Positions 1 through 64,000 of a stretch of DNA of 64,000 nt are shown here, piece by piece (position 1 is the stretch's first letter; each line of letters begins with the position of its first letter). The notes beneath the pieces are model-generated. The model was not told the origin of the DNA. It was given only the letters and a program-made list of their open reading frames with translations, and did no database searches. Origin of the DNA: Gammaproteobacteria bacterium (GTDB taxonomy: Bacteria; Pseudomonadota; Gammaproteobacteria; Coxiellales; Coxiellaceae); NCBI GenBank assembly GCA_023266215.1, contig JAHFRQ010000004.1, forward strand, positions 1-64,000. The letters are read 5' to 3'. The translations under genes and the position numbers were made by a program.

Positions 1-1
1 A

Positions 2-334
2 ACCACAGAATCTGATCTAAAAAAAATAATCGGCACTGATCAAATTATAGAACGTGCTTATGAAGCCTTGAATCGTTTTTCCTTATCACAAAACGAAATG
101 TTAACCTATGATGCTGAAGAGAAACGAATTCGAGATGAACAAGCAGCGTTAGATTATGCGTTGGGTGAAGCCAAGATGACAGGCATCGAGGAAGGAAAAG
201 CAGAGGGAAAAGCAGAAGGCGAAAATCTTGCAACGCATCGCATTGCAAAAACGATGCTGCGAGAAGGATTCTCTGTAGAGCAAGTTTCTAAAATGACTGG
301 ACTTTCGATTTCTGAAATTAAAAAATTATTATAA
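2..334 (+). CDS. Rpn-family recombination-promoting nuclease/putative transposase, C-terminal part
   Basis: The reading frame is open from base 2, so this is the 3' end of a gene that begins left of the window. The visible part is about 110 residues: a helical segment, an acidic/basic repeat (EGKAEGKAEGE) and a C-terminal helix-turn-helix-like tail ending SISEIKKLL. This tail (REGFSVEQVSKMTGLSISEI) is typical of Rpn/PD-(D/E)XK nuclease family putative transposases, which carry their nuclease domain in the missing N-terminus. The family is linked to DNA breakage and RecA-independent recombination. It is followed by a hairpin and convergent with the secretion genes. The assignment rests only on the tail; whether the gene is intact cannot be judged. 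Confidence 0.7.
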   Translation, partial: TTESDLKKIIGTDQIIERAYEALNRFSLSQNEMLTYDAEEKRIRDEQAALDYALGEAKMTGIEEGKAEGKAEGENLATHRIAKTMLREGFSVEQVSKMTGLSISEIKKLL

Positions 335-389
335 AAAATATCATTCAGCGTTATATCCGATATGCTCTTAAAAATTATGTCACATTATG

Positions 390-413
390 ACACTTTTTGG
401 TACGAAAAAGTGT
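390..413. terminator. Bidirectional hairpin between convergent genes
   Basis: ACACTTTTT (390-398) and AAAAAGTGT (405-413) form a perfect 9-bp stem with a 6-nt loop, in the gap between the rightward nuclease gene and the leftward hlyD-like gene. The stem itself provides T/A runs but no further long U-tract follows on either strand, so termination strength is uncertain. Confidence 0.45.
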
Positions 414-441
414 ACAAAAGTGACATTTTATCTTTCTCTGA

Positions 442-1791
442 TTATCTTTCTCTGAAAGAAGAATCCAGGGCTCGGGTAATGGGTTTTAAGATATAAGACA
501 TGATTGATTTCTTGTTAGTCACAATATCTGCTTGAACGGTCATCCCGGGTTTTAGAATATTTTCTTTTGGATTCTTGCCGACATAGTTTTTTTCTAACGA
601 AATTTTTATTTGATAATATGGCAAGCCTTCTTTACTGGTAAAAGTCGATGCCGAAATTTCTGTCACCTTACCTTTGACACTACCATAACGCGCAAAGTCG
701 TAAGTTGTGACCTTCACTTCCGCAGGATCGCCGACACGCACATAACCAATATCGCGCGTACTCAACTTACTTTGAACTTGCATCTCGCCTTCTGTTGGAA
801 TAATTTCCATGAGCTTGTCACCGGGCGCCACAACCGTACCGGGTAATGCCGTTAATCCTTTAATCAAGCCTGTGATGGGCGTCTTAATGGTAAGGCGCGA
901 GCTGACATCAACCAATCGTTGCAAATTATGACGCGTTTCAATTAATTGTTCATCGATTCTATCCAGCTCTTTAGTGGCTGCTTCATCGGCGCTGTTATCC
1001 AGTTGCGCTAAATTATCACTGGATTCTTTCATGGCACTTTTAGCTTCGATAATTTGATTTTGCGTTCGCTCAATTTGCGTGCGTGCATCCGCTGTTTTTC
1101 GTTGTGCTACAATATATTCGCGCTCAGAAACATAACCTTGTTTCACTAAACTGCCCAGCATATTTTCTTCTTTTATATATGAGTCTAATTGTTTTTGAAG
1201 ATCGCCTTCGCTGTCTGTTAATTGCTTTAATTGCGACTCTTTTTGTTTGACTTTTTCTTGCAAAACGATGCGTTGATTTTCACGCTGTTGAATTTGTTGC
1301 TGCAAAACAGTAACATCAGATTGAATAGACTCCACAATCTGTCTTTGATTTTCAGGTGAATTATAAGGCAGATTAGCAAGATCTTTATACCAATCCACAT
1401 TCTGAACAGGCACATCATGCACAAATGCATTGAGTCGTGTTTTATCTAAAATCAAAGACAATTCTATGCCCTGCTCTTTTTGCAATTGCGCTTTCACGGC
1501 AGTTGGGTTGAGCTGCATTAAAATTTTTCCCTTCTCAACCTCTTGTCCATCTTTTGCAAATACTTCTGAAACAATACCGCCTTCTAAATGTTGAATGACT
1601 TCTACGTCTTTTACCGGCTGGATATCACCGTAAGTCACCGCCACTTCATCCACCAAAGTAAACGTAGCCCAAATAATAAAAAGAAATAATATAACGCCGA
1701 TAAAAATAATGCTGCGTTTAACGAGACGCGAATAGCCGCCTTCTTCAATCAGATTTTCTTCAGGAAAATATTTTCTCGTATCATGCTTCAT
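442..1791 (-). CDS. HlyD-family type I secretion periplasmic adaptor subunit
   Basis: Membrane-fusion protein that would bridge an inner-membrane ABC exporter to an outer-membrane TolC channel. The 449-residue length is normal for the family. A short cytoplasmic N-terminus is followed by one membrane segment (about residues 27-48), a biotinyl-lipoyl-like half motif near 65-95 (HLEGGIVSEVFAKDGQEVEKG), a long coiled coil (about 150-280, rich in Q, E and K), the second lipoyl half (TPITGLIKGLTALPGTVV) and a beta-barrel domain ending with the family's usual GMTVQADI and a final SYILKPI segment. It is the last gene of a leftward three-gene set, one base after the ABC gene stop. No tolC gene and no RTX-type substrate are visible nearby. 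Confidence 0.93.
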   Translation of the reverse strand: MKHDTRKYFPEENLIEEGGYSRLVKRSIIFIGVILFLFIIWATFTLVDEVAVTYGDIQPVKDVEVIQHLEGGIVSEVFAKDGQEVEKGKILMQLNPTAVKAQLQKEQGIELSLILDKTRLNAFVHDVPVQNVDWYKDLANLPYNSPENQRQIVESIQSDVTVLQQQIQQRENQRIVLQEKVKQKESQLKQLTDSEGDLQKQLDSYIKEENMLGSLVKQGYVSEREYIVAQRKTADARTQIERTQNQIIEAKSAMKESSDNLAQLDNSADEAATKELDRIDEQLIETRHNLQRLVDVSSRLTIKTPITGLIKGLTALPGTVVAPGDKLMEIIPTEGEMQVQSKLSTRDIGYVRVGDPAEVKVTTYDFARYGSVKGKVTEISASTFTSKEGLPYYQIKISLEKNYVGKNPKENILKPGMTVQADIVTNKKSIMSYILKPITRALDSSFRER

Positions 1792-1792
1792 A

Positions 1793-3901
1793 TTAAATTA
1801 AATCCTTGGGCATCTTTTCCATCACTTCATCGGGTTTACCCATAAGCACTTGCCTACCCTCATACAATACCATAGCAAGGTCTGCCAATCTAACTTGGGA
1901 CGGCCTATGTGTAATTAAAATAACGGTTTGCTTGCCTTTGGCACGCATAATAAGATCTGTCATCGCCTTGTCACTACCGCTATCGAGTGAGGTAACAGGT
2001 TCGTCCATAATTAAAATGGGTGCGTTTCTTAAGTAAGCACGCGCCAATGATAACTTTTGACAAAAACTCGACGCCATGCGTTTATCACCATAATCTTTTA
2101 CGCGCGTATTAAAACCCTCTTTTAAAGCCAAAATATCTTTTAACAAATTAGCATCTGTTGCTGCTTGAACTAGTCTTTCGTCTGATGCAGTAGGATCCGC
2201 TAATCTTAAGTTTTGCGCAACCGTGCCATAAAATAACTCTGCTTTTTGTGGTACATACGCAATTTGTGTTCGCAATAAGGCGAAATCATACTGCTGTATA
2301 TCGCGTCCATCAATAAAAATGTGGCCAATTTGAGGCAGATACAAAGCCAGCATTAATTTTGCCAGCGTGCTTTTTCCAGCGGAACTTTGTCCTATGACTG
2401 CCAACATTTGTCCTGGTTGGATAGTGAAATTAATCCCAGATAAGGCGGAAGAATCCGATCCCGGATAACGGAAAGTCACCTGTGAAAACGTCACCGCGCC
2501 CATAATATTAATTGGCGCATTTTTACGCGAAAATCTTGACTGCTGCTCTTTTGGAATTCGCATTAAATTATCAATCTGTGAAACACTTCGTTTTAATTGT
2601 GTTAATTTTTGCGCTGACACACACACCACTTTAAGCGGCGATAAAACGCGCCAAATAATAAACATCACGCCGATTAATGCGCCAATTTGTATTGTTTTCT
2701 CAGACACTAAAAAAACACCGACAGCCAGCGTCGCTAATCCTGCCACAATCGTTAACACATCAAAAATATACTCATTGGCATTACTTAAAAAAGCCACGCG
2801 CTGATTAAATAAACTCAGCTGTCCATTCATGCGACGAAAACGCGTCTGCCATTTATCTTGAATATCGGCCAATTGCAATGAATGCATGCGCTGAATGGAT
2901 TCCACTAAAAATTCTTGGCGTTTGGATTGCAATGAGGCGCTTTCTCGAATACCCTTTTGGGCAATATGCCACAAAATATAAGCCGTTAAGGCAAATATGC
3001 CTGAAAATATAATCGGCACCAACACCAACCAATCACCAATAATCCAAATTACCACCAAATAAATTAATAAAAACGGCACTTCAATTAATGTGCCAAGCAA
3101 GGGGCTGCTAAAAAATTCTCTTACGCTATTAAAATCACTCAAGCGCGTAATTTGCGTTCCGGTTGTTGCCGATTCTGTGTAGGCTGCAGGTAACTCCAAT
3201 AATTGTTTAAAGATCGCGTCCCCAACACGGCGTTGCACAAAACTACCTAAATAACTAATTAAGCGCGAACGAATCATCATGATGACAAACAATGCTGTTA
3301 AAGCAAGCGCGGCGCCCATTAAAAACGACACCAACATTTGAATAGATCCTGTTGTCACCACTTTGTCATACACGCTGATAATAAAAAACGGAGAGGCCAA
3401 CATTAAGACAACTTGTAAAAAAGTTAAAAATCCGACGTAATAAAGCGATTTTCTTTTGGGCTCCAGCGCTCGTTTAAACCAATGCATGCCTTCAGCCGCA
3501 TCTTGAGTTGACTCGCTTTTTTGAAAAGCGACAATTTGACCTTCTTGATGATCAGGCAATATCAACTCTGTTTTTTCTGTTTCGCTGTCAAACGCTAACA
3601 GGCCCGTAGGTTCTACTCGCACTATTATTTTGGGTGCGCCGCCCTCTTTTGGAATAAAAAGACAGGGTATCAACACAGGATCAATAATATTTAATTTCGT
3701 TGCGCTGACATGATTGTCATAGCCTAAATTTTCCATTGTTGAGCAAAAATCCTCAACAGATGAAATGGGGAAAAAATGCGGCATACTTTCAAATAACATG
3801 CGGCGATTACCTCGCCACTGTAATGCCTTTAGCAATGGATTTAAGCAGCGCGCCAATTGTGCTGGATTAACAGGCCCGATAGGTATTTTTTTATTTGCCA
3901 T
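1793..3901 (-). CDS. Type I secretion ABC permease/ATPase with degenerate C39-like N-domain (second ABC subunit)
   Basis: Fused exporter half-transporter of 702 residues. The first about 140 residues resemble the inactive peptidase-like domain (C39-like) of type I secretion ATPases, with no obvious Cys-His catalytic pair. Six membrane segments follow (about 155-440), then an ATPase domain with Walker A GQSSAGKST (about residue 510), Walker B ILIMDE and H-loop THR. The ABC signature, usually LSGGQ, reads ASSFCQ, so it is degenerate. The start overlaps the preceding ABC gene by 11 bases, suggesting translational coupling. With the upstream ABC gene it may form a heterodimeric exporter feeding the HlyD partner. 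Substrate unknown. Confidence 0.9.
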   Translation of the reverse strand: MANKKIPIGPVNPAQLARCLNPLLKALQWRGNRRMLFESMPHFFPISSVEDFCSTMENLGYDNHVSATKLNIIDPVLIPCLFIPKEGGAPKIIVRVEPTGLLAFDSETEKTELILPDHQEGQIVAFQKSESTQDAAEGMHWFKRALEPKRKSLYYVGFLTFLQVVLMLASPFFIISVYDKVVTTGSIQMLVSFLMGAALALTALFVIMMIRSRLISYLGSFVQRRVGDAIFKQLLELPAAYTESATTGTQITRLSDFNSVREFFSSPLLGTLIEVPFLLIYLVVIWIIGDWLVLVPIIFSGIFALTAYILWHIAQKGIRESASLQSKRQEFLVESIQRMHSLQLADIQDKWQTRFRRMNGQLSLFNQRVAFLSNANEYIFDVLTIVAGLATLAVGVFLVSEKTIQIGALIGVMFIIWRVLSPLKVVCVSAQKLTQLKRSVSQIDNLMRIPKEQQSRFSRKNAPINIMGAVTFSQVTFRYPGSDSSALSGINFTIQPGQMLAVIGQSSAGKSTLAKLMLALYLPQIGHIFIDGRDIQQYDFALLRTQIAYVPQKAELFYGTVAQNLRLADPTASDERLVQAATDANLLKDILALKEGFNTRVKDYGDKRMASSFCQKLSLARAYLRNAPILIMDEPVTSLDSGSDKAMTDLIMRAKGKQTVILITHRPSQVRLADLAMVLYEGRQVLMGKPDEVMEKMPKDLI

Positions 3902-5792
3902 AATCCACCTGAATTAATTTTCCCTCTTTTAATTCATAACTGATTGTCGTCAGTTTTAATAAAGAGGGTCGATGCGACACCAGAATAATAGTCGAAATTT
4001 TAGCAAGCGATAATAAAACATTGCGCAATCGCATGTCACTTTGCATGTCCAGATTAATATTCGTTTCATCAAATAAAACAATTTTTGGTTTGCGCACCAA
4101 GGCGCGCGTAATCACAATGCGACGAATCACGCCGAGCGATAAAATATCTACCGCACGATCACCCACCATCGTGTCATAGCCATTAGGCAATTTTGAAATA
4201 ATGTCGTTTAATCCGAGTAATTGCGCAATGCGGTGCGCCGTGGGCACATAATTTTCATCAAACGCTGATAAATTTTGCATGATCGTGCCACGAAATAAAT
4301 CACCTGTTTGACTTAAATAAGCAATTTGATGTCGTAAATCATTTAATTGAAACTGACTTGTATCGCGCCCATCAATAAGATATTGCCCGGATGTCGGATT
4401 CATGACGGTAGCCAAAATATTCAGTAGTGTTGTTTTACCAATTTGCTCTCTGCCCGAAATACCCACCACACTGCCCGCTGGAATTTTAATACTAATACGA
4501 TCTAAAATTAATTTAGATTGTGGTCCATATCGAAAGCTAATCTCTTTTAACTCCATTTCGCCATGTATTTTTCCGAACGGCGGCTTGGTGATTTCTTCAG
4601 GATTGTTTAAACCCCACGTTGCTTTAAGCTGCGTGCGTACAATATTGACTGTTTGCCATCGATTTAAAACGCCCAAGGCACGATTGAGTGGTTGAATAAT
4701 ACGGCCTGCAAGCAAAGTACAGGCAGCCAATCCCCCCAGTGTCATCGAACCTGAAATGACATACAAGCTACCAAAAGCGGCGATTAACATCACAACCAAT
4801 TGACTGGCAACCACTTTGATCGTTGCCAAATCAGCAGAATGAACGCTCGAGCGAAAATTCGCTAAAATACCGGTTGCTTGTAAACGCTCATAGCGACGCA
4901 TCAATAAACTTTCCATGCCCATCGCTTTGACAGTATGAATATTATTAATCGTTTCAATCACTAAATTATTTTCACGCGCTTCTTGAATAAATTTTTCTTT
5001 GAGAATTTTTTCCCAGGTATCCAAAAAATAGAAGGTGGAATAAACAAGTGCAACAATAACCGCCAACGGCGCCAATACCAACCACTGGCCAAGATACGCA
5101 ATCACCAGTAAAAATAAAATAATAAACGGCATATCAAAAACAGCGGTCAGTAATTGATTGTTATAAAATCCTTTCATCTGATCTAGAATACTAATTTGAT
5201 GCAATCGCTCGCCCGCGCCAAATTGTTCATACTCAGACAGTGGGGTATTAATTAATTTTTCAAATACCGTTTCACTTAATTTATATTCATATTTGGCATC
5301 GCTCCATAAATTCATATAAGAGCGCAACATGCGCAACACCATCTCAAATAATAACGCAAAAATAACACCGGCAAAAAGTAAATACATGGTGTCAAACGAA
5401 CGATTCGGAATAATGCGGTCATACACTTGCATCAACGTTAATGGAAAAGCCAGTGATAAAATATTAACAAAAGAAGTTGCAAGCAACGTGGTCTTGCGCC
5501 CGCCTGACACCGACGCATCGGATAATTGATTAACCCAGGCAATATTATTGCAATATTGTTGAACCGGTAGCCAATATGACACGATTTTATTTTTTGTTGT
5601 TAAAAAGAATTGTTCGAGCGGTAAAATAACCCGGGTATTAATAAAATTAAACTGGGATGAAAAACGTGTGGCTAAATAAGCGCCCACAGCAGCAATTGAC
5701 TCGCTTGTGAAAGCCATAACAGCTTTTGCATAAGCGGTTAATTTGATGATTGCATTTTGCAAAATGCTTTTTATTTTTTCAGCAATGTCCAT
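3891..5792 (-). CDS. Type I secretion-type ABC permease/ATPase (first ABC subunit)
   Basis: 633-residue ABC exporter half with an N-terminal extension of about 100 residues, six predicted membrane segments (about 100-375) and a C-terminal nucleotide-binding domain. Walker A is GREQIGKTT, Walker B IVLFDE and the H-loop SHR. The signature region reads LSLGV instead of LSGGQ. It is the promoter-proximal gene of the secretion set and lies 93 bases downstream of the Spo0J-type parB on the same strand. The upstream AAGAAG about 11 bases before the ATG is a plausible ribosome site. It is not a duplicate of the next gene: the N-domains and signature motifs differ. Confidence 0.88.
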   Translation of the reverse strand: MDIAEKIKSILQNAIIKLTAYAKAVMAFTSESIAAVGAYLATRFSSQFNFINTRVILPLEQFFLTTKNKIVSYWLPVQQYCNNIAWVNQLSDASVSGGRKTTLLATSFVNILSLAFPLTLMQVYDRIIPNRSFDTMYLLFAGVIFALLFEMVLRMLRSYMNLWSDAKYEYKLSETVFEKLINTPLSEYEQFGAGERLHQISILDQMKGFYNNQLLTAVFDMPFIILFLLVIAYLGQWLVLAPLAVIVALVYSTFYFLDTWEKILKEKFIQEARENNLVIETINNIHTVKAMGMESLLMRRYERLQATGILANFRSSVHSADLATIKVVASQLVVMLIAAFGSLYVISGSMTLGGLAACTLLAGRIIQPLNRALGVLNRWQTVNIVRTQLKATWGLNNPEEITKPPFGKIHGEMELKEISFRYGPQSKLILDRISIKIPAGSVVGISGREQIGKTTLLNILATVMNPTSGQYLIDGRDTSQFQLNDLRHQIAYLSQTGDLFRGTIMQNLSAFDENYVPTAHRIAQLLGLNDIISKLPNGYDTMVGDRAVDILSLGVIRRIVITRALVRKPKIVLFDETNINLDMQSDMRLRNVLLSLAKISTIILVSHRPSLLKLTTISYELKEGKLIQVDYGK

Positions 5793-5885
5793 TTTTGCTA
5801 TTCTTCTTAAAATGCAAAGTCATTTAACGAAATAGATAGATTATCATGAGTCGTTGAATAAAGGCCATTTTTTCATTAAATTCAA

Positions 5886-6749
5886 TCAAATAAGTTGATC
5901 GATCAGTGCTTGCATTGCTTCTGCAGAAGGAGTGGTGAATGTTAATTTCCCTCTGCCGGCTGAATCAAAAGAAATAGCGCTTTTAAGTGAAAACTGTTGG
6001 GATAACCTCGCTTGCCAAGTGGCAATATTGTCTTTCAACGCGTCGCTTTGCACATAAAAATGCGTGTTCAATGCGCCTTCTTTATTCTCACCTATTTTTT
6101 TAATTAAAACTTCAGTTTGTCTCACCGATAAATCTTGATCAATAATTATTTGTGCTATGGCGGATTGCTTTTCTAAATCTAACGATAACAAGGCGCGCGC
6201 ATGACCCATTGAAATTCTATCTGTCATTAAAGCGGATTTTACAAAATCAGCCAGGCGAGTTAATCGCATGATATTGGTGATGTGTGAGCGTGACTTTCCA
6301 ACTCGACTGGCTAACTCATCATGAGATAATTGAAAATCATTGAGTAATTTTAAATAGGCTTCTGCTTCCTCGATACAATTTAAATTTTCGCGCTGGATAT
6401 TTTCGATTAATCCAAATGCCATCGCTGTTTGATCATCCACTTTACAAATCGTAACAGGCACTTCTTGTAATCCTAAATAATTCGCTGCGCGAAGACGTCT
6501 TTCACCTGCTAATAATTCATAATGATCATCACAGGGGCGCACCAACAAAGGCTGCAAAATACCGTATAATTTAATGCTTTCTGAGAGCTCAGTAATTGCC
6601 GCTTCATCAAAATTTTTTCTGGGTTGAAAAGGAGAGACGGCAATTTTCGCAACAGCTAATTTATTGATAGGCGCGCCATCACTATTGGCCGTAAAAATAG
6701 CATCTAAGCCACGTGAGATAGAAGTTGTTGATTTTATAATTTCGTCCAT
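5886..6749 (-). CDS. parB: ParB/Spo0J-family partition protein (chromosomal type)
   Basis: CTP-dependent DNA clamp that loads at parS and segregates replication origins. The 287 residues show the usual order: N-terminal segment with SRGLDAIF, the CTP-binding GERRLRA box (82-88), the ENIQRENLN motif (about 116-124), a helix-turn-helix (LASRVGKSRSHITNIMRL) and a C-terminal dimerisation part. This is the Spo0J/chromosomal type, unlike the other ParB encoded 0.8 kb upstream. Its start lies inside the trfA reading frame (16-base overlap), so it is co-transcribed with the replication genes. It has no dedicated parA next to it. A near-consensus parS at 10318-10333 is a candidate target. Confidence 0.92.
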   Translation of the reverse strand: MDEIIKSTTSISRGLDAIFTANSDGAPINKLAVAKIAVSPFQPRKNFDEAAITELSESIKLYGILQPLLVRPCDDHYELLAGERRLRAANYLGLQEVPVTICKVDDQTAMAFGLIENIQRENLNCIEEAEAYLKLLNDFQLSHDELASRVGKSRSHITNIMRLTRLADFVKSALMTDRISMGHARALLSLDLEKQSAIAQIIIDQDLSVRQTEVLIKKIGENKEGALNTHFYVQSDALKDNIATWQARLSQQFSLKSAISFDSAGRGKLTFTTPSAEAMQALIDQLI

Positions 6750-7522
6750 AGTCCACTCGATAATTCTTTGGTTCTGACCACATGCAAAAATTGATTTTCA
6801 TCGATAAAAACATCGGGGTCTAAAAAGCCAATGCGCACCAATTCAATTAATGATTCACGCAAATTAGCTTTAAAATGCTTAACTGTTTTCATTTTTGAGC
6901 CGCACAATTCCATTAAACGACTTAAATGAATCGGTTCTGGTTTTGCGTGTGAAGAATAAAATGCGTGCAACCATTTGGCCAGCGGCTTTAATTTTTTACG
7001 CTGTTCCCAATGAATTTTTGAATACATTTTTCCAAGCTCACCAAATAATTTAGTCACCTCAGGTTCCAGCCATACTTTCCAGCTTCTGAGTTGTTCGCCA
7101 TCGGTGTGCCATTCAAATTTTCTCACCAATGAAAATCCAATGCCTTTCTCAAAATAAGGATTGTAAATTGATAGTGTCGTTGCCGATAAACGCGACAAAG
7201 AAGCTTTTAATCGCTCGCAATATTGCACACGTTGCGGCCATCCTATTTGCGATAAAAAAGTATAGGGTTTAAATTCAATTTGATTGGATTTGGCTTCAGA
7301 TGCCGAATAAATTAATTGTAGCCAAATATCTTCATCATCTTGTCGTAATTCTTCGCCCGTATAAATAATTTCAGAGGATCGAAAAGAGCCAATTTTTTGG
7401 TTTTTTAAAAAAGGCCTTGCGGCGTTGTGATTGCCAACTGTAAATAAAGCCGAACGAATCATATCATTGGGGATAATGCGTTTATCATTCGGAATATGTG
7501 GTAATAATTCTGTGTCGTCCAT
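6734..7522 (-). CDS. trfA: TrfA-family plasmid replication initiator
   Basis: Iteron-binding replication initiator of the TrfA family (IncP-type), which opens the origin together with DnaA. Family features are visible in 262 residues: PNDMIRSALF near the N-terminus, YTGEELRQDDEDIWLQL, the RLKASLSRL segment, and the KWLHAFYSSH and ELCGS motifs in the winged-helix part. It is the third gene of the par/rep operon, 22 bases after the plasmid-type parB, and overlaps the Spo0J-type parB by 16 bases. The iteron array at 9850-9930 is the obvious binding site. Family assignment is confident from motifs; function at this origin is inferred. Confidence 0.88.
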   Translation of the reverse strand: MDDTELLPHIPNDKRIIPNDMIRSALFTVGNHNAARPFLKNQKIGSFRSSEIIYTGEELRQDDEDIWLQLIYSASEAKSNQIEFKPYTFLSQIGWPQRVQYCERLKASLSRLSATTLSIYNPYFEKGIGFSLVRKFEWHTDGEQLRSWKVWLEPEVTKLFGELGKMYSKIHWEQRKKLKPLAKWLHAFYSSHAKPEPIHLSRLMELCGSKMKTVKHFKANLRESLIELVRIGFLDPDVFIDENQFLHVVRTKELSSGLWTKL

Positions 7523-7544
7523 TGTTTACTTCTTTTTACTTTTT

Positions 7545-8513
7545 CTACTTAGATAACTCCATTAAAAAACTATTTAATTTTATCTGAAATAATTCAATAT
7601 CCGTCATCATGATGGCGCGGCGATTAATATGCACAAGAACATCGCCATTATCTTGTGGCTTTGTTTTAAATAATAAATTGCCAGCTGCATCACGCTTTTC
7701 ATATTCTGGTTTTAAAAATGGCTTTTTTTGACTGCCAGGTGATAAAAAACTTTGCATGCGCTGATCAATATTCGATGTGGTGACGGTTTGATCTGATATT
7801 TTAGGCGCCAAATGCATTAACACATCTAAGCACTCTGCATTCTTTGAAAGCGTTGCGATTTTAATCACCATTTTTTTAGACAATGTTTTATAATTGCTAA
7901 TTGCTTCACGCAAATTTTCAGGTACACGCAAATAAGCCATTAAATCATTGAGTGCTTGTTTGCTAATGCCCAATACTTTACTCAGCTCCGTTTCGTTTTT
8001 AAAAACACCGCCATCAATTTGCGCGCGATAGCTCATGGCACGCGCATAATCACTAATTTCTTTTCGATTTTCATTTTCTTCTTTTTGACATAATGATGCT
8101 TGCTGATCAGAAATATTTTTACAAATGGCTAATAAAGAAATATTTGCTAAATGGGCTGCACGCCAACGTCGATTACCAAAAATAATTTCATAACGATGCG
8201 GTGTATTTTGCTTATTTTCTCGCACTAAAATAGGTTCTTGCTGACCGTGTTCTTTTAAAGATTGCGCCAGTGATTCAATATCACCTAATTCATCTGAGGG
8301 CCTATCTGCAAAGGGCCATAAAATACAATCGTTCGGATCAATGGTGATAAGCTGATTAGATTGATCTCCGAACGATTGCACCGACTCTTTTCCCGACTCT
8401 TTTTGTAATTCCAAATAAGTATTGATAATTTGTGGTTCAGCGACACTCACAGACGTTTCTGTAAAATCTAATAATGCGGCCATGGCAGATTGCGGTTTTT
8501 TGCGCGACATCAT
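7545..8513 (-). CDS. parB: Plasmid-type ParB/KorB-like partition protein
   Basis: Second ParB-family protein, 322 residues. It has a GNRRWRA box (113-119) equivalent to the GERRxRA nucleotide-binding motif, then a QKEENENRKEISDYARAM motif and a helix-turn-helix (LSKVLGISKQALNDLMAYL). The long N-terminal tail (about 55 residues) would be the ParA-contacting part. It overlaps parA by four bases (ATGA), the typical plasmid parAB arrangement. Three GTCCGG-N4-CCGGAC palindromes in the upstream intergenic region are candidate centromere sites. Sequence and motif spelling differ clearly from the Spo0J-type ParB in the same operon. Confidence 0.88.
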   Translation of the reverse strand: MMSRKKPQSAMAALLDFTETSVSVAEPQIINTYLELQKESGKESVQSFGDQSNQLITIDPNDCILWPFADRPSDELGDIESLAQSLKEHGQQEPILVRENKQNTPHRYEIIFGNRRWRAAHLANISLLAICKNISDQQASLCQKEENENRKEISDYARAMSYRAQIDGGVFKNETELSKVLGISKQALNDLMAYLRVPENLREAISNYKTLSKKMVIKIATLSKNAECLDVLMHLAPKISDQTVTTSNIDQRMQSFLSPGSQKKPFLKPEYEKRDAAGNLLFKTKPQDNGDVLVHINRRAIMMTDIELFQIKLNSFLMELSK

Positions 8514-9709
8514 TGCATGACCTCACTGTAATTAACAGCCTGATGGGTCCCACGTGTTTGTGTATTCCACACCATTTTCAATAATAATTCTAATTCTTCT
8601 GCCACTTGATTGGCATGATCAATCGCACGCTTAAAAGTGCGTTTGTCATTTGGATGTGGCTCTACTTCATACAATGTTTTCATGTCTGCAGATGCTTTTG
8701 AGACAGCCTCTGTTTCAATCATGTAATTTGTCATCACAGATGAGCCAAATACTTGACGTATCGCACCTTCCATTGTTTTAGCTTGTACTGATGATGGCTT
8801 GTGTCTGCTAATCAGTAATCGCACAAAATGATAATCAATTTTAGGTAAACGCCCCAATGCTTCTTGTGCCATATTTAAAAATTGCACTGTGCTGCAATAA
8901 TCTACTTCAGAAGGCAACAGTGGAATAATCAGGCCATCAACCGCATATAAAACATTCAGTGTAATAAAACCCAATGATGGTGGTGTATCAATAATCATAA
9001 CGTCATACTGATCGGATAATTTTTCTAAGCTCTTTTTAAGGCGCGAATAAAACGTCAGTACATTGCCAGTTTTTTGACGGTGCTGATAAATTTGATTGGG
9101 AATAATCATTTCGGCGTTATAAAGCGTTAAATTGGCAGGAATAATATCCAAACCATCCCAATGTGTTTTAGTGATGCAATTTGATAAATTATCACTTTCG
9201 CCGATTAAAATATTTAACAATGTTTGATCGGTATTGACATGCAAATCGGGAATAAATCCTGCACCTTGATGTGTTGAGGTGCCTTGGCTATCACCGTCAA
9301 CTAATAATACTTTGTAGCCCATCAACGCCAATGCTTGTGAAACAGTCAATGAAGTAAAAGACTTCCCTACCCCGCCTTTAAAATTCACGACACCCAAAAT
9401 CACGGGTTTTGCACCCACTGGTTTTGAAGGTCGTAATTTAAAAAATTCTCGCAGTTCATTTATTTCTTGTAAGCTATAAACACGATCAGTGCGCTTGCCA
9501 TTTTCTTTTTTTCGGGATGTTTTAATTTTTCCGGAGTCTTCAAGGTTACGCAATGTTTGGGGTGTGCGGCCAATCATTTGTGCAGCATCAGAAATACCCC
9601 ACTCTTTTAAAACTTTGACATCATGGGGTGTTACCGCATTTTTGCGGAACACTTCAAGAGATCTCGAGCCTTTTGCATAGAGTTCTTGTAAAATTGTATT
9701 GGCTGACAT
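8510..9709 (-). CDS. parA: ParA-family partition ATPase with N-terminal HTH
   Basis: P1/SopA-type ParA that moves plasmid centromeres and usually represses its own operon. The ATG at 9709 is preferred (399 residues) because AAAGGA lies six bases upstream; a TTG 33 bases further up extends the frame with a lysine-rich run. An N-terminal MerR/HTH-like domain (about 40-95, with GRTPQTLRNLEDSGKIKTSR) precedes the ATPase with a deviant Walker A KGGVGKS (111-117), an IIDTPPSLG switch and a VDGDSQ motif. The gene heads a four-gene operon parA-parB-trfA-parB. A weak promoter (TTGCAA, 17 bp, TATTTT) can be drawn at 9789-9761. Confidence 0.92.
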   Translation of the reverse strand: MSANTILQELYAKGSRSLEVFRKNAVTPHDVKVLKEWGISDAAQMIGRTPQTLRNLEDSGKIKTSRKKENGKRTDRVYSLQEINELREFFKLRPSKPVGAKPVILGVVNFKGGVGKSFTSLTVSQALALMGYKVLLVDGDSQGTSTHQGAGFIPDLHVNTDQTLLNILIGESDNLSNCITKTHWDGLDIIPANLTLYNAEMIIPNQIYQHRQKTGNVLTFYSRLKKSLEKLSDQYDVMIIDTPPSLGFITLNVLYAVDGLIIPLLPSEVDYCSTVQFLNMAQEALGRLPKIDYHFVRLLISRHKPSSVQAKTMEGAIRQVFGSSVMTNYMIETEAVSKASADMKTLYEVEPHPNDKRTFKRAIDHANQVAEELELLLKMVWNTQTRGTHQAVNYSEVMQ

Positions 9710-9849
9710 GATATTCCTTTTTTTCTTTTTCCTTTTTGCCAAATTCCCTGATTTATATTTAAAATAACAAAATTATTAAATATTTGCAAATAATAATCCA
9801 CAGGATAGTTACAACAGTTATTTAAGTTAGATTAGTTATATATAGTGTG

Positions 9850-9930
9850 GTCGGTCAGCATGTGAAAATAAGTCGGTCAGCATGTAAGAGTTAGTCGGTC
9901 AGCATGTGAAAACACCGTCGGTCAGAATGT
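9850..9930 (+). repeat. Four direct iterons GTCGGTCAGNATGT
   Basis: Copies of the 14-mer start at 9850, 9872, 9894 and 9917, so the spacing is 22, 22 and 23 bases, about two helical turns. The first three read GTCGGTCAGCATGT and the fourth has A instead of C at position ten. Same-face spacing is typical of initiator-binding iterons; TrfA is the likely ligand. Confidence 0.88.
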
Positions 9931-9946
9931 TATGTTTTTGATAAAG

Positions 9947-9955
9947 TTATCCACA
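9947..9955 (+). promoter_or_regulatory. DnaA box TTATCCACA
   Basis: Perfect match to the strong DnaA box, 16 bases after the last direct iteron and just before an A+T-rich stretch. Position relative to the iterons fits a plasmid origin that recruits host DnaA. Confidence 0.75.
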
Positions 9956-9993
9956 TGTCCACAGGGTTGATTTTTTTAAATTTAAAATAAATG

Positions 9994-10013
9994 TTGTCCG
10001 GGGGTCCGGACAA
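9994..10013. repeat. GTCCGG palindrome, copy 1
   Basis: TTGTCCGG and CCGGACAA flank GGGT, an 8-bp-arm palindrome. It is the first of three copies in the origin region and the closest to the iterons. Candidate ParB centromere or initiator operator. Confidence 0.7.
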
Positions 10014-10177
10014 TATAAGAATCCGCTTATTACGCAAACTCCGTTTGCTCCATGCGCGGTTCCTTCAGAGCCACTAGTAAAGTGCGGAAGCGATTTTAAT
10101 ATTAACGTAATTTGCTATTGGTTTGAAGGAACCGCGCGAGTAGTTTGCGCAGCAAACGTATCAAGCGGATTCTTATA
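10014..10177. repeat. 164-bp imperfect inverted-repeat element
   Basis: The ends are a perfect 15-bp inverted repeat (TATAAGAATCCGCTT at 10014-10028, its complement at 10163-10177). A second perfect 14-bp inverted block lies inside (GCGCGGTTCCTTCA at 10054-10067, complement 10124-10137), with imperfect pairing between. It separates GTCCGG palindromes 1 and 2. It carries no reading frame. It could be a miniature inverted-repeat element or a large cruciform of the origin; no second copy was noticed in the window. Confidence 0.65.
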
Positions 10178-10191
10178 GGGTTGCTTTTTGA

Positions 10192-10211
10192 TTGTCCGGC
10201 GGTCCGGACAC
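10192..10211. repeat. GTCCGG palindrome, copy 2
   Basis: TTGTCCGG-CGGT-CCGGACAC. It shares the six inner bases of both arms with copies 1 and 3, and like copy 1 is followed by a TATA run. Candidate partition or operator site. Confidence 0.7.
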
Positions 10212-10227
10212 TATATAGAAGCGCACT

Positions 10228-10241
10228 ACATTCTGACCGAC
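10228..10241 (-). repeat. Inverted fifth iteron
   Basis: ACATTCTGACCGAC is the exact complement of the fourth iteron (GTCGGTCAGAATGT). It lies about 300 bases from the direct array, between GTCCGG palindromes 2 and 3, in opposite orientation. Inverted extra iterons often serve copy-number control (handcuffing) or autoregulation. Confidence 0.75.
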
Positions 10242-10250
10242 TTAAAATAA

Positions 10251-10270
10251 TTGTCCGGCGCGCCGGACAG
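10251..10270. repeat. GTCCGG palindrome, copy 3
   Basis: TTGTCCGG-CGCG-CCGGACAG; here the spacer is itself self-complementary, so the symmetric core is GTCCGGCGCGCCGGAC. Third copy, nine bases after the inverted iteron. Confidence 0.7.
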
Positions 10271-10317
10271 AATGAGAAATTATAACTAATTGATTAATAA
10301 TAAGAATTTTTTGAAAT

Positions 10318-10333
10318 TGTTTCACGTAGAACA
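10318..10333. promoter_or_regulatory. Near-consensus chromosomal parS site
   Basis: TGTTTCACGTAGAACA matches 14 of 16 positions of the Spo0J/ParB parS consensus TGTTTCACGTGAAACA; the two differences are adjacent, in the right half. It lies directly next to the ispE stop and at the edge of the origin region whose operon encodes a Spo0J-type ParB. The match is seen; binding is inferred. Confidence 0.65.
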
Positions 10334-10334
10334 A

Positions 10335-11225
10335 TTAAGTAATGTAATGGATCTGATCCCAAGGTATTTCTGTTGGCATTATCCAGAAGCCAGGAAAAGA
10401 TTCTTTCAGTATTTTATAAGCGTTTTTAGCTAACTCCTGATTTTCAAATAGTGCGAAACAGGTTGGACCGCTGCCACTCATCCGAGCCAATCGACAGCCT
10501 GGCTGGTTACTTAAAAGATCCAGCAAAGTATGAATGATGGGTAAAAAATGGGAAGCAGGAGACTGCAAATCATTTTTTTGTTTTGCTAGAAAATTAAGAA
10601 AAGCATCCCATTCCTGAGGTAAAGATGGCGGAAGGATTGATGGTGAAAAGGGCGAGGCATTTTTTTGAAATTGGCCAAAAACAGTGGGTGTGCTGAGTGA
10701 TTGGTTGGGCTTAATCAGCAACACCGGCGATGTTTTAAAAGGCAGCGTGACTGGGCGAAGTTTTTCGCCAATGCCTGATACGAAAAGCGGTTGCTGATAA
10801 AGGCACGCAGGTACATCGGCTCCCAATAATAATCCTATTTCTGCTAATGCCTCGCGATGTAAATTTAATTTCCACAATCTGTTTAATCCAATTAAGGTGG
10901 CGGCAGCATCTGAGGAGCCGCCGCCTAAACCTGCGCCGACCGGAATATTTTTGGTCAATTGAATGAGGGCACCTGTTGCGACCTGATATTTTTCTTTTAA
11001 AAGTTTGGCTGCGCGAACAATTAAATTATCGGACAGTGATTGTGTTTTAAATACAGATTGAAAAGGGCCGTGGAATGTGAATCTTAATTCGTTGTGGGGC
11101 GTAATAGTGAGCAGATCACCCAACTTTGTGAAAACAAACAGGCTTTCTAACAAATGATATCCATCATTGCGGCGGTCTGTGATATGTAAAAATAAATTCA
11201 ATTTTGCGGGCGCAGAAATTTGCAT
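10335..11225 (-). CDS. ispE: 4-diphosphocytidyl-2-C-methyl-D-erythritol kinase
   Basis: GHMP-family kinase that phosphorylates CDP-methylerythritol in the MEP isoprenoid pathway, cytoplasmic. The 296 residues start with the typical SAPAKLNLFLHI, contain the glycine-rich ATP loop PVGAGLGGGSSDAAA (95-109), and the C-terminal motif RMSGSGPTCFALF. It lies immediately downstream of ispF (stop and start adjacent), so two MEP-pathway steps are co-transcribed. It is a core chromosomal gene, which makes its position beside a plasmid-type origin notable. Confidence 0.95.
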   Translation of the reverse strand: MQISAPAKLNLFLHITDRRNDGYHLLESLFVFTKLGDLLTITPHNELRFTFHGPFQSVFKTQSLSDNLIVRAAKLLKEKYQVATGALIQLTKNIPVGAGLGGGSSDAAATLIGLNRLWKLNLHREALAEIGLLLGADVPACLYQQPLFVSGIGEKLRPVTLPFKTSPVLLIKPNQSLSTPTVFGQFQKNASPFSPSILPPSLPQEWDAFLNFLAKQKNDLQSPASHFLPIIHTLLDLLSNQPGCRLARMSGSGPTCFALFENQELAKNAYKILKESFPGFWIMPTEIPWDQIHYIT

Positions 11226-11726
11226 TTACAATCCTACTGGAATTTTAACGCTGACAATGGCTTGTGCTGCAATGCCTTCTTTTCTACCTAAAAAGCCTAA
11301 TTTTTCAGTAGTAGTGGCTTTAATGTTGACGCGATCAATAGGCAATAATAATAATTTTGCTACATTCTCCCGCATTAATTTTTTATAATTATTTATTTTT
11401 GGTGTTTCACAAATAAGCGTAATATCAGCGTTGACTAACGTAGCATTTTTTTCACGACATAATTGCATGGCGTGAGAAACAAAATGCGCAGAGTTTTTAT
11501 TTCTCCATTGTGAATCGTTCGGTGAAAAATGCTCCCCGATATCGCCTGCGCCAATGGCACCTAAAATGGCATCAACGAGTGCGTGGAGTGCAACATCGCC
11601 ATCTGAATGCGCAATTATTTCAAATGGGCAAGGCACCGCAATCCCGCATAACGGAATCGTATTATTTTCTTTAGAGGTGGGCAAAAGCGCATGAACATCA
11701 AAACCCATTCCCGATAAAAATTCCAT
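11226..11726 (-). CDS. ispF: 2-C-methyl-D-erythritol 2,4-cyclodiphosphate synthase
   Basis: Trimeric zinc enzyme that cyclises the IspE product in the MEP pathway. Zinc-ligand motif DVH (residues 10-12), the IIAHSDGDVALHALVDA motif with the third ligand His48, and GDIGEHFSP are present. The ATG at 11726 is chosen because family members start a few residues before GFDVHA; an in-frame ATG 51 bases upstream would add an unrelated tail. The 166-residue length fits the family. The gene is divergent from the FAD oxidoreductase and followed directly by ispE. Confidence 0.94.
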   Translation of the reverse strand: MEFLSGMGFDVHALLPTSKENNTIPLCGIAVPCPFEIIAHSDGDVALHALVDAILGAIGAGDIGEHFSPNDSQWRNKNSAHFVSHAMQLCREKNATLVNADITLICETPKINNYKKLMRENVAKLLLLPIDRVNIKATTTEKLGFLGRKEGIAAQAIVSVKIPVGL

Positions 11727-11761
11727 AAAAAATTCCAATTGGTTTGGTGGCCGTGTGTGGT

Positions 11762-11779
11762 ATATGATACGCATCATAT
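11762..11779. promoter_or_regulatory. Inverted repeat between divergent genes
   Basis: ATATGAT-ACGC-ATCATAT, a perfect 7-bp-arm palindrome in the 84-bp gap between ispF and the FAD oxidoreductase gene, in position to act as an operator for either. No regulator is suggested by the sequence. Confidence 0.35.
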
Positions 11780-11810
11780 TAGCATTTATATATCACAGGA
11801 AAATAAAATC

Positions 11811-12860
11811 ATGCAAAAATTAACCGAGTTTTCGTGGGCAGTGATCGGTGCAGGCCCTGCCGGCATGACAGCGGTCGGAAAATTATTAGATCAAGGTATC
11901 CCAGGAGAAAGCATTGTATGGATTGATCCTGCTTTTCAAGCGGGCGATTTTGGAAAACTCTGGGGTGAAGTGAACAGCAATACGCGCGTTGCGTTATTTC
12001 GTCAATTTTTAAATGATATTAATAGTTTTGATTATCAAGAGCGTCCGACGCAATTTCCATTTGATGCGTTAGATAATTCAGAATTCACGACACTCAAAAC
12101 AGTCACGGAGCCTTTGCTGTTTGCAACAGAATCACTTAAAAAGAAAGTGGTGGCGCAACAGACCCTGGTGAAATCTATGCGGATGCATTTAGGCACATGG
12201 GAATTGGCAACGAGTGACGGCGGAATAGTGCGCGCTGAAAAAGTGATTTTAGCCATGGGTTCTGAACCCAGATCGCTGAGTTATCCCGGTTCTAAAATAG
12301 TGGATTTAGTAACTGCATTAACACCTTCTAAATTACGATTTGTTTGCAAGCCTACGGATACGGTCGCGGTTTTTGGCAGTTCACATTCTGCCATGATTGC
12401 CATTCGCAATTTAGTGGAAGCGGGCGTGCAAAATATTGTGAATTTTTATGTTTCACCTTTGCGCTTTGCTGTTTTAATGGATGACTGGATTTTTTATGAT
12501 GACAGCGGATTAAAAGGCGAGACAGCAGCATGGGTGAAGCAGCATATTTTAAAACAGCCTTTATCACAGATTCAGCGCTATATTTCAAATGACGAACATT
12601 TAGAAATGTATTTACCCACCTGTAACAAAGTTATTTACGCCGTGGGTTTTCAAGCGCGACAAGTGCCGGTACAAGGTGTGTCATTAATTCATTATGATGA
12701 AACCAATGGCATTATTGCACCCGGTCTTTTTGGTTTGGGTATTGGTTATCCGATCGCAGTTACTGATCCTTTTGGACGCACTGAATATAATGTCGGCCTG
12801 TGGAAATTTTTAAAAAACATTCAAAAATTATTACCAGTTTGGCAGAAGTATGGCACCTAA
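11811..12860 (+). CDS. FAD/NAD(P)-binding oxidoreductase of unknown substrate
   Basis: 349-residue flavoprotein-like protein. An N-terminal dinucleotide-binding motif reads VIGAGPAGM (about residues 10-18), and a second nucleotide-binding region with FGSSHSAMIAIRNL lies mid-protein, followed by a C-terminal YAVGFQARQVP segment, the layout of pyridine nucleotide-disulfide-type oxidoreductases. No redox-active CxxxxC pair is evident, so it is not a standard disulfide reductase. The ATG at 11811 is supported by AGGA 11 bases upstream; an in-frame start further up would overlap the divergent promoter. It stands alone, divergent from ispF. Substrate unknown. Confidence 0.75.
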   Translation: MQKLTEFSWAVIGAGPAGMTAVGKLLDQGIPGESIVWIDPAFQAGDFGKLWGEVNSNTRVALFRQFLNDINSFDYQERPTQFPFDALDNSEFTTLKTVTEPLLFATESLKKKVVAQQTLVKSMRMHLGTWELATSDGGIVRAEKVILAMGSEPRSLSYPGSKIVDLVTALTPSKLRFVCKPTDTVAVFGSSHSAMIAIRNLVEAGVQNIVNFYVSPLRFAVLMDDWIFYDDSGLKGETAAWVKQHILKQPLSQIQRYISNDEHLEMYLPTCNKVIYAVGFQARQVPVQGVSLIHYDETNGIIAPGLFGLGIGYPIAVTDPFGRTEYNVGLWKFLKNIQKLLPVWQKYGT

Positions 12861-13007
12861 TTTTCATTAATATTTTCTTAAAACACAAGAGAATCCTTAA
12901 GGAAAAATGAGATGGCGTAAAGTATCAAATTAGCCTTGCTTTTTAGGGGTCAACTCGTTATCTTCTGCACAGTCCAAACTATTTCTAACCAGAAGATTAT
13001 AATCAAT

Positions 13008-14495
13008 ATGAGAAATTTTTTTAACGCTATTTTTGGTCTAAAACAAAATAAAGACCCGCAACAACTGAGTTATGGTACTTATAGTGATAATTTAAGTAGT
13101 AATGCAGAAGAGGGCCTCGTTTCTGAACCTCAAGAAAAACGCCTTGACGAGGCATTCAAGAATACTGCAAAGTTAATTACTCAAGCACAAAAAAACTTAA
13201 TCGGAATAGCAGACCCGTCAGATGAGGATTCTGAGGGTGCTTCTGAGGACCCTGCTTCGGGGCCAGAGGTTTTGCCATACCTTCCCCCTGGATCAAACAA
13301 TGCAGATGATTTTGGCTTAAAATTAAAATCGCTAATAGAAGAGTATGCGACGAAAGGCCTTGCTTCTACTATTCTGTATTTATCGCTTGTCGCGTGCGTA
13401 TTTCGTTACGTGATGGTAGCGATATTTTTTAGAGATATTTTGTTTGAGCAGATTGGTTTAAGAGAAACGCCGCAAGAAGTCCAGAGTGTAACGAGCACAG
13501 TATTGGCGATTGCATTTATGCTGGCAGATATTTATGTTTCAAAAACAACACCCGAAAAATCAGTGGGTGAATTAGCAGGGCGAATTGTTAAAGCAATACG
13601 ACACTGTGATTTAAATGCCGGTTGCAGTGACCCTCATCGTTATTCGACACTCCTCAAAGTGCTGGCAGTGCCGACGGTTGCGGTGGCAACTTATCGTGGT
13701 TTCAATGCATTGGAAAACATGACATTCATTTTGGCGCAATCGCAAATCCCCACATTTGATTTTTTGCAAAATGAAAATGCACAGATTGCGGCGACTGTAT
13801 TTTCAGCATTAGTGGGTGCGGGTCAAGGATTGCGGTGTCTTAGCTTTCAAGTTTTTACTAAAGCAGCTGGCTGCGATCGTTTGCATGCAGCTCTGAATGC
13901 ACCAAAAAACGACGCAGCGAAGACAGAGTGGAAGTTGGTGCGCAAGGCATTGATTCCTAATATGATCATGGGGATAATTGTATCCTTTTTTGGCGGGTTC
14001 AATACCGCTCTGCCATTGTTGGTAAAAAATGGCAAGATTCAAGCGGAAAGCTGGGTTTTAGTGCCCTTTTTTGTGGTAGCAATGCTGAATATTGTGTGGG
14101 CTGTGAAGTATGGTTACTTTGAATTATTTGTAGAAAAAACCATACAAAAAAAAGCGAAAGAACTCGATAACACATTGGTAATACACACGCCTGAAAAAAT
14201 AAATGATTTTAATTCAATCGGCAATACGATTGCCTTTTCCGTTGCAATTTACCATATGTTATTACTCCCATTTAAATTATTAGAACCCGCATTAGCCAGC
14301 AATGACTGCATTAAGCTAATATCATTTATCGTTACAATCCTGGTTGGTGCTTTTGGTGTTTTTCCTCAGAGTCGTTCGATGTGGGGAAATCAGCCACGAA
14401 AAGCAGCGATGTTCCAATGTTGTAAGGATGACCTATCATCGCCGAGGGGACCTGAGGGTAGTATGGATACCACAGGAACAATGGAGAATGTCTAG
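13008..14495 (+). CDS. Multi-pass membrane protein of unknown function
   Basis: Not recognised. The 495 residues begin with a hydrophilic, acidic segment (about 1-115, including a DPSDEDSEGASEDP stretch) followed by roughly eight hydrophobic segments (first at about 119-142) and a short polar tail. No enzymatic motif stands out. The start at 13008 is chosen because the upstream in-frame ATG at 12936 adds an atypical tail; the ribosome site is weak in both cases. The gene precedes the AMP-ligase/ketosynthase gene by 24 bases on the same strand, so they may be co-expressed. In intracellular Legionellales such a polar-head membrane protein could be a secreted effector, but no secretion signal was identified. 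Confidence 0.6.
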   Translation: MRNFFNAIFGLKQNKDPQQLSYGTYSDNLSSNAEEGLVSEPQEKRLDEAFKNTAKLITQAQKNLIGIADPSDEDSEGASEDPASGPEVLPYLPPGSNNADDFGLKLKSLIEEYATKGLASTILYLSLVACVFRYVMVAIFFRDILFEQIGLRETPQEVQSVTSTVLAIAFMLADIYVSKTTPEKSVGELAGRIVKAIRHCDLNAGCSDPHRYSTLLKVLAVPTVAVATYRGFNALENMTFILAQSQIPTFDFLQNENAQIAATVFSALVGAGQGLRCLSFQVFTKAAGCDRLHAALNAPKNDAAKTEWKLVRKALIPNMIMGIIVSFFGGFNTALPLLVKNGKIQAESWVLVPFFVVAMLNIVWAVKYGYFELFVEKTIQKKAKELDNTLVIHTPEKINDFNSIGNTIAFSVAIYHMLLLPFKLLEPALASNDCIKLISFIVTILVGAFGVFPQSRSMWGNQPRKAAMFQCCKDDLSSPRGPEGSMDTTGTMENV

Positions 14496-14519
14496 TTGTT
14501 GTTCTGATACAATAAAGAC

Positions 14520-17500
14520 ATGGATGCCTATAACACACAGCAACGCATTGAAGCGTATTTAACCGAAACAGCCAAGCGCGATTCGAGCGCGATTGCCATT
14601 TCAACGATTACGCATTCAGTGTGGCGCAATATTACTTACTCGCAATTAATTCAACAAGCCAACGCTATGTGCGCAGAGCTTCAAAAGCACAATATCACAT
14701 CTGGCGAGCGCGTTATTCTTTTATCGCGCAATTCAATTGAAGCGGTTGCAGCATTAATAGGGATCTGGCTTGCAAAGGCGAGTGCTGTTTTAGTAGACCC
14801 TGATTTGCCAGAATCTGAAATAGCAGCACAGATTAAAACAGCAGATAGTCGATTGATGATTAATCAATCCGGTGAAATAAAAATACTAGATCATCAATCA
14901 AAAACAATTTTTAAAGACACAGATGAGCTTATCGCGGCATTATTATTTACGTCAGGCACAACGAGCAATGCCAAAGCGGTGATGCTCTCACACAGCAATT
15001 TTATTTATTTAATGCAAGCGTATCAACAAAAAAAATTAGGCAAAGCCGGGGATTGTGTTCTGACGATTTTGCCGCTGTTTCATGTAGCAGGATTGTTTTG
15101 CAGTGTGATTGAGCCTTTATTTTTAGGCTTTAACATTATTTTTTTTGACACAGTAGATGCTGATTTATTGCAGCGCGCATTTCAGGAAAAAAAACCCAAT
15201 TTACTCATGAGCGTACCAAAATTATTAGAAATACTGGATCAGAAAATTTTAAATAAAGTTAGAAAATATGGCATTTTTTCAAATATCTTACTTAAATTTT
15301 TTAAACAAAAAATAAAAAATCAATTCGGCGGAAAATTACAAGCTATTTTGTGCGGCTCCGCAGCGCTGTCACCTGATATTCAAAAGCGATTTTTATCCTA
15401 TGGCTTTAATGTGCTTTGCGCCTATGGATTAACGGAAACGTGCGGGCCCATTTGCATTGCAGATACACAGTCTTTTCGCACATTAAATGCGGTGGGACTG
15501 TGCTTAAATCCAGCTGATTTAAAAATAGAATCTTCAGGTGAAATTATTTATAAAGGCCCCGCGTTAATGCAAGGCTATTTTCGCGATCAAACAGCAACCG
15601 ATGCGGTGATTCAAAATGGTTTTTTTCACACCCAAGATTTGGGATATTTTGATAAGAATAAAAATTTACATATTATCGGCAGAAAAAATGATTTAATTAT
15701 TTTATCCGATGGCAGAAAAGCAATGCCAGAAGCAATCGAAGAAAAATATGCGCACATTGAGAACATCAGTGATTTTGCTGTTTTTCCTGAAAAAATCAAT
15801 GGTACAAACAGAGTATCATTAGCATTTGTTCCAACTGACAATACCGATGCTGCTGCAACGCGTGATAAAATTTATCGACACGCAGCAAGTTTAAAATCTC
15901 CCTATCAAGTTGCGCATGTATATATAACAGAAAAAATCCCGCGCTCTAATACTTTAAAAGTCAAACGACATGCATTAAAAGATACTTATTATTATAACAA
16001 CAATAATAATAAATTAATCCAGATTTTTAAAAATTATTTACCGCATTATAAAAATAATATTATGAGTGAAACCTATTTTGTCGAATTAGGCATTGATTCT
16101 TTAATGGCAGCCGATTTGTGCCATATTATTAATAAAAATTTTAATGCACAATTAACGCCGACGTTGTTTTGGTTTTATCCGACTATAGCAGAATTACACG
16201 ACTATTTAACAACCCAAAAAAATACACAAAAAGAAAAAATAAAAATATCTGCTCAAAATAACCGAAATAATGATATTGCTATTATTGCCATAGATGCTTA
16301 TTTTCCAGGCGGTTCAATTAATAATCATTATTTTTGGGGTAATTTAATAAATCAAAAAGACTGTATCACCGATGTGCCGCCATCACGCTGGGATGCTGAA
16401 AAATACTATGATGAATATATGTTAGCACCCGGAAAAATAAATAATAAAATGGGTGGTTTTATTGATTTACCCACTGATTTTAATCCAGCCACATTTAATA
16501 TTAAACCCAGGGTTGCGGCTTGCATGGATCCGCAACAGAAAATTTTATTAATGCGTGTAAATAATCTATTGTCGACTTATTCAAATAATTCAAACAATAA
16601 TATTAATTTATTTCAACATTCTAATACAGGCTTTTATTTAGGCGCTGGTTTTTCAGACTTTATGATTGATGTTGCTAAAACAACACCCGATGAAAAAATA
16701 AATCCGTATACGGGCATTGGCAGTGCCGATTTTAGTTTAACGGCGCGCGTTGCGTACCATTTTGGTTTAACGGGTCCCGCGATGGTGATTAAAACAGCAT
16801 GTTCTTCATCGCTCGTTGCTGTGCATTTGGCTTATCGCGCCTTACAAAATAAAGAGTGTGATATGGCCATTGCCGGCGGCATTAATATGTTATTAATTCC
16901 CGAGATGAGTATTTGTTTAACCAAAGGCGGCTTTTTATCACCCGATGCGCGTTGCAAAACATTTGATAATACAGCTAATGGTTACGTTCGAAGCGAAGGC
17001 TGTGGCTTGGTATTACTGAAACGTTATGATGATGCCATTAAAGATAAAGACACTATTTTAGCGGTGATCGCAGGCTCTGCTATCAATCAAGATGGTGCAA
17101 GCAATGGATTTACTGCGCCCAATGGCCAAGCTCAAATAAATTGTTATAACAAAGCATTGTGTGATGCAAATATATCAGCCGATCAAATTCAATTTATTGA
17201 AGCGCATGGCACAGGAACACAATTAGGTGATGCTATTGAAATGCAATCTATTCAAGCTATTTATGATGTTAATAGAAATCAAAATAATCCATTATATGTC
17301 GGCGCCGTTAAATCCAATATAGGCCATGCAGAATCCGCCGCTGGCATTGCAGGTTTAATTAAAACAATTCAAATTTTGCAACACCAAATTATTCCGGCCA
17401 ATTTACATTATCAGTATCCTAATGAGCATATTAGCTTTGAAAATTCCGCCGTTGTTTTGCCAACTGAAAAAATTGTTTTTAAAAATAAAAAATTGCAATA

Positions 17501-17561
17501 CGCCGCGGTGAGCTCATTTGGTATTGCCGGCACCAATGCGCATATGATTTTAAAAATCTAA
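14520..17561 (+). CDS. Fused acyl-AMP ligase - acyl carrier protein - ketosynthase (mini-polyketide synthase)
   Basis: 1013-residue three-domain protein. Residues 1-490 are an AMP-dependent ligase with the ATP loop TSGTTSNAKAVMLSH (144-158), YGLTE (302-306), TQDLGYF (371-377) and GRKNDLIIL (387-395). Residues about 495-565 are a carrier domain with phosphopantetheine serine in GIDSLMA (Ser527). Residues about 584-1013 are a beta-ketoacyl synthase with Cys761 in TACSSS, His896 in EAHGTGT and His936 in NIGHAESA. No acyltransferase, reductase or thioesterase domain follows. It would load an acyl chain on its own carrier and extend it once with a partner. The stop overlaps the convergent DUF4442 gene by four bases. 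An Asn-rich linker precedes the carrier. Confidence 0.9.
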   Translation: MDAYNTQQRIEAYLTETAKRDSSAIAISTITHSVWRNITYSQLIQQANAMCAELQKHNITSGERVILLSRNSIEAVAALIGIWLAKASAVLVDPDLPESEIAAQIKTADSRLMINQSGEIKILDHQSKTIFKDTDELIAALLFTSGTTSNAKAVMLSHSNFIYLMQAYQQKKLGKAGDCVLTILPLFHVAGLFCSVIEPLFLGFNIIFFDTVDADLLQRAFQEKKPNLLMSVPKLLEILDQKILNKVRKYGIFSNILLKFFKQKIKNQFGGKLQAILCGSAALSPDIQKRFLSYGFNVLCAYGLTETCGPICIADTQSFRTLNAVGLCLNPADLKIESSGEIIYKGPALMQGYFRDQTATDAVIQNGFFHTQDLGYFDKNKNLHIIGRKNDLIILSDGRKAMPEAIEEKYAHIENISDFAVFPEKINGTNRVSLAFVPTDNTDAAATRDKIYRHAASLKSPYQVAHVYITEKIPRSNTLKVKRHALKDTYYYNNNNNKLIQIFKNYLPHYKNNIMSETYFVELGIDSLMAADLCHIINKNFNAQLTPTLFWFYPTIAELHDYLTTQKNTQKEKIKISAQNNRNNDIAIIAIDAYFPGGSINNHYFWGNLINQKDCITDVPPSRWDAEKYYDEYMLAPGKINNKMGGFIDLPTDFNPATFNIKPRVAACMDPQQKILLMRVNNLLSTYSNNSNNNINLFQHSNTGFYLGAGFSDFMIDVAKTTPDEKINPYTGIGSADFSLTARVAYHFGLTGPAMVIKTACSSSLVAVHLAYRALQNKECDMAIAGGINMLLIPEMSICLTKGGFLSPDARCKTFDNTANGYVRSEGCGLVLLKRYDDAIKDKDTILAVIAGSAINQDGASNGFTAPNGQAQINCYNKALCDANISADQIQFIEAHGTGTQLGDAIEMQSIQAIYDVNRNQNNPLYVGAVKSNIGHAESAAGIAGLIKTIQILQHQIIPANLHYQYPNEHISFENSAVVLPTEKIVFKNKKLQYAAVSSFGIAGTNAHMILKI

Positions 17562-18064
17562 ACCTGTGTTTTTACTTTTTTCCAATCTTTGATTTGCCAG
17601 GTTGATTTCACTGTTGCAATTTTTTGAGCATTAATATCAGTGATTTCAGTCGTCATGACTTGAAGCGTTTTTTCATCCGTTAATAATGTTTCTAATATAA
17701 TAGATTTTTCAGCGTTGTTTAAAACGGCTTTAGCAATTAAATCTTTTTTAGCTTGATAAAAATAATCGATTTCCAGGCGCGATAAAATAACGCGATAATC
17801 TAATGGTGAAAATTGCGACATAATCGCAAGTCCCGCCGCAAATTCTCCGACGGTTGCAATGGCGCAGGCATGAATACCGTTGACATGATTCAGATTTTTT
17901 TTGCGGTAGGGAATAACGGTTTCAACATAATCAACTCCTACGGTTTTAATTTTAACGTGATGCGGTTTATTAAACGGCACTATTTTTTTCACGATTAAAT
18001 TTAAAAACCATAAAGATAATTTACTGGATTTTGCTTTTTGTAATAGCGAATAAAGATTGAGCAT
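17558..18064 (-). CDS. DUF4442 hotdog-fold protein (possible thioesterase)
   Basis: 168-residue protein of the DUF4442 family, related to hotdog-fold acyl-CoA thioesterases. Family pattern: N-terminal helix, VDYVETVIPYRKKNLNHVNGIHACAIATVGEFAAG core. The ATG at 18064 is preferred because GAGAGGTG lies just upstream; a longer frame adds 19 residues without a ribosome site. It is convergent with the ketosynthase gene and could release or edit its product, but that is only contextual inference. Divergent from the HtpX-like gene. Confidence 0.8.
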   Translation of the reverse strand: MLNLYSLLQKAKSSKLSLWFLNLIVKKIVPFNKPHHVKIKTVGVDYVETVIPYRKKNLNHVNGIHACAIATVGEFAAGLAIMSQFSPLDYRVILSRLEIDYFYQAKKDLIAKAVLNNAEKSIILETLLTDEKTLQVMTTEITDINAQKIATVKSTWQIKDWKKVKTQV

Positions 18065-18192
18065 CTTCACCTCTCGTGTTATTAAGAAATTATAACACGT
18101 TGATTTTAAAGAATATATCAATTTATGATCAACCTAAAATCAATCTAAAATCAATTGAGGGCTTTTTAGACCTAGTTTGTTACAATAGTAAT

Positions 18193-18208
18193 GCGACAAG
18201 GTTGTCGC
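18193..18208. promoter_or_regulatory. Inverted repeat in the htpX-like promoter
   Basis: GCGACAA-GG-TTGTCGC, perfect 7-bp arms, 22 bases before the ATG and next to a TATAAA run (18211-18216). It could be an operator or a 5' leader hairpin of the protease gene. Confidence 0.4.
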
Positions 18209-18230
18209 GTTATAAAAAGGGATTTTTAGC

Positions 18231-19055
18231 ATGAGCAATAATACCAAAACCAGTATTTTTTTAGGGATCGTATCTATCTTATTATTGTGGCTTGGCTGGG
18301 TTATTGCACGGCACGCCGGTGTTTTCGTTGCGTTAATCATCGTTGTGTTTATGGATGTGGGTGCTTATTGGTTTATTGACAGCCAAGTTTTGCATTATTT
18401 TGATGCGCATATTATTTCAGATGCGTCAGCCGCACAGCTGACTCCTATTGTAAAATTACTATCAGAAAAAGCGCGTATGCCAGCTCCTAAAATTTATATT
18501 ATTGACAGCAATACGCCAAATGCGTTTTCAACAGGTAGAACACCTGCCTCGGCTAGTATTGTCGTGACATCGGGGTTATTAAAAATATTATCACAGGATG
18601 AATTAACCGCTGTGATTGCGCATGAATTAATTCATATTCAAGAGGGTGATACCTGGTTAGATTCAGTGAGCGCGACATCAGGTGATTTTATTATGGCACT
18701 CTCAAGTTGGTCTGCTTGGTTTGGTGTGTCAAAAACACCCCTCCAAAATCAAAAAGTAGTGCGTGGATTTGGCGCTGTATTTTTAGCCCCTTTTGCTGCT
18801 GCGATTGTTCGAATATTAAGTTCTCACAAGCGTGAATTTCAAGCAGACAAAAAAGCGGCACAATTATGCGGTAATAAAGCGTGGCTTTCGGCGGCCTTAA
18901 AGAAATTAGAAGATAATAAATCTGATTTTCCAGCGGTTGAGCTACATCCTTCTAGCGCGCATTTATTTACGATTGATCCTTTGGCGACAGATAAAATAAA
19001 TGCCTTATTTTCTGTTCAGCCCACAGTATCAGAACGTATCGCGCAATTGGGTTGA
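18231..19055 (+). CDS. htpX: M48-family zinc metalloprotease, HtpX-like
   Basis: Inner-membrane protease that degrades misfolded membrane proteins. The 274 residues begin with two membrane segments (about 8-48), then the catalytic HELIH (His131, Glu132, His135) and the third-ligand region HKREFQADKKA; a further hydrophobic stretch lies near 180-200. Length and motif order match HtpX. It stands alone with its own promoter region, divergent from the DUF4442 gene; the inverted repeat upstream suggests stress-type control but no known operator was recognised. Confidence 0.9.
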   Translation: MSNNTKTSIFLGIVSILLLWLGWVIARHAGVFVALIIVVFMDVGAYWFIDSQVLHYFDAHIISDASAAQLTPIVKLLSEKARMPAPKIYIIDSNTPNAFSTGRTPASASIVVTSGLLKILSQDELTAVIAHELIHIQEGDTWLDSVSATSGDFIMALSSWSAWFGVSKTPLQNQKVVRGFGAVFLAPFAAAIVRILSSHKREFQADKKAAQLCGNKAWLSAALKKLEDNKSDFPAVELHPSSAHLFTIDPLATDKINALFSVQPTVSERIAQLG

Positions 19056-19067
19056 ATTATTTTGCGC

Positions 19068-19322
19068 TTAAAATAATACCCATTCACCATTTTTTTGAAT
19101 GGCATCATGCATAGCATCCGGCGCAAGATCAAGCTCATCTGACCAAGTTACAACGCCATGGTCGACATGCACTTTCTTAAAATAAGACGCGTCTTTAAGT
19201 GCTTCAAAAACACCTGTTAAGCGTGACGGCATAAAACGTACCTTGCCTTCAAGACCATCTTTAAATTTAACGCGCAGCGTTGAGTCATTTTCTGCTATTA
19301 CAGACACAGCGTCCCAGTACAT
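19068..19322 (-). CDS. DUF2442 domain protein
   Basis: 84-residue small protein with the DUF2442 pattern (VRFMPSRLTGVFEALKD, YFKKVHVDHGVVTW, LDLAPDAM). It follows the DUF4160 gene by nine bases with a good AGAGG site. DUF4160-DUF2442 pairs are common in mobile and accessory DNA and have been proposed as toxin-antitoxin modules; here that is inference from the pairing. Confidence 0.82.
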   Translation of the reverse strand: MYWDAVSVIAENDSTLRVKFKDGLEGKVRFMPSRLTGVFEALKDASYFKKVHVDHGVVTWSDELDLAPDAMHDAIQKNGEWVLF

Positions 19323-19331
19323 ATATACCTC

Positions 19332-19592
19332 TTATGGCAACGGATCAATTTTATTTGGCGCCAATCTTTTTTGGCACAACTCCCAATCTGCCAGTAATTC
19401 TTGCTGATGAAGTGCTGCCCAGTCAAGCGTTAATTTTAGGGCGCGTTTTGGCAAATCTCCTTCTGTCATTATAAGGCGTTTGATATCAATACTGCCATTG
19501 CAGCCGTTATAACTTGCATGAAAATGTGGAGGCGAATGCTCATCCCAATACATTTGGATCAAAATTCCATAAAACATGCTGATTCTTGGCAT
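19332..19592 (-). CDS. DUF4160 domain protein
   Basis: 86-residue protein with the family opening MPRISMFYGILIQMYWDEH and the PPHFHASY motif. The ATG at 19592 is preferred over one 18 bases upstream because it gives the family start and has a G-rich ribosome site. It is the first gene of the two-gene DUF4160-DUF2442 unit, 27 bases downstream of mip on the same strand. Confidence 0.85.
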   Translation of the reverse strand: MPRISMFYGILIQMYWDEHSPPHFHASYNGCNGSIDIKRLIMTEGDLPKRALKLTLDWAALHQQELLADWELCQKRLAPNKIDPLP

Positions 19593-19619
19593 GCTAGCCC
19601 CCCACATCAAACATCTTTA

Positions 19620-20312
19620 TTACTTAACGCTAATCAAATTCACCTTGAAAATAAGCGTTTCGTTGGGTCCAATACCACCCATTGAGCCACGTTCGCCGTA
19701 CGCTAAATTCGATGGAATATACAGCATCCATGTTGCGCCTGGCTTCATCAGCGTTAATGCTTGTTGCCAACCTGGAATCACATCTTTTACGCCAAACGAA
19801 ATAGGCTTGCCGCGTTGATATGAGCTATCAAACACTTTACCGTTAATTAATTTACCTTCGTAATTAACCGTCACAGTGCTGTTATCAGTGGGGTTTGCGC
19901 CATTACCCGCATCAATTACTTTGTATTGCAAACCTGATGGCAAGGTGACTACACCCGCTTCAGTTTTGTTTTTCGCTAAAAAAGCAGCGCCTTCTTTTGT
20001 ATTTTCTGCTGAATCTTTTTGGAATTGGGCTTGCATGGTTTGCATCATCTCCGTTTGCATTTTATTTAAAGCAGCTTGCATTTGATCAGTGGTTAACGCA
20101 GGCGTTTGACCTTGGTAACCGGCTTGTAAGCCTTGATTAAACGCAGTGGTATTCACTGTCACTTGACGTGCCTTCATCGCTTGACCGGTTTTGTATCCCA
20201 TCGAATACGATACTTGATCAGTATATGAAGTCAGTGGTGCGGCTGTTGTTGTTGCCGCTGCCGCGGTTGTCATTACACCAACCGCGCATAACGCGGCCGC
20301 AAATCTTTTCAT
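19620..20312 (-). CDS. mip: Mip-like FKBP-type peptidyl-prolyl cis-trans isomerase
   Basis: Periplasmic or surface prolyl isomerase of the Mip/FkpA type. Residues 1-24 form a signal peptide ending in Ala residues, about 30-125 are the helical dimerisation part (Met- and Gln-rich), and 135-230 the FKBP domain with VTVNYEGKLINGKVFDSSY, the FGVKDVIPGWQQAL pocket motif and LAYGERG. Length matches Mip of Legionella and Coxiella, where it aids infection. CAGGGAG lies upstream of the ATG. Confidence 0.92.
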   Translation of the reverse strand: MKRFAAALCAVGVMTTAAAATTTAAPLTSYTDQVSYSMGYKTGQAMKARQVTVNTTAFNQGLQAGYQGQTPALTTDQMQAALNKMQTEMMQTMQAQFQKDSAENTKEGAAFLAKNKTEAGVVTLPSGLQYKVIDAGNGANPTDNSTVTVNYEGKLINGKVFDSSYQRGKPISFGVKDVIPGWQQALTLMKPGATWMLYIPSNLAYGERGSMGGIGPNETLIFKVNLISVK

Positions 20313-20369
20313 AGCATTCTCCCTGTTTAAGTCAAAACAGGAGATAGCATACCAGGCAATTAGCTGGTT

Positions 20370-21032
20370 TTAAATTGTTTTGATAGCTGGCCTATCTTGC
20401 ATTTGCAGTGGTTGCTCAGAACGGATTAATTCAAATGCTTCCGCAGTTCTTGACCATGGTTTAAGTTCAGCGTGTTTCCGTGCTTCTGCCAGCCTTTCTT
20501 CTGGCGAGCCAGTGAGTGTTTCCAAATAATTCGTTTTGAAGAATCTAAAAAAAGTAAGGCAGCATTCGTTGTTTCTAAGTTCATTGTATTTTTCTGTGAA
20601 TTGTTCAAATAAAATGGCGTCTTGAGATTTTTTTAGACTTTCTATTTTTAGACTTTCTATCGGCGGGCTACATTGAGTATCAGCAAAACGAGGGTCTTTG
20701 CCATCAATATTAGCAAATTTAAGTAGTGCTTCAAATTTTGGTTTTAGAAAATCTGCTTGTTTTTGAGTTATTTTCGCACCTAATAACGTTGAAATTTGGG
20801 TGAAATTTAATTGCTCAAAATCAACTTCGGTTAAATCAGCGTAGATTAATCTGCTGCCGCTGCCGTTTGATTTTTCAAGAATCAATTCAACCTGTTCTGT
20901 GCTGAGTATTGCTGGCAGATAGTCAGATGCCAATAATTCCGATATATCATATTCTGTTAAATTTGGGTAAGGATTTTTATCCAGGAGAACGCTAAAATTG
21001 GCTTGAGATAGTTTTTTAGGTTCCTCCCTCAT
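20370..21032 (-). CDS. Hypothetical protein, hydrophilic and helical
   Basis: Not recognised. The ATG at 21032 gives 220 residues and has GGAG ten bases upstream; a TTG 30 bases earlier has no good ribosome site. The protein is soluble, rich in Leu, Glu and Lys, with two successive short elements of the form LTEYDISELLASDYLPAILS and DFEQLNFTQISTLLGAKIT that may be a loose helical repeat, and a duplicated IESLK near residue 125. No signal peptide or membrane segment. It is upstream of mip on the same strand and divergent from rlmI. Confidence 0.6.
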   Translation of the reverse strand: MREEPKKLSQANFSVLLDKNPYPNLTEYDISELLASDYLPAILSTEQVELILEKSNGSGSRLIYADLTEVDFEQLNFTQISTLLGAKITQKQADFLKPKFEALLKFANIDGKDPRFADTQCSPPIESLKIESLKKSQDAILFEQFTEKYNELRNNECCLTFFRFFKTNYLETLTGSPEERLAEARKHAELKPWSRTAEAFELIRSEQPLQMQDRPAIKTI

Positions 21033-21191
21033 TGCACCGCTCCAGATTGAAATTAATTTCAATAATCTTAAACTAGAAATATTAAGGATTTCTGAAATAA
21101 AAAAACTTTTTGTAGCAATTTGAGTAAAAAACGGTAAGCTTTTGATAGTGATAACAATTATGTTGCTTAAATGGTCAGATGAGCCAAAAAA

Positions 21192-22373
21192 ATGAAAATA
21201 GTGAAATTAAACAAAGATGCAGAGCGCCGTGTTTTAGCGGGGCATTTGTGGATTTTTAGCAATGATATTAATACCCAGCTCAGTCCGCTTAAAAATTATA
21301 CGGCAGGGGAGTTGGTTTGCATTGAATCGGCTTTTGGGAAAAAAATCGCGATAGGGTATATCAATCCGCAATGTGTTTTGTGCATTCGCATTTTATCGCA
21401 AGATATAAACACAAATATTAATACTGATTTTTTTGTAGAGAAAATTAAAACAGCGCAATTAAAGCGCGCGCATTATTTTGATGCGCCTTTTTATAGGCTG
21501 GTGTTTGGTGAAAGCGATCGTTTGCCTGGGGTCGTGATCGATCAATACAATGCCATTATCGTTGTGCAAATTAATACAGCCGGCATGGAATTACTCAAAG
21601 ACTATTTAATAGAAGCCATTAAAAAAATTATTAATCTTGATGTTATTATTTTAAAATGCGACAGCACTGAACGCCAGAACGAAAATTTAGCGTGCTATAC
21701 AGAAGTGGTGCATGGAAACCTACCAGAAACTATCTTAGTTTCAGAAAATAATTGTAATTTTTACATTGCCATTTTAGATGCCCAAAAAACAGGCTGGTTT
21801 TATGATCATCGATTGAATCGCGCAACAATAGCAACGCATTGTAAAAACAAACGTGTTTTAGATGTATTTAGCTATTGTGGCGCTTTTAGTTTGCCAGCTG
21901 CCAAAGCCGGTGCAACGCAAGTCATCGCCATTGATCGCTCAGAGCCTGCTTTAAATAATTTATTAAATAATGCTAAATTAAATAATCTTGATAATATTAA
22001 GATTCTACAAGGCGATGCTTTAAAATTATTAGATCAATTACAACAACAAGGCGAAAAATTTGATGTGATTATTCTAGATCCTCCTGCATTAATTAAGCGT
22101 AAAAAAGATATCCCGGCGGGCGCAAAACATTATCAAAAATTAAATGAAGCGGCTTTAAGATTGCTCAATCACAACGGGATTTTATTTTCAGCATCGTGCT
22201 CTATGCATTTATCGGCCGCAGATTTGCTCAATTGTATTCGCAAAGCGGCTATTAATACACAGCGTGAAATAACGGTCTTAGAACAATGTCATCAAGCGCC
22301 GGATCACCCGATTCATCCTGCGATTGCTGAAACCAGTTATTTAAAGGGGTTTATAATAACGGCGGTTTTTTAA
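21192..22373 (+). CDS. rlmI: 23S rRNA m5C methyltransferase, RlmI type
   Basis: SAM-dependent methyltransferase that in Escherichia coli methylates C1962 of 23S rRNA. The 393 residues have the N-terminal PUA-like part (GHLWIFSNDI), the central domain with VVIDQY, and the Rossmann methyltransferase with VLDVFSYCGAFSL, DPPALIK and the cysteine motif SASCSMHLS. Single gene, convergent with rlmJ. Confidence 0.92.
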   Translation: MKIVKLNKDAERRVLAGHLWIFSNDINTQLSPLKNYTAGELVCIESAFGKKIAIGYINPQCVLCIRILSQDINTNINTDFFVEKIKTAQLKRAHYFDAPFYRLVFGESDRLPGVVIDQYNAIIVVQINTAGMELLKDYLIEAIKKIINLDVIILKCDSTERQNENLACYTEVVHGNLPETILVSENNCNFYIAILDAQKTGWFYDHRLNRATIATHCKNKRVLDVFSYCGAFSLPAAKAGATQVIAIDRSEPALNNLLNNAKLNNLDNIKILQGDALKLLDQLQQQGEKFDVIILDPPALIKRKKDIPAGAKHYQKLNEAALRLLNHNGILFSASCSMHLSAADLLNCIRKAAINTQREITVLEQCHQAPDHPIHPAIAETSYLKGFIITAVF

Positions 22374-22431
22374 AAAGATATTTTATTAATGGATCAACGA
22401 GACAACCACCAAACCCATTTCACAATTTATG

Positions 22432-22448
22432 TTTCATATAATATGAAA
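22432..22448. terminator. A+T-rich hairpin between rlmI and rlmJ
   Basis: TTTCATA-TAA-TATGAAA followed on the plus strand by TAAAAAAC; a 7-bp stem between convergent genes. Weak because the stem is almost all A-T. Confidence 0.35.
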
Positions 22449-22470
22449 TAAAAAACAGTATATTTATCAA

Positions 22471-23298
22471 TCAGATAGAATAAAAAATCTCAAATCTTGC
22501 CTCTAACGCTTTTGCTAAATAGGGCAGTACTGCTTTTTCAAGCAGCTCTTTTATTTTAAAAGGCGGATTAATTAAAACAATCCCGCAGGCTGATAATCTT
22601 TTGGGGTCGGGGCTGCTATTTAAATAAAAATTAATCATGAGATAGTCTGTTTTGTATTTTTTAATAGCATGATGAAATTGTTTAGTGAGCGGCTCGTTTT
22701 TAATGGGATACCAAATCATAAAATTACCTTGCCTAAAACGTTTTAAAGCAAGCTCTAACGCGGCATCAATCGGAATAAATTCGTTTTTAACTTCAAAAGG
22801 CGGATCAATCAGCACCAAAGCGCGGTTTTGTTTGGGCGGCAAAAATGCCTTCATGCCGCAATAGCCGTCGGTGTGATGCAGCACAGTATTTTGCTTAAAT
22901 CTAAAATTATCTTTTAACGTTTGAAAATCTTCAGGATGCAATTCGCATAAAATCATTTGATCTTGTGGCCTTAAAAGTGCTTCTGCTATTTTGGGTGAGC
23001 CTGGATAGATTTCTAATTTATTATTTGAATTATATTGCTGAACGATACTTAAGTATTTTTTAATTTCAGCCGGCATTGTTTTTTGATCTAACGATATTAA
23101 TTTTGCCACACCATCTAAATATTCTTGTCGTTTTTGAGATTGCGCAGAATACAGGGGGTATAATCCAATACCAGCGTGCGTATCTAAATAACAAAAGGGC
23201 GTTTCTTTGCGCTCCATTGCTTCTAGCATGGCAATTAATATCACGTGTTTCATCACATCAGCAAAACTGCCAGCGTGGTATAGGTGTCGATAGTTCAT
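22471..23298 (-). CDS. rlmJ: 23S rRNA (adenine-N6) methyltransferase RlmJ
   Basis: Methylates A2030 of 23S rRNA. The 275 residues open with the family start MNYRHLYHAGSFADVMKH, include the SAM motif DTHAGIGLY and the catalytic DPPFE tetrad of N6-adenine methyltransferases. The ATG overlaps the stop of the AbiEii gene by four bases, so it may be translated from the abiE transcript. Confidence 0.94.
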   Translation of the reverse strand: MNYRHLYHAGSFADVMKHVILIAMLEAMERKETPFCYLDTHAGIGLYPLYSAQSQKRQEYLDGVAKLISLDQKTMPAEIKKYLSIVQQYNSNNKLEIYPGSPKIAEALLRPQDQMILCELHPEDFQTLKDNFRFKQNTVLHHTDGYCGMKAFLPPKQNRALVLIDPPFEVKNEFIPIDAALELALKRFRQGNFMIWYPIKNEPLTKQFHHAIKKYKTDYLMINFYLNSSPDPKRLSACGIVLINPPFKIKELLEKAVLPYLAKALEARFEIFYSI

Positions 23299-24182
23299 AT
23301 TAGTAATTCACTTTTAATTTTTTTCATTTTTGCAGCTACCATTTCTAAAATGGGTTCCAGGTTTTTTTTGAGAATGCTGATAACACTAGATAATGGCCTC
23401 TCTTCTAATTGATTATTCTTTAAAAAAGCATTCCATATTAGTTGTTTTGATAAATCATTTGAAAATTCATCAGATAATCCAATTAGAGTTTTGTTTGTAA
23501 CTTGCATTTTTCGTCGTGTGAATGTAGCGAAAATTGCTTCCGATAAAATAGCGCTATTTAATTTTTCGCGTTGAAATAATATCAATAAGTCAAAGTAATC
23601 TTTTAATCTGCTGTTTGACATACCAAGCAAAGCAATTGCATGCAATTTTTCAGCAATGACGGTATAAACAGGATAAGCGCGAAGTCGTGCAGCCGGAAAA
23701 TCCTTAAGAATAACCGGAAACGTTTCTATCATTGCTTTTGGCGTTACCGCGTCACCAAATCCGATATCAATTTGAATTCTGACACGAGCTTTCGCCAACT
23801 CTGCTTGAATGATAACTCTCGCGCCGACATAACCAGTGTTTTTTCGTATATCCTCAACAACAATTTTATCATGATGAAAAATAAGTCCATCATCAAAATT
23901 AATTTTGGCAATATTTTTAAATATTATATCCATTGATTTTAAATCACTTTCGCCGTATGCGAGCAAATCTATGTCGCGCGTTGAGCGGTGTGACATTTCA
24001 TACCAAAGAGAAAACAACAGCGCCCCTTTTAGCAAAAAGCGATGCGCATAATCAGATATGCTAATTCGATACAAAAAACGCTCTAATGAATAGCGGATTA
24101 ATATGACTTGGAAATCAGAATTTTCAGTTTTTGCAATATTCAGCAAGCGCGCCCTAATAGATTCTGCATTGTTTTTGCTCAT
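23295..24182 (-). CDS. abiEii: AbiEii/AbiGii-type nucleotidyltransferase toxin
   Basis: Toxin of a type IV toxin-antitoxin/abortive-infection system, a nucleotidyltransferase thought to inactivate tRNA by adding nucleotides. 295 residues with the motif LKGALLFSLW followed by RSTRDIDLLAYG (catalytic DxD), a conserved EKLHAI and the RLKDYFDLLIL motif. It overlaps the antitoxin gene by four bases (ATGA) and rlmJ by four bases. A complete pair appears intact; no premature stop seen. Confidence 0.88.
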   Translation of the reverse strand: MSKNNAESIRARLLNIAKTENSDFQVILIRYSLERFLYRISISDYAHRFLLKGALLFSLWYEMSHRSTRDIDLLAYGESDLKSMDIIFKNIAKINFDDGLIFHHDKIVVEDIRKNTGYVGARVIIQAELAKARVRIQIDIGFGDAVTPKAMIETFPVILKDFPAARLRAYPVYTVIAEKLHAIALLGMSNSRLKDYFDLLILFQREKLNSAILSEAIFATFTRRKMQVTNKTLIGLSDEFSNDLSKQLIWNAFLKNNQLEERPLSSVISILKKNLEPILEMVAAKMKKIKSELLI

Positions 24183-24784
24183 TCAATTGCCTCAAGGTAC
24201 GGCCTCATTATTTTTGCGACACGATTAATTTTTGCATAATAAAAAAGTTCGTCACGTGTAACCTTCCGTTTTTTCAAAGCATCTTTTAATGCTTCGAGCG
24301 CAATATCCAAGCCAATTTTATTTCGATGCTTGAAGCAGTCGGCAATGGTTTTTGCCACAGAATATATTTTAAAAGAATTTTTTCCTTGCTTGATTATATC
24401 AATTCCATGCGAATAAGCTCGATCACTGAACTGAATCATTTTAACCGGAGGATATTTTATTTTTGGTGTATGACTTCCACGGGGCATTGCAAGCCATACC
24501 TGTCTTGGCATCTGCGTTGTTATTTCGTGAAATTGTAGTGCTGTTAGTAGGCAAAAAATAGCTTTAGGTGTTTTAAGTGCGATAGTTACCATTGAATCAT
24601 TTTCAGAAATAAATGCATCAGGCAAACGATAAAGCCCGCGAGCTATTTTCTCCAGCATGTTTTTTCTAAGAAGACGCGTGAGCATTATTCTTGGAATGTG
24701 ATGCCGCTCTAGATCACCAGAACGCAAAATATCTGTCCTTTTCGACAGTGCAATAAGGTGTTTTTCATGTGCTTTATGGTGCAT
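24179..24784 (-). CDS. abiEi: AbiEi-type antitoxin/transcriptional regulator
   Basis: Antitoxin of the AbiE pair, with an N-terminal winged helix (SKRTDILRSGDLERHHIPRIMLTRLLRK, RGLYRLPDAF) and a C-terminal antitoxin domain (VKMIQFSD, YSVAKTIADCFKHRNKIGLDIALEALKDAL). The ATG at 24784 gives 201 residues; a TTG 18 bases upstream is possible. A good -35/-10 pair ends only six bases before this ATG, which favours it and suggests a leaderless message. AbiEi proteins autorepress through inverted repeats, and a perfect palindrome overlaps the promoter. Confidence 0.87.
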   Translation of the reverse strand: MHHKAHEKHLIALSKRTDILRSGDLERHHIPRIMLTRLLRKNMLEKIARGLYRLPDAFISENDSMVTIALKTPKAIFCLLTALQFHEITTQMPRQVWLAMPRGSHTPKIKYPPVKMIQFSDRAYSHGIDIIKQGKNSFKIYSVAKTIADCFKHRNKIGLDIALEALKDALKKRKVTRDELFYYAKINRVAKIMRPYLEAIE

Positions 24785-24790
24785 AGTAAG

Positions 24791-24828
24791 AGTATGTTCC
24801 AAATTATCGTCATTGTCAAATATTTGAC
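24791..24828 (-). promoter_or_regulatory. abiE promoter with palindromic operator
   Basis: On the minus strand TTGACA (24819-24814) and CATACT (24796-24791) are separated by 17 bases. The perfect 14-bp palindrome GTCAAATATTTGAC (24815-24828) covers the -35 box, and a further GTCA lies next to it. This fits autorepression by AbiEi. Confidence 0.6.
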
Positions 24829-24845
24829 GAATATATGGAACAACC

Positions 24846-26096
24846 TCATTCTACATATTCTGCTTTGATTAATTCTGAGGATGAAAGGGTATCTGCGTAG
24901 GTTTCTTTAAGAGCAAAAAGTGCCATGACAATACCAATTAAAGACAGTGCGGGAAAAACCCATAAAGCCGATTGATAGCTGCCGGTGTGCGCAATAATAA
25001 TGCCGAAAATAGGATTAATCACGCCGCCGCTGGAAGCCGCTGTCATGTTCACTAATGCGGCAGCTGTGCCATAGACATTAAGATTAATGGATTCGGCTGT
25101 AAGCACAAAAGATAAGGTTTGCACGGAAGCAGCAGTGCCCAGTAAAAATAAAATAATACCCAACTGAATTGGCGTAAGATTAGTGCTAGAGGCTAATATC
25201 ACAGCACAAATACCTTGAACAATAAAAGCGATCGCAACTGTTTTTTTGCGAGATTTAATATAATTAGAAAATTTGCCAATTAGCAAACTCGCTATTGCTA
25301 ATCCAATCCAGAATGCAGACAGCAGTGTTGCAGCATCACTTTCTGTCCATCGACCTGCGCCTTGATGCAATAATCGCACTAACCACGTTGCCGCAAGCAC
25401 AGAAACGGGTGCCCAAGAAACAAAGCCTAATAATGCAATAATAATAATTTGTTTATTTAAGATAAGCTTGGGTAATTGCGTAAAATGCACGGGCTCTTCA
25501 ATTACATTTTGATAGGGTGATTTTTTTGGAATAAAGCAATAAATAAGTAATAATGCTATTCCGATGTAAATAATAAGATGGATGGTAAAATCCCAGCCAA
25601 AATGGGCGGTAAAATAAGCGCCGATAGCCTGCCCAAAAATACTGCCCAAGCAACCTGCAACTTGCACCGCACCCACGCCTATAAAAAAATAGCGGGGCGA
25701 AAGCCACATTGAAACAGCGTACACCGACATGACGCAAGCACAAGCGGTGCCGGCACCAATCATAAATCGTGCTAAAAACAGCAGGCTAAAACTATCGGCA
25801 TATTGAAAAAGCGCAGTACCCAAAGCGCAGCACGCGGCGCATAAAATAGCCGTATATTTCAAGCTAATTTTATCTAAGCAATACCCTAATGGAATTTGAA
25901 ATATCACATATCCATAGAAAAAAGCAGCGCTTAAAAAGCCAAATGATTCGGTTGTAATGCCATGTTTAATAATAAAAGATTCAGGCAAAATACTAAAAGA
26001 AGTCTGCAAAAAATAATCATAAGCATAGAACAACATGTACAGCAGGGACACTAATAGACCTAAAAATAAGAGTGGTGTTTTGGTTTTACTGATCAT
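24846..26096 (-). CDS. MFS transporter
   Basis: 416-residue major facilitator with twelve predicted membrane segments and a central loop near 195-215. The segment GFLSAAFFYGYVIFQIPLGY and the loop-2 region LDKISLKY are of the MFS type, as is FWIGLAIASLLIGKFSNYIKSRK before the second half. Substrate cannot be assigned; related Legionellales transporters of this shape are sugar-phosphate or amino-acid/organic anion carriers. Single gene, 60 bases upstream of the AbiE promoter region in the same direction, divergent from the dus gene. Confidence 0.85.
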   Translation of the reverse strand: MISKTKTPLLFLGLLVSLLYMLFYAYDYFLQTSFSILPESFIIKHGITTESFGFLSAAFFYGYVIFQIPLGYCLDKISLKYTAILCAACCALGTALFQYADSFSLLFLARFMIGAGTACACVMSVYAVSMWLSPRYFFIGVGAVQVAGCLGSIFGQAIGAYFTAHFGWDFTIHLIIYIGIALLLIYCFIPKKSPYQNVIEEPVHFTQLPKLILNKQIIIIALLGFVSWAPVSVLAATWLVRLLHQGAGRWTESDAATLLSAFWIGLAIASLLIGKFSNYIKSRKKTVAIAFIVQGICAVILASSTNLTPIQLGIILFLLGTAASVQTLSFVLTAESINLNVYGTAAALVNMTAASSGGVINPIFGIIIAHTGSYQSALWVFPALSLIGIVMALFALKETYADTLSSSELIKAEYVE

Positions 26097-26159
26097 ATGA
26101 TTGCACTAAAATTAAATAAACTAGATGAAAGTATAATGTAAATAAGCAGAGCCGTATAT

Positions 26160-26192
26160 CAAAAGAAAACCAAAAGAAAACCAAAAGAAAAT
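26160..26192 (+). repeat. Triple 11-bp tandem repeat before dus
   Basis: CAAAAGAAAAC is repeated three times (last base of the third copy is T), ending three bases before the dus ATG. It includes the ribosome-site region AAAGAAAATAAG. Confidence 0.75.
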
Positions 26193-26195
26193 AAG

Positions 26196-27161
26196 ATGTT
26201 AAAATCGCTTAAAATTAGGGGAAAAATATTTCAAAGCAATTTAATCCAAGCACCGTTGGCGGGTATTAGCTGCGCGCCATTTCGAGAGTTAGTGTGGCAA
26301 TTTGGTGATGTCGCCTATTGCTGCACTGAGATGCTTTCGGCCGTGTGTGTTGCAACAGGATCAGATAGCAGCCCTCGATTTTATACACGATTTGATAACG
26401 AAAAAACATTGTGTTGGCAATTATCGGGTAATAACCCAGAAATATTGGCGCGAGCTGCAGAAAAAGCGATTGCAGCTGGCGCTGATGTATTGGATTTAAA
26501 CTGTGGTTGCCCGCAACCTAAAATTCGTAAAAAAAATTGCGGCAGCAAATTATTATCAGATGAAAAAAAATTAGGCGAATTAATTAAAGCAATGCAAGTT
26601 GATAAAAAAATTCCTGTCACTGTTAAAATGCGCATTGATGCCAATCGAAACGAATATGATGATGTCAGCGTTGCTAAAATCATTGAAGCGGCAGGCGCTG
26701 ATGCGATTATTGTGCATGGCAGAAATTGGTCGCATGATTATACGGTGCCGTGCCAGCTTGATGCGATTGCCCATATTGTTTCGGCTGTTGATATTCCTGT
26801 TATTGCCAATGGCGATATTGATAGCTCAACACAAATTAAAACCGTTTTTGAAAAAACCAACTGCGCAGGATTTATGATTGCGCGCGCCAGTGTCGGTCAG
26901 CCCTGGATTTATCAAAAAATAGTAGCAGAACTGAATAATCAGCTATTTACGATGCCATCTCAAAAAACAATCGGGGGTTTATTCTTAAAGCATATTGCGG
27001 GCTTAATACCACTTGAAAGCGAGCGTGCCGCTTTATTTCAATCCCGTGGTTTTGGAAAATATTACGCAAGAACCAATGAACAAAAAGCGCAATTTTTAAA
27101 AGAATTATATCGCATCGACAGTTTTGCTGAATTAACAGAAATTATTCAACAATATTTTTAA
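26196..27161 (+). CDS. tRNA-dihydrouridine synthase
   Basis: FMN-dependent TIM-barrel enzyme that reduces uridine in tRNA D-loops. The 321 residues have the opening APLAGISCAPFRELV, the cysteine motif LNCGCPQPKI (Cys105 the likely proton donor), VKMRID, the IIVHGR motif and VIANGDI. The Cys motif is followed by RKKNCGSKLL, which has an extra cysteine compared with the usual GSALL pattern. DusB and DusC are both possible subfamilies. It is 49 bases upstream of purE on the same strand. Confidence 0.88.
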   Translation: MLKSLKIRGKIFQSNLIQAPLAGISCAPFRELVWQFGDVAYCCTEMLSAVCVATGSDSSPRFYTRFDNEKTLCWQLSGNNPEILARAAEKAIAAGADVLDLNCGCPQPKIRKKNCGSKLLSDEKKLGELIKAMQVDKKIPVTVKMRIDANRNEYDDVSVAKIIEAAGADAIIVHGRNWSHDYTVPCQLDAIAHIVSAVDIPVIANGDIDSSTQIKTVFEKTNCAGFMIARASVGQPWIYQKIVAELNNQLFTMPSQKTIGGLFLKHIAGLIPLESERAALFQSRGFGKYYARTNEQKAQFLKELYRIDSFAELTEIIQQYF

Positions 27162-27210
27162 AAATATGACAAAATAGATATAATTTTGAGTAAAACTAAG
27201 TGAGGAAATA

Positions 27211-27690
27211 ATGATTGCTATTGTAATGGGCTCACGCTCTGATTGGGAAACAATGAAGGTCGCTTCAACACTGTTAGATGAGCTTAAAATAAAGCATGTC
27301 GTGAAAGTCGTTTCAGCGCACCGCACGCCTGATTTACTATTTGAATTTGCTGAAAATGCACAACAAAGCGGATTAAAAATTATTATTGCAGGTGCTGGTG
27401 GCGCGGCGCATTTGCCCGGCATGTTGGCCGCAAAAACACAGATTCCGATTTTAGGCGTACCTATTTTATCTAAAAACTTAAAGGGGCTCGATTCGCTTTT
27501 ATCGATTGCGCAAATGCCAAAAGGGATTCCTGTCGCGACATTTGCCATTGGTGAGGCGGGCGCTGCCAATGCCGCCTTATTTGCTGCAGCGATTTTAGGT
27601 TTGGAAGATAAAAAGGTTGCCGATAATCTTAAAAAATTTCGCACAAAACAAACAAAATCAGTTTTAAAAAAATGGGACCCCCAAAAATGA
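27211..27690 (+). CDS. purE: 5-(carboxyamino)imidazole ribonucleotide mutase
   Basis: Class I PurE, converts N5-CAIR to CAIR in purine synthesis. 159 residues with [20 protein letters not shown] and the [14 protein letters not shown] motif. GAGGAAATA precedes the ATG. Forms a two-gene unit with purK ten bases downstream. Confidence 0.96.
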
Positions 27691-27700
27691 GAATGGGAAA

Positions 27701-28678
27701 ATGAGTACAGTAGGAATTATCGGTGGTGGACAATTAGCACAATTATTGGCGATCAGTGCGTATCAGCTTGGCTTAAAAACACTGTGTCTGGTCGAGGATG
27801 AAAATTGTCCCGCAAAAAGAGTCAGCCCTGTTTTTATGGGCAGTTTGGAAGATTTTGCTCATCAAGTTGATGTGATCACCGTTGAAAATGAAAATATCGA
27901 TATTGATTTTTTAAATAAATTAAATAAAATAAAACCTGTTTTCCCAAGCCCCGCTATTATTCAAGTTTCGCAAGATAGATTATTAGAAAAAAACTATTTT
28001 AAAAAATGCGGCATACCCACGGTAGATTTTTTTGAAGTCACCTCAGCGCAAGATTTAAAAAATTATCATGGTATTTTAAAAACCAGGCGCCTCGGTTATG
28101 ACGGTAAAGGTCAAATTAGATTAACCGACAAATCAGATATAAATGAAATTTGGAATGACTTTCAAAAACCCGCTATTGTCGAGTCTTTTTGTAATTTTGA
28201 AACAGAGGTTTCTCAAATCATTGCGCGAAATGCAAAGGGTAATATTGCTTTTTTCCCACTGATAGAAAATAAGCATGAGTCAGGAATTTTAAGAACGTCA
28301 CAATTTTCACAGCTGAAGCATTTAGATAAATTGGCACAAGATTATGCTAAAAAAATAGCGGAGTCTTTAGATTATACGGGCATTTTATCAGTTGAGTTTT
28401 TTGTTAAAAATAATCAATTAATGATAAACGAAATAGCGCCTCGTGTGCATAATTCGGGTCATTTGACGATCGAAGGCTGTAATGTCAGCCAATTTGAACA
28501 GCATTTACGAGCGATTTTAAATGTAGAGTTAATTCAGCCTAAAATTATTCAAAAAGTATTAATGCAAAATATTATTGGAACATGGCCAAAAGATTTAAGT
28601 CAATTTCAGCATATTTATGATTACGGGAAAGCACCACGCCAAAATAGAAAGCTTGGGCATGTAATTCAAATCCTTTAG
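27701..28678 (+). CDS. purK: 5-(carboxyamino)imidazole ribonucleotide synthase
   Basis: ATP-grasp enzyme that makes N5-CAIR from AIR and bicarbonate. The 325 residues show GIIGGGQLAQLLA at the N-terminus, TRRLGYDGKGQ in the ATP-grasp loop, and EIAPRVHNSGH in the metal site. Slightly short compared with the about 355-residue E. coli enzyme but with both ends present. Convergent with the S10 carboxypeptidase gene four bases away. Confidence 0.95.
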   Translation: MSTVGIIGGGQLAQLLAISAYQLGLKTLCLVEDENCPAKRVSPVFMGSLEDFAHQVDVITVENENIDIDFLNKLNKIKPVFPSPAIIQVSQDRLLEKNYFKKCGIPTVDFFEVTSAQDLKNYHGILKTRRLGYDGKGQIRLTDKSDINEIWNDFQKPAIVESFCNFETEVSQIIARNAKGNIAFFPLIENKHESGILRTSQFSQLKHLDKLAQDYAKKIAESLDYTGILSVEFFVKNNQLMINEIAPRVHNSGHLTIEGCNVSQFEQHLRAILNVELIQPKIIQKVLMQNIIGTWPKDLSQFQHIYDYGKAPRQNRKLGHVIQIL

Positions 28679-28682
28679 AACC

Positions 28683-29972
28683 TCAGCGGCTGCGAAGGGG
28701 AGATTCAATAAAATTCTTAACAATCATATTAATATCAGGCTGATCTTGCGGCACCATATGTCCTGCGTCTAGTACGGTAATCCATGTTAAATAACCACCG
28801 CTTTTTTGATAAGCCAATGCAAGATGGGTGATCTCTGGATTCATGATTGCTATACGCTCTGATTTAACATAATTTATTTTTTGCGGCCAGCTTAAGCTTG
28901 CGATAAATTTTTGCATGCCCAAAAAATTAGTGTCTTTAGCATCATTTAATCCTGAGAAAATAATAATAGGTAATTTATCGGTTAATAATTGATTATAAAT
29001 AGATTTCATTGAAACTTGAATATAGTCATTGTAATTATTGCTAACAGCCTCGCTTGAATTTTTAAAATCAGGTGATTGCGTTGCATGAATAGCCCTTAAA
29101 ACAGCAGGCTGCATGAGGTAACGCCTGAGATTGCCGTTATCGCCACTGGATTTATAAGCGATATTAATTAAATAGCGATTTGAAATTGCTTTTATTTGAT
29201 CATGTATTTTTCCGCAAACTATATTGGCTTTTGAAGAGTTTTTCGACTTGGTCAATACATTGCATTGCTGATAAATTTGATCTAATTTTTCTTTTTGTCT
29301 TGCGGTAATTAACCCATGGTAATAAGCATAAGCGGTATCCATGGATTGCTGTGCAATGGGGTCAGCCCAGGGTGAAATTAAAATTAACCCCTTGAGATTT
29401 ATTTTTGCAGAAGTGGTTTTATTATAATTTAAAATTTTCTGCGAGAGCAGCGGCAAATAAGTGCCCGCATAAGATTCACCCGATAAATAAATGGGCGAAT
29501 TTTTATATTCTGGATGTAGCTTGAAGAAATATTGCAGCGCTTCAAAATATTGATTAATACCTTGTTGTGGACTGGTTGGAATTTTGTTTCCAGGCGTGTC
29601 TGATAAACCAGTACCGGCAGGCTGGTCGATCACAAGATAATTAGCAAAACGGCTCCACGCCTGTTTTCTGGCAGAAAGTTGCAAATCTGTCGATATTTTG
29701 TAGGGGCCTGTTTCATCAAAAAACCCATACAAACTGGTATAACCAGGCCCGCCATTGCTCCAGATTATAATGGGCGACTTTGGGCTGTGTGATGCTACAA
29801 ACCAATAAAATAATTTATTGCTTTGTTTATCAGTGGCATAGCCTGCATATTCTGTGTCTGAAATAGATCGAAGTCCCGGCAGCGCGGTGACTTTATCTTC
29901 CGCCAGATCTTCTGCAAACGTGCTTCCTGCAATAAAAATGAACATCCAAAGCAGCAGCTTAAGATTTCGCAT
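28683..29972 (-). CDS. Secreted S10-family serine carboxypeptidase
   Basis: 429-residue exported hydrolase of peptidase family S10, common in eukaryotes and rarer in bacteria. A signal peptide spans residues 1-20. The substrate-binding WSNGGPG (71-77), the nucleophile motif GESYAG (Ser167), the catalytic aspartate region FSGLNDAKD (Asp344 likely) and DAGHMVPQDQP (His405) complete the triad. It should trim C-terminal residues of peptides in the periplasm or outside. Divergent from the glycan locus. Confidence 0.93.
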   Translation of the reverse strand: MRNLKLLLWMFIFIAGSTFAEDLAEDKVTALPGLRSISDTEYAGYATDKQSNKLFYWFVASHSPKSPIIIWSNGGPGYTSLYGFFDETGPYKISTDLQLSARKQAWSRFANYLVIDQPAGTGLSDTPGNKIPTSPQQGINQYFEALQYFFKLHPEYKNSPIYLSGESYAGTYLPLLSQKILNYNKTTSAKINLKGLILISPWADPIAQQSMDTAYAYYHGLITARQKEKLDQIYQQCNVLTKSKNSSKANIVCGKIHDQIKAISNRYLINIAYKSSGDNGNLRRYLMQPAVLRAIHATQSPDFKNSSEAVSNNYNDYIQVSMKSIYNQLLTDKLPIIIFSGLNDAKDTNFLGMQKFIASLSWPQKINYVKSERIAIMNPEITHLALAYQKSGGYLTWITVLDAGHMVPQDQPDINMIVKNFIESPLRSR

Positions 29973-30065
29973 TCAATATTACTCGTATTTTTAATATGTC
30001 GCGTGCATTTAAGAACAAAATTTGGTAGGTTGTCAATATTATTTTGAGATAAGCGGGAGTATATT

Positions 30066-30512
30066 TTGTTCAAAAAAATCTTGTTTGTCTGTATCGGCAA
30101 TATCTGTCGAAGTCCTGTTGCAGAATATTGGGCGCGTGATCAATTACAAAAAAAAGGTTTTGCTGATATTGAGGTTGCATCGGCGGGATTATCTGCCATG
30201 AAAACCTGGCCAATTGCACCTGAAATGAAATTAATTTTAGACCGATATCAAATCGACGCCAGTTCTCATGCCGCAAGGCAAGTTGATGAGAAAATTATTG
30301 CTAATGCTGATATTATTTTTGTCATGGAAAGCTTTCAGCAAAAAGAATTATTATTTGTTTTCCCGGGTGGCCGTGGTAAGATATTTTGCCTTGGAAAATG
30401 GACAGAGTCAGAAATAACAGATCCGTATCGAAAAGATCAGGCTGTGTTTGAAAGCGTTTTTGAATCAATCAAAAATAATTGGGAAATGTGGCAGAAAAAA
30501 TTATGGATTTGA
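30066..30512 (+). CDS. wzb: Low-molecular-weight protein-tyrosine phosphatase, Wzb type
   Basis: Dephosphorylates the Wzc tyrosine autokinase during polysaccharide export. The 148 residues carry CIGNICRS (Cys9, Arg15) at the N-terminus and the general-acid loop TDPYRK. The start is TTG at 30066, supported by GGAG six bases upstream and the family N-terminus. First gene of the rightward surface-glycan locus; its stop overlaps the wza ATG (TGATG). Confidence 0.92.
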   Translation: MFKKILFVCIGNICRSPVAEYWARDQLQKKGFADIEVASAGLSAMKTWPIAPEMKLILDRYQIDASSHAARQVDEKIIANADIIFVMESFQQKELLFVFPGGRGKIFCLGKWTESEITDPYRKDQAVFESVFESIKNNWEMWQKKLWI

Positions 30513-31294
30513 TGGAACAATTCAAACGGATTTTTATACTATTGACCGTGCTATTGTTGTCAAGTTGTTCCATGCTTGGTAATTATATGGATCCTCAAAA
30601 TCCAGCGCCTGAATATCACATTAACGGCCAACTGGTTAAGGTGAGTTATGTTCCATTAACGCCTACTTGGATAATTCAGCACAATACTATCCCTACATAC
30701 CGCGTTGGTCCTTACGATATTTTAAATATTATCGTGTGGGATCATCCTGAATTAACAACGATCACGACACAATTAAGTTCCGCAGCTCAATCGGGTTTTT
30801 TAGTCAGTGATCATGGGACGATCGCCTTTCCGTTTGCGGGGACTGTTCTTGTTTCGGGTTTAACGCTCCCGCAAATTCAGACATTAATCGCACAGAAAAT
30901 TTCTAAATATATTCGAAATCCTCAAGTAACAGCATTAGTTGTTGCCTTTAGAAGTCAAGAAGCCCAAATCATGGGAGAAGTGGGTGTTAGAACCATTCCA
31001 CTGAGTGATAAACCCACGACATTGCTGGATGCCATTGTTGGATCCGGTGGTACCAATGTGCTGTCTTCTGACACTAGTCGCATTTATATTATTCGAGGGA
31101 CTGTGCAGCGTTTAACAGTTTTTGCATTGAATGCAAAATCGCCACAAACAATGATGTTGGCGCAACATTTTAATTTGCGAAACAATGACATTGTTTATGT
31201 AGCACCACTTGCGATTACCAACTGGGATCGTTGGCTTGGCCAAGTTCTGCTTTTTGGTTCAGCCGTTAAAGGGACTGCGGCTTTGGCGCAATAG
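30512..31294 (+). CDS. wza: Wza-type outer-membrane polysaccharide export lipoprotein
   Basis: Forms the outer-membrane channel for exported polysaccharide. From the ATG at 30512 the protein has 260 residues with a lipoprotein signal ending LLSSC (Cys19), the polysaccharide-export domain (YRVGPYDILNIIVWDHPEL) and soluble ligand-binding (SLBB-like) repeats (VMGEVGVRTIPL). The start is chosen for overlap with the wzb stop and the signal peptide; an ATG at 30503 is also possible. Shorter than E. coli Wza (379), so it may lack part of the C-terminal barrel helix. Confidence 0.9.
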   Translation: MEQFKRIFILLTVLLLSSCSMLGNYMDPQNPAPEYHINGQLVKVSYVPLTPTWIIQHNTIPTYRVGPYDILNIIVWDHPELTTITTQLSSAAQSGFLVSDHGTIAFPFAGTVLVSGLTLPQIQTLIAQKISKYIRNPQVTALVVAFRSQEAQIMGEVGVRTIPLSDKPTTLLDAIVGSGGTNVLSSDTSRIYIIRGTVQRLTVFALNAKSPQTMMLAQHFNLRNNDIVYVAPLAITNWDRWLGQVLLFGSAVKGTAALAQ

Positions 31295-31312
31295 ACAACA
31301 AAGGCTAATTTG

Positions 31313-33535
31313 ATGACGGAAATATCAGCAAAGCAATCTAGTTATGTCTCCTCTCGTGATGAGATGATTGAGATTGATTTGAAAAGCGTATTGAATTTAA
31401 TAAAACAAAGCTACAAATTAATCGCAATTATCACCACTGTTTTTCTAATTTTTGGAATATATTACGCAGAAACAAGACCGGCTGTTTATCGCTCGACTGC
31501 AATGATTGAGGTCAGTAGTAATACGCCGGCCGCTCTTGGCGCTGGAGGAGGTGCAGGTGGTGTCAATGCCGCATTGTCAGGATTGGGCAGTATGCAAGCC
31601 TCTTCTTCTGATGTTGAAACTGTGTTGCTTCAATCGCCATATGTTTTGGGTGGAGTCGCCCAAATGTTAAATTTGGATGTTTCTGTCTCTCCTAAATACG
31701 CTGGATTTTTTGCGAGAAAATGGGCTGAATTTAGACATATTGATTATGGCAGCGCCAGCGTTTCTTTTCTCACGGTACCCAATAATTTACTAGCTAAAAA
31801 ATTAATGTTAGTCGCAGAAAACAATAATCAATATACTTTGTTTGCACCAGATGGGAGAAAAATATTAAACGGTGTAGTGGGCCAACTGGAATTAGCAAAT
31901 TATTTTGGAGAGACATTACAAATTAATATATCTGCATTAAATGCAAAACCAGGCGAAAAATTTAATGTGGTGAAGCTACCTACTCCAGATGTAGCGAATA
32001 GCATAGCGGGTAATTTAGAGATTAAGGAAGCTGCTAGTGGCACAGGAATATTAGAGCTGAATTATAGCTCACACAATCGTGAGCAAGCACAGAAATTACT
32101 GAATGCAATTTTGGTGGCCGCCATTCAAAAAAACATGAAAGAAAAATCACAAGAGATTGCTAAAACACTTGAGTTTATTGCGCATCAATTGCCTATTTCA
32201 GAAAATAATTTAGAAGACACAGAAGCAAAGATGAATGATTACACTATTAAATCGGGTATATATAATCCTGAAGGAGAGGTTGCGCTTTTAGAAAGAAACC
32301 TCAATACATTACAAACGACACTAGATCAACTCAGGTTTGAAAAGATGATGTTGCTACAAAAATTTACTCCACTTCATCCGTTAGTGATTGCTCAGATACA
32401 GAAGGAAAATGAAATTAAAATGCAGATGGATAAAATTAAGTCCCAGATGAAAAAATTGCCTGTATCAGGAGAAAAAGAAATCAATATGAAGCGGGATGCG
32501 AAAATTCAAGACGGAATTTACACCGCTCTTTTTGAGAGTTCACTAAACATGGAAATGATGAAAGCGAGCATGGTGAGTAGCGTGCGTGTTTTAAGCGCCG
32601 CATCCTATCCGATTTCGCGAATTCCAGTTAAAAAGAGAATGATCATTTTCGCGAGCATTGTTTTTGGATTAATGACGTCATTAGCAATTATTTTTATTCG
32701 TCATGTCTTGTCTCCTCGTATTGAGGACCCTGATGTTGTGGAGCGTGCACTGGGCATTAGCGTTTCTGCGATTATTCCATGCAGCACAAAACAGTTGACC
32801 TACAACAAGCAAGTCAAGAGAGATAAACTGTATGCAAATACAAAACCCTTTTTATTGGCTCGCGAAAATCCCCATGATTTATCAATTGAAGGGATCCGAA
32901 GTTTGCGCACCACAATCCAGATGTATTTACTAGAAGCAAAAAACAATGTGATAGCAATCACAGGATGCAGTCCCTCTATCGGTAAAAGTTTTATTTCAAG
33001 CAATTTGGCGGTTCTTTTATCAGATTTAGGAAAACGCATATTAATCATCGATGCTGATATCAGATTGGGAAAGCTCAGTCAGTGTTTTGGAAAATTTAAA
33101 ACACCCGGTCTTTCTACTTATTTGCAACACGAGGAAACCATAGATAACATTATTCAAAATGTGATCCCAGAAAAATTAGATTTTATTGCAACAGGATTAT
33201 ATCCAGAAAATCCATCGGAGCTGCTTTCTCATCAAGCCTTAAACAACTTAATTCAGACGATGAAAGATCGCTATGATTTAGTGATTATCGATACACCCCC
33301 TATTTTAGCCGTCACAGATCCTGCTTTGATATTGCGATATGCCGCGATTAATTTATTGGTGCTGGGTGTTGGAAAAGATGGGCTGAAAGCAACTTTGCAC
33401 GCTAAGCATACCTTAGAAAAAGCAGGAGTGACACTAACAGGTCTGGTATTTAACCATGTCAGCCAGCAAAAAGCGGGCTTTGGGCAAAACTATGGATATG
33501 GGCAGTATCATTATCATTACGGGCAAAAAAAATAG
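31313..33535 (+). CDS. wzc: Wzc-type polysaccharide co-polymerase/tyrosine autokinase
   Basis: Inner-membrane chain-length and export regulator with a cytoplasmic BY-kinase. 740 residues: first membrane segment about 35-55, a periplasmic Wzz-type domain with coiled coils (up to about 440), second membrane segment about 445-465, then the kinase with Walker A CSPSIGKSF (about 550), Walker A-prime ILIIDADIRLGK and Walker B VIIDTPPIL. The C-terminus is a tyrosine cluster (YGYGQYHYHYG). The ATG at 31313 follows AAGG; a TTG directly before it is in frame. Confidence 0.94.
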   Translation: MTEISAKQSSYVSSRDEMIEIDLKSVLNLIKQSYKLIAIITTVFLIFGIYYAETRPAVYRSTAMIEVSSNTPAALGAGGGAGGVNAALSGLGSMQASSSDVETVLLQSPYVLGGVAQMLNLDVSVSPKYAGFFARKWAEFRHIDYGSASVSFLTVPNNLLAKKLMLVAENNNQYTLFAPDGRKILNGVVGQLELANYFGETLQINISALNAKPGEKFNVVKLPTPDVANSIAGNLEIKEAASGTGILELNYSSHNREQAQKLLNAILVAAIQKNMKEKSQEIAKTLEFIAHQLPISENNLEDTEAKMNDYTIKSGIYNPEGEVALLERNLNTLQTTLDQLRFEKMMLLQKFTPLHPLVIAQIQKENEIKMQMDKIKSQMKKLPVSGEKEINMKRDAKIQDGIYTALFESSLNMEMMKASMVSSVRVLSAASYPISRIPVKKRMIIFASIVFGLMTSLAIIFIRHVLSPRIEDPDVVERALGISVSAIIPCSTKQLTYNKQVKRDKLYANTKPFLLARENPHDLSIEGIRSLRTTIQMYLLEAKNNVIAITGCSPSIGKSFISSNLAVLLSDLGKRILIIDADIRLGKLSQCFGKFKTPGLSTYLQHEETIDNIIQNVIPEKLDFIATGLYPENPSELLSHQALNNLIQTMKDRYDLVIIDTPPILAVTDPALILRYAAINLLVLGVGKDGLKATLHAKHTLEKAGVTLTGLVFNHVSQQKAGFGQNYGYGQYHYHYGQKK

Positions 33536-33542
33536 TTGGCAA

Positions 33543-35315
33543 ATGATGAAATTATTTTTTCAGCAGTACCTTTTTTTATTAGATCGCCAAGCAAAAAAGG
33601 GGTTGCCTGTTTTATTGCTGATTTTTCTATCCACTTCATTTTTGGATGTGATCGGCATTGGTTTGATCGGTGCATTTCTATTGTTAATTGTGAATTTTAG
33701 CAGTATTCTTCATAAATTCCCCGTTAGTTTTCAAAAAATATTGAGTCATTTTAGTCAGTCTGAAATTATTTTTGGAATTGGGATTGGTTTGATCTTTGCG
33801 TTTATTTTAAAGGGATTTTGGGGAATTTATTCCCAAAGAAAATTGGTTTTATTTACTTCTAGATTTGCGTTAAGACTTAAAATGCGATTAATGACAGGAT
33901 ATCAAAACGCTGATTATTCATTTCATTTAAAGCAGAACTCAGCTTACTTAATCAATAAAATATCCTCTGCTGATAGTTTTTCAAACAATGCATTATCAAC
34001 CATGTTGAATATAATATCGTCTCTGTTAATTACATTAAGCATCATTGCTTGCTTGATTGTTGTGCACCCCGTTGTAACACTTTTTCTCACGCTGATGGTT
34101 GGATTAATTTTTTTTTCGTATGAATTTTTTGTTAAAAGCAATGTTGTCAGGATGGGGAAGGCAATGGCAATTTCAGGCGGAGAAATAAACAAGTCAGTTT
34201 TGCATGCCATGGGCGGGTTGAAGGAAATTCGCGTTCTTGGAAAGGAATATTTTTTTCTAAACAAAGTAAGATGTATCGCGCAGGGATATTCTCAGGCGCT
34301 TTCTACTTATAACTCACTTCAATTAATCCCGCGATATGCAGTGGAATCAGCAGCCTCGATATTTTTAGTTGCTTTGATTTTAAGTGCCCTATTAGCAGGA
34401 ACCAGCCCATTAAACATGATTCCTGCATTGGGTATTTTTGCAACCGCCTGCATCAAACTGCTGCCAACGATTAGCCAATTGATTGGTCAATCTACCCAGC
34501 TAAGAAGTGCTTCTTATGCAACTGGGTTGCTTTATGACGAGCTTACAGCAATAGAAAATAAATATAAAACAACCCTGAGTGAAATTAATTCGTGTAATAG
34601 ACACCTTTTTTCAGAATTTTCGTTAAGTCATGTTTCGTTTTCATATGACCAAGCAAAAAATAATGCACTTAATAATATTGATCTAACCATTTGTCGAGGC
34701 CAATCTATTGGGCTTATGGGCTCATCAGGCGCAGGAAAAAGCACGTTGGTGAGTATTATTTTGGGATTATTATCTCCGGATTCAGGCAAGTTATTAGTGG
34801 ATGGTTTGCCAGTTGAAAATTTGCGCGAATGGCTTAATAATTTTGCTTATATTCCTCAGTCTATTTTTTTATTAGATGATACCTTAAAGCATAATATTGC
34901 GATGGGGACAGAAGATAAAGATATTAATTATGAAAAATTAAATAAAGCAATTGATATGGCGCAATTGTCAGAAGTTGTTGCTGATTTGCCAGATGGCGCT
35001 GATACATTAATTGGTGAAAATGGCGTGAGGCTATCTGGCGGGCAACGTCAACGCGTGGCTTTAGCGCGTGCATTTTATTATGAGCGTGAAATTATTATTA
35101 TGGACGAAGCGACAAGCTCTTTGGATAACGAAACAGAGCATGAAGTGATTAACTCCATTAAAAAATTACATGGCATCAAAACATTAATAGTGATTGCACA
35201 TCGACTGAGTACTATTCAATATTGTGATATTATTTATAAGCTTGAAAAAGGAAAAATTATAGCGCAAGGTTCTTTTGATGAGGTGGTTGGAAATCAGCAA
35301 TCTATCGTGATTTAG
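33543..35315 (+). CDS. ABC transporter permease/ATPase, PglK-like oligosaccharide flippase
   Basis: 590-residue ABC exporter half: six membrane segments (about 20-310) and an ATPase with Walker A GSSGAGKST, intact LSGGQ signature, Walker B IIIMDEATSSLD and H-loop AHR. Context inside a glycan locus and the domain order resemble PglK, which flips lipid-linked glycans. It begins seven bases after wzc, the overlapping upstream frame being unlikely. Unlike the secretion ABC proteins at the left of the window its signature motif is canonical. A Wzx-type flippase is not seen, so this could replace it. Confidence 0.85.
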   Translation: MMKLFFQQYLFLLDRQAKKGLPVLLLIFLSTSFLDVIGIGLIGAFLLLIVNFSSILHKFPVSFQKILSHFSQSEIIFGIGIGLIFAFILKGFWGIYSQRKLVLFTSRFALRLKMRLMTGYQNADYSFHLKQNSAYLINKISSADSFSNNALSTMLNIISSLLITLSIIACLIVVHPVVTLFLTLMVGLIFFSYEFFVKSNVVRMGKAMAISGGEINKSVLHAMGGLKEIRVLGKEYFFLNKVRCIAQGYSQALSTYNSLQLIPRYAVESAASIFLVALILSALLAGTSPLNMIPALGIFATACIKLLPTISQLIGQSTQLRSASYATGLLYDELTAIENKYKTTLSEINSCNRHLFSEFSLSHVSFSYDQAKNNALNNIDLTICRGQSIGLMGSSGAGKSTLVSIILGLLSPDSGKLLVDGLPVENLREWLNNFAYIPQSIFLLDDTLKHNIAMGTEDKDINYEKLNKAIDMAQLSEVVADLPDGADTLIGENGVRLSGGQRQRVALARAFYYEREIIIMDEATSSLDNETEHEVINSIKKLHGIKTLIVIAHRLSTIQYCDIIYKLEKGKIIAQGSFDEVVGNQQSIVI

Positions 35316-35324
35316 AGAGGGGTG

Positions 35325-36077
35325 ATGAGCGATTTAGTGATGGATGCAATATTAGATGAGCTAGAAGAAAGAAGCGGGTATTATTTAGGACTTTCTTTTC
35401 TGGATCATGAATTAAATATGGTAAGGGAGCTTATAAGAGCGCAATGGTTGGATAATATTAAGCTACACGCACCAGGGCACTGGGAAAAATTTTCTGATCT
35501 GCCTATCACAAAGTATCACGAATTTTCACATTTACTAGATCATGCTGCATTATGGCCAAAGATCAATAGAATTTTGCCGCAAAATGCGGTTGAGTTAATT
35601 CGATCAACGTCTATTATCAAAAAACTTCAAGACCTGTATGGCGATTTTACAATATCAGATGAGGAAAATGTTGGTCGTGAGGAAATATATTGGCGACTGG
35701 TTCGACCCAATCAGTCATTAGACGTGGGCCCCTTACATGCTGACGCCTGGTTTTGGGAATTAGATCATGGGTTAACTCCAGAGGGTGTCAAGCGCGTTAA
35801 AGTTTGGATTGCACTTTACTGCGAGCCAGGCCTAAATGGCCTGCGCGTTGTCCCTGAGTCACAGAAAAAAAACTGGAAATATCACGGAGAATATCGCGAT
35901 GGTTTTTCAAAACCACAGATTGATGAAGATGAATCAACACTAAATGTTAAGCTTGCCAATACCAAATCAGGTGACGCAATTATTTTTAATGACAAGTTAC
36001 TGCATGGCGGTGCATTAAATAATGGCCAATTCACGCGCGTTAGCTTAGAATTTACAATGTTTGTAAAAAACAATTAA
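35325..36077 (+). CDS. PhyH-like Fe(II)/2-oxoglutarate dioxygenase, first copy
   Basis: 250-residue protein with the non-haem iron triad of phytanoyl-CoA dioxygenase-like proteins: HADA (HxD, His138 and Asp140) in VGPLHADAWFW, a distal His in DKLLHGGAL and the 2-oxoglutarate-binding Arg in FTRVSLEF. It shares many blocks with the gene at 38658-39413 (WRLVRPNQ, CEPGLNGL, KPQIDEDE), so the two are paralogues. The substrate is unknown; context suggests hydroxylation of a sugar or of a lipid-linked precursor. Ribosome site GAGAGGGG lies close to the ATG. Confidence 0.82.
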   Translation: MSDLVMDAILDELEERSGYYLGLSFLDHELNMVRELIRAQWLDNIKLHAPGHWEKFSDLPITKYHEFSHLLDHAALWPKINRILPQNAVELIRSTSIIKKLQDLYGDFTISDEENVGREEIYWRLVRPNQSLDVGPLHADAWFWELDHGLTPEGVKRVKVWIALYCEPGLNGLRVVPESQKKNWKYHGEYRDGFSKPQIDEDESTLNVKLANTKSGDAIIFNDKLLHGGALNNGQFTRVSLEFTMFVKNN

Positions 36078-36091
36078 ACGGATGATTGAAC

Positions 36092-36718
36092 ATGGACTGT
36101 CTTGAACTCGAGAAAATTAAAACTAAAACCGATCATATTGCCCTGCACTCTAGTATTACGCTTTTTTCTAATATTATTATTGATTCAAAAATTACAACAC
36201 TGTTACACGAGATTTTGCTGACCCAACAGGGTTTAAATTTAATAATCAATATGTTAATTCAGTGCCGCAATCAAAATGGCGCGGTCTATATTGTCGGCAA
36301 TGGCGGCAGTGCTGCGATTGCAAGTCACGCAACGATTGATTTTTTAAATATGGCAAAAATGAAAGCAACTGCCATGCTGGATTCTGCCGTCACAACGTGT
36401 ATATCAAATGATTATGGCTATGAATATGTTTATTCCAAACAGCTTGAAAAATTTATTGGCCCGCAAGATGTATTAATTGCCATTAGTAGTTCAGGACAGT
36501 CTAAAAATATTATAAATGCAGTAAATATTGCAAAAAAAAATGATGCAAAAGTGATAACTTTAAGCGGATTTCAAGATAATAATCCACTGCGCCAAATCGG
36601 GCATTATAATTTATGGCTTAATTCAATAGATTATGGGCAAGTTGAAATTGGCCATGCATTTATATTGCATTATTTAACGGATCGTTTGCGAGAAAGCTTG
36701 ATTGAGGAGATGGCATGA
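36092..36718 (+). CDS. SIS-domain isomerase, GmhA-like
   Basis: Sugar isomerase-type protein of about 208 residues, resembling sedoheptulose-7-phosphate isomerase (GmhA). It shows the nucleotide/sugar-phosphate binding VGNGGSAAIASHA, SSSGQSKNI and a C-terminal GHAFILHYLTD helix. The longer TTG start two codons upstream is possible. Its stop overlaps the next gene (ATGA). Presence suggests a heptose or other keto-aldose phosphate step in this locus; the exact substrate is not determined. Confidence 0.85.
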   Translation: MDCLELEKIKTKTDHIALHSSITLFSNIIIDSKITTLLHEILLTQQGLNLIINMLIQCRNQNGAVYIVGNGGSAAIASHATIDFLNMAKMKATAMLDSAVTTCISNDYGYEYVYSKQLEKFIGPQDVLIAISSSGQSKNIINAVNIAKKNDAKVITLSGFQDNNPLRQIGHYNLWLNSIDYGQVEIGHAFILHYLTDRLRESLIEEMA

Positions 36719-37656
36719 AAATTTTAGTAACCGGTGGCTGTGGCTATAAAGGCAGCGTTTTAGTACCCAAATTATTAAAAAAAAATTATAAAATAATTGT
36801 TGTGGACACACAATGGTTTGGCAATTATTTAAAACCACATGAGAATTTAACTATTTTAAAAGCAGATGTTCGCGAGCCTAATTCAAATTGGTTTGACAAT
36901 ACTGACGCCATTATTCATTTGGCTTCTGTGTCTAATGATCCGTGTTCTGATTTAAATCCGAAATTAAGCTGGGAAATTGGACCGCTCTCTACCATGCGAT
37001 TAGTTGAAATGGCCATTGCTCATCAAGTAAAGCAATTTATTTATGCTTCATCGGGCAGCGTTTATGGTGTCAATGATTCACCCAAAGTGACGGAAGACTT
37101 GCCGCTTTCCCCTTTAACAGAATATAACAAAACAAAAATGGTGACAGAACGTGTTTTGTTAAGCTATCAAGATAAAATTATTACACAAATAGTAAGACCC
37201 GCAACGGTTTGTGGTTATTCAGAGAGAATGCGCTTAGATGTTTCTGTGAATATGATGACAATACAGGCTTTAACGAATAATGTTATGACTGTTTTTGGCG
37301 GCGATCAAGTGCGCCCCAATATTCATATTGATGATATTACCGATCTTTATTTATTTTTATTAGAACATAAAAATATCACGGGTATCTATAATGCCGGCTT
37401 TGAAAATTTATCGATTTTAGCTATTGCACAATTGGTGCAAAAATATGTCAAAGCAGACATAAAAATCACACCATCCAACGACCCCAGATCATATCGATTA
37501 TGCGCTGATAAATTATTAAAAACTGATTTTAGACCTAAAAAAACAGTTGAAAATGCAATTCAAGAAATGGTTGCGCAATTCCAATCTGGCTTTTTAAAGA
37601 ATGAAGAGCGTTTTTACAATTTGAAAACGATGAAAAATACTGGGGTAGGTGTTTGA
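36715..37656 (+). CDS. NAD-dependent sugar epimerase/dehydratase (extended SDR)
   Basis: 313 residues, Rossmann motif VTGGCGYKGS near the N-terminus, SSGSVYG and the catalytic YNKTK, as in UDP-sugar 4-epimerases and related reductases. The start overlaps the SIS gene and the stop overlaps the next SDR gene, so the three are tightly coupled. Substrate unknown. Confidence 0.88.
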   Translation: MKILVTGGCGYKGSVLVPKLLKKNYKIIVVDTQWFGNYLKPHENLTILKADVREPNSNWFDNTDAIIHLASVSNDPCSDLNPKLSWEIGPLSTMRLVEMAIAHQVKQFIYASSGSVYGVNDSPKVTEDLPLSPLTEYNKTKMVTERVLLSYQDKIITQIVRPATVCGYSERMRLDVSVNMMTIQALTNNVMTVFGGDQVRPNIHIDDITDLYLFLLEHKNITGIYNAGFENLSILAIAQLVQKYVKADIKITPSNDPRSYRLCADKLLKTDFRPKKTVENAIQEMVAQFQSGFLKNEERFYNLKTMKNTGVGV

Positions 37657-38639
37657 AATATTTAGTGTTGGGTAGTAACTCATTTGCAGGCGCCGCATTT
37701 GTTAATAATTTATTAGCAGAAGAACACAGCGTTGTGGGCGTGAGTCGTTCAGCTGAGCCCGATGCGCTTTTGTTATCCTATGCCAACAATAAAAATAAAA
37801 AATTATTTAGATTTTATCAATATGATATTAATTTACATTTTCTAGAAATTATAAAATTAATTAATGAATACAAACCAAATTATATTATCGATTTTGCAGG
37901 CCAAGGTATGGTTGCAGAAAGCTGGAAAAGTCCTGAAGAGTGGTATCAAACAAACTTTGTTTCAAAAGTGAGATTGCATAATTATTTGAGACAGTGTGAT
38001 TTTTTAGAGCGTTATGTGCGTGTTTCAACACCTGAGGTCTATGGCGGCACAGGAAGTGCTGTTGATGAGACGCAGCCATTTAATCCGTCAACGCCGTATG
38101 CCGTGTCGCATGCGGCTATTGATATGAGCTTACAAGCCTTTTATCGACAGTATCAGTTTCCTGTTATTGTAACCCGTTTCGCCAATTTTTATGGACCGCA
38201 TCAGCAATTATACAGAATTATTCCCAGAACCATTATTTATGGATTACTTGGGAAAAAGTTACAGTTGCATGGTGGCGGCACATCAGAGCGCGCATTTATT
38301 TATGGCGACGATGTTGCAAGCGGCATTAATGCTGCCATTAAAAATGGAACGTGTGGCGAAACTTATCATTTTTCAGCAGGGCAAACAATTTCAATTAAAA
38401 ATTTGGTTAAGTTAATTTGCGAAAGCTTAAGCATTAATTTTGAAGCATTGACAGAAATAGGGCCAGAGCGACCTGGAAAAGATGCGGTTTATTCTATGAA
38501 AACAAACAAATCAGAAGAAAAATTATCTTGGTCACCTAAAATTAATTTAGAAATTGGTGTGAATAAAACAATAGATTGGTTACAAGCTAATATTAACATG
38601 ATTAAAGCATTACCACTGGAATATAAACATAAACCATAG
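37653..38639 (+). CDS. Second NAD-dependent sugar epimerase/dehydratase
   Basis: 328 residues starting with TTG that overlaps the previous stop; GGGGTAGG gives a ribosome site. The dinucleotide motif reads GSNSFAGAAF, then STPEVYGG and GPHQQLYRIIPRT, resembling GDP-mannose or dTDP-glucose 4,6-dehydratase-type SDRs. The usual YxxxK is YAVSH here, so the lysine position carries histidine. This may be a subfamily trait or reduced activity. Confidence 0.85.
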   Translation: MKYLVLGSNSFAGAAFVNNLLAEEHSVVGVSRSAEPDALLLSYANNKNKKLFRFYQYDINLHFLEIIKLINEYKPNYIIDFAGQGMVAESWKSPEEWYQTNFVSKVRLHNYLRQCDFLERYVRVSTPEVYGGTGSAVDETQPFNPSTPYAVSHAAIDMSLQAFYRQYQFPVIVTRFANFYGPHQQLYRIIPRTIIYGLLGKKLQLHGGGTSERAFIYGDDVASGINAAIKNGTCGETYHFSAGQTISIKNLVKLICESLSINFEALTEIGPERPGKDAVYSMKTNKSEEKLSWSPKINLEIGVNKTIDWLQANINMIKALPLEYKHKP

Positions 38640-38657
38640 ATTCACCGGATGAATTAG

Positions 38658-39413
38658 ATGAGCAAAAATTTTGTTACGTCAAAAGTGGATAGTCAGCTTG
38701 AGGAAGGTCGTGGATATTATCTAGGATTTTGCTTTCAAAAAAGTGAATTACAGGAGGTGCTTGGTTTTATTCATGAGCAATGGCTAGGTAGAATCAAAGA
38801 AAAGTGCCCTCAGCATTGGAAAGAATTTTCTAATGCTGGCATCACAAGGTACCATGAATTTGCCCATCTTTTAGATCATGGATCGACTTGGACGAAGGAT
38901 GCGCGGATTTTTCCAAAAAATATTGCAGATAAAATCAGAAAAATGTCACTCATCAATGCGCTCGAGGAAGAGTATGGCCCCATTATCATCGCTGATGAAG
39001 AAGGTATTGGCTATGAAGAAATGGATTGGCGCTTGGTAAGGCCCAATCAACCAAATGATATTGGCCCGTTTCATGCAGATGCTTGGTTTCTTGAGTTAGG
39101 ACACGGTATTAAACCGCCTCACAATATGAAAGCCATTAAAGTTTGGGTTGCGCTTTGTTGCGAGCCTGGCCTAAATGGATTAAAAGTAGTGCCAGACTCG
39201 CAAAAAAAATCATGGCGATATCATGGTGAGTTTCGCCATAGCTTTGTAAAACCACAAATTGATGAAGACGAAGCAAATTTACCATCAATTTTGTTAAATA
39301 CTAAGCCCGGTGAGGCTGTGTTGTTTCATGATAAGTTATTACATGCAGGCGCATTGAATAAGGGAAAATATACACGCGTCAGTATGGAATTTATGATATT
39401 TGTAAATAAATAA
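38658..39413 (+). CDS. PhyH-like Fe(II)/2-oxoglutarate dioxygenase, second copy
   Basis: 251 residues, paralogue of the gene at 35325-36077. Iron ligands HADA (His139, Asp141) in IGPFHADAWF, distal His229 in DKLLHAGAL and Arg240 in YTRVSMEF. Both copies sit in the same operon with four other sugar genes between them, which points to duplication and perhaps two successive hydroxylations. It is 18 bases after the SDR gene. Confidence 0.82.
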   Translation: MSKNFVTSKVDSQLEEGRGYYLGFCFQKSELQEVLGFIHEQWLGRIKEKCPQHWKEFSNAGITRYHEFAHLLDHGSTWTKDARIFPKNIADKIRKMSLINALEEEYGPIIIADEEGIGYEEMDWRLVRPNQPNDIGPFHADAWFLELGHGIKPPHNMKAIKVWVALCCEPGLNGLKVVPDSQKKSWRYHGEFRHSFVKPQIDEDEANLPSILLNTKPGEAVLFHDKLLHAGALNKGKYTRVSMEFMIFVNK

Positions 39414-39414
39414 A

Positions 39415-40572
39415 ATGGATGGTTTTATGACAGTTGCAAATTTTTTACCAGAACAATACAAGCAAGACAGCCAATTAAAAATTAATCATAATTATTTGTC
39501 ACTACAATTTTCAGATTGCGATATTATTTTAGAAAAAATTAAAAAAGTAGTATTAAATAATGATTTTACATTAGGGGCCGCTGTTAATGCATTTGAAGCG
39601 CGCTTCAAAAATCTAATTCATGCAAAGCATGCCATAGGCGTTGGCAGTGGCACAGACGCCTTATTTTTAAGCTTAAAGGCACTGGGTATCAAAGAGGGTG
39701 ATGAGATTATTACAACCCCCTTTACATTTTATGCAACCATTGGCGCGATTGTCACAGCTGGCGCAAAGCCTGTTTTTGCAGACATATTGCCTGACTATAA
39801 TATTGACCCAGAGAAAATAGCTGAAAAAATTACCGCAAAAACAAAGGCTATTTTACCAGTGCATTGGGCAGGCAAGCCTTGCCACATGGATGAAATAAAT
39901 TTAATTGCTAAAAATAATAATTTATTTGTAATCGAAGATGCCTGTCATGCTATCTGTGCAACGTATAATAATAAATTTGCAGGTACATTGGGCGATATAG
40001 GTTGTTTTAGCTTTCATCCCTTGAAGAATTTAAATGTGTGGGGAGACGGCGGGATTATTACTACTAATTCAGATGAGCTTGCTAATAAATTAAATTTAAT
40101 GCGAAATCATGGTCTAAAAGGTAGAGACGAGTGCGTGTTGTTTTCCTATAATTCACGTCTTGATACAATTCAGGCAGTGGTGGCAGATCATTTATTATCA
40201 AAGCTTGATCACATAACTGAATCTAGAATTCGGCATGCCAATTATTTAGATCAAGGCTTAAAATCAATTCCAGAAATTAAAATCCCCCACAGAGAAAATA
40301 ATATTAAGCAAGTATATCATTTATACTCTATTTTAGCTGAAAATCGAGACGAATTAAAAAATTACTTAATAGAAAACGGCGTTGATGCCAAAGTGCATTA
40401 TCCTATTCCCATGCACTTACAGCCCGCTGCACATTATTTAAATTACAAGCTAGGTGATTTCCCGAATGCAGAGCGCGTTTGCTCAAAAACAGTCTCATTG
40501 CCAGTACATGAATTTATTACTCAAGAAGAATTGGATTATATGATTAATTTAATTAAAGAGTTTTATTTATGA
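39415..40572 (+). CDS. DegT/DnrJ/EryC1/StrS sugar aminotransferase, copy 1
   Basis: PLP-dependent enzyme that would convert a keto-sugar nucleotide to an amino sugar. 385 residues: GVGSGTDALFLSLKALG near residue 75, VIEDACHAI (about 172-180), and the PLP lysine Lys204 in FHPLKN. An ATG 12 bases downstream is an alternative start. It overlaps the next aminotransferase by four bases. Confidence 0.92.
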   Translation: MDGFMTVANFLPEQYKQDSQLKINHNYLSLQFSDCDIILEKIKKVVLNNDFTLGAAVNAFEARFKNLIHAKHAIGVGSGTDALFLSLKALGIKEGDEIITTPFTFYATIGAIVTAGAKPVFADILPDYNIDPEKIAEKITAKTKAILPVHWAGKPCHMDEINLIAKNNNLFVIEDACHAICATYNNKFAGTLGDIGCFSFHPLKNLNVWGDGGIITTNSDELANKLNLMRNHGLKGRDECVLFSYNSRLDTIQAVVADHLLSKLDHITESRIRHANYLDQGLKSIPEIKIPHRENNIKQVYHLYSILAENRDELKNYLIENGVDAKVHYPIPMHLQPAAHYLNYKLGDFPNAERVCSKTVSLPVHEFITQEELDYMINLIKEFYL

Positions 40573-41696
40573 GTGTAATGATAGAAAATAAATTAACTGT
40601 ACCCTTCGTTGATTTCAAAAAAAGATATCAGTTACAAAGAGATGAAATTCTACAAGGTGTCGATGCTGTTTTTTTCTCTGGAAATTATATTTTGGGAAAT
40701 TTTACAGAAGATTTAGAACGTGAATTATCAAATTTTTTAAACACACCTTATGTTCTAACGCTTGCCAACGGCACGGATGCCATTATTTTATCATTAAAAA
40801 TTTTGGAAATTGGCGCAGGGGATGAGGTGATTATACCCGTTAATTCCTTTGTGGCATCAGCCGGTGCTGTTGCAGCAGTGAATGCAAAACCTGTTTTTTG
40901 TGATATCAGAGATGATTTAAATATCGATGTTACAAAAATTCAAGCATTAATCACACCAAATACTAAAGCCATTATGCCAGTGCATTTAACGGGCCGACCT
41001 GCTGATATGAAAGCAATTATGAAAATTGCCAAAGAAAATAACTTATTTGTTATTGAGGATGCTGCACAATCTATTGGCGCTACCGTTGATGGAAGGCAAA
41101 CAGGAACAATAGGTGATTTTGGTTGTTTTAGTTTGCATCCCCTGAAAAATTTACACGCCTATGGCGATGGCGGCATTATTGCAACTAATAACAAAGCATA
41201 TTATGAAAAATTAAAATTACTCAGAAATCATGGGCTAATTAATCGCGATGTTTGTCAAGAATGGGGCTTAAACTCAAGACTTGATAGCGTTCAAGCAAAA
41301 ATAGTTTCATTAGGCTTGCAGCATTTAAATCAATGGAATTTGCAACGTCGAGAGAATGCTTTTAAATACCAATCAGCATTAAAAAATAGCGTTACTGTCC
41401 CAGTTGATTTAGATAATATCTATGCCGTTTATCACAATTTCGTTATTTTAACCGATAGACGCGATGCATTAGCTGAATATCTAAAAGACAATGGCATTGA
41501 TACCCGAGTGCATTACCCTATTCCTATTCATTTGCAACCTGCTGCCAAAAGCTTGGGCTATAAGTTGGGAGATTTTCCTGTTGCAGAAAGATGCGCAAAG
41601 CAAATGCTAAGCTTGCCTATTTATCCTGAGCTAGCAGATGATGCTATCGAATATGTGATTTTAAAAATAAATGAGTTTTTTAATAGAGAACAATAA
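40569..41696 (+). CDS. DegT/DnrJ/EryC1/StrS sugar aminotransferase, copy 2
   Basis: 375 residues, clearly related to the preceding gene: NGTDAIILSLK, VIEDAAQSIGA, PLP lysine Lys193 in LHPLKN, and HYPIPIHLQPAA near the C-terminus. The two are adjacent and overlapping, a tandem pair that probably arose by duplication. Two aminotransferases of this type imply two amino positions or two sugars. Confidence 0.92.
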   Translation: MSVMIENKLTVPFVDFKKRYQLQRDEILQGVDAVFFSGNYILGNFTEDLERELSNFLNTPYVLTLANGTDAIILSLKILEIGAGDEVIIPVNSFVASAGAVAAVNAKPVFCDIRDDLNIDVTKIQALITPNTKAIMPVHLTGRPADMKAIMKIAKENNLFVIEDAAQSIGATVDGRQTGTIGDFGCFSLHPLKNLHAYGDGGIIATNNKAYYEKLKLLRNHGLINRDVCQEWGLNSRLDSVQAKIVSLGLQHLNQWNLQRRENAFKYQSALKNSVTVPVDLDNIYAVYHNFVILTDRRDALAEYLKDNGIDTRVHYPIPIHLQPAAKSLGYKLGDFPVAERCAKQMLSLPIYPELADDAIEYVILKINEFFNREQ

Positions 41697-42919
41697 TGCA
41701 AATTTTAATGGCGATTTTTCGAAGACTGCTTTATGTCATTTCAATGCCTATTGCATTGATATTAGCCCTCATATCACCTTTTTTTAAAATAAGATTAATA
41801 GGTCTTCAGTCTTTTCGAATAGGGCATTATGCATTGACCACGGAATTAATGTTGTGTGCGCTTGACATGAATCAAGAAGAGAAAAAAAAGAGAACACTAT
41901 TTTACAATATGTCAAAACCTTGTAATATTCAGCTTTATAAAATGTGGAAACGCGTTATTCCTATCTTTCCATTTTCAAGACTGGCAATTCAAGTGGATCA
42001 TATTTTATCAATATTTCTAGGAAAATCGTATTGCGAAGATAAAATTAAAAAAGTATATGAATCATGTGCGACAGGAACGATAGACAAAGAAGGATTTTTA
42101 AAACAAATAGATAAGCCCAGATTATTTTTTACAAAAAAAGAAATATATAAAGCAAAAAATATTTTATTTCAATTGGGTATTTCAGATAAATCAAAATTTA
42201 TTTGTTTAATTGTGAGAGACTCAGCTTATTTGAATGCACATGATCCAAAAACAAACTGGAGTTATCACGATCATCGTAACGCCGATGTCATGACATACGA
42301 AAAGGCAGCGCGATATTTGGCTGATAAGGGGTATACGGTATTACGAATGGGAAAATACGTTAATCAGCAGTTTAATGTTGATCACCCAAACATTATTGAT
42401 TATGCAAATCATCCCCTTCGGTCTGATTTTATGGATATTTATTTATCAGCTCATTGCGAATTTTGTATTTCTACTTGTACGGGCTTGGATTGCGTCTCCC
42501 AAATTTTTAGAAAACCTGTTTTGCTAACCAATATTTCACCGGTATTTGGAGAAACATTGATGTGGTATCCTTGCACTTTATTTATTCCAAAATTTCTTAA
42601 AAATAAGGATAGCAATCAGCTATTAACGTTAAGTGAAGTTGCAAAAGCGTGTCATGAGCTTGCATCAAAGAATGCGCTAAATGAATTTTCTAAGAAAAAT
42701 TTAATTTTGGTTGAAAACAGTGAAGATGAAATATTGGCTGCAGTAAAAGAAATGGAAGCAAGAATATGTGGACGATGGCACGAATCAGAGCATGAACCAT
42801 TACTGCAGGCTCAATATTGGGAGCATTATAAAAAGCATTGCCCTGTGCCAGTTAATTATGTTTATATTAAAATGGCCGAAAATTTTTTACAAGAAAATAG
42901 CATGTTAATATTATCTTAG
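41696..42919 (+). CDS. TIGR04372-family glycosyltransferase-like protein
   Basis: 407 residues with an N-terminal hydrophobic segment (about 5-30) and the TIGR04372 features: RIGHYALTTE, FICLIVRDSAYL, the SYHDHRNADVMTYEKAARYL motif and TCTGLDCVSQIF. Members lie in surface-glycan loci and are predicted glycosyltransferases; none of the sequence reveals the donor. Its start shares a base with the previous stop. Confidence 0.82.
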   Translation: MQILMAIFRRLLYVISMPIALILALISPFFKIRLIGLQSFRIGHYALTTELMLCALDMNQEEKKKRTLFYNMSKPCNIQLYKMWKRVIPIFPFSRLAIQVDHILSIFLGKSYCEDKIKKVYESCATGTIDKEGFLKQIDKPRLFFTKKEIYKAKNILFQLGISDKSKFICLIVRDSAYLNAHDPKTNWSYHDHRNADVMTYEKAARYLADKGYTVLRMGKYVNQQFNVDHPNIIDYANHPLRSDFMDIYLSAHCEFCISTCTGLDCVSQIFRKPVLLTNISPVFGETLMWYPCTLFIPKFLKNKDSNQLLTLSEVAKACHELASKNALNEFSKKNLILVENSEDEILAAVKEMEARICGRWHESEHEPLLQAQYWEHYKKHCPVPVNYVYIKMAENFLQENSMLILS

Positions 42920-42928
42920 AGGCACACT

Positions 42929-43738
42929 ATGACGGATTTTACAGGGATTTTTGAAAATGGATACAGCATCATAGATTTTAGTAATACAAGGTGTATCAGG
43001 CTTATTCAAGATCAAATTAAATTACTATTCAAATCAGACCCCATTGAATTTCATCAAAAAGAAATGGAAGATGAACAGCGTTTAAATTTAATAAAGCAGG
43101 CGCAGGATAGATTGACAGAAACAGATATAGTTAAAAATTTACTGTCGGATAATTCAGAATGTATCAAGAGTTTGATTGGACCTGATGTAGATATTCAAAC
43201 AGGTCTTTATTTAAGAGTCTCAAGACCCAACATTGAAGGTGACTTGATTGATTGGCATCGTGATACATTTTATGGCAATTCACACTGGGAGCTTAACTTT
43301 TGGCTTCCCATTTTTCCGTTAGAAGAGGGCGCTGGGTTGATGCTTGCTGAAGGATCGCACCTGATATCGCCAAATAACGTCCATTATATTCAAGATAAGA
43401 ACTTATTTCGTCAGCAAGTAACAAAAGGATCTGTTGCAAGTCAGCTCGGTTTTCAATATGCTCCCAAATCAGAGGAGGCAATAACTCACATGGATATGTC
43501 GACAGTAAGATTAATAAGACCGAAAGTTGGGCAAGCTGTTCTTTTTTTCGGGCATATCGTTCACCGAGCGCAAAATTTTTCTGCCAAAACAAGAGTTAGC
43601 ATCGATGTTCGCATAAAGCATATGCTGGCTCCTACCAGTACGAAAGCGGGGTATTACCAGCCATTGTTTCGAAGCGAAATTACGCGCTGTATAGAAAAAA
43701 TGAATTTAATAGAAAAGGGAGTTTTTTGTGGAAATTAA
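42929..43738 (+). CDS. PhyH-like Fe(II)/2-oxoglutarate dioxygenase, third copy
   Basis: 269 residues, more distant from the two other copies. The iron motif is WHRDTF (His110, Asp112), with a distal His in FGHIVHRAQNF (His209 or His212) and Arg222 in KTRVSIDVR. PLEEGAGLMLAEGSH is a typical PhyH double-stranded helix segment. The coding end overlaps the next gene by 11 bases. Confidence 0.75.
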   Translation: MTDFTGIFENGYSIIDFSNTRCIRLIQDQIKLLFKSDPIEFHQKEMEDEQRLNLIKQAQDRLTETDIVKNLLSDNSECIKSLIGPDVDIQTGLYLRVSRPNIEGDLIDWHRDTFYGNSHWELNFWLPIFPLEEGAGLMLAEGSHLISPNNVHYIQDKNLFRQQVTKGSVASQLGFQYAPKSEEAITHMDMSTVRLIRPKVGQAVLFFGHIVHRAQNFSAKTRVSIDVRIKHMLAPTSTKAGYYQPLFRSEITRCIEKMNLIEKGVFCGN

Positions 43739-44381
43739 TTTAATGAAAAACTACCCACGCGTCAATCGAAATGTCACCGAACGCGCTCAAACAAAAACAG
43801 CTGAAGACAAGCGCATTGCTCAACAATTTGGAAAAGCCTTTTTTGATGGGACACGTGATCAGGGCTACGGCGGTTTTAATTATAATCCGAAATATTGGGA
43901 ACCGGTGGTTCCTGACTTTCAAAAACACTATGATTTAAGCAGTAAAAGCAGCGTTTTAGATATTGGTTGCGCCAAAGGATTTATGTTGCATGACATGGCA
44001 AGATTAATTCCTGATATTAATATCAAGGGGATTGATATTTCTGAATACGCTATTAATAATGCGATTGAAGCAGTGAAACCTTATTGCCAAGTGGCTTGTG
44101 CGACTAATTTGCCTTTTCCTGATCATAGTTTTGATTGTGTGATATCTATTACAACTTTGCACAATTTAGAAAAACCAGCATTAATTAAAGCGCTTCAAGA
44201 AATTGAAAGAGTAAAACGACAACATAGTTTTATTACAGTGGACGCTTATCATGATGATGCAGAAAAACAGCGCATGGAAGCCTGGAATCTAACAGCAAAA
44301 ACTGTATTACACGTCGATGAATGGAAAAAATTATTTCACGACGCAGGTTATACAGGCGATTACTATTGGTTTATACCATGA
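43728..44381 (+). CDS. Class I SAM-dependent methyltransferase
   Basis: 217 residues, GTG start at 43728 with GGGAG nine bases upstream. The SAM-binding motif VLDIGCAKGFML and a following GIDISEYA acidic residue are clear, and FDCVISITTLHNLEKP resembles motif II. Acceptor unknown; context suggests sugar O-, N- or C-methylation. Overlaps the E1-alpha gene by four bases. Confidence 0.88.
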   Translation: MEINLMKNYPRVNRNVTERAQTKTAEDKRIAQQFGKAFFDGTRDQGYGGFNYNPKYWEPVVPDFQKHYDLSSKSSVLDIGCAKGFMLHDMARLIPDINIKGIDISEYAINNAIEAVKPYCQVACATNLPFPDHSFDCVISITTLHNLEKPALIKALQEIERVKRQHSFITVDAYHDDAEKQRMEAWNLTAKTVLHVDEWKKLFHDAGYTGDYYWFIP

Positions 44382-45382
44382 TAATAGACAGCATAGATAA
44401 AAACGAAAAAATAGATTTATTGCACAGTATGCTGCGCATTCGCCTAATTGAAGAAGCGATTGCAGAAAATTATGGCCAGCAAAAAATGCGAACACCCGTG
44501 CATTTATCGATTGGACAAGAGGCCGCGGCTAGCGCTGCAGGATTTGCGCTTCGAAAAACAGATTATGCTGTCAGCGGACATCGCGCTCACGCACATTATT
44601 TGGCAAAGGGCGGAAATCTTAACGCCATGATTGCTGAAATTCACGGTAAAGTCACAGGCTGCTGTCGCGGTCGAGGCGGCTCAATGCATTTGATTGATCA
44701 ATCTGTTGGATTTATGGGAAGCACTGCAATTGTAGGCAATACGATTCCCATTGGCGTGGGTTTAGGGCTGTCTATTCAACTCAGTGGCGATGATCGTATA
44801 GCTTGCATTTTTTTAGGCGATGGCGCTATTGAAGAAGGCGTATTTTATGAGTCACTTAATTTTGCGGTGTTAAAAAATCTACCCGTATTATTTATTTGCG
44901 AAAATAATTTATATTCTGTTTATACGCCATTGCATAAACGTCAGCCCATTCATCGCAAGATTTTTGAGTTGGCACGTGCCATGGGCGCACATTCAGATTG
45001 TGTTGAAGCAGGTTATGATGTACTGGCTTGCGCTGAATCACTTGCTAAAATGGCTGAAAAAGTGCGTTTAAAGCAGGGTGTGGGCTTTGTAGAAATTTAT
45101 ACGTATCGTTATCGCGAGCATTGCGGCCCTCATTATGACAATGATATTGGTTATCGCGCTATTTCAGAATATGAAGCGTGGCTCAAAAAAGATTCTGTTA
45201 TTACTTTTCAGAAAAAATTGCTTCAAGACAATATTCTTACCGAATTAGATTTAGAAAAAATAAATCTTGATATTCAAAAAGAAATAAAATCAGCATTTGA
45301 ATTTGCAGAGCACTCTGCTTTTCCAGATAAAAATGAAGCATTAACAGAAGAATATCAAATGGAATCACTATGCGTCAGTTAA
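44378..45382 (+). CDS. Thiamine-diphosphate dehydrogenase E1 component, alpha subunit
   Basis: 334 residues; ATG at 44378 overlaps the preceding stop (ATGA). The TPP motif starts GDGAIEEG (147-) and ends ENN (Asn176, Asn177). GHRAHAHYLAKG and the RGRGGSMH segment also match the family. Pairs with the beta subunit directly downstream. E2 and E3 genes are absent here, so it is not a normal 2-oxoacid dehydrogenase complex. Confidence 0.92.
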   Translation: MIIDSIDKNEKIDLLHSMLRIRLIEEAIAENYGQQKMRTPVHLSIGQEAAASAAGFALRKTDYAVSGHRAHAHYLAKGGNLNAMIAEIHGKVTGCCRGRGGSMHLIDQSVGFMGSTAIVGNTIPIGVGLGLSIQLSGDDRIACIFLGDGAIEEGVFYESLNFAVLKNLPVLFICENNLYSVYTPLHKRQPIHRKIFELARAMGAHSDCVEAGYDVLACAESLAKMAEKVRLKQGVGFVEIYTYRYREHCGPHYDNDIGYRAISEYEAWLKKDSVITFQKKLLQDNILTELDLEKINLDIQKEIKSAFEFAEHSAFPDKNEALTEEYQMESLCVS

Positions 45383-46416
45383 CATTTACAGCCGCCATCA
45401 ATGAAGCAATGCATATTGCGATGCAAGAAAATAATAAATTGGTATGTTATGGCTTAGGAACAGATGATCCCAAAAGCATTTTTGGCACAACCGATAATTT
45501 ACAGCAACAATTTGGTGAGGCACGTGTATTTGATATGCCTACTTCTGAAAATGCCATGACAGGCGTTGCGGTAGGCTTAGCCTTGGGCGGATATCCTTCT
45601 GTGATGTCTCATCAGAGACTCGATTTTTTCTTATTAGCAATGGACCAATTGGTGAATTCTGCGGCAAAATGGCACTATATGTTCGGTTCTCAAAATTCAG
45701 TGCCCATCGTTATTCGACTCATCATGGGTCGTGGTTGGGGACAGGGTCCGACGCATTCGCAAAATCTACAATCTTGGTTTGCGCATATTCCAGGCTTAAA
45801 AGTGGTGTCGCCTACTTCGGCTTATGACGCAAAAGGCTTGTTGCTATCTAGCATTCGTGACCAAAACCCCGTTGTATTTTTAGAGCATCGTTGGTTGCAC
45901 AACAGTGTCAGTGATGTGCCAGCAGATGATTATGAAATTGAATTAGGCAAAGCTAAAATTGTTCGAGCAGGCTGTGATATTTCGCTCGTTGGCATGTCTT
46001 ATATGGTGGTTGAAGCGATGCGTGCAGCAGATCATTTAGCAAAATTTAACATTGATTGCGAAGTGATTGATATCAGAACCATTCGACCACTTGATTCTGA
46101 GACTATCTTTAATTCAGTTAGAAAAACAAAGCGTATATTGGCATTAGATACGAGCCAGCCAATGTGTTCAGTTGCCAGTGAAATTATTTCTCGTGTGAGC
46201 TGCCAATTATTTTCTGATTTAAAATGCGCGCCACAATTAATAGCCAATCCCGACAATCCAGAACCTACTAGCTTTGGTTTGACCAGACATTATCATCCAA
46301 CTGCACAGGATATTGTTGAGCGTGTTTCCAAGATGTTAAATATAACAATTCCAGCCATGATTTTATCTTCAACGCCGCACGATGTGCCGGGTGACTGGTT
46401 TAAGGGGCCATTTTAA
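45370..46416 (+). CDS. Thiamine-diphosphate dehydrogenase E1 component, beta subunit
   Basis: 348 residues with the transketolase-like pyrimidine domain (TSENAMTGVAVGLALGGYPSV), FGSQNSVPIVIRLIMG and a C-terminal transketolase domain (EVIDIRTIRPLDSETI). Overlaps the alpha gene by 13 bases and the next dehydrogenase by one. Probably forms an alpha2-beta2 enzyme that decarboxylates a 2-oxoacid and transfers the acyl or hydroxyalkyl group, possibly to a sugar. Confidence 0.92.
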   Translation: MRQLTFTAAINEAMHIAMQENNKLVCYGLGTDDPKSIFGTTDNLQQQFGEARVFDMPTSENAMTGVAVGLALGGYPSVMSHQRLDFFLLAMDQLVNSAAKWHYMFGSQNSVPIVIRLIMGRGWGQGPTHSQNLQSWFAHIPGLKVVSPTSAYDAKGLLLSSIRDQNPVVFLEHRWLHNSVSDVPADDYEIELGKAKIVRAGCDISLVGMSYMVVEAMRAADHLAKFNIDCEVIDIRTIRPLDSETIFNSVRKTKRILALDTSQPMCSVASEIISRVSCQLFSDLKCAPQLIANPDNPEPTSFGLTRHYHPTAQDIVERVSKMLNITIPAMILSSTPHDVPGDWFKGPF

Positions 46417-47453
46417 TGATTACAGCTGCGGTATTAATAAAACAAAACAGGCCGTTGGAAATTTTAAATAATATTTTATTTCCGATATTAAATAGGGGAC
46501 AGGTATTAGTTAAAATTAACTTTGCAGGATTATGCCACAGTCAATTAATGGAAATAAGTGGAGAGCGCGGCGAAGATAAATATCTACCCCATTTATTAGG
46601 GCATGAAGGTGTTGGCAAAGTCGTCGAAATTGGCGAAGGAGTTACCAAAGTAAAAAAGGACGATGAAGTGATTTTGGGCTGGATTAAGGCCGAAGGCTTA
46701 GAAGGTGGCAGTTCACAATATCACACGACAGAGGGAATAATCATTAATTCAGGCGCCGTCACTACTTTTAGTGATTATGCGGTTGTGTCTGAAAATAGAT
46801 TAATTAAAAAGCCCAAGCATACTCCAAGTGAACTAGCCGTGTTGTATGGCTGCGCTATTCCAACCGGTTTGGGAATGGTGTTAAATGCCGTGCCCCATAA
46901 TTTTAACGGGACTATTTGTTTTGTAGGATTAGGTGGCATTGGATTAAGTGCTTTGTTATCAGCAAAATTAAGAAATTTTTCAAAAATTATTGCAATTGAT
47001 GTCAATCCCGAAAAATTAGCTTTAGCAAAAGAATTGGGCGCAACGCATGTGATTAATCCTCTAAAACAAAACACACATCAAGAAATAAAAAACTTAACCG
47101 ATAATATAGGCGTTGATTTTTGTTTTGAATCAGCAGGCTCTACGAAAACAATTGAGCTTGCATTTGAAATAATAAAGCGCGGTGGCGGACAATGTATTTT
47201 TGCATCCCATCCTGCTGCCGGTGAAAAAATTGCGTTAGATCCATTTGAATTAATCTCTGGAAAAAATATTCGCGGCACGTGGGGCGGTGAATCTATCCCC
47301 GATCAAGATATTCAACAATTTGATCAATACTTTAAAGAAAATTTATTGCCGCTGAATAAATTAATCAGTAAAAAATATGATTTAGAAAATATTAATCAAG
47401 CAATCGACGATCTAAAAAACAAAAAAATTGCACGGGCGTTGGTGAGATGTTGA
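46416..47453 (+). CDS. Zinc-dependent alcohol dehydrogenase family protein
   Basis: 345 residues with the catalytic-zinc motifs GLCHSQ and GHEGVGKVVEIG and the Rossmann GLGGIGLSALLSAKL. The four-cysteine structural zinc lobe is missing, as in some family branches. It follows the E1 pair directly, so it may reduce or oxidise the E1 product. Substrate unknown. Confidence 0.88.
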   Translation: MITAAVLIKQNRPLEILNNILFPILNRGQVLVKINFAGLCHSQLMEISGERGEDKYLPHLLGHEGVGKVVEIGEGVTKVKKDDEVILGWIKAEGLEGGSSQYHTTEGIIINSGAVTTFSDYAVVSENRLIKKPKHTPSELAVLYGCAIPTGLGMVLNAVPHNFNGTICFVGLGGIGLSALLSAKLRNFSKIIAIDVNPEKLALAKELGATHVINPLKQNTHQEIKNLTDNIGVDFCFESAGSTKTIELAFEIIKRGGGQCIFASHPAAGEKIALDPFELISGKNIRGTWGGESIPDQDIQQFDQYFKENLLPLNKLISKKYDLENINQAIDDLKNKKIARALVRC

Positions 47454-48004
47454 TAAATACAGAAAAGATGAAACAAGAAACACCCGAGGTTTACTATCTG
47501 GTCGATGCATCGCCCTGCCTTGAGAAAAATGATTTTGATCTGCTGGTTAATCTTGCATTTAAAAGTACAAGAAAAAGAGCAAGATATTGCGCACATAAAA
47601 ATAAAGACAGTGATTTGCATGATATGTTTGAAGTATTTACAAATAATACATATATGAGACCGTTAAAGCAGATATCTAAAACTTATTCTTTTCATATTAT
47701 TCATGGTTGTGTCGATGTTTATTTATTCTCAGATGATGGCGACATTATTGAGGTAGTTTCTCTGGGTGATTTCCAATCTGGAAAGAGTTTTTATTTTCGA
47801 CCCCCGGAAAATACTTACCGCACGCTGATTACCAATACAGAATTTGTCATTTATCATGAGGCTACAACAGGTCCATTTAGAAAAGAAGACACTATTTTTG
47901 CACCTTGGGCACCGAGAGAAGATGATATTGGTGGAATACGTAATTTTTATATGCAATTAAAGCGAGAAGAAGCAAATGCAAAAAGTAAGTTTTTTAGATC
48001 TTAG
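47447..48004 (+). CDS. WbuC-like cupin-fold protein lacking usual histidines
   Basis: 185 residues with the WbuC layout: SLHDMFEVF-like region (DSDLHDMFEVF), a beta core (VDVYLFSDDGDIIEVVSLGDF) and the closing EATTGPFRK and APWAPRED. In WbuC proteins the metal site reads PHRH; here the same place reads RPLKQ, and the later His position is within PPENTYRTL, so metal binding may be lost. Overlaps the dehydrogenase by seven bases and DegT copy 3 by 29. Confidence 0.7.
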   Translation: MLINTEKMKQETPEVYYLVDASPCLEKNDFDLLVNLAFKSTRKRARYCAHKNKDSDLHDMFEVFTNNTYMRPLKQISKTYSFHIIHGCVDVYLFSDDGDIIEVVSLGDFQSGKSFYFRPPENTYRTLITNTEFVIYHEATTGPFRKEDTIFAPWAPREDDIGGIRNFYMQLKREEANAKSKFFRS

Positions 48005-49094
48005 AATAAGCAATGAAAATGAAAAAAAGGTTTTGTTGAAATCAATTGAAAATGTTTTTGACCACGGCCGATTTATTTTAGGCCCTGAAGTAGAGTTGTT
48101 TGAAAATAAGTTTGCGCGTCTCTGCAATAAAAAATATGGTATTAGCGTTAATTCAGGTACAGACGCACTTTTTTTGCTATTTAAAGCGCTTGGAATAGGG
48201 CCCGGTGATGAAGTGATCACAACCGCTTTGTCATGGATAGCTACAGCCAATGCAATTGCATTAACAGGAGCTACGCCTGTATTTGCTGATATTCGGGATG
48301 ATTTAAACATTGATCCAGACAGTGTAACAAAATTAATTAATTCAAAAACGAAAGCATTGTTACCAGTCCATTACTGTGGCAGAGTCTGTGATATGTCAGC
48401 CATTTTAAGCATAGCGAAACAATATAAATTACTGGTAATTGAGGACGCATCTCAAGCTGTTGGGTCAAGTTTTGATGGCAAAACACCCGGATCGTTTGGT
48501 GATTATGCTTGCTTTAGTTTAAACCCAATGAAAGTATTTGCTGCTTGTGGTGAAGCGGGCATAGTCGTTGCAGATTCAGAGATGATCGCCGAAAAATTAT
48601 GTGCATTACGCTATAACGGCATGATTGAAAGAGAGATATGTATGGAGCCAAGTATTAATAGCAGATTAGATACTATTCAAGCAGCAGTACTGTTGGAGCG
48701 CTTGTCTTATATTGAAAATATTGTGAAAAAGAGGCGTCAAATTGCAGATTTTTATCATGAGAATTTGTCAGGATATGTGATTATACCGGTTGAAGGTACG
48801 CATGAATACAATAATTATTATACTTATACTATTCGCACAGGTAATCGAAATGCCTTAATGACTTTCCTTGCAGAAAAGGGGGTAGAAACTAAAATACATC
48901 ATCGATATTTAATGTCACAACAAAGACCTTATCAAAATTTTACTTATGAGAAACCATTGGTCGCAGAAAGAATTGTGGAAGAAATTTTAAGTTTACCCTG
49001 TCATGAGAAAATGACATTTAATCAGGTTGAATATGTTTGTGATTGTATTACGCAGTTTTCGCACCAATATTCAGAAAATAAAAATTTAGTGTAG
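47976..49094 (+). CDS. DegT/DnrJ/EryC1/StrS sugar aminotransferase, copy 3
   Basis: 372 residues: VNSGTDALFLLFKALG, VIEDASQAVGS, PLP lysine Lys186 in SLNPMK, and a HHRYLMSQQ segment where copies 1 and 2 have HYPIP. It is less close to copies 1 and 2 than they are to each other. It begins inside the WbuC-like gene. Likely adds an amino group to a keto-sugar nucleotide made elsewhere in the cluster. Confidence 0.9.
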   Translation: MQKVSFLDLRISNENEKKVLLKSIENVFDHGRFILGPEVELFENKFARLCNKKYGISVNSGTDALFLLFKALGIGPGDEVITTALSWIATANAIALTGATPVFADIRDDLNIDPDSVTKLINSKTKALLPVHYCGRVCDMSAILSIAKQYKLLVIEDASQAVGSSFDGKTPGSFGDYACFSLNPMKVFAACGEAGIVVADSEMIAEKLCALRYNGMIEREICMEPSINSRLDTIQAAVLLERLSYIENIVKKRRQIADFYHENLSGYVIIPVEGTHEYNNYYTYTIRTGNRNALMTFLAEKGVETKIHHRYLMSQQRPYQNFTYEKPLVAERIVEEILSLPCHEKMTFNQVEYVCDCITQFSHQYSENKNLV

Positions 49095-51237
<2,143 letters not shown>

Positions 51238-51241
<4 letters not shown>

Positions 51242-51927
51242 ACTTAGCAGTGATCACTGCGCGTGGCGGTAGCAAAAGAATTCCACGAAAAAATATAAAA
51301 AATTTTTGCGGGAAGCCTATTATTGCATACTCTATTGAGGTTGCGCTGAAATCACATTGTTTTGATGAAGTAATGGTATCCACTGATGATTTAGAAATTG
51401 CAAAAATAGCCCAAGAATATGGTGCTTGCGTGCCCTTTATGAGATCAGCTGAAACCGCAAATGACTTTGCAACAACAGCTGACGTCTTGCTTGAAGTGAT
51501 CGATCAATATCAAAAAAAAGGAGTGAATCCTGAGTTTATCTGTTGCCTTTTTCCAACAGCCCCATTTATCACGACACATAGTTTAATTTCAGGATTTCGT
51601 CAACTTCAGGAAAATAAAAATATTGACACTATTTTTCCGATTGTACGCTTTTCATTCCCGATACAACGCGCATTACGTTTAACGAATAATCAGCTCACCT
51701 ATTTTAACCCGGGGTGCGCATTACTTCGCTCACAAGATCTTGAGCCAGCTTATCATGATGCAGGGCAATTTTATTGGTATCGTGTACAAACTTGCATAAA
51801 AAATAAATTTTCACTGAACGATCGTGCGTCAGGAATAATATTGTCAGAATCACAGGCACAAGACATCGACAATGATGATGATTGGATTTTGGCTGAGATG
51901 AAGTATAGAAATAGTCAAACACAATAA
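51238..51927 (+). CDS. pseF: CMP-pseudaminate/nonulosonate cytidylyltransferase, PseF-like
   Basis: Activates a nonulosonate with CTP. 229 residues with the N-terminal CTP-binding motif ITARGGSKRIPRKNIK and the SIEVALKS region, followed by FPTAPFI and the DIDNDDDW acidic end. The start overlaps pseC by four bases. Confidence 0.92.
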
Positions 51928-51955
51928 CAACAGAAGTATTAAAGAGCGGTATCGT

Positions 51956-53146
51956 ATGATGCAAAAAGCAATTTGGTTAATTACAGGTGGTCCAATGCAG
52001 TATATTGCGGCCAAAAAAATCATTGATAATGGGTACGCGCTTATTTTGTCGGACAGAAATCCTAAGGCCACCTGCGCATCACTTGCCGATTTATTTTTGG
52101 AAATTGATACTTTTGATGTTGACGCACACATAGCTGCCTGTAAAGAGGTGAAAAAAAAATTTGATATTAAGAGTGTTGTGACAATTGCAGCAGATTGTCA
52201 TTACACAGTCGCATGCTTAGCTCAGTATCTAAATTTGCATGGATTAGATCCAAATATTTCAAAAATATGTCGTAATAAAATACAAACACGCCAACTTTTA
52301 AAATCGATCGGCATGTATCAGCCAGATAGTTACATAATACAGTCCTTTGCTGATGTCTCAAAATTTTTAGAGGAGAACCCAAAAAAAAATTTTGTATTAA
52401 AAGCAAGCGACAGCTCTGGAAGTCGCGGTTTTCAAATAATTCAACCTAATAAAAAACTGACAGAAAAGCAATTTGAATATACGCAGCAGTTTTGTAGTAC
52501 TGGACACATTATTCTTGAAGAGCGTTTGCTTCCAGATCCAAGTCAGATCTCTGAAGCTTCTGTTGAGACGGTGTGGGTAGATGGAAAAATGTATTGGTTG
52601 AATTGGGTTGATCGAATTTTTTCATCCGATTTGAAATTCTTTCCTGCGTTTAAATTAGAATTTACACCCCCAGAAGGGATTGAACTGGGGCATGTTAATC
52701 CAGGAAGACGTGAATTTTCTATTAAGCAGACTGTAGCAAAATTAATTGAGCAGGCGGGTTGTGCACTTGGTTTGCGCCAACAAAAGGGAGGACATATTTT
52801 AAAAGCAGATATTTTTTTTTCAACCAATGGACCTGTTATTTTGGAATTAACACCGCGATCCTCGGGTGGCTGGGATAGCAGTGGTTCGTCGCCAGCAAGA
52901 GGTGCTGATATTGTGGGTGGGATAATACAGATGTCGCTGGGAGAGTTAGTTGATTTGAGCGCGTGGTTTCGTTATTTTCATTACCATGACGCTGAACGAA
53001 CAGCTGTTGTGTTGTCAACAATATCGAAAAATGCGGTTGATTGTATCGGTAGGCAATTTACATTGGTTTCTGGTTACTCAGAAACATCAAAATTAATAGA
53101 GTTAGCATTTCAACAACTAGGAAGAGAACAATATGTATCAATATAA
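51956..53146 (+). CDS. ATP-grasp enzyme of unknown substrate
   Basis: 396 residues with the ATP-grasp glycine loop LKASDSSGSRGF (about 150), a metal/phosphate motif ILELTPRSSGGWDSSG (about 295-310) and an N-terminal dinucleotide-like fold. Such ligases join a carboxylate to an amine or alcohol. Located between PseF and the synthase-type genes, it may attach an amino acid or other acid to an amino sugar. No further identification possible. The end overlaps the next gene by 14 bases. Confidence 0.82.
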   Translation: MMQKAIWLITGGPMQYIAAKKIIDNGYALILSDRNPKATCASLADLFLEIDTFDVDAHIAACKEVKKKFDIKSVVTIAADCHYTVACLAQYLNLHGLDPNISKICRNKIQTRQLLKSIGMYQPDSYIIQSFADVSKFLEENPKKNFVLKASDSSGSRGFQIIQPNKKLTEKQFEYTQQFCSTGHIILEERLLPDPSQISEASVETVWVDGKMYWLNWVDRIFSSDLKFFPAFKLEFTPPEGIELGHVNPGRREFSIKQTVAKLIEQAGCALGLRQQKGGHILKADIFFSTNGPVILELTPRSSGGWDSSGSSPARGADIVGGIIQMSLGELVDLSAWFRYFHYHDAERTAVVLSTISKNAVDCIGRQFTLVSGYSETSKLIELAFQQLGREQYVSI

Positions 53147-53720
53147 TAAAAAAGCGCCATTACCCAATTTATTTGCAAGTGGAAAGAATAATAGACTTGT
53201 CTTTAAAACACAGACAGAAGAGGCGGAGGTTTTGCTTTCTGGAAAAGGAATGATCGAAAAAGTTGTGCATGATGATTTGAAAAATAACAAGCGAACTGAG
53301 ATATTTTTTCAAAAATCACACCATGTGTTAGTCGGTTCTGGAAACTGTGAGAGAAACGTATACCATTTTTTGTTGCCTTCACTTCATGAGCATTTGCAAT
53401 TGCGTTTGGGTATAACAATTCATAATGGTGAAGGCACTTGGTCAAGTTTGCCGCATGATTTTGAGAATCATCTCGAAAATGATTTTGAAGAAGTTTTTTT
53501 CTATTTATTATCAGGCGGATCAAAAAGAGCAATTCAAGTTGGAAGAGGGGTGTGGTCTGATGGAAGTCAAGTTGATGAAATATGGCCAATAAGTGATCGT
53601 GAATTTAGCCCAATTCCGATGGGATATCATCCAGTCGTTGCAGAACCGGGAGTTGCAGTAAGCTACGTATGGGCCTATCTTGCAAAGAAAAAAAGATGGG
53701 AGAAAGTAAAGCATGACTAA
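53133..53720 (+). CDS. IolB/KduI-like cupin protein
   Basis: 195 residues with IolB/KduI-family blocks: WSSLPHDFENH, DFEEVFFYLLSGG and IPMGYHPVVAEPGVAVSYVWAY. IolB and KduI isomerise keto-sugar acids, with a zinc site of two His, a Glu and another His; here the first His pair reads only PHDF, so one ligand may be missing. A role on a sugar acid of this locus is plausible. Not recognised beyond the family. Confidence 0.65.
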   Translation: MYQYNKKAPLPNLFASGKNNRLVFKTQTEEAEVLLSGKGMIEKVVHDDLKNNKRTEIFFQKSHHVLVGSGNCERNVYHFLLPSLHEHLQLRLGITIHNGEGTWSSLPHDFENHLENDFEEVFFYLLSGGSKRAIQVGRGVWSDGSQVDEIWPISDREFSPIPMGYHPVVAEPGVAVSYVWAYLAKKKRWEKVKHD

Positions 53721-54384
53721 AACAGCGGTAGTTATTGGTGCAACTGGTAGTATTGGAAAAGCAGTATGCAATAAGCTGCAAAAATCTGGTTTTACGTTAG
53801 ATCAAGAGTGGCTGGGCGCGAATCGACCTGACGCCAGCCTGAAAAGATCTTATGAAAATTTGCCTAAAAAAATTGATGCTGCAATTTACCTGGCAGGAAT
53901 AAATGTGGTTGCGAAATCTGAGGATCTCGCGGTTGAGGATTGGGATAGAGTTCATAATATTAATTTAAAAGGCGCCTTATTTTTTGCGCAGGCAGCATTT
54001 TCTGCGTTAAAAGCCGCTGGCTCATCTAGCTTTATTGTTATTTCTTCTATCATGACCACGCATCCTTATCCTGGAAGACTGGCTTACTCAACGGCAAAGG
54101 CAGGGCTTGAGGCAATGGTGCGCACTTTAGCTGTAGAGTGGGGGCAGTATGGAATTGCAACACATGCATTGCGTTTGGGTCATATGGAAGGCCTGATGAA
54201 AACAACAATCAGTAATCCGGACTTGCTAGAAGCTGTTAAAAAACACGCCCCTCTTGGAAAATTGATTACACCAAACGAAGTCGCTAATTATATTCTGTGG
54301 TTAGTGGAAAATGGATGTCAAGCAGTTTCAGGCAGTATCATTGATTTTGATCCAGGATATGTTATTAATCGATGGCCGTTGTAA
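53713..54384 (+). CDS. Short-chain dehydrogenase/reductase
   Basis: 223 residues, classical SDR: GATGSIGKAV for NAD(P), catalytic YSTAK (Tyr and Lys) and the ISSIM serine. Overlaps the IolB-like gene by eight bases. A similar SDR (PtmA-like) is found in some legionaminic acid loci, so reduction of a keto sugar precursor is a possible role. Confidence 0.88.
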   Translation: MTKTAVVIGATGSIGKAVCNKLQKSGFTLDQEWLGANRPDASLKRSYENLPKKIDAAIYLAGINVVAKSEDLAVEDWDRVHNINLKGALFFAQAAFSALKAAGSSSFIVISSIMTTHPYPGRLAYSTAKAGLEAMVRTLAVEWGQYGIATHALRLGHMEGLMKTTISNPDLLEAVKKHAPLGKLITPNEVANYILWLVENGCQAVSGSIIDFDPGYVINRWPL

Positions 54385-54400
54385 ATAATCGGAGGTATAT

Positions 54401-55252
54401 ATGGTTTTTTTCATCGCAGAAATCTCTAGTAATCATGATCAAAATATCGATCGTTGTATTCAGCTTATTGATAAAGCCGCAGAAATAGGGTGTGATGCTG
54501 TAAAATTCCAACTATTTAAAATTGATAAGCTTTTTGCAGCAGAGATTCTGCGACATCGCCCAGAAGTAGCGGCCAGAAAACAATGGGAATTGCCGGTAGC
54601 ATTTTTGCCGTTACTAGCAGCGCGCTGTAAAGAAAAAAATATTCAATTTAGTTGCACACCCTTTTATTTAGAAGCAGTTGCTGAATTAGAACCTTATATC
54701 GCTTTTTACAAAATAGCGTCTTATGCCCTATTGTGGGATGAGCTTCTTGTAAAATGTGCAAAAACAAATAAACCCATTATCTTGTCTACTGGGATGGCAA
54801 CGTTGCTTGAAGTAGCGCACGCGGTTGATATCCTAAAAAGACATGGCTGCGAAGATTTAACTTTGTTGCATTGCGTTTCCGCATATCCAACACCTTTAGC
54901 AGAGTCTAATTTAGCTGCTATAAATTCACTAAGGATTATGTTTGGATGTCGTGTAGGATGGTCGGATCATACGGTTCAGCCATGTGTATTACAAAGAGCT
55001 ATTCATCGATGGGGTGCAGAAGTCATCGAGTTTCATTTTGATTTAGAGGGGCATGGCGCTGAGTTTAAAAATGGGCATTGTTGGTTGCCGCGGGATATTC
55101 AAGTGGTAATCAATCAAATTCGTAATGGTTTTGCTGCAGATGGTTTCGGCATTAAAGAGCCCGCTTTCTCAGAAATGGCTGAGCGTAATTGGCGCACAGA
55201 CGTGCTTGATGGTTTGAGACCACTTTTAGAAACGCGCAAGGCATATCTGTGA
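54401..55252 (+). CDS. NeuB/PseI-like nonulosonate synthase lacking the SAF domain
   Basis: Condensing enzyme family that joins phosphoenolpyruvate to a 6-carbon sugar. 283 residues with IAEISSNHDQN, AVKFQLFK, FYKIASYA, STGMATLLEV, LHCVSAYPTP and the GWSDHT motif. Normal family members have about 340-350 residues with a C-terminal antifreeze-like (SAF) domain that closes the active site; here the protein ends just after the TIM-barrel. GGAGG lies upstream of the ATG. The next gene starts four bases before its stop. Confidence 0.88.
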   Translation: MVFFIAEISSNHDQNIDRCIQLIDKAAEIGCDAVKFQLFKIDKLFAAEILRHRPEVAARKQWELPVAFLPLLAARCKEKNIQFSCTPFYLEAVAELEPYIAFYKIASYALLWDELLVKCAKTNKPIILSTGMATLLEVAHAVDILKRHGCEDLTLLHCVSAYPTPLAESNLAAINSLRIMFGCRVGWSDHTVQPCVLQRAIHRWGAEVIEFHFDLEGHGAEFKNGHCWLPRDIQVVINQIRNGFAADGFGIKEPAFSEMAERNWRTDVLDGLRPLLETRKAYL

Positions 55253-56235
55253 ATATTGCCATAGTGAGTCAGATAGGCTTTGATATTGGACTTGGACATC
55301 TCTCGAGAATGCTTGCGCTTGCGAGCGCGACACAAGAAAATCCAAATTGCAATTTGCAATTAATCATCCAAGGTGAACCTATTTCAAAAAAAGAATTGGC
55401 CCAGTTTCAACATCAGTATATTTCAGCGGATAATTTTTTTAATCAGAAATTAATAGCTTTGATTTCTTCGCAGAGAATTCAGCTGATTGTTTTTGATATA
55501 TGCTCTTTAAAAATAACGGAATCATTTTATTTGCTGTTAAAAGAGTTGCGTGACTTATCAGTAAAGATAGTGGGAATTGATGGAATTCTCTACAGCCAAT
55601 TTTGTGATTGGATTCATATCCCAGCATTTTTTGTAGACCCAAAAAAAATTTCAACTTGTCCATGTTCCGTGTCTTATGGCTGGGATAGTTATTTATTATC
55701 AACACCAGAAAACCACGCGTCATGGAAGCCTGGGCACAAAATTCTTATTTTGACTGGCGGTGCTGATGTAACACAATTAAGCCAAAGTTGGCCGAGAATA
55801 ATAGATATGGTTCTGCCGCGTCATTGCGAGATACACTGGGTGCAGGGACCTTATTCAAAGCCACCAGCCTTGCCCGATATTCTGAATCTTTCCTGGATTA
55901 TTTATAAAGCTCCGGAAAATTTAACGCAAATCATGACTAAGATAAATTATACAATAACCACCTTTGGAGTAAGTCTTTTTGAGGCGCTGCAACAAGGCAT
56001 TCCCACGATTGTATTTTCCCCGTACGGTGATAGAGATAAGATTGAATTAACAATGCTTCAAAAGGAAAATATTTGCGTGATCTCAAAAAATGAAATTGAT
56101 GCAATTGAAGCATTGCCTGAATTAATGCAGAACACTCTGCAAGCAGAACAATTTTCAGAAAGATCAAAAAGAAAATTAAATGTTTCTGGGGCAAAATTAT
56201 TGGCGCAGTGTATTTTCTCAATGGAAACAGCATGA
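55249..56235 (+). CDS. pseG: PseG-like UDP-sugar hydrolase
   Basis: Removes UDP from the bacillosamine-like intermediate in nonulosonate synthesis. 328 residues with the GLGHLSR motif (His17, the catalytic residue known in Campylobacter PseG) and GT-B fold segments (ILTGGADVTQ, ITTFGVSLFEALQQG). GTG start, overlapping the synthase gene. Follows PseF, ATP-grasp and synthase genes as in Pse/Leg operons. Confidence 0.88.
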   Translation: MNIAIVSQIGFDIGLGHLSRMLALASATQENPNCNLQLIIQGEPISKKELAQFQHQYISADNFFNQKLIALISSQRIQLIVFDICSLKITESFYLLLKELRDLSVKIVGIDGILYSQFCDWIHIPAFFVDPKKISTCPCSVSYGWDSYLLSTPENHASWKPGHKILILTGGADVTQLSQSWPRIIDMVLPRHCEIHWVQGPYSKPPALPDILNLSWIIYKAPENLTQIMTKINYTITTFGVSLFEALQQGIPTIVFSPYGDRDKIELTMLQKENICVISKNEIDAIEALPELMQNTLQAEQFSERSKRKLNVSGAKLLAQCIFSMETA

Positions 56236-58199
56236 CAAAAGCTTTTATGTTATTTCATTTAAATCTTGCCTACTCGTCAATTGCTGTGTCGAATAGGAAA
56301 ATGGTAATTGATAAGTGTTATTATCCGATTTTAGAACTGATAAAAAAAACAAAAATACCAATAGGAATAGAGGCAACTTCATGGACATTAAAACAAATAC
56401 AGATGCTTGATCCGAACTGGATTAAAGAATTAAAGTGTTTGCTTGATTCAGGACAGGCCGAGTTTGTGGGAAGTGGTTATACCCAACTAATAGGGCCACT
56501 GGTTCCTTATGAAGTAAATTTTTGGAATCAGAAAATTGGGCTGGAAGATTACCAGTCTATTTTTCAAGCGAAACCAGCATTAGCATTGATCAATGAAATG
56601 GCTTTTTCTACCGGGATGATAGAAATTTATCAAGAATTAAATTACCAAGGTATTATTATGGATAATGATAATATCTGCCTATCTTTAGGTTTGGAGAATG
56701 GGAACAGTGCGGCATTACCTTCGCATGCAATGGGCCGAGAAGAATTTTCGCTCCCAGTTTTATGGTCGGACTCTATTTTATTTCAAAAATTTCAGCGATA
56801 TGCACATGGTGATGTGCGATTAATTGATTACATTGATTTATTTAGAAAGCGCGCATTAAAATATCTTCGACCACTCGCAATTTATTGCAATGATGCTGAA
56901 ATTTTTGATTTTCGTCCAGGGCGATATCAGGAGGAAAGGCCAGTACTTAATGAGGGTGAATGGCGACGCATAGAAAATCTTTTGAAAATCCTATCTGATC
57001 AAGAAAAGGTAATTTGGTTATCGCCTACCGCAGCACTGAATGAATCACTACGTAGCATCCCATTGAATAAAAAAATATTAAGTTCTATCAAGCAGCCTGT
57101 TCCAGTAAAAAAACAAGCAAAATATAATGTTAGTCGATGGGCAATTACAGGCCGTAATGATTTATGGATTAATACGCTTTGTCATCGTTATGCAAACACG
57201 TTAAAAAATTCAAAAAACAGAATAAATTGGCGTTCATTGTGTGAGTTTTGGGCAAGCGATTTGCGAACCCATATTGAAAAGGATCGTTGGCAGAAAAATT
57301 GTGTTTCTATGGAAGTTTTTTCAAAACAGCATGGTATTTCGATGGATTATGGTAGCGAGAGCCGAGATGATGATTTGGCGCTTAAGAATAATGATCCAGA
57401 AATTATAGATAAATATAAAATAACACGAGATAATGAAAATATATTATTGTCAATTTCTTCGGCAGAAATAGAATTGGTATTAAATCTTCGCCGCGGCTTG
57501 ACTATTCATACGCTGGCCTTTTATACACAAGATTTTCAGCCAATCATTGGTACCTTGCCACATGGCTATTTTGATTCAATTGAATTTGGCGCTGATTTTT
57601 ATTCGGCGGGTGTTGTCGTAGAGTTACCAATGGAGCATCGTCGACTTACTGATCTTGAGTGGGTGGATCCGATCATCTATGGATTAAACGGAGCGTTACA
57701 TATTGTAGCAAAAATTAATACTGTAAAAGGCGAAATTGTTAAGCGGTATGTATTGACACCAGGTAAAAACACAGTAAGTTTGATGATTGAATTGCCAAAG
57801 TGGGAGCGTTTGCATTCCATTGTGCGCATGGGTGCACTGAGTTTTTTGCCAGAGGCATTTTCATCAACGGTATCACTACAAACATGCAATGGCGGATCTG
57901 CATTAGAAGAGTTTAAATTAGATCAACCATGCGATTATACCCTTCCAGCATCAACATTGGTTTCATGCACAACCGGTTTTGGCGCAACGACTGGCGAAAT
58001 TATTATTGGAGATCAAAAGAAGAAAATTAAAATAAGCTGGGACCCTGCGGAAGCCGCTATTTTTCCAATGCTACAACATCAGATTGTAAGTAAAAATACA
58101 TTAACGCGATTATTTTTTTCTTTAAATGAGATCGATGAAACAACTCGATCGGGTGGAGAATTTCCTCCTTTTAAAATTGCTTTAACACCTATAGAATAA
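56232..58199 (+). CDS. Glycoside hydrolase family 57-like protein
   Basis: 656 residues; the ATG at 56232 overlaps the PseG stop. The N-terminal GH57-like barrel has YPILELIKK, GQAEFVGSGY, a likely nucleophile Glu122 in NEMAFS and acid/base Asp221 in YCNDAEIFDFRPG, the family layout of amylase/4-alpha-glucanotransferase. The C-terminal half is a beta-rich domain. Its place in a nonulosonate locus is unusual; it might trim or transfer a glycan, but no activity can be claimed. Confidence 0.8.
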   Translation: MTKAFMLFHLNLAYSSIAVSNRKMVIDKCYYPILELIKKTKIPIGIEATSWTLKQIQMLDPNWIKELKCLLDSGQAEFVGSGYTQLIGPLVPYEVNFWNQKIGLEDYQSIFQAKPALALINEMAFSTGMIEIYQELNYQGIIMDNDNICLSLGLENGNSAALPSHAMGREEFSLPVLWSDSILFQKFQRYAHGDVRLIDYIDLFRKRALKYLRPLAIYCNDAEIFDFRPGRYQEERPVLNEGEWRRIENLLKILSDQEKVIWLSPTAALNESLRSIPLNKKILSSIKQPVPVKKQAKYNVSRWAITGRNDLWINTLCHRYANTLKNSKNRINWRSLCEFWASDLRTHIEKDRWQKNCVSMEVFSKQHGISMDYGSESRDDDLALKNNDPEIIDKYKITRDNENILLSISSAEIELVLNLRRGLTIHTLAFYTQDFQPIIGTLPHGYFDSIEFGADFYSAGVVVELPMEHRRLTDLEWVDPIIYGLNGALHIVAKINTVKGEIVKRYVLTPGKNTVSLMIELPKWERLHSIVRMGALSFLPEAFSSTVSLQTCNGGSALEEFKLDQPCDYTLPASTLVSCTTGFGATTGEIIIGDQKKKIKISWDPAEAAIFPMLQHQIVSKNTLTRLFFSLNEIDETTRSGGEFPPFKIALTPIE

Positions 58200-58224
58200 G
58201 ATTTTTTGGTTAAGCAGGACGGCG

Positions 58225-59151
58225 ATGACAAAAAAAAACCTTCATCATTGGCAAAATCATACTGGCGAACACCGTATTTCCGTTGATGGCTTTGATGTTA
58301 TATCCTGTGAGACTTGCCGATTTAAGCATGCCATACCTTTGCCAAGTGAAACAGAGTTAAAATTCTTTTATGAACATCAATTTTACTCTGCAGAGAAGCC
58401 ATTGTATTTTAAACGATACGAAGAAGATTTGGAGTGGTGGAATCTTATTTATCAGGAACGATACAATATTTTTGAGAAAATATTACCCCTGGGTAGACGG
58501 CGTATTTTGGATATTGGTTCTGGACCAGGATATTTTCTGCTTCAAGGCAAGACGCGTGGCTGGGATACGTTGGGAATTGAACCATCGAAAACCGCTGCAG
58601 CTTATAGTCGCGCATTAGGAGTTACCGTTATTAATTCAATCTTTTCAGATGAAACAGCAAAAACACTGGGCACTTTTGATGTGATTAATTTAGGAGAGGT
58701 GCTAGAACATATTCCAGAGCCTGAAAAAATGCTTAAAATAGCTCATTCTATATTGTCACCCGGGGGATTGTTGTGTGTGATTGTTCCTAATGATTACAAT
58801 CCATTTCAAATCGCTTACGTGACAACGACTGAGGTTAATCCATGGTGGGTGGCGCCACCTCAGCATCTCAATTATTTTAATTTTGATACCTTAGCTGATT
58901 TATTTAATCGGTCTGGTTTTGATGAAATAACAAGAGAGTCTACTTTTCCGATTGATTTATTTTTGCTGATGGGAGACAACTATATTGGAAATGATGATTT
59001 GGGACGCTCATGCCATTATAAGCGAAAAACGTTTGAAAAAAACCTAGTAAAAGCGGGAATGAGTGACCTAAAAGAGAAAATATATAAGTCATTTGCAAAA
59101 TTAGGTATTGGCAGAGAAGTTCAAATGATTGGAAGAAAACGCCAACAATGA
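58225..59151 (+). CDS. Class I SAM-dependent methyltransferase with N-terminal cysteine pair
   Basis: 308 residues with ILDIGSGPGYFLL for SAM and LGEVLEHIPEP. The N-terminus has SCETCRFKHA, a CxxC-type stub, followed by about 80 residues before the SAM fold; a C-terminal extension of about 70 residues follows. Probably a sugar or lipid-linked precursor methyltransferase. Confidence 0.85.
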   Translation: MTKKNLHHWQNHTGEHRISVDGFDVISCETCRFKHAIPLPSETELKFFYEHQFYSAEKPLYFKRYEEDLEWWNLIYQERYNIFEKILPLGRRRILDIGSGPGYFLLQGKTRGWDTLGIEPSKTAAAYSRALGVTVINSIFSDETAKTLGTFDVINLGEVLEHIPEPEKMLKIAHSILSPGGLLCVIVPNDYNPFQIAYVTTTEVNPWWVAPPQHLNYFNFDTLADLFNRSGFDEITRESTFPIDLFLLMGDNYIGNDDLGRSCHYKRKTFEKNLVKAGMSDLKEKIYKSFAKLGIGREVQMIGRKRQQ

Positions 59152-59160
59152 TAGAAAAAA

Positions 59161-60918
59161 ATGAAAACAATTAATATTGTAACTGATCTTGACTTTTTAC
59201 CAAACCTGACTACAGAGACCGTTGGTTTTTTTCTTGAATGTCCACCGGATAGTCCCATTGCAACTCAGTACCAAAACAGGATATTTTCTGATGTGCTGCT
59301 TGGCAATCAAGATAAGGGAAAGAAAATGGCTTGTGATTTGGCTTGTAAAATTTTAAAAAATGAACCAACTGTTTTCGGAATTTCGCAGTTATCAATTTTT
59401 AAGGAAACAATCATAACGCATTTCACTGAAGTTTTTCGATTGCTTCACTTCCTCGATTTTTTAATAAATCAAAATTACAAGTGCTGCAGATTTAGTAGCT
59501 ACTCGAATAGTGCACAAATATTATTTCAATTATGTAAAATAAATGAAAATAGCATCAAAGTAACATTTCCTCCAGCCAAAAGAGAATACAGATTCATTAA
59601 AAGAATACGCTCATTTTTTGCATCAATTTTCTCACGAAATGAATTGATGTTAAATATAAACTGGATTTTAAATTTTTTGGATCCATTTCATCGCAGAAAT
59701 ATTTTGATTTCTGTTTTCAAAAAGAAAAAACTTTATAAAAAAAATAATTTACTGTTTCTCACGTTTTCAAAAAACTACACAAATATCGGATTAATGTTTG
59801 AGCCTCTTTTTGAAAATTATTTTTCCTTTTTAGTTGAAAATTCTTTAACTGGCGGTGATCCATTAAAACATAAAAAAAGACCTTTTTTTAGTTTATATGA
59901 TTACAACAGTAGTAAACTAATTCCGCTGAAATCTGAAATTGATTTTTCAAAAAAGAAATTATTTAATCACATTAAATCAATTTCTTTGCAAGGCGTTGAG
60001 GATATCGCAAGGAACCTATTTTTGCAGGATGCCTGGCTTCAACAATTTTTCTTAAAGCACTTGCGTTCTGGTATGCATATTACAAGTTTAATCCAGCATT
60101 TTTTTACATTGACTTCACCGCGCGCATTAATAGTTGGCAACAATGGCCATGAACAATATGGTCTTTTAATAGCGAAAGAGAAAAAAATTCCCACTCTCTT
60201 ATTGCAGCATGGAGTTTTTGGTGATTATTATCAGTTTGAAGACAACACAGTTGATTACTATATTGCGCGTGGCGAATTTTGGCGAGATTTTTTGATTAAA
60301 ACAGCAAGAATTAGAACGCTGATTATTAATCCAGCTGCTCATAAAAAAGTAGTCAATATTAATTCTGTAGAAATAAAAAAACCATTTGTTGTGTATTTTT
60401 CATTGTTTCATCCAAGCATTGAGAAAAAAAATAGGTTTTGTGAAGAAAGAGATTCGCAATTACTCAGTATTGCGCATGCAGTTAATGATGCTGACGGAAA
60501 ACTAATCATTAGGTTTCACCCGCGTGATTTGATAACGATACATCAGCAATATATTAAAAAATTATACAAAGCTAATAAAATTAATATTGATGTACAATTT
60601 AGCCATAAGGAAAATATTTCTGAGTTAGTGAAAGGTGCTTCAGCAGCTATTATGTATTTTTCAACAGTCTTTATGGACTGCTTATCACTTGATGTACCTA
60701 TTATAAGTTATGACTGGTTAAATTTCCCACATAAAAAACATATTGAGGGTTATGGAATTTTTAATTTTGCTAAAAATTTATCTGAATTATATGACATGAT
60801 AAAAAGGGCTCTGAAAAATGAATTGAAACCAGCGAATGTTAGCAAAAATCTATTTTTGGCAGAAACAAATGAAGCAGAAGCAAAAGCTGTTTTAAAAAAA
60901 ATAGTTCAGTCAGGATGA
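59161..60918 (+). CDS. Surface-glycan GT-B-type transferase
   Basis: 585 residues, A+T-rich. The C-terminal half has LLQHGVFGDYYQ and IRFHPRD, as in CDP-glycerol glycerophosphotransferase-like and capsule GT-B proteins; the N-terminal half is poorly defined and polar. Probably transfers a sugar or glycerol phosphate unit to the growing glycan. Ten bases after the methyltransferase gene. Confidence 0.75.
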   Translation: MKTINIVTDLDFLPNLTTETVGFFLECPPDSPIATQYQNRIFSDVLLGNQDKGKKMACDLACKILKNEPTVFGISQLSIFKETIITHFTEVFRLLHFLDFLINQNYKCCRFSSYSNSAQILFQLCKINENSIKVTFPPAKREYRFIKRIRSFFASIFSRNELMLNINWILNFLDPFHRRNILISVFKKKKLYKKNNLLFLTFSKNYTNIGLMFEPLFENYFSFLVENSLTGGDPLKHKKRPFFSLYDYNSSKLIPLKSEIDFSKKKLFNHIKSISLQGVEDIARNLFLQDAWLQQFFLKHLRSGMHITSLIQHFFTLTSPRALIVGNNGHEQYGLLIAKEKKIPTLLLQHGVFGDYYQFEDNTVDYYIARGEFWRDFLIKTARIRTLIINPAAHKKVVNINSVEIKKPFVVYFSLFHPSIEKKNRFCEERDSQLLSIAHAVNDADGKLIIRFHPRDLITIHQQYIKKLYKANKINIDVQFSHKENISELVKGASAAIMYFSTVFMDCLSLDVPIISYDWLNFPHKKHIEGYGIFNFAKNLSELYDMIKRALKNELKPANVSKNLFLAETNEAEAKAVLKKIVQSG

Positions 60919-60925
60919 TATCTCA

Positions 60926-62764
60926 GTGACCACAAAATTTTTAGCTACGACCGCATTAGATGAATTTTGGGATAAAACTCAGCCTATATTATTTTTGGGG
61001 GAGTGGTGCAAATCTTATAAAAACAAAAGTGTTTGGGAGAATTTGAATTATGAAACACTGGATGCACCCCTGAGCAATCAAGATCCGTTTGAGAATCTGA
61101 ATTATATTGAGAAAATCTACAAAGAAATATTACCTTTAATTGCGCAATGGCTGAATAAAATACATCAATGCAAACATTCTTTGGAATACTGGGAAATTAT
61201 ATTGGGCTCATTTTTATTTACACACATTCAAACAGTATATGACCGCTATTCTAGATTAAATGTCGCCTATTTGCTGTATCCAAATTTAATAACAATTGGC
61301 CTTGCTGAAACATCGTTTATGACACCATTAAATACCGGTGAATACTATATATCATCAATGATGAGCGATGCATTTAATTTGCAGCTCATGACACAAATAA
61401 TTTCATTTGCATTTAATAAGCCAAATTTTTACAAGGATTATTCTCGTGAATTTGAAAAAAATGAGAGAAAAAGAAATATTCAGAACTCTCACCCAAGGCT
61501 ACGTACTAAAATCCAAATTTTTTTTTCATGGGTCATCATTAAATTGTGTGGCAAGAAAACTGTTGCTGTTATCGCTGCGCATGGATTTAACAAAAGCACT
61601 TTATATAAACTGATGTGGTCATCGAAATTCAAAATTTTACCTGTTATGCCAAAAAAGCAAGCAATATCGGATTCATTAAAGCTTTTGAACACCAAGCCTG
61701 ATTTGGTTTTGCGCACTAGCTTCTTAAATTTACCCGCAGAAAATAATTTTTCTAAATTAATACTACAATTGCTGGTAACGCATATGCCCTTGTCTTTTAT
61801 TGAGAATTACCAACAAGAGTGTCGTATCAGTAAAATACAATATCCGTTTTTTGCCAAAGTTGTTTTCGGTGCCCCGCCTATTGGGGCTGAATCGCTTAAA
61901 TTGTGGATTGCTCGAAATAGAAATAAGGGAGTCAAACAAGTGGGTTGGCAGCATGGTGCAGGCTATGGTACGTTAAAGTTTTACAGCATCGAATTTGTAG
62001 AACATAAATTTTCTGATTTATTTGTTGCTTGGGGTATGAAAAATGATAGAAAAGTTATTGCAGCTCCTTCGGTTCCTATTTGCCTTCAATTAGAAGAAAA
62101 AATAAAAAAAGGCAGGATAGTCTGTAAAAATGGCTGTATTTTGTGGGTTACAACCCAATTTATGCGTTATCCCTTTGCTGAAATAAGGTTCTGTATACGT
62201 GCCAATCAGGATGAGAAATTATATTACCATAGACAATCTAGAATTCTTGAATTGCTTAACCCTGGTATTTTTTCACAAGTCATCATGAGGTTGCGTTACA
62301 CCGACTGGAGCGACAATTGGAAGTATGTCTCTGACCGATTCTCGAAATTAAAGCTACATCAGCCTAGCGAAAGATCTTCTTTTTACGATCAAATATGGTC
62401 TGCAAAATTATTATTTTTTGATAATTTTAATACAACACATTATTATGGATTGGTGCTGAATATCCCGACTATTTTATGTTGGAATGAAAAAAATTGTGGC
62501 ATAAAAGATGAATTGAAATTTTATTTTGATGCATTGCGCGATGCGGGGATTTATCATGATACACCTGAGTCAGCTGCAGCAATGATTAATGAGATAGGCG
62601 ATGATCCGCTGCCATGGTGGAATAAGGAAGATGTGCAGTCTGCACGTCAGCAGTATTGTGACTTCTTTACTCAAACATCAGATGACTGGGTGGATCGGTG
62701 GAAAAATATATTGCTAAGTCTTCGAGACTACACTGAAATTAATGCCGATTTATTTTCTACTTGA
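60926..62764 (+). CDS. LIC12162-family transferase
   Basis: 612 residues, GTG start with AGGA upstream. Matches the LIC12162 family of surface-glycan transferases in its opening (LATTALDEFWD, FLGEWC), SYHPNLI-like segment (LLYPNLITIGLAE) and late VGWQHGAGYGTLKF, which resembles a nucleotide-sugar-binding region. It is frequent in nonulosonate loci. Its 3' end overlaps the convergent DUF4910 gene by 37 bases. Confidence 0.82.
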   Translation: MTTKFLATTALDEFWDKTQPILFLGEWCKSYKNKSVWENLNYETLDAPLSNQDPFENLNYIEKIYKEILPLIAQWLNKIHQCKHSLEYWEIILGSFLFTHIQTVYDRYSRLNVAYLLYPNLITIGLAETSFMTPLNTGEYYISSMMSDAFNLQLMTQIISFAFNKPNFYKDYSREFEKNERKRNIQNSHPRLRTKIQIFFSWVIIKLCGKKTVAVIAAHGFNKSTLYKLMWSSKFKILPVMPKKQAISDSLKLLNTKPDLVLRTSFLNLPAENNFSKLILQLLVTHMPLSFIENYQQECRISKIQYPFFAKVVFGAPPIGAESLKLWIARNRNKGVKQVGWQHGAGYGTLKFYSIEFVEHKFSDLFVAWGMKNDRKVIAAPSVPICLQLEEKIKKGRIVCKNGCILWVTTQFMRYPFAEIRFCIRANQDEKLYYHRQSRILELLNPGIFSQVIMRLRYTDWSDNWKYVSDRFSKLKLHQPSERSSFYDQIWSAKLLFFDNFNTTHYYGLVLNIPTILCWNEKNCGIKDELKFYFDALRDAGIYHDTPESAAAMINEIGDDPLPWWNKEDVQSARQQYCDFFTQTSDDWVDRWKNILLSLRDYTEINADLFST

Positions 62765-64000
62765 TTTGTGAGGAGTATTAGATTATTTTCTAGTAGTTTT
62801 TCAACAATAGAATACAAATCCCAAACCGGAACGTTACAGGCATCAGCAATATCAATTAGAGATTTTGTTCCATCTGACCAGGTAATTATATTCATCATCA
62901 AGCGGACTTCTTTTCCACTTATTTTAGTTGATAAGGTTGGATAAAGACCGCGCTTTCCTAATTGAGGCTCACCCAGAATAGTTGCTTGAGGGAAACAATT
63001 TTTTTCGATTGTTTCAATAGCCAATTTTAATGCATTATATCCGCCGTTTAATCCTTCTGGGGTTACCACATTCACAAGATCGTCTAATGAGGTGTGATAT
63101 TCAGGATACATGCCATATTTTGTTCGCATAATCGATGCGATCGGCAAGTCAACTCCTGGTGAGCAATATTGACGCTCATCACTACCGCGGTCAGACCAGG
63201 TGTATGCATCATAGTTTGGATAAATCCATTTTAATACATGTTTTGCGACCTGATCACTGAGTGTCAAACCATTTCGTGACGGAAGATACGAATAAGTTCT
63301 GTTGTCTCCAATGCAGGATACATTAAACCCAGCAATGACATGCGATTTTAGCCAATCCAGATTTTGGCTAATGTAAGTAATTGAGCCAATCGTTTCGGGA
63401 ATAAAAATAATTCGATAAGTATATTTTCTGCGTGAAAGTGATAGCAGCCATTTTGCAAGATAAGTAGTTACTGTCGGACCTGACAGCTCGTTGTTTGCCA
63501 TAGATGGATGGCAAATATAGGTAGACAAAAATACTTCTTGATCACTCTCACCTGGGATGATTAATTCACCATAAGTTAATGCGCCATCAAATAACATTGA
63601 ATCAATAAAAACCTCGTATTCGCCGCCAATTAATTGGCTTTTTTGTTTTTTGGTGAGACAAAACCCCCATTGCTCTGCATAATAAGAAGTGATGTAGGGT
63701 ATCGCATCGGGTTGTTCGTCTAGAGAATATAGATGTTGATTTAGTTCGTTAAGACACATTTTTCGGTGAATTGGAACGCTATAACCAACCAGATGAAGAT
63801 TATTTTTTTTAAAATCACAAATTTTTTCACCCGATGGTGTTTTGATATAAGCATCGCTAACTTTCCATTCCTTTGGCACGGTCCAATCGAGCACAGCTGT
63901 CCCAGTTGGTATTTCTTTGATTGATAGATTAGGTAGATAATCATGCTTTAAAATAGAAAGTGTTTCGCGGATACCATCACCCGTGATACTGCGATTAATA
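62728..64000 (-). CDS. DUF4910 aminopeptidase-like protein, start beyond the window
   Basis: The frame is open to the window end (base 64000), so the N-terminus is missing. About 423 residues are visible, opening INRSITGDGIRETL, with DWTVPKEWKVSDAYI, the metal-site-like TYICHPSMANNE, RGSDERQYCSPG and a C-terminal winged-helix part. The DUF4910/DUF2172 family is related to zinc aminopeptidases and often lies beside glycan genes. Convergent with the transferase gene; likely the glycan locus continues to the right. Confidence 0.88.
   Translation of the reverse strand, partial: INRSITGDGIRETLSILKHDYLPNLSIKEIPTGTAVLDWTVPKEWKVSDAYIKTPSGEKICDFKKNNLHLVGYSVPIHRKMCLNELNQHLYSLDEQPDAIPYITSYYAEQWGFCLTKKQKSQLIGGEYEVFIDSMLFDGALTYGELIIPGESDQEVFLSTYICHPSMANNELSGPTVTTYLAKWLLSLSRRKYTYRIIFIPETIGSITYISQNLDWLKSHVIAGFNVSCIGDNRTYSYLPSRNGLTLSDQVAKHVLKWIYPNYDAYTWSDRGSDERQYCSPGVDLPIASIMRTKYGMYPEYHTSLDDLVNVVTPEGLNGGYNALKLAIETIEKNCFPQATILGEPQLGKRGLYPTLSTKISGKEVRLMMNIITWSDGTKSLIDIADACNVPVWDLYSIVEKLLENNLILLTNQVENKSALISV

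Follow-up and report, generated by a model that had tools for sequence, protein, structure and literature searches.

In the 64,000-nucleotide stretch of Coxiellaceae DNA analysed here (the window), the genes for an E1-alpha/E1-beta thiamine enzyme lie in a polysaccharide locus, which raises the question of what such a pair does among genes for sugar modification. The enzyme resembles half of pyruvate dehydrogenase and belongs to a gene set common to very different bacteria, and our analysis suggests that it adds a two-carbon (C2) branch to a cell-surface sugar. The features on which the argument is built are:

36086..36718, + strand: GmhA-like SIS isomerase (NCBIfam gmhA 91 bits, below the cut-off of 209; SIS_2 domain)
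36715..37656, + strand: SDR1, homologue of the Cj1427-like nucleotide-heptose 4-dehydrogenase (PDB match 6vo6)
37653..38639, + strand: GDH, dehydratase-like SDR and marker gene of the cassette (TIGR01181 197 bits, below the cut-off)
39415..40572, + strand: DegT-type aminotransferase 1, variable slot
40569..41696, + strand: DegT-type aminotransferase 2, variable slot
43728..44381, + strand: class I SAM methyltransferase, MT (Pfam Methyltransf_31/25/11), overlapping the start of E1-alpha
44378..45382, + strand: E1-alpha, ThDP-binding subunit, 334 aa (PF00676, 4.8e-56)
44816..44908, + strand: ThDP/Mg motif GDG...ENN in E1-alpha (alignments)
45116..45145, + strand: E1-alpha loop EHCGPHYDND, adjoining the active-site histidine (alignments)
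45370..46416, + strand: E1-beta, 348 aa (PF02779 and PF02780; alignments)
46342..46413, + strand: C-terminal extension of E1-beta with the end DVPGDWFKGPF, beyond the part that aligns with PDH E1-beta 3duf/1w85
46416..47453, + strand: MDR, zinc-type medium-chain dehydrogenase

E1-alpha, E1-beta and the zinc dehydrogenase form an overlapping operon, and the start codon of E1-alpha, the ATG at 44378, shares the letters ATGA with the stop of the methyltransferase upstream. Because the reading frames overlap and the Pfam E-values of the pair are so low (E1_dh 4.8e-56, Transket_pyr 5e-31, Transketolase_C 6e-29), these genes are real and a chance origin is excluded. Promoter and terminator counts were within one standard deviation of shuffles and carry no information. 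The HldE-like gene of the locus is found beyond the window, at 72196-73734 of the contig. The sole PDB match of SDR1 below 1e-20 is 6vo6 (1.5e-33), which we take to be Cj1427; the SDR1 family keeps the Ser/Tyr/Lys motif, and GDH has the signature STPEVYG...YxxxR/H/K (56 sequences). For the gene at 42929-43738 the label of a sporadic carbohydrate cluster oxygenase (TIGR04324) was rejected, with 69.8 bits against a cut-off of 150; this family is rare in relatives and occurs in the window and in 3 of the best 80 of 452 related loci.

The E1 pair and its relatives

The original prediction had described E1 subunits with full TPP motifs, and the alignments bear this out: GDG...NN in E1-alpha and E60 in E1-beta, presumably the ThDP glutamate, are both present, and E1-alpha retains the active-site histidine of normal complexes. 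The closest PDB matches are 3duf/1w85 (PDH E1), and both subunits score under the curated PDH E1 cut-offs (E1-alpha 282.2 vs 393.85 bits in TIGR03182, E1-beta 294.1 vs 321 bits in NF006667). Models of DXS and transketolase match the subunits weakly as well. E1-alpha matches PF00676 only and not PF00456 (Transketolase_N), the family matched by the TktN of one related locus (L164). The E1-beta tail ends in ...GPF in 79 of the best 80 of 452 relatives, and the EHCGP loop of E1-alpha is kept across clade I and differs in E2-linked E1-alpha; tail and loop are both absent from the E2-linked E1s examined. In an AlphaFold2 monomer of E1-beta (mean pLDDT 88) the tail is unplaced, with a pLDDT of about 65. 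The E1 pairs of clade II (L052-L056) have no such tail and stand among partly different genes, and we do not claim them as the same cassette. Five distant matches were viral.

Neighbouring genes were counted in named loci, the best 80 of 452 confirmed relatives, many of them from metagenome bins. The counts are lower bounds, as the longest-ORF caller found E1-beta in 75 of the 80 loci positive by tblastn; only 45 of the 80 loci reach 20 kb. In this sample the E1 pair of the window falls in a clade spanning many phyla; a plasmid copy from the cultured Azospirillum oryzae (locus L146) is among the relatives. Among the same best 80 of 452 loci, GDH and MT each occur in at least 55, SDR1 in at least 51, an HldE-like kinase/nucleotidyltransferase in at least 49, an MDR homologue in at least 45, a GmhA-like isomerase in at least 44 and DegT in at least 25; GDH was not found by the ORF caller in 25. 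In 69 loci an ORF was called upstream of E1-alpha, and in 49 of them MT is the gene immediately before it; MDR is the next gene downstream of E1-beta in 15 of the best 80. An ALS/YerE-like ThDP enzyme (c9; ALS-like, best PDB match 8rph, which we assume to be JanthE) is present in 28 of these 80 loci and could be the branching enzyme there; it was found neither in the window nor in the following 19 kb.

Exchange with a split transketolase

A genome search with GDH as bait instead of E1 returned 11 cassettes, four with E1-alpha/beta and seven with a split transketolase (TktN/TktC); none of the 11 contained both ThDP enzymes and none was without either. MDR accompanies the split transketolase in six of those seven. 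Within the stretch searched a few cassettes are sparse: G016 shows GDH and E1 only, and in G332 and G359 neither SDR1 nor GmhA appears. On the GDH tree, in which several Tkt placements are on weak forks and which draws on few, non-independent genomes, the E1/Tkt label needs six changes (5-7 in the bootstrap), with at least three changes forced by well-supported branches. These counts suggest that the E1 pair and the split transketolase have been swapped repeatedly. Only in the GDH-baited set do the two alternate strictly, because five of the 80 E1-selected loci (L074, L075, L090, L095, L122) hold both E1 subunits and both subunits of the split transketolase, and L082 has TktN alone. In glycan control loci baited with PseB, the 20 best among 35 listed places with own ones left aside, a split transketolase occurred in 0 of 20 and E1 in two of 20, one by an E1-beta/TktC match and the second in a locus cut within E1-alpha. 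Gene content, its conservation and this interchange are direct observations, as is the lack of a nearby E2 described below.

A candidate reaction and its alternatives

The likely function of the pair, judged from sequence, is the E2-independent transfer of a C2 unit to a keto-sugar; the unit is probably an acetyl group derived from pyruvate, and the acceptor is plausibly a 4-keto-heptose. E1-alpha/E1-beta would act as a ThDP carboligase: a 2-oxoacid, most probably pyruvate, would lose CO2 and yield an acyl-anion equivalent, which could add to a nucleotide-sugar ketone and leave a tertiary alcohol that carries a C-acetyl branch. The activated heptose may be provided by the GmhA-like isomerase and the HldE-like kinase/nucleotidyltransferase, and the ketone by SDR1; with the dehydratase-like GDH, the Cj1427-like SDR1 is one of two enzymes beside the E1 pair that are of keto-sugar-forming type by homology. 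The branched product might then be reduced or rearranged by the zinc dehydrogenase or GDH, reduction of the new branch by the former being plausible, and it would be methylated by MT and, in the variant of the window, aminated by the DegT enzymes. We infer here not only the reaction with its donor and acceptor but also the branch position and the order of the later steps. The core of the original prediction, transfer of a C2 unit to a keto-sugar by an E1 pair with no E2, fits all findings, and it gains strength because the split transketolase interchanges with the E1 pair and because E1-like pairs have been published for the sugars of avilamycin, paulomycin and kibdelomycin.

The interchange is equally compatible with a chain extension, in which the ThDP enzyme, like DXS or transketolase, would lengthen an aldose phosphate by the C2 unit and GmhA would lead from the resulting ketose phosphate to a long-chain sugar. 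The GmhA-like isomerase belongs to the cassette, and the weak similarity of the subunits to DXS and transketolase models is in agreement with this. We nevertheless regard it as unlikely: pyruvate would give a 1-deoxyketose, which on chemical grounds an aldose-ketose isomerase could not convert to an aldose, sedoheptulose 7-phosphate as the known GmhA substrate is already supplied by ordinary transketolase, and the Cj1427-like ketone-forming enzyme would be left unexplained.

A branching carboligase would need no E2, and the distribution of E2 genes bears on the possibility of a spare E1 serving a lipoyl E2 protein of the cell in acetyl- or acyl-CoA supply. The standard fold and ThDP motifs would allow this, and three E2 genes exist in the 2.14-Mb genome. 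As had been predicted, no E2 gene is nearby, and a PF00198 search found none on the whole contig holding the window (C1). The check for E2 genes elsewhere with separate E1 genes gave three places, all on other contigs and each near another E1; by reading of the translations, C5 has AceE/AceF/Lpd, and C20 has SucA/SucB and, as the third place, a second E1-alpha/beta together with a lipoyl E2 and a gene resembling leucine dehydrogenase. Because each E2 found adjoins its own E1, a housekeeping role was rejected as the main reading. E2 was found in none of the best 80 of 452 related loci, with five of five positive controls found. Together with the scores under the PDH E1 cut-offs and with the conserved tail of E1-beta and loop of E1-alpha, both missing in the E2-linked E1s examined, this makes the spare E1 quite improbable. 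Hardly credible is a decarboxylase that frees an aldehyde for reduction or oxidation to a small acyl or alkyl decoration by the zinc dehydrogenase, as the position of that gene directly after E1-beta, here and in the 15 loci, could indicate, since the replacement by transketolase and the recurrent keto-sugar-type SDRs would be unexplained and MDR stands beside transketolase as well.

Extending C2 branching from the window to its relatives, we tentatively propose, as a possibility somewhat short of even, that an unrecognised family of E2-independent E1-alpha/beta enzymes builds C2-branched heptoses, which are nine-carbon sugars, for surface glycans in bacteria from many phyla, among them marine SAR11, Prochlorococcus and Chloroflexota lineages, and that the repeated swap with split transketolase exchanges an acetyl for a hydroxyacetyl branch in one cassette. 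If this is true, many genes annotated as parts of pyruvate dehydrogenase or transketolase in fact serve the synthesis of surface sugars, and unusual branched higher sugars should be expected in the organisms that carry the cassette. The natural swap of two ThDP superfamilies in one gene set offers a comparison for how such enzymes accept ketones.

Comparison with known systems

With the E1 of pyruvate and branched-chain 2-oxoacid dehydrogenases the pair shares fold, ThDP motifs and closest structures (3duf/1w85), but it differs in having no E2 partner, an extra C-terminal tail, another alpha loop and scores below the curated cut-offs. The modification of Campylobacter capsule heptose resembles the locus in that SDR1 is homologous to 6vo6. 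Cj1427 makes a nucleotide 4-keto-heptose; in the part of the source consulted, unlike in the window, no ThDP enzyme is described. In the main text of a paper on the Leptospira rfb locus (PMC13111663) a term search gave no mention of E1 or transketolase genes, and the portion consulted of an Arcobacter paper (PMC5495459) mentions an ordinary E1 alone.

Sugar branching in LPS was assigned to YerE-like enzymes by a 2025 review, in which YerE, ErwE and JanthE are ThDP carboligases that branch keto-sugars (PMC12247030). The yersiniose-type comparison of the original prediction holds in function, as the pair would likewise be a carboligase on keto-sugars, but not by homology: YerE is a single chain of the decarboxylase superfamily, and the two-chain architecture of E1_dh and Transket_pyr/Transketolase_C rules out such a relationship.

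The split-gene transketolases of miharamycin and amipurimycin have been proposed to add hydroxyacetyl to a keto-sugar, and a survey of split transketolases listed 13 sequences, all from Streptomycetes and none characterised in vitro. This is not the enzyme of the window, although in seven of the 11 cassettes the place of E1 is taken by a split transketolase. The aKADH2 pairs of actinomycete antibiotics (AviB1/AviB2 of avilamycin, Pau11/12 = Plm8/9 of paulomycin, KbDH-alpha/beta of kibdelomycin, EvdU5/EvdS3 of everninomicin) were shown or proposed to place a C2 branch from pyruvate on a keto-sugar, and KbDH ligates ketones in vitro, with dihydropyranones having served as model ketones. Compared by description, the pair of the window matches their layout, in that two genes encode the E1 subunits within a cluster of sugar genes that has no E2. 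Theirs are antibiotic sugars, whereas the window has a surface-glycan locus with heptose-type genes. E1-like C2 branching is thus known from actinomycete antibiotics, and the surface-glycan family looks like a new variant of it.

Gene setting of the E1 pair and its separation from E2

The E1-alpha and E1-beta genes are part of a run of overlapping genes.

Overlapping gene run around the E1 pair in the window
43728-44381, + strand, methyltransferase (MT)
44378-45382, + strand, E1-alpha
45370-46416, + strand, E1-beta
46416-47453, + strand, zinc-type dehydrogenase (MDR)
47447-48004, + strand, WbuC cupin
47976-49094, + strand, DegT aminotransferase

Located 5' of this run are a GmhA-like isomerase, the Cj1427-like SDR (SDR1), a dehydratase-like SDR (GDH), two further DegT enzymes and two PhyH-like oxygenases. 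The oxygenases (35322-36077 and 38658-39413, 57% identity) flank GmhA, SDR1 and GDH on both sides, and PhyH-type genes occur in at least 10 of 80 related loci (the best 80 of at least 452 relatives). A pseudaminic-acid-type gene set follows 3' of the run, and the HldE-like gene (type c12) lies 8 kb past the window end in the same polysaccharide region. Within 49101-56235, PseB, PseC and PseF score above cut-off, accompanied by a NeuB family protein and a protein that is PseG-like by reading; no PseH was identified among these genes. An ATP-grasp-like protein is inserted in the set, as is a KduI/IolB-like cupin.

Both E1 subunits are typical ThDP subunits according to Pfam, and both score under the cut-offs of curated pyruvate dehydrogenase E1 models. 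A genome-wide search for E2 (PF00198) yielded three places in the 2.14-Mb genome, none of them on the window's contig. By names read from translations, SucB adjoins SucA and AceF adjoins AceE and Lpd; the third E2 lies approximately 5 kb from a second pair of E1-alpha/beta genes, which a leucine-dehydrogenase-like gene accompanies. Each E2 thus has another E1 nearby, so separate E1 genes exist for every E2, the check proposed with the original observation.

Relatives of the pair and their neighborhoods

A search of 369 genomes from the class gave E1-alpha homologues at E <= 1e-60 in 28. We also scanned the named genome collection with the E1-beta alignment A3, which gave at least 452 relatives, and kept the best 80, many of them metagenome bins. 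Organism names among the kept relatives and the tree include Pseudomonadota, Cyanobacteriota, Campylobacterota, Spirochaetota, Planctomycetota, Chloroflexota, Bdellovibrionota, Nitrospirota and others. One contig binned as Verrucomicrobia (L064) carries an E1-beta 85% identical to that of the gammaproteobacterial-type locus of the window, reflecting either recent transfer or a binning error.

Gene-family clustering of these best 80 loci gave the following counts, which are lower bounds due to the ORF caller and cut contigs: MT and GDH occur in 55 each, SDR1 in 51, HldE-like c8 or c12 in 49, MDR in 45, GmhA in 44, the nucleotidyltransferase c7 in 29, the ALS/YerE-like ThDP enzyme c9 in 28 and DegT in 25. 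MT is immediately 5' of E1-alpha in 49 of the 69 loci with an upstream call. Only two loci, again as a lower bound, contain both c9 and DegT, which are like alternative later steps. Often c9 is accompanied by the SDR c11 and the FkbM methyltransferase c13. No E2 was detected in the 80 loci (positive controls 5/5), and a single one (L097) gave an E3-like match. On an Azospirillum oryzae plasmid the genes, by record names, are ordered similarly: PfkB kinase, SIS protein, SDR, E1-alpha, transketolase C-terminal protein and two DegT.

Clade I E1-beta carries a conserved C-terminal extension, which ends in GPF in 79 of the best 80; in the one that differs, L079, the frame is broken. The extension starts where the match to a PDH E1-beta of known structure stops, and the tail was not placed in an AlphaFold2 monomer. 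Past the active-site histidine, the sequence of the E1-alpha loop is EHCGP in most of clade I and EHVGP in other GPF-tailed lineages. Among 29 class-search loci, many of them short stretches, eight have the GPF tail and four an E2, with no overlap; clade II (L052-L056) has neither. A Streptomyces griseofuscus plasmid pair (L145, 12989-15035), whose beta subunit ends in GPY, neighbors ACP, condensation-domain and ketosynthase genes and not a sugar locus. Genome G016 holds a second, distant pair (L047, 3059-4321 and 6536-7669; 42 and 37% identity) approximately 10 kb from its clade I pair.

Exchange of the E1 pair for a split transketolase

To avoid selection on E1 we used GDH as the bait, which gave 11 genomes: eight of the 369 of the class, and G440, G782 and G797 from additional searches of 398, 78, 53 and 40 genomes, some previously searched. 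The 11 cassettes were queried with E1, split transketolase (TktN/TktC) and partner genes. Four contain E1-alpha/beta (G000, G016, G332, G782) and seven TktN/TktC (G359, G166, G213, G239, G070, G440, G797); none has both, and none has neither. Gene orders are alike between the two kinds:

G239: SDR1-GmhA-GDH-TktN-TktC-two genes-MT-MDR
G782: SDR1-GmhA-GDH-HldE-E1a-E1b-c9-MT-MDR

MDR is present in six of the seven transketolase cassettes. SDR1 and GmhA were not seen in the G332 and G359 stretches, nor MT and MDR in that of G440, and in the stretch of G016 GDH is the only partner gene seen with E1. In the three transketolase cassettes examined (L161, L162, L164) a short HAD-like protein, assigned by reading, and an APH-like kinase adjoin the transketolase, perhaps for the handling of a phosphorylated donor or acceptor.

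On the GDH tree the E1/transketolase label requires six changes (bootstrap 5-7), at least three of them forced by well-supported branches. The label is hardly clustered, since shuffled labels need 6.8 changes on average. In 20 PseB-baited background loci E1 occurs twice and the split transketolase not at all. The presence of both systems in five of the best 80 E1-selected loci counts against strict exclusivity, and a different, GPF-tailed E1 pair lies on a contig of G359 other than that of its transketolase cassette.

Possible chemistry and known parallels

As the partner genes stay while the E1 pair is exchanged for a transketolase, what the cassette needs is most likely a two-carbon unit bound to ThDP, used to form a C-C bond and not to acylate E2. 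With pyruvate the E1 pair would supply an acetyl unit, and the transketolase would supply a hydroxyacetyl unit. The exchange equally fits an extension of the chain of an aldose phosphate by the ThDP enzyme, which therefore is the main rival; the isomerase would then need to handle a 1-deoxyketose, a poor fit, and SDR1 would be left without a role.

A hint towards the acceptor in two-carbon transfer to a keto-sugar, as originally proposed, arises from SDR1 and GDH. The only PDB match of SDR1 under 1e-20 is 6vo6, which we take to be Cj1427. GDH is similar to dTDP-glucose 4,6-dehydratases; in the window and 55 relatives the usual YxxxK lysine position is R in 33, H in 18 and K in 5 (Q in G166), while Tyr and Glu remain fixed, and its reaction may differ from that of a 4,6-dehydratase. 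Because of these two similarities a keto-heptose would be a reasonable acceptor. Cj1427 oxidizes GDP-heptose at C4 and recycles NADH with alpha-ketoglutarate (PMC10680097).

Our search of literature mostly outside subscription journals recognized no description of E1-alpha/beta in surface-glycan loci. Parallel E1 pairs are reported for paulomycin (Pau11/12 or Plm8/9) and avilamycin (AviB1/B2) (PMC4425429, PMC4802897), and a parallel pair for everninomicin (EvdU5/EvdS3; PMC10338323). PMC12247030 describes aKADH2 pairs that form acetyl branches on keto-sugars, ketone ligation in vitro by KbDH, and split transketolases proposed for miharamycin. The likeness to the aKADH2 pairs is the two-carbon branching of a keto-sugar, which for the window we infer from the genes. 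Enzymes of this kind are already known; what appears to be new is the surface-glycan family with its heptose-type cassette and its tail, together with the natural swap.
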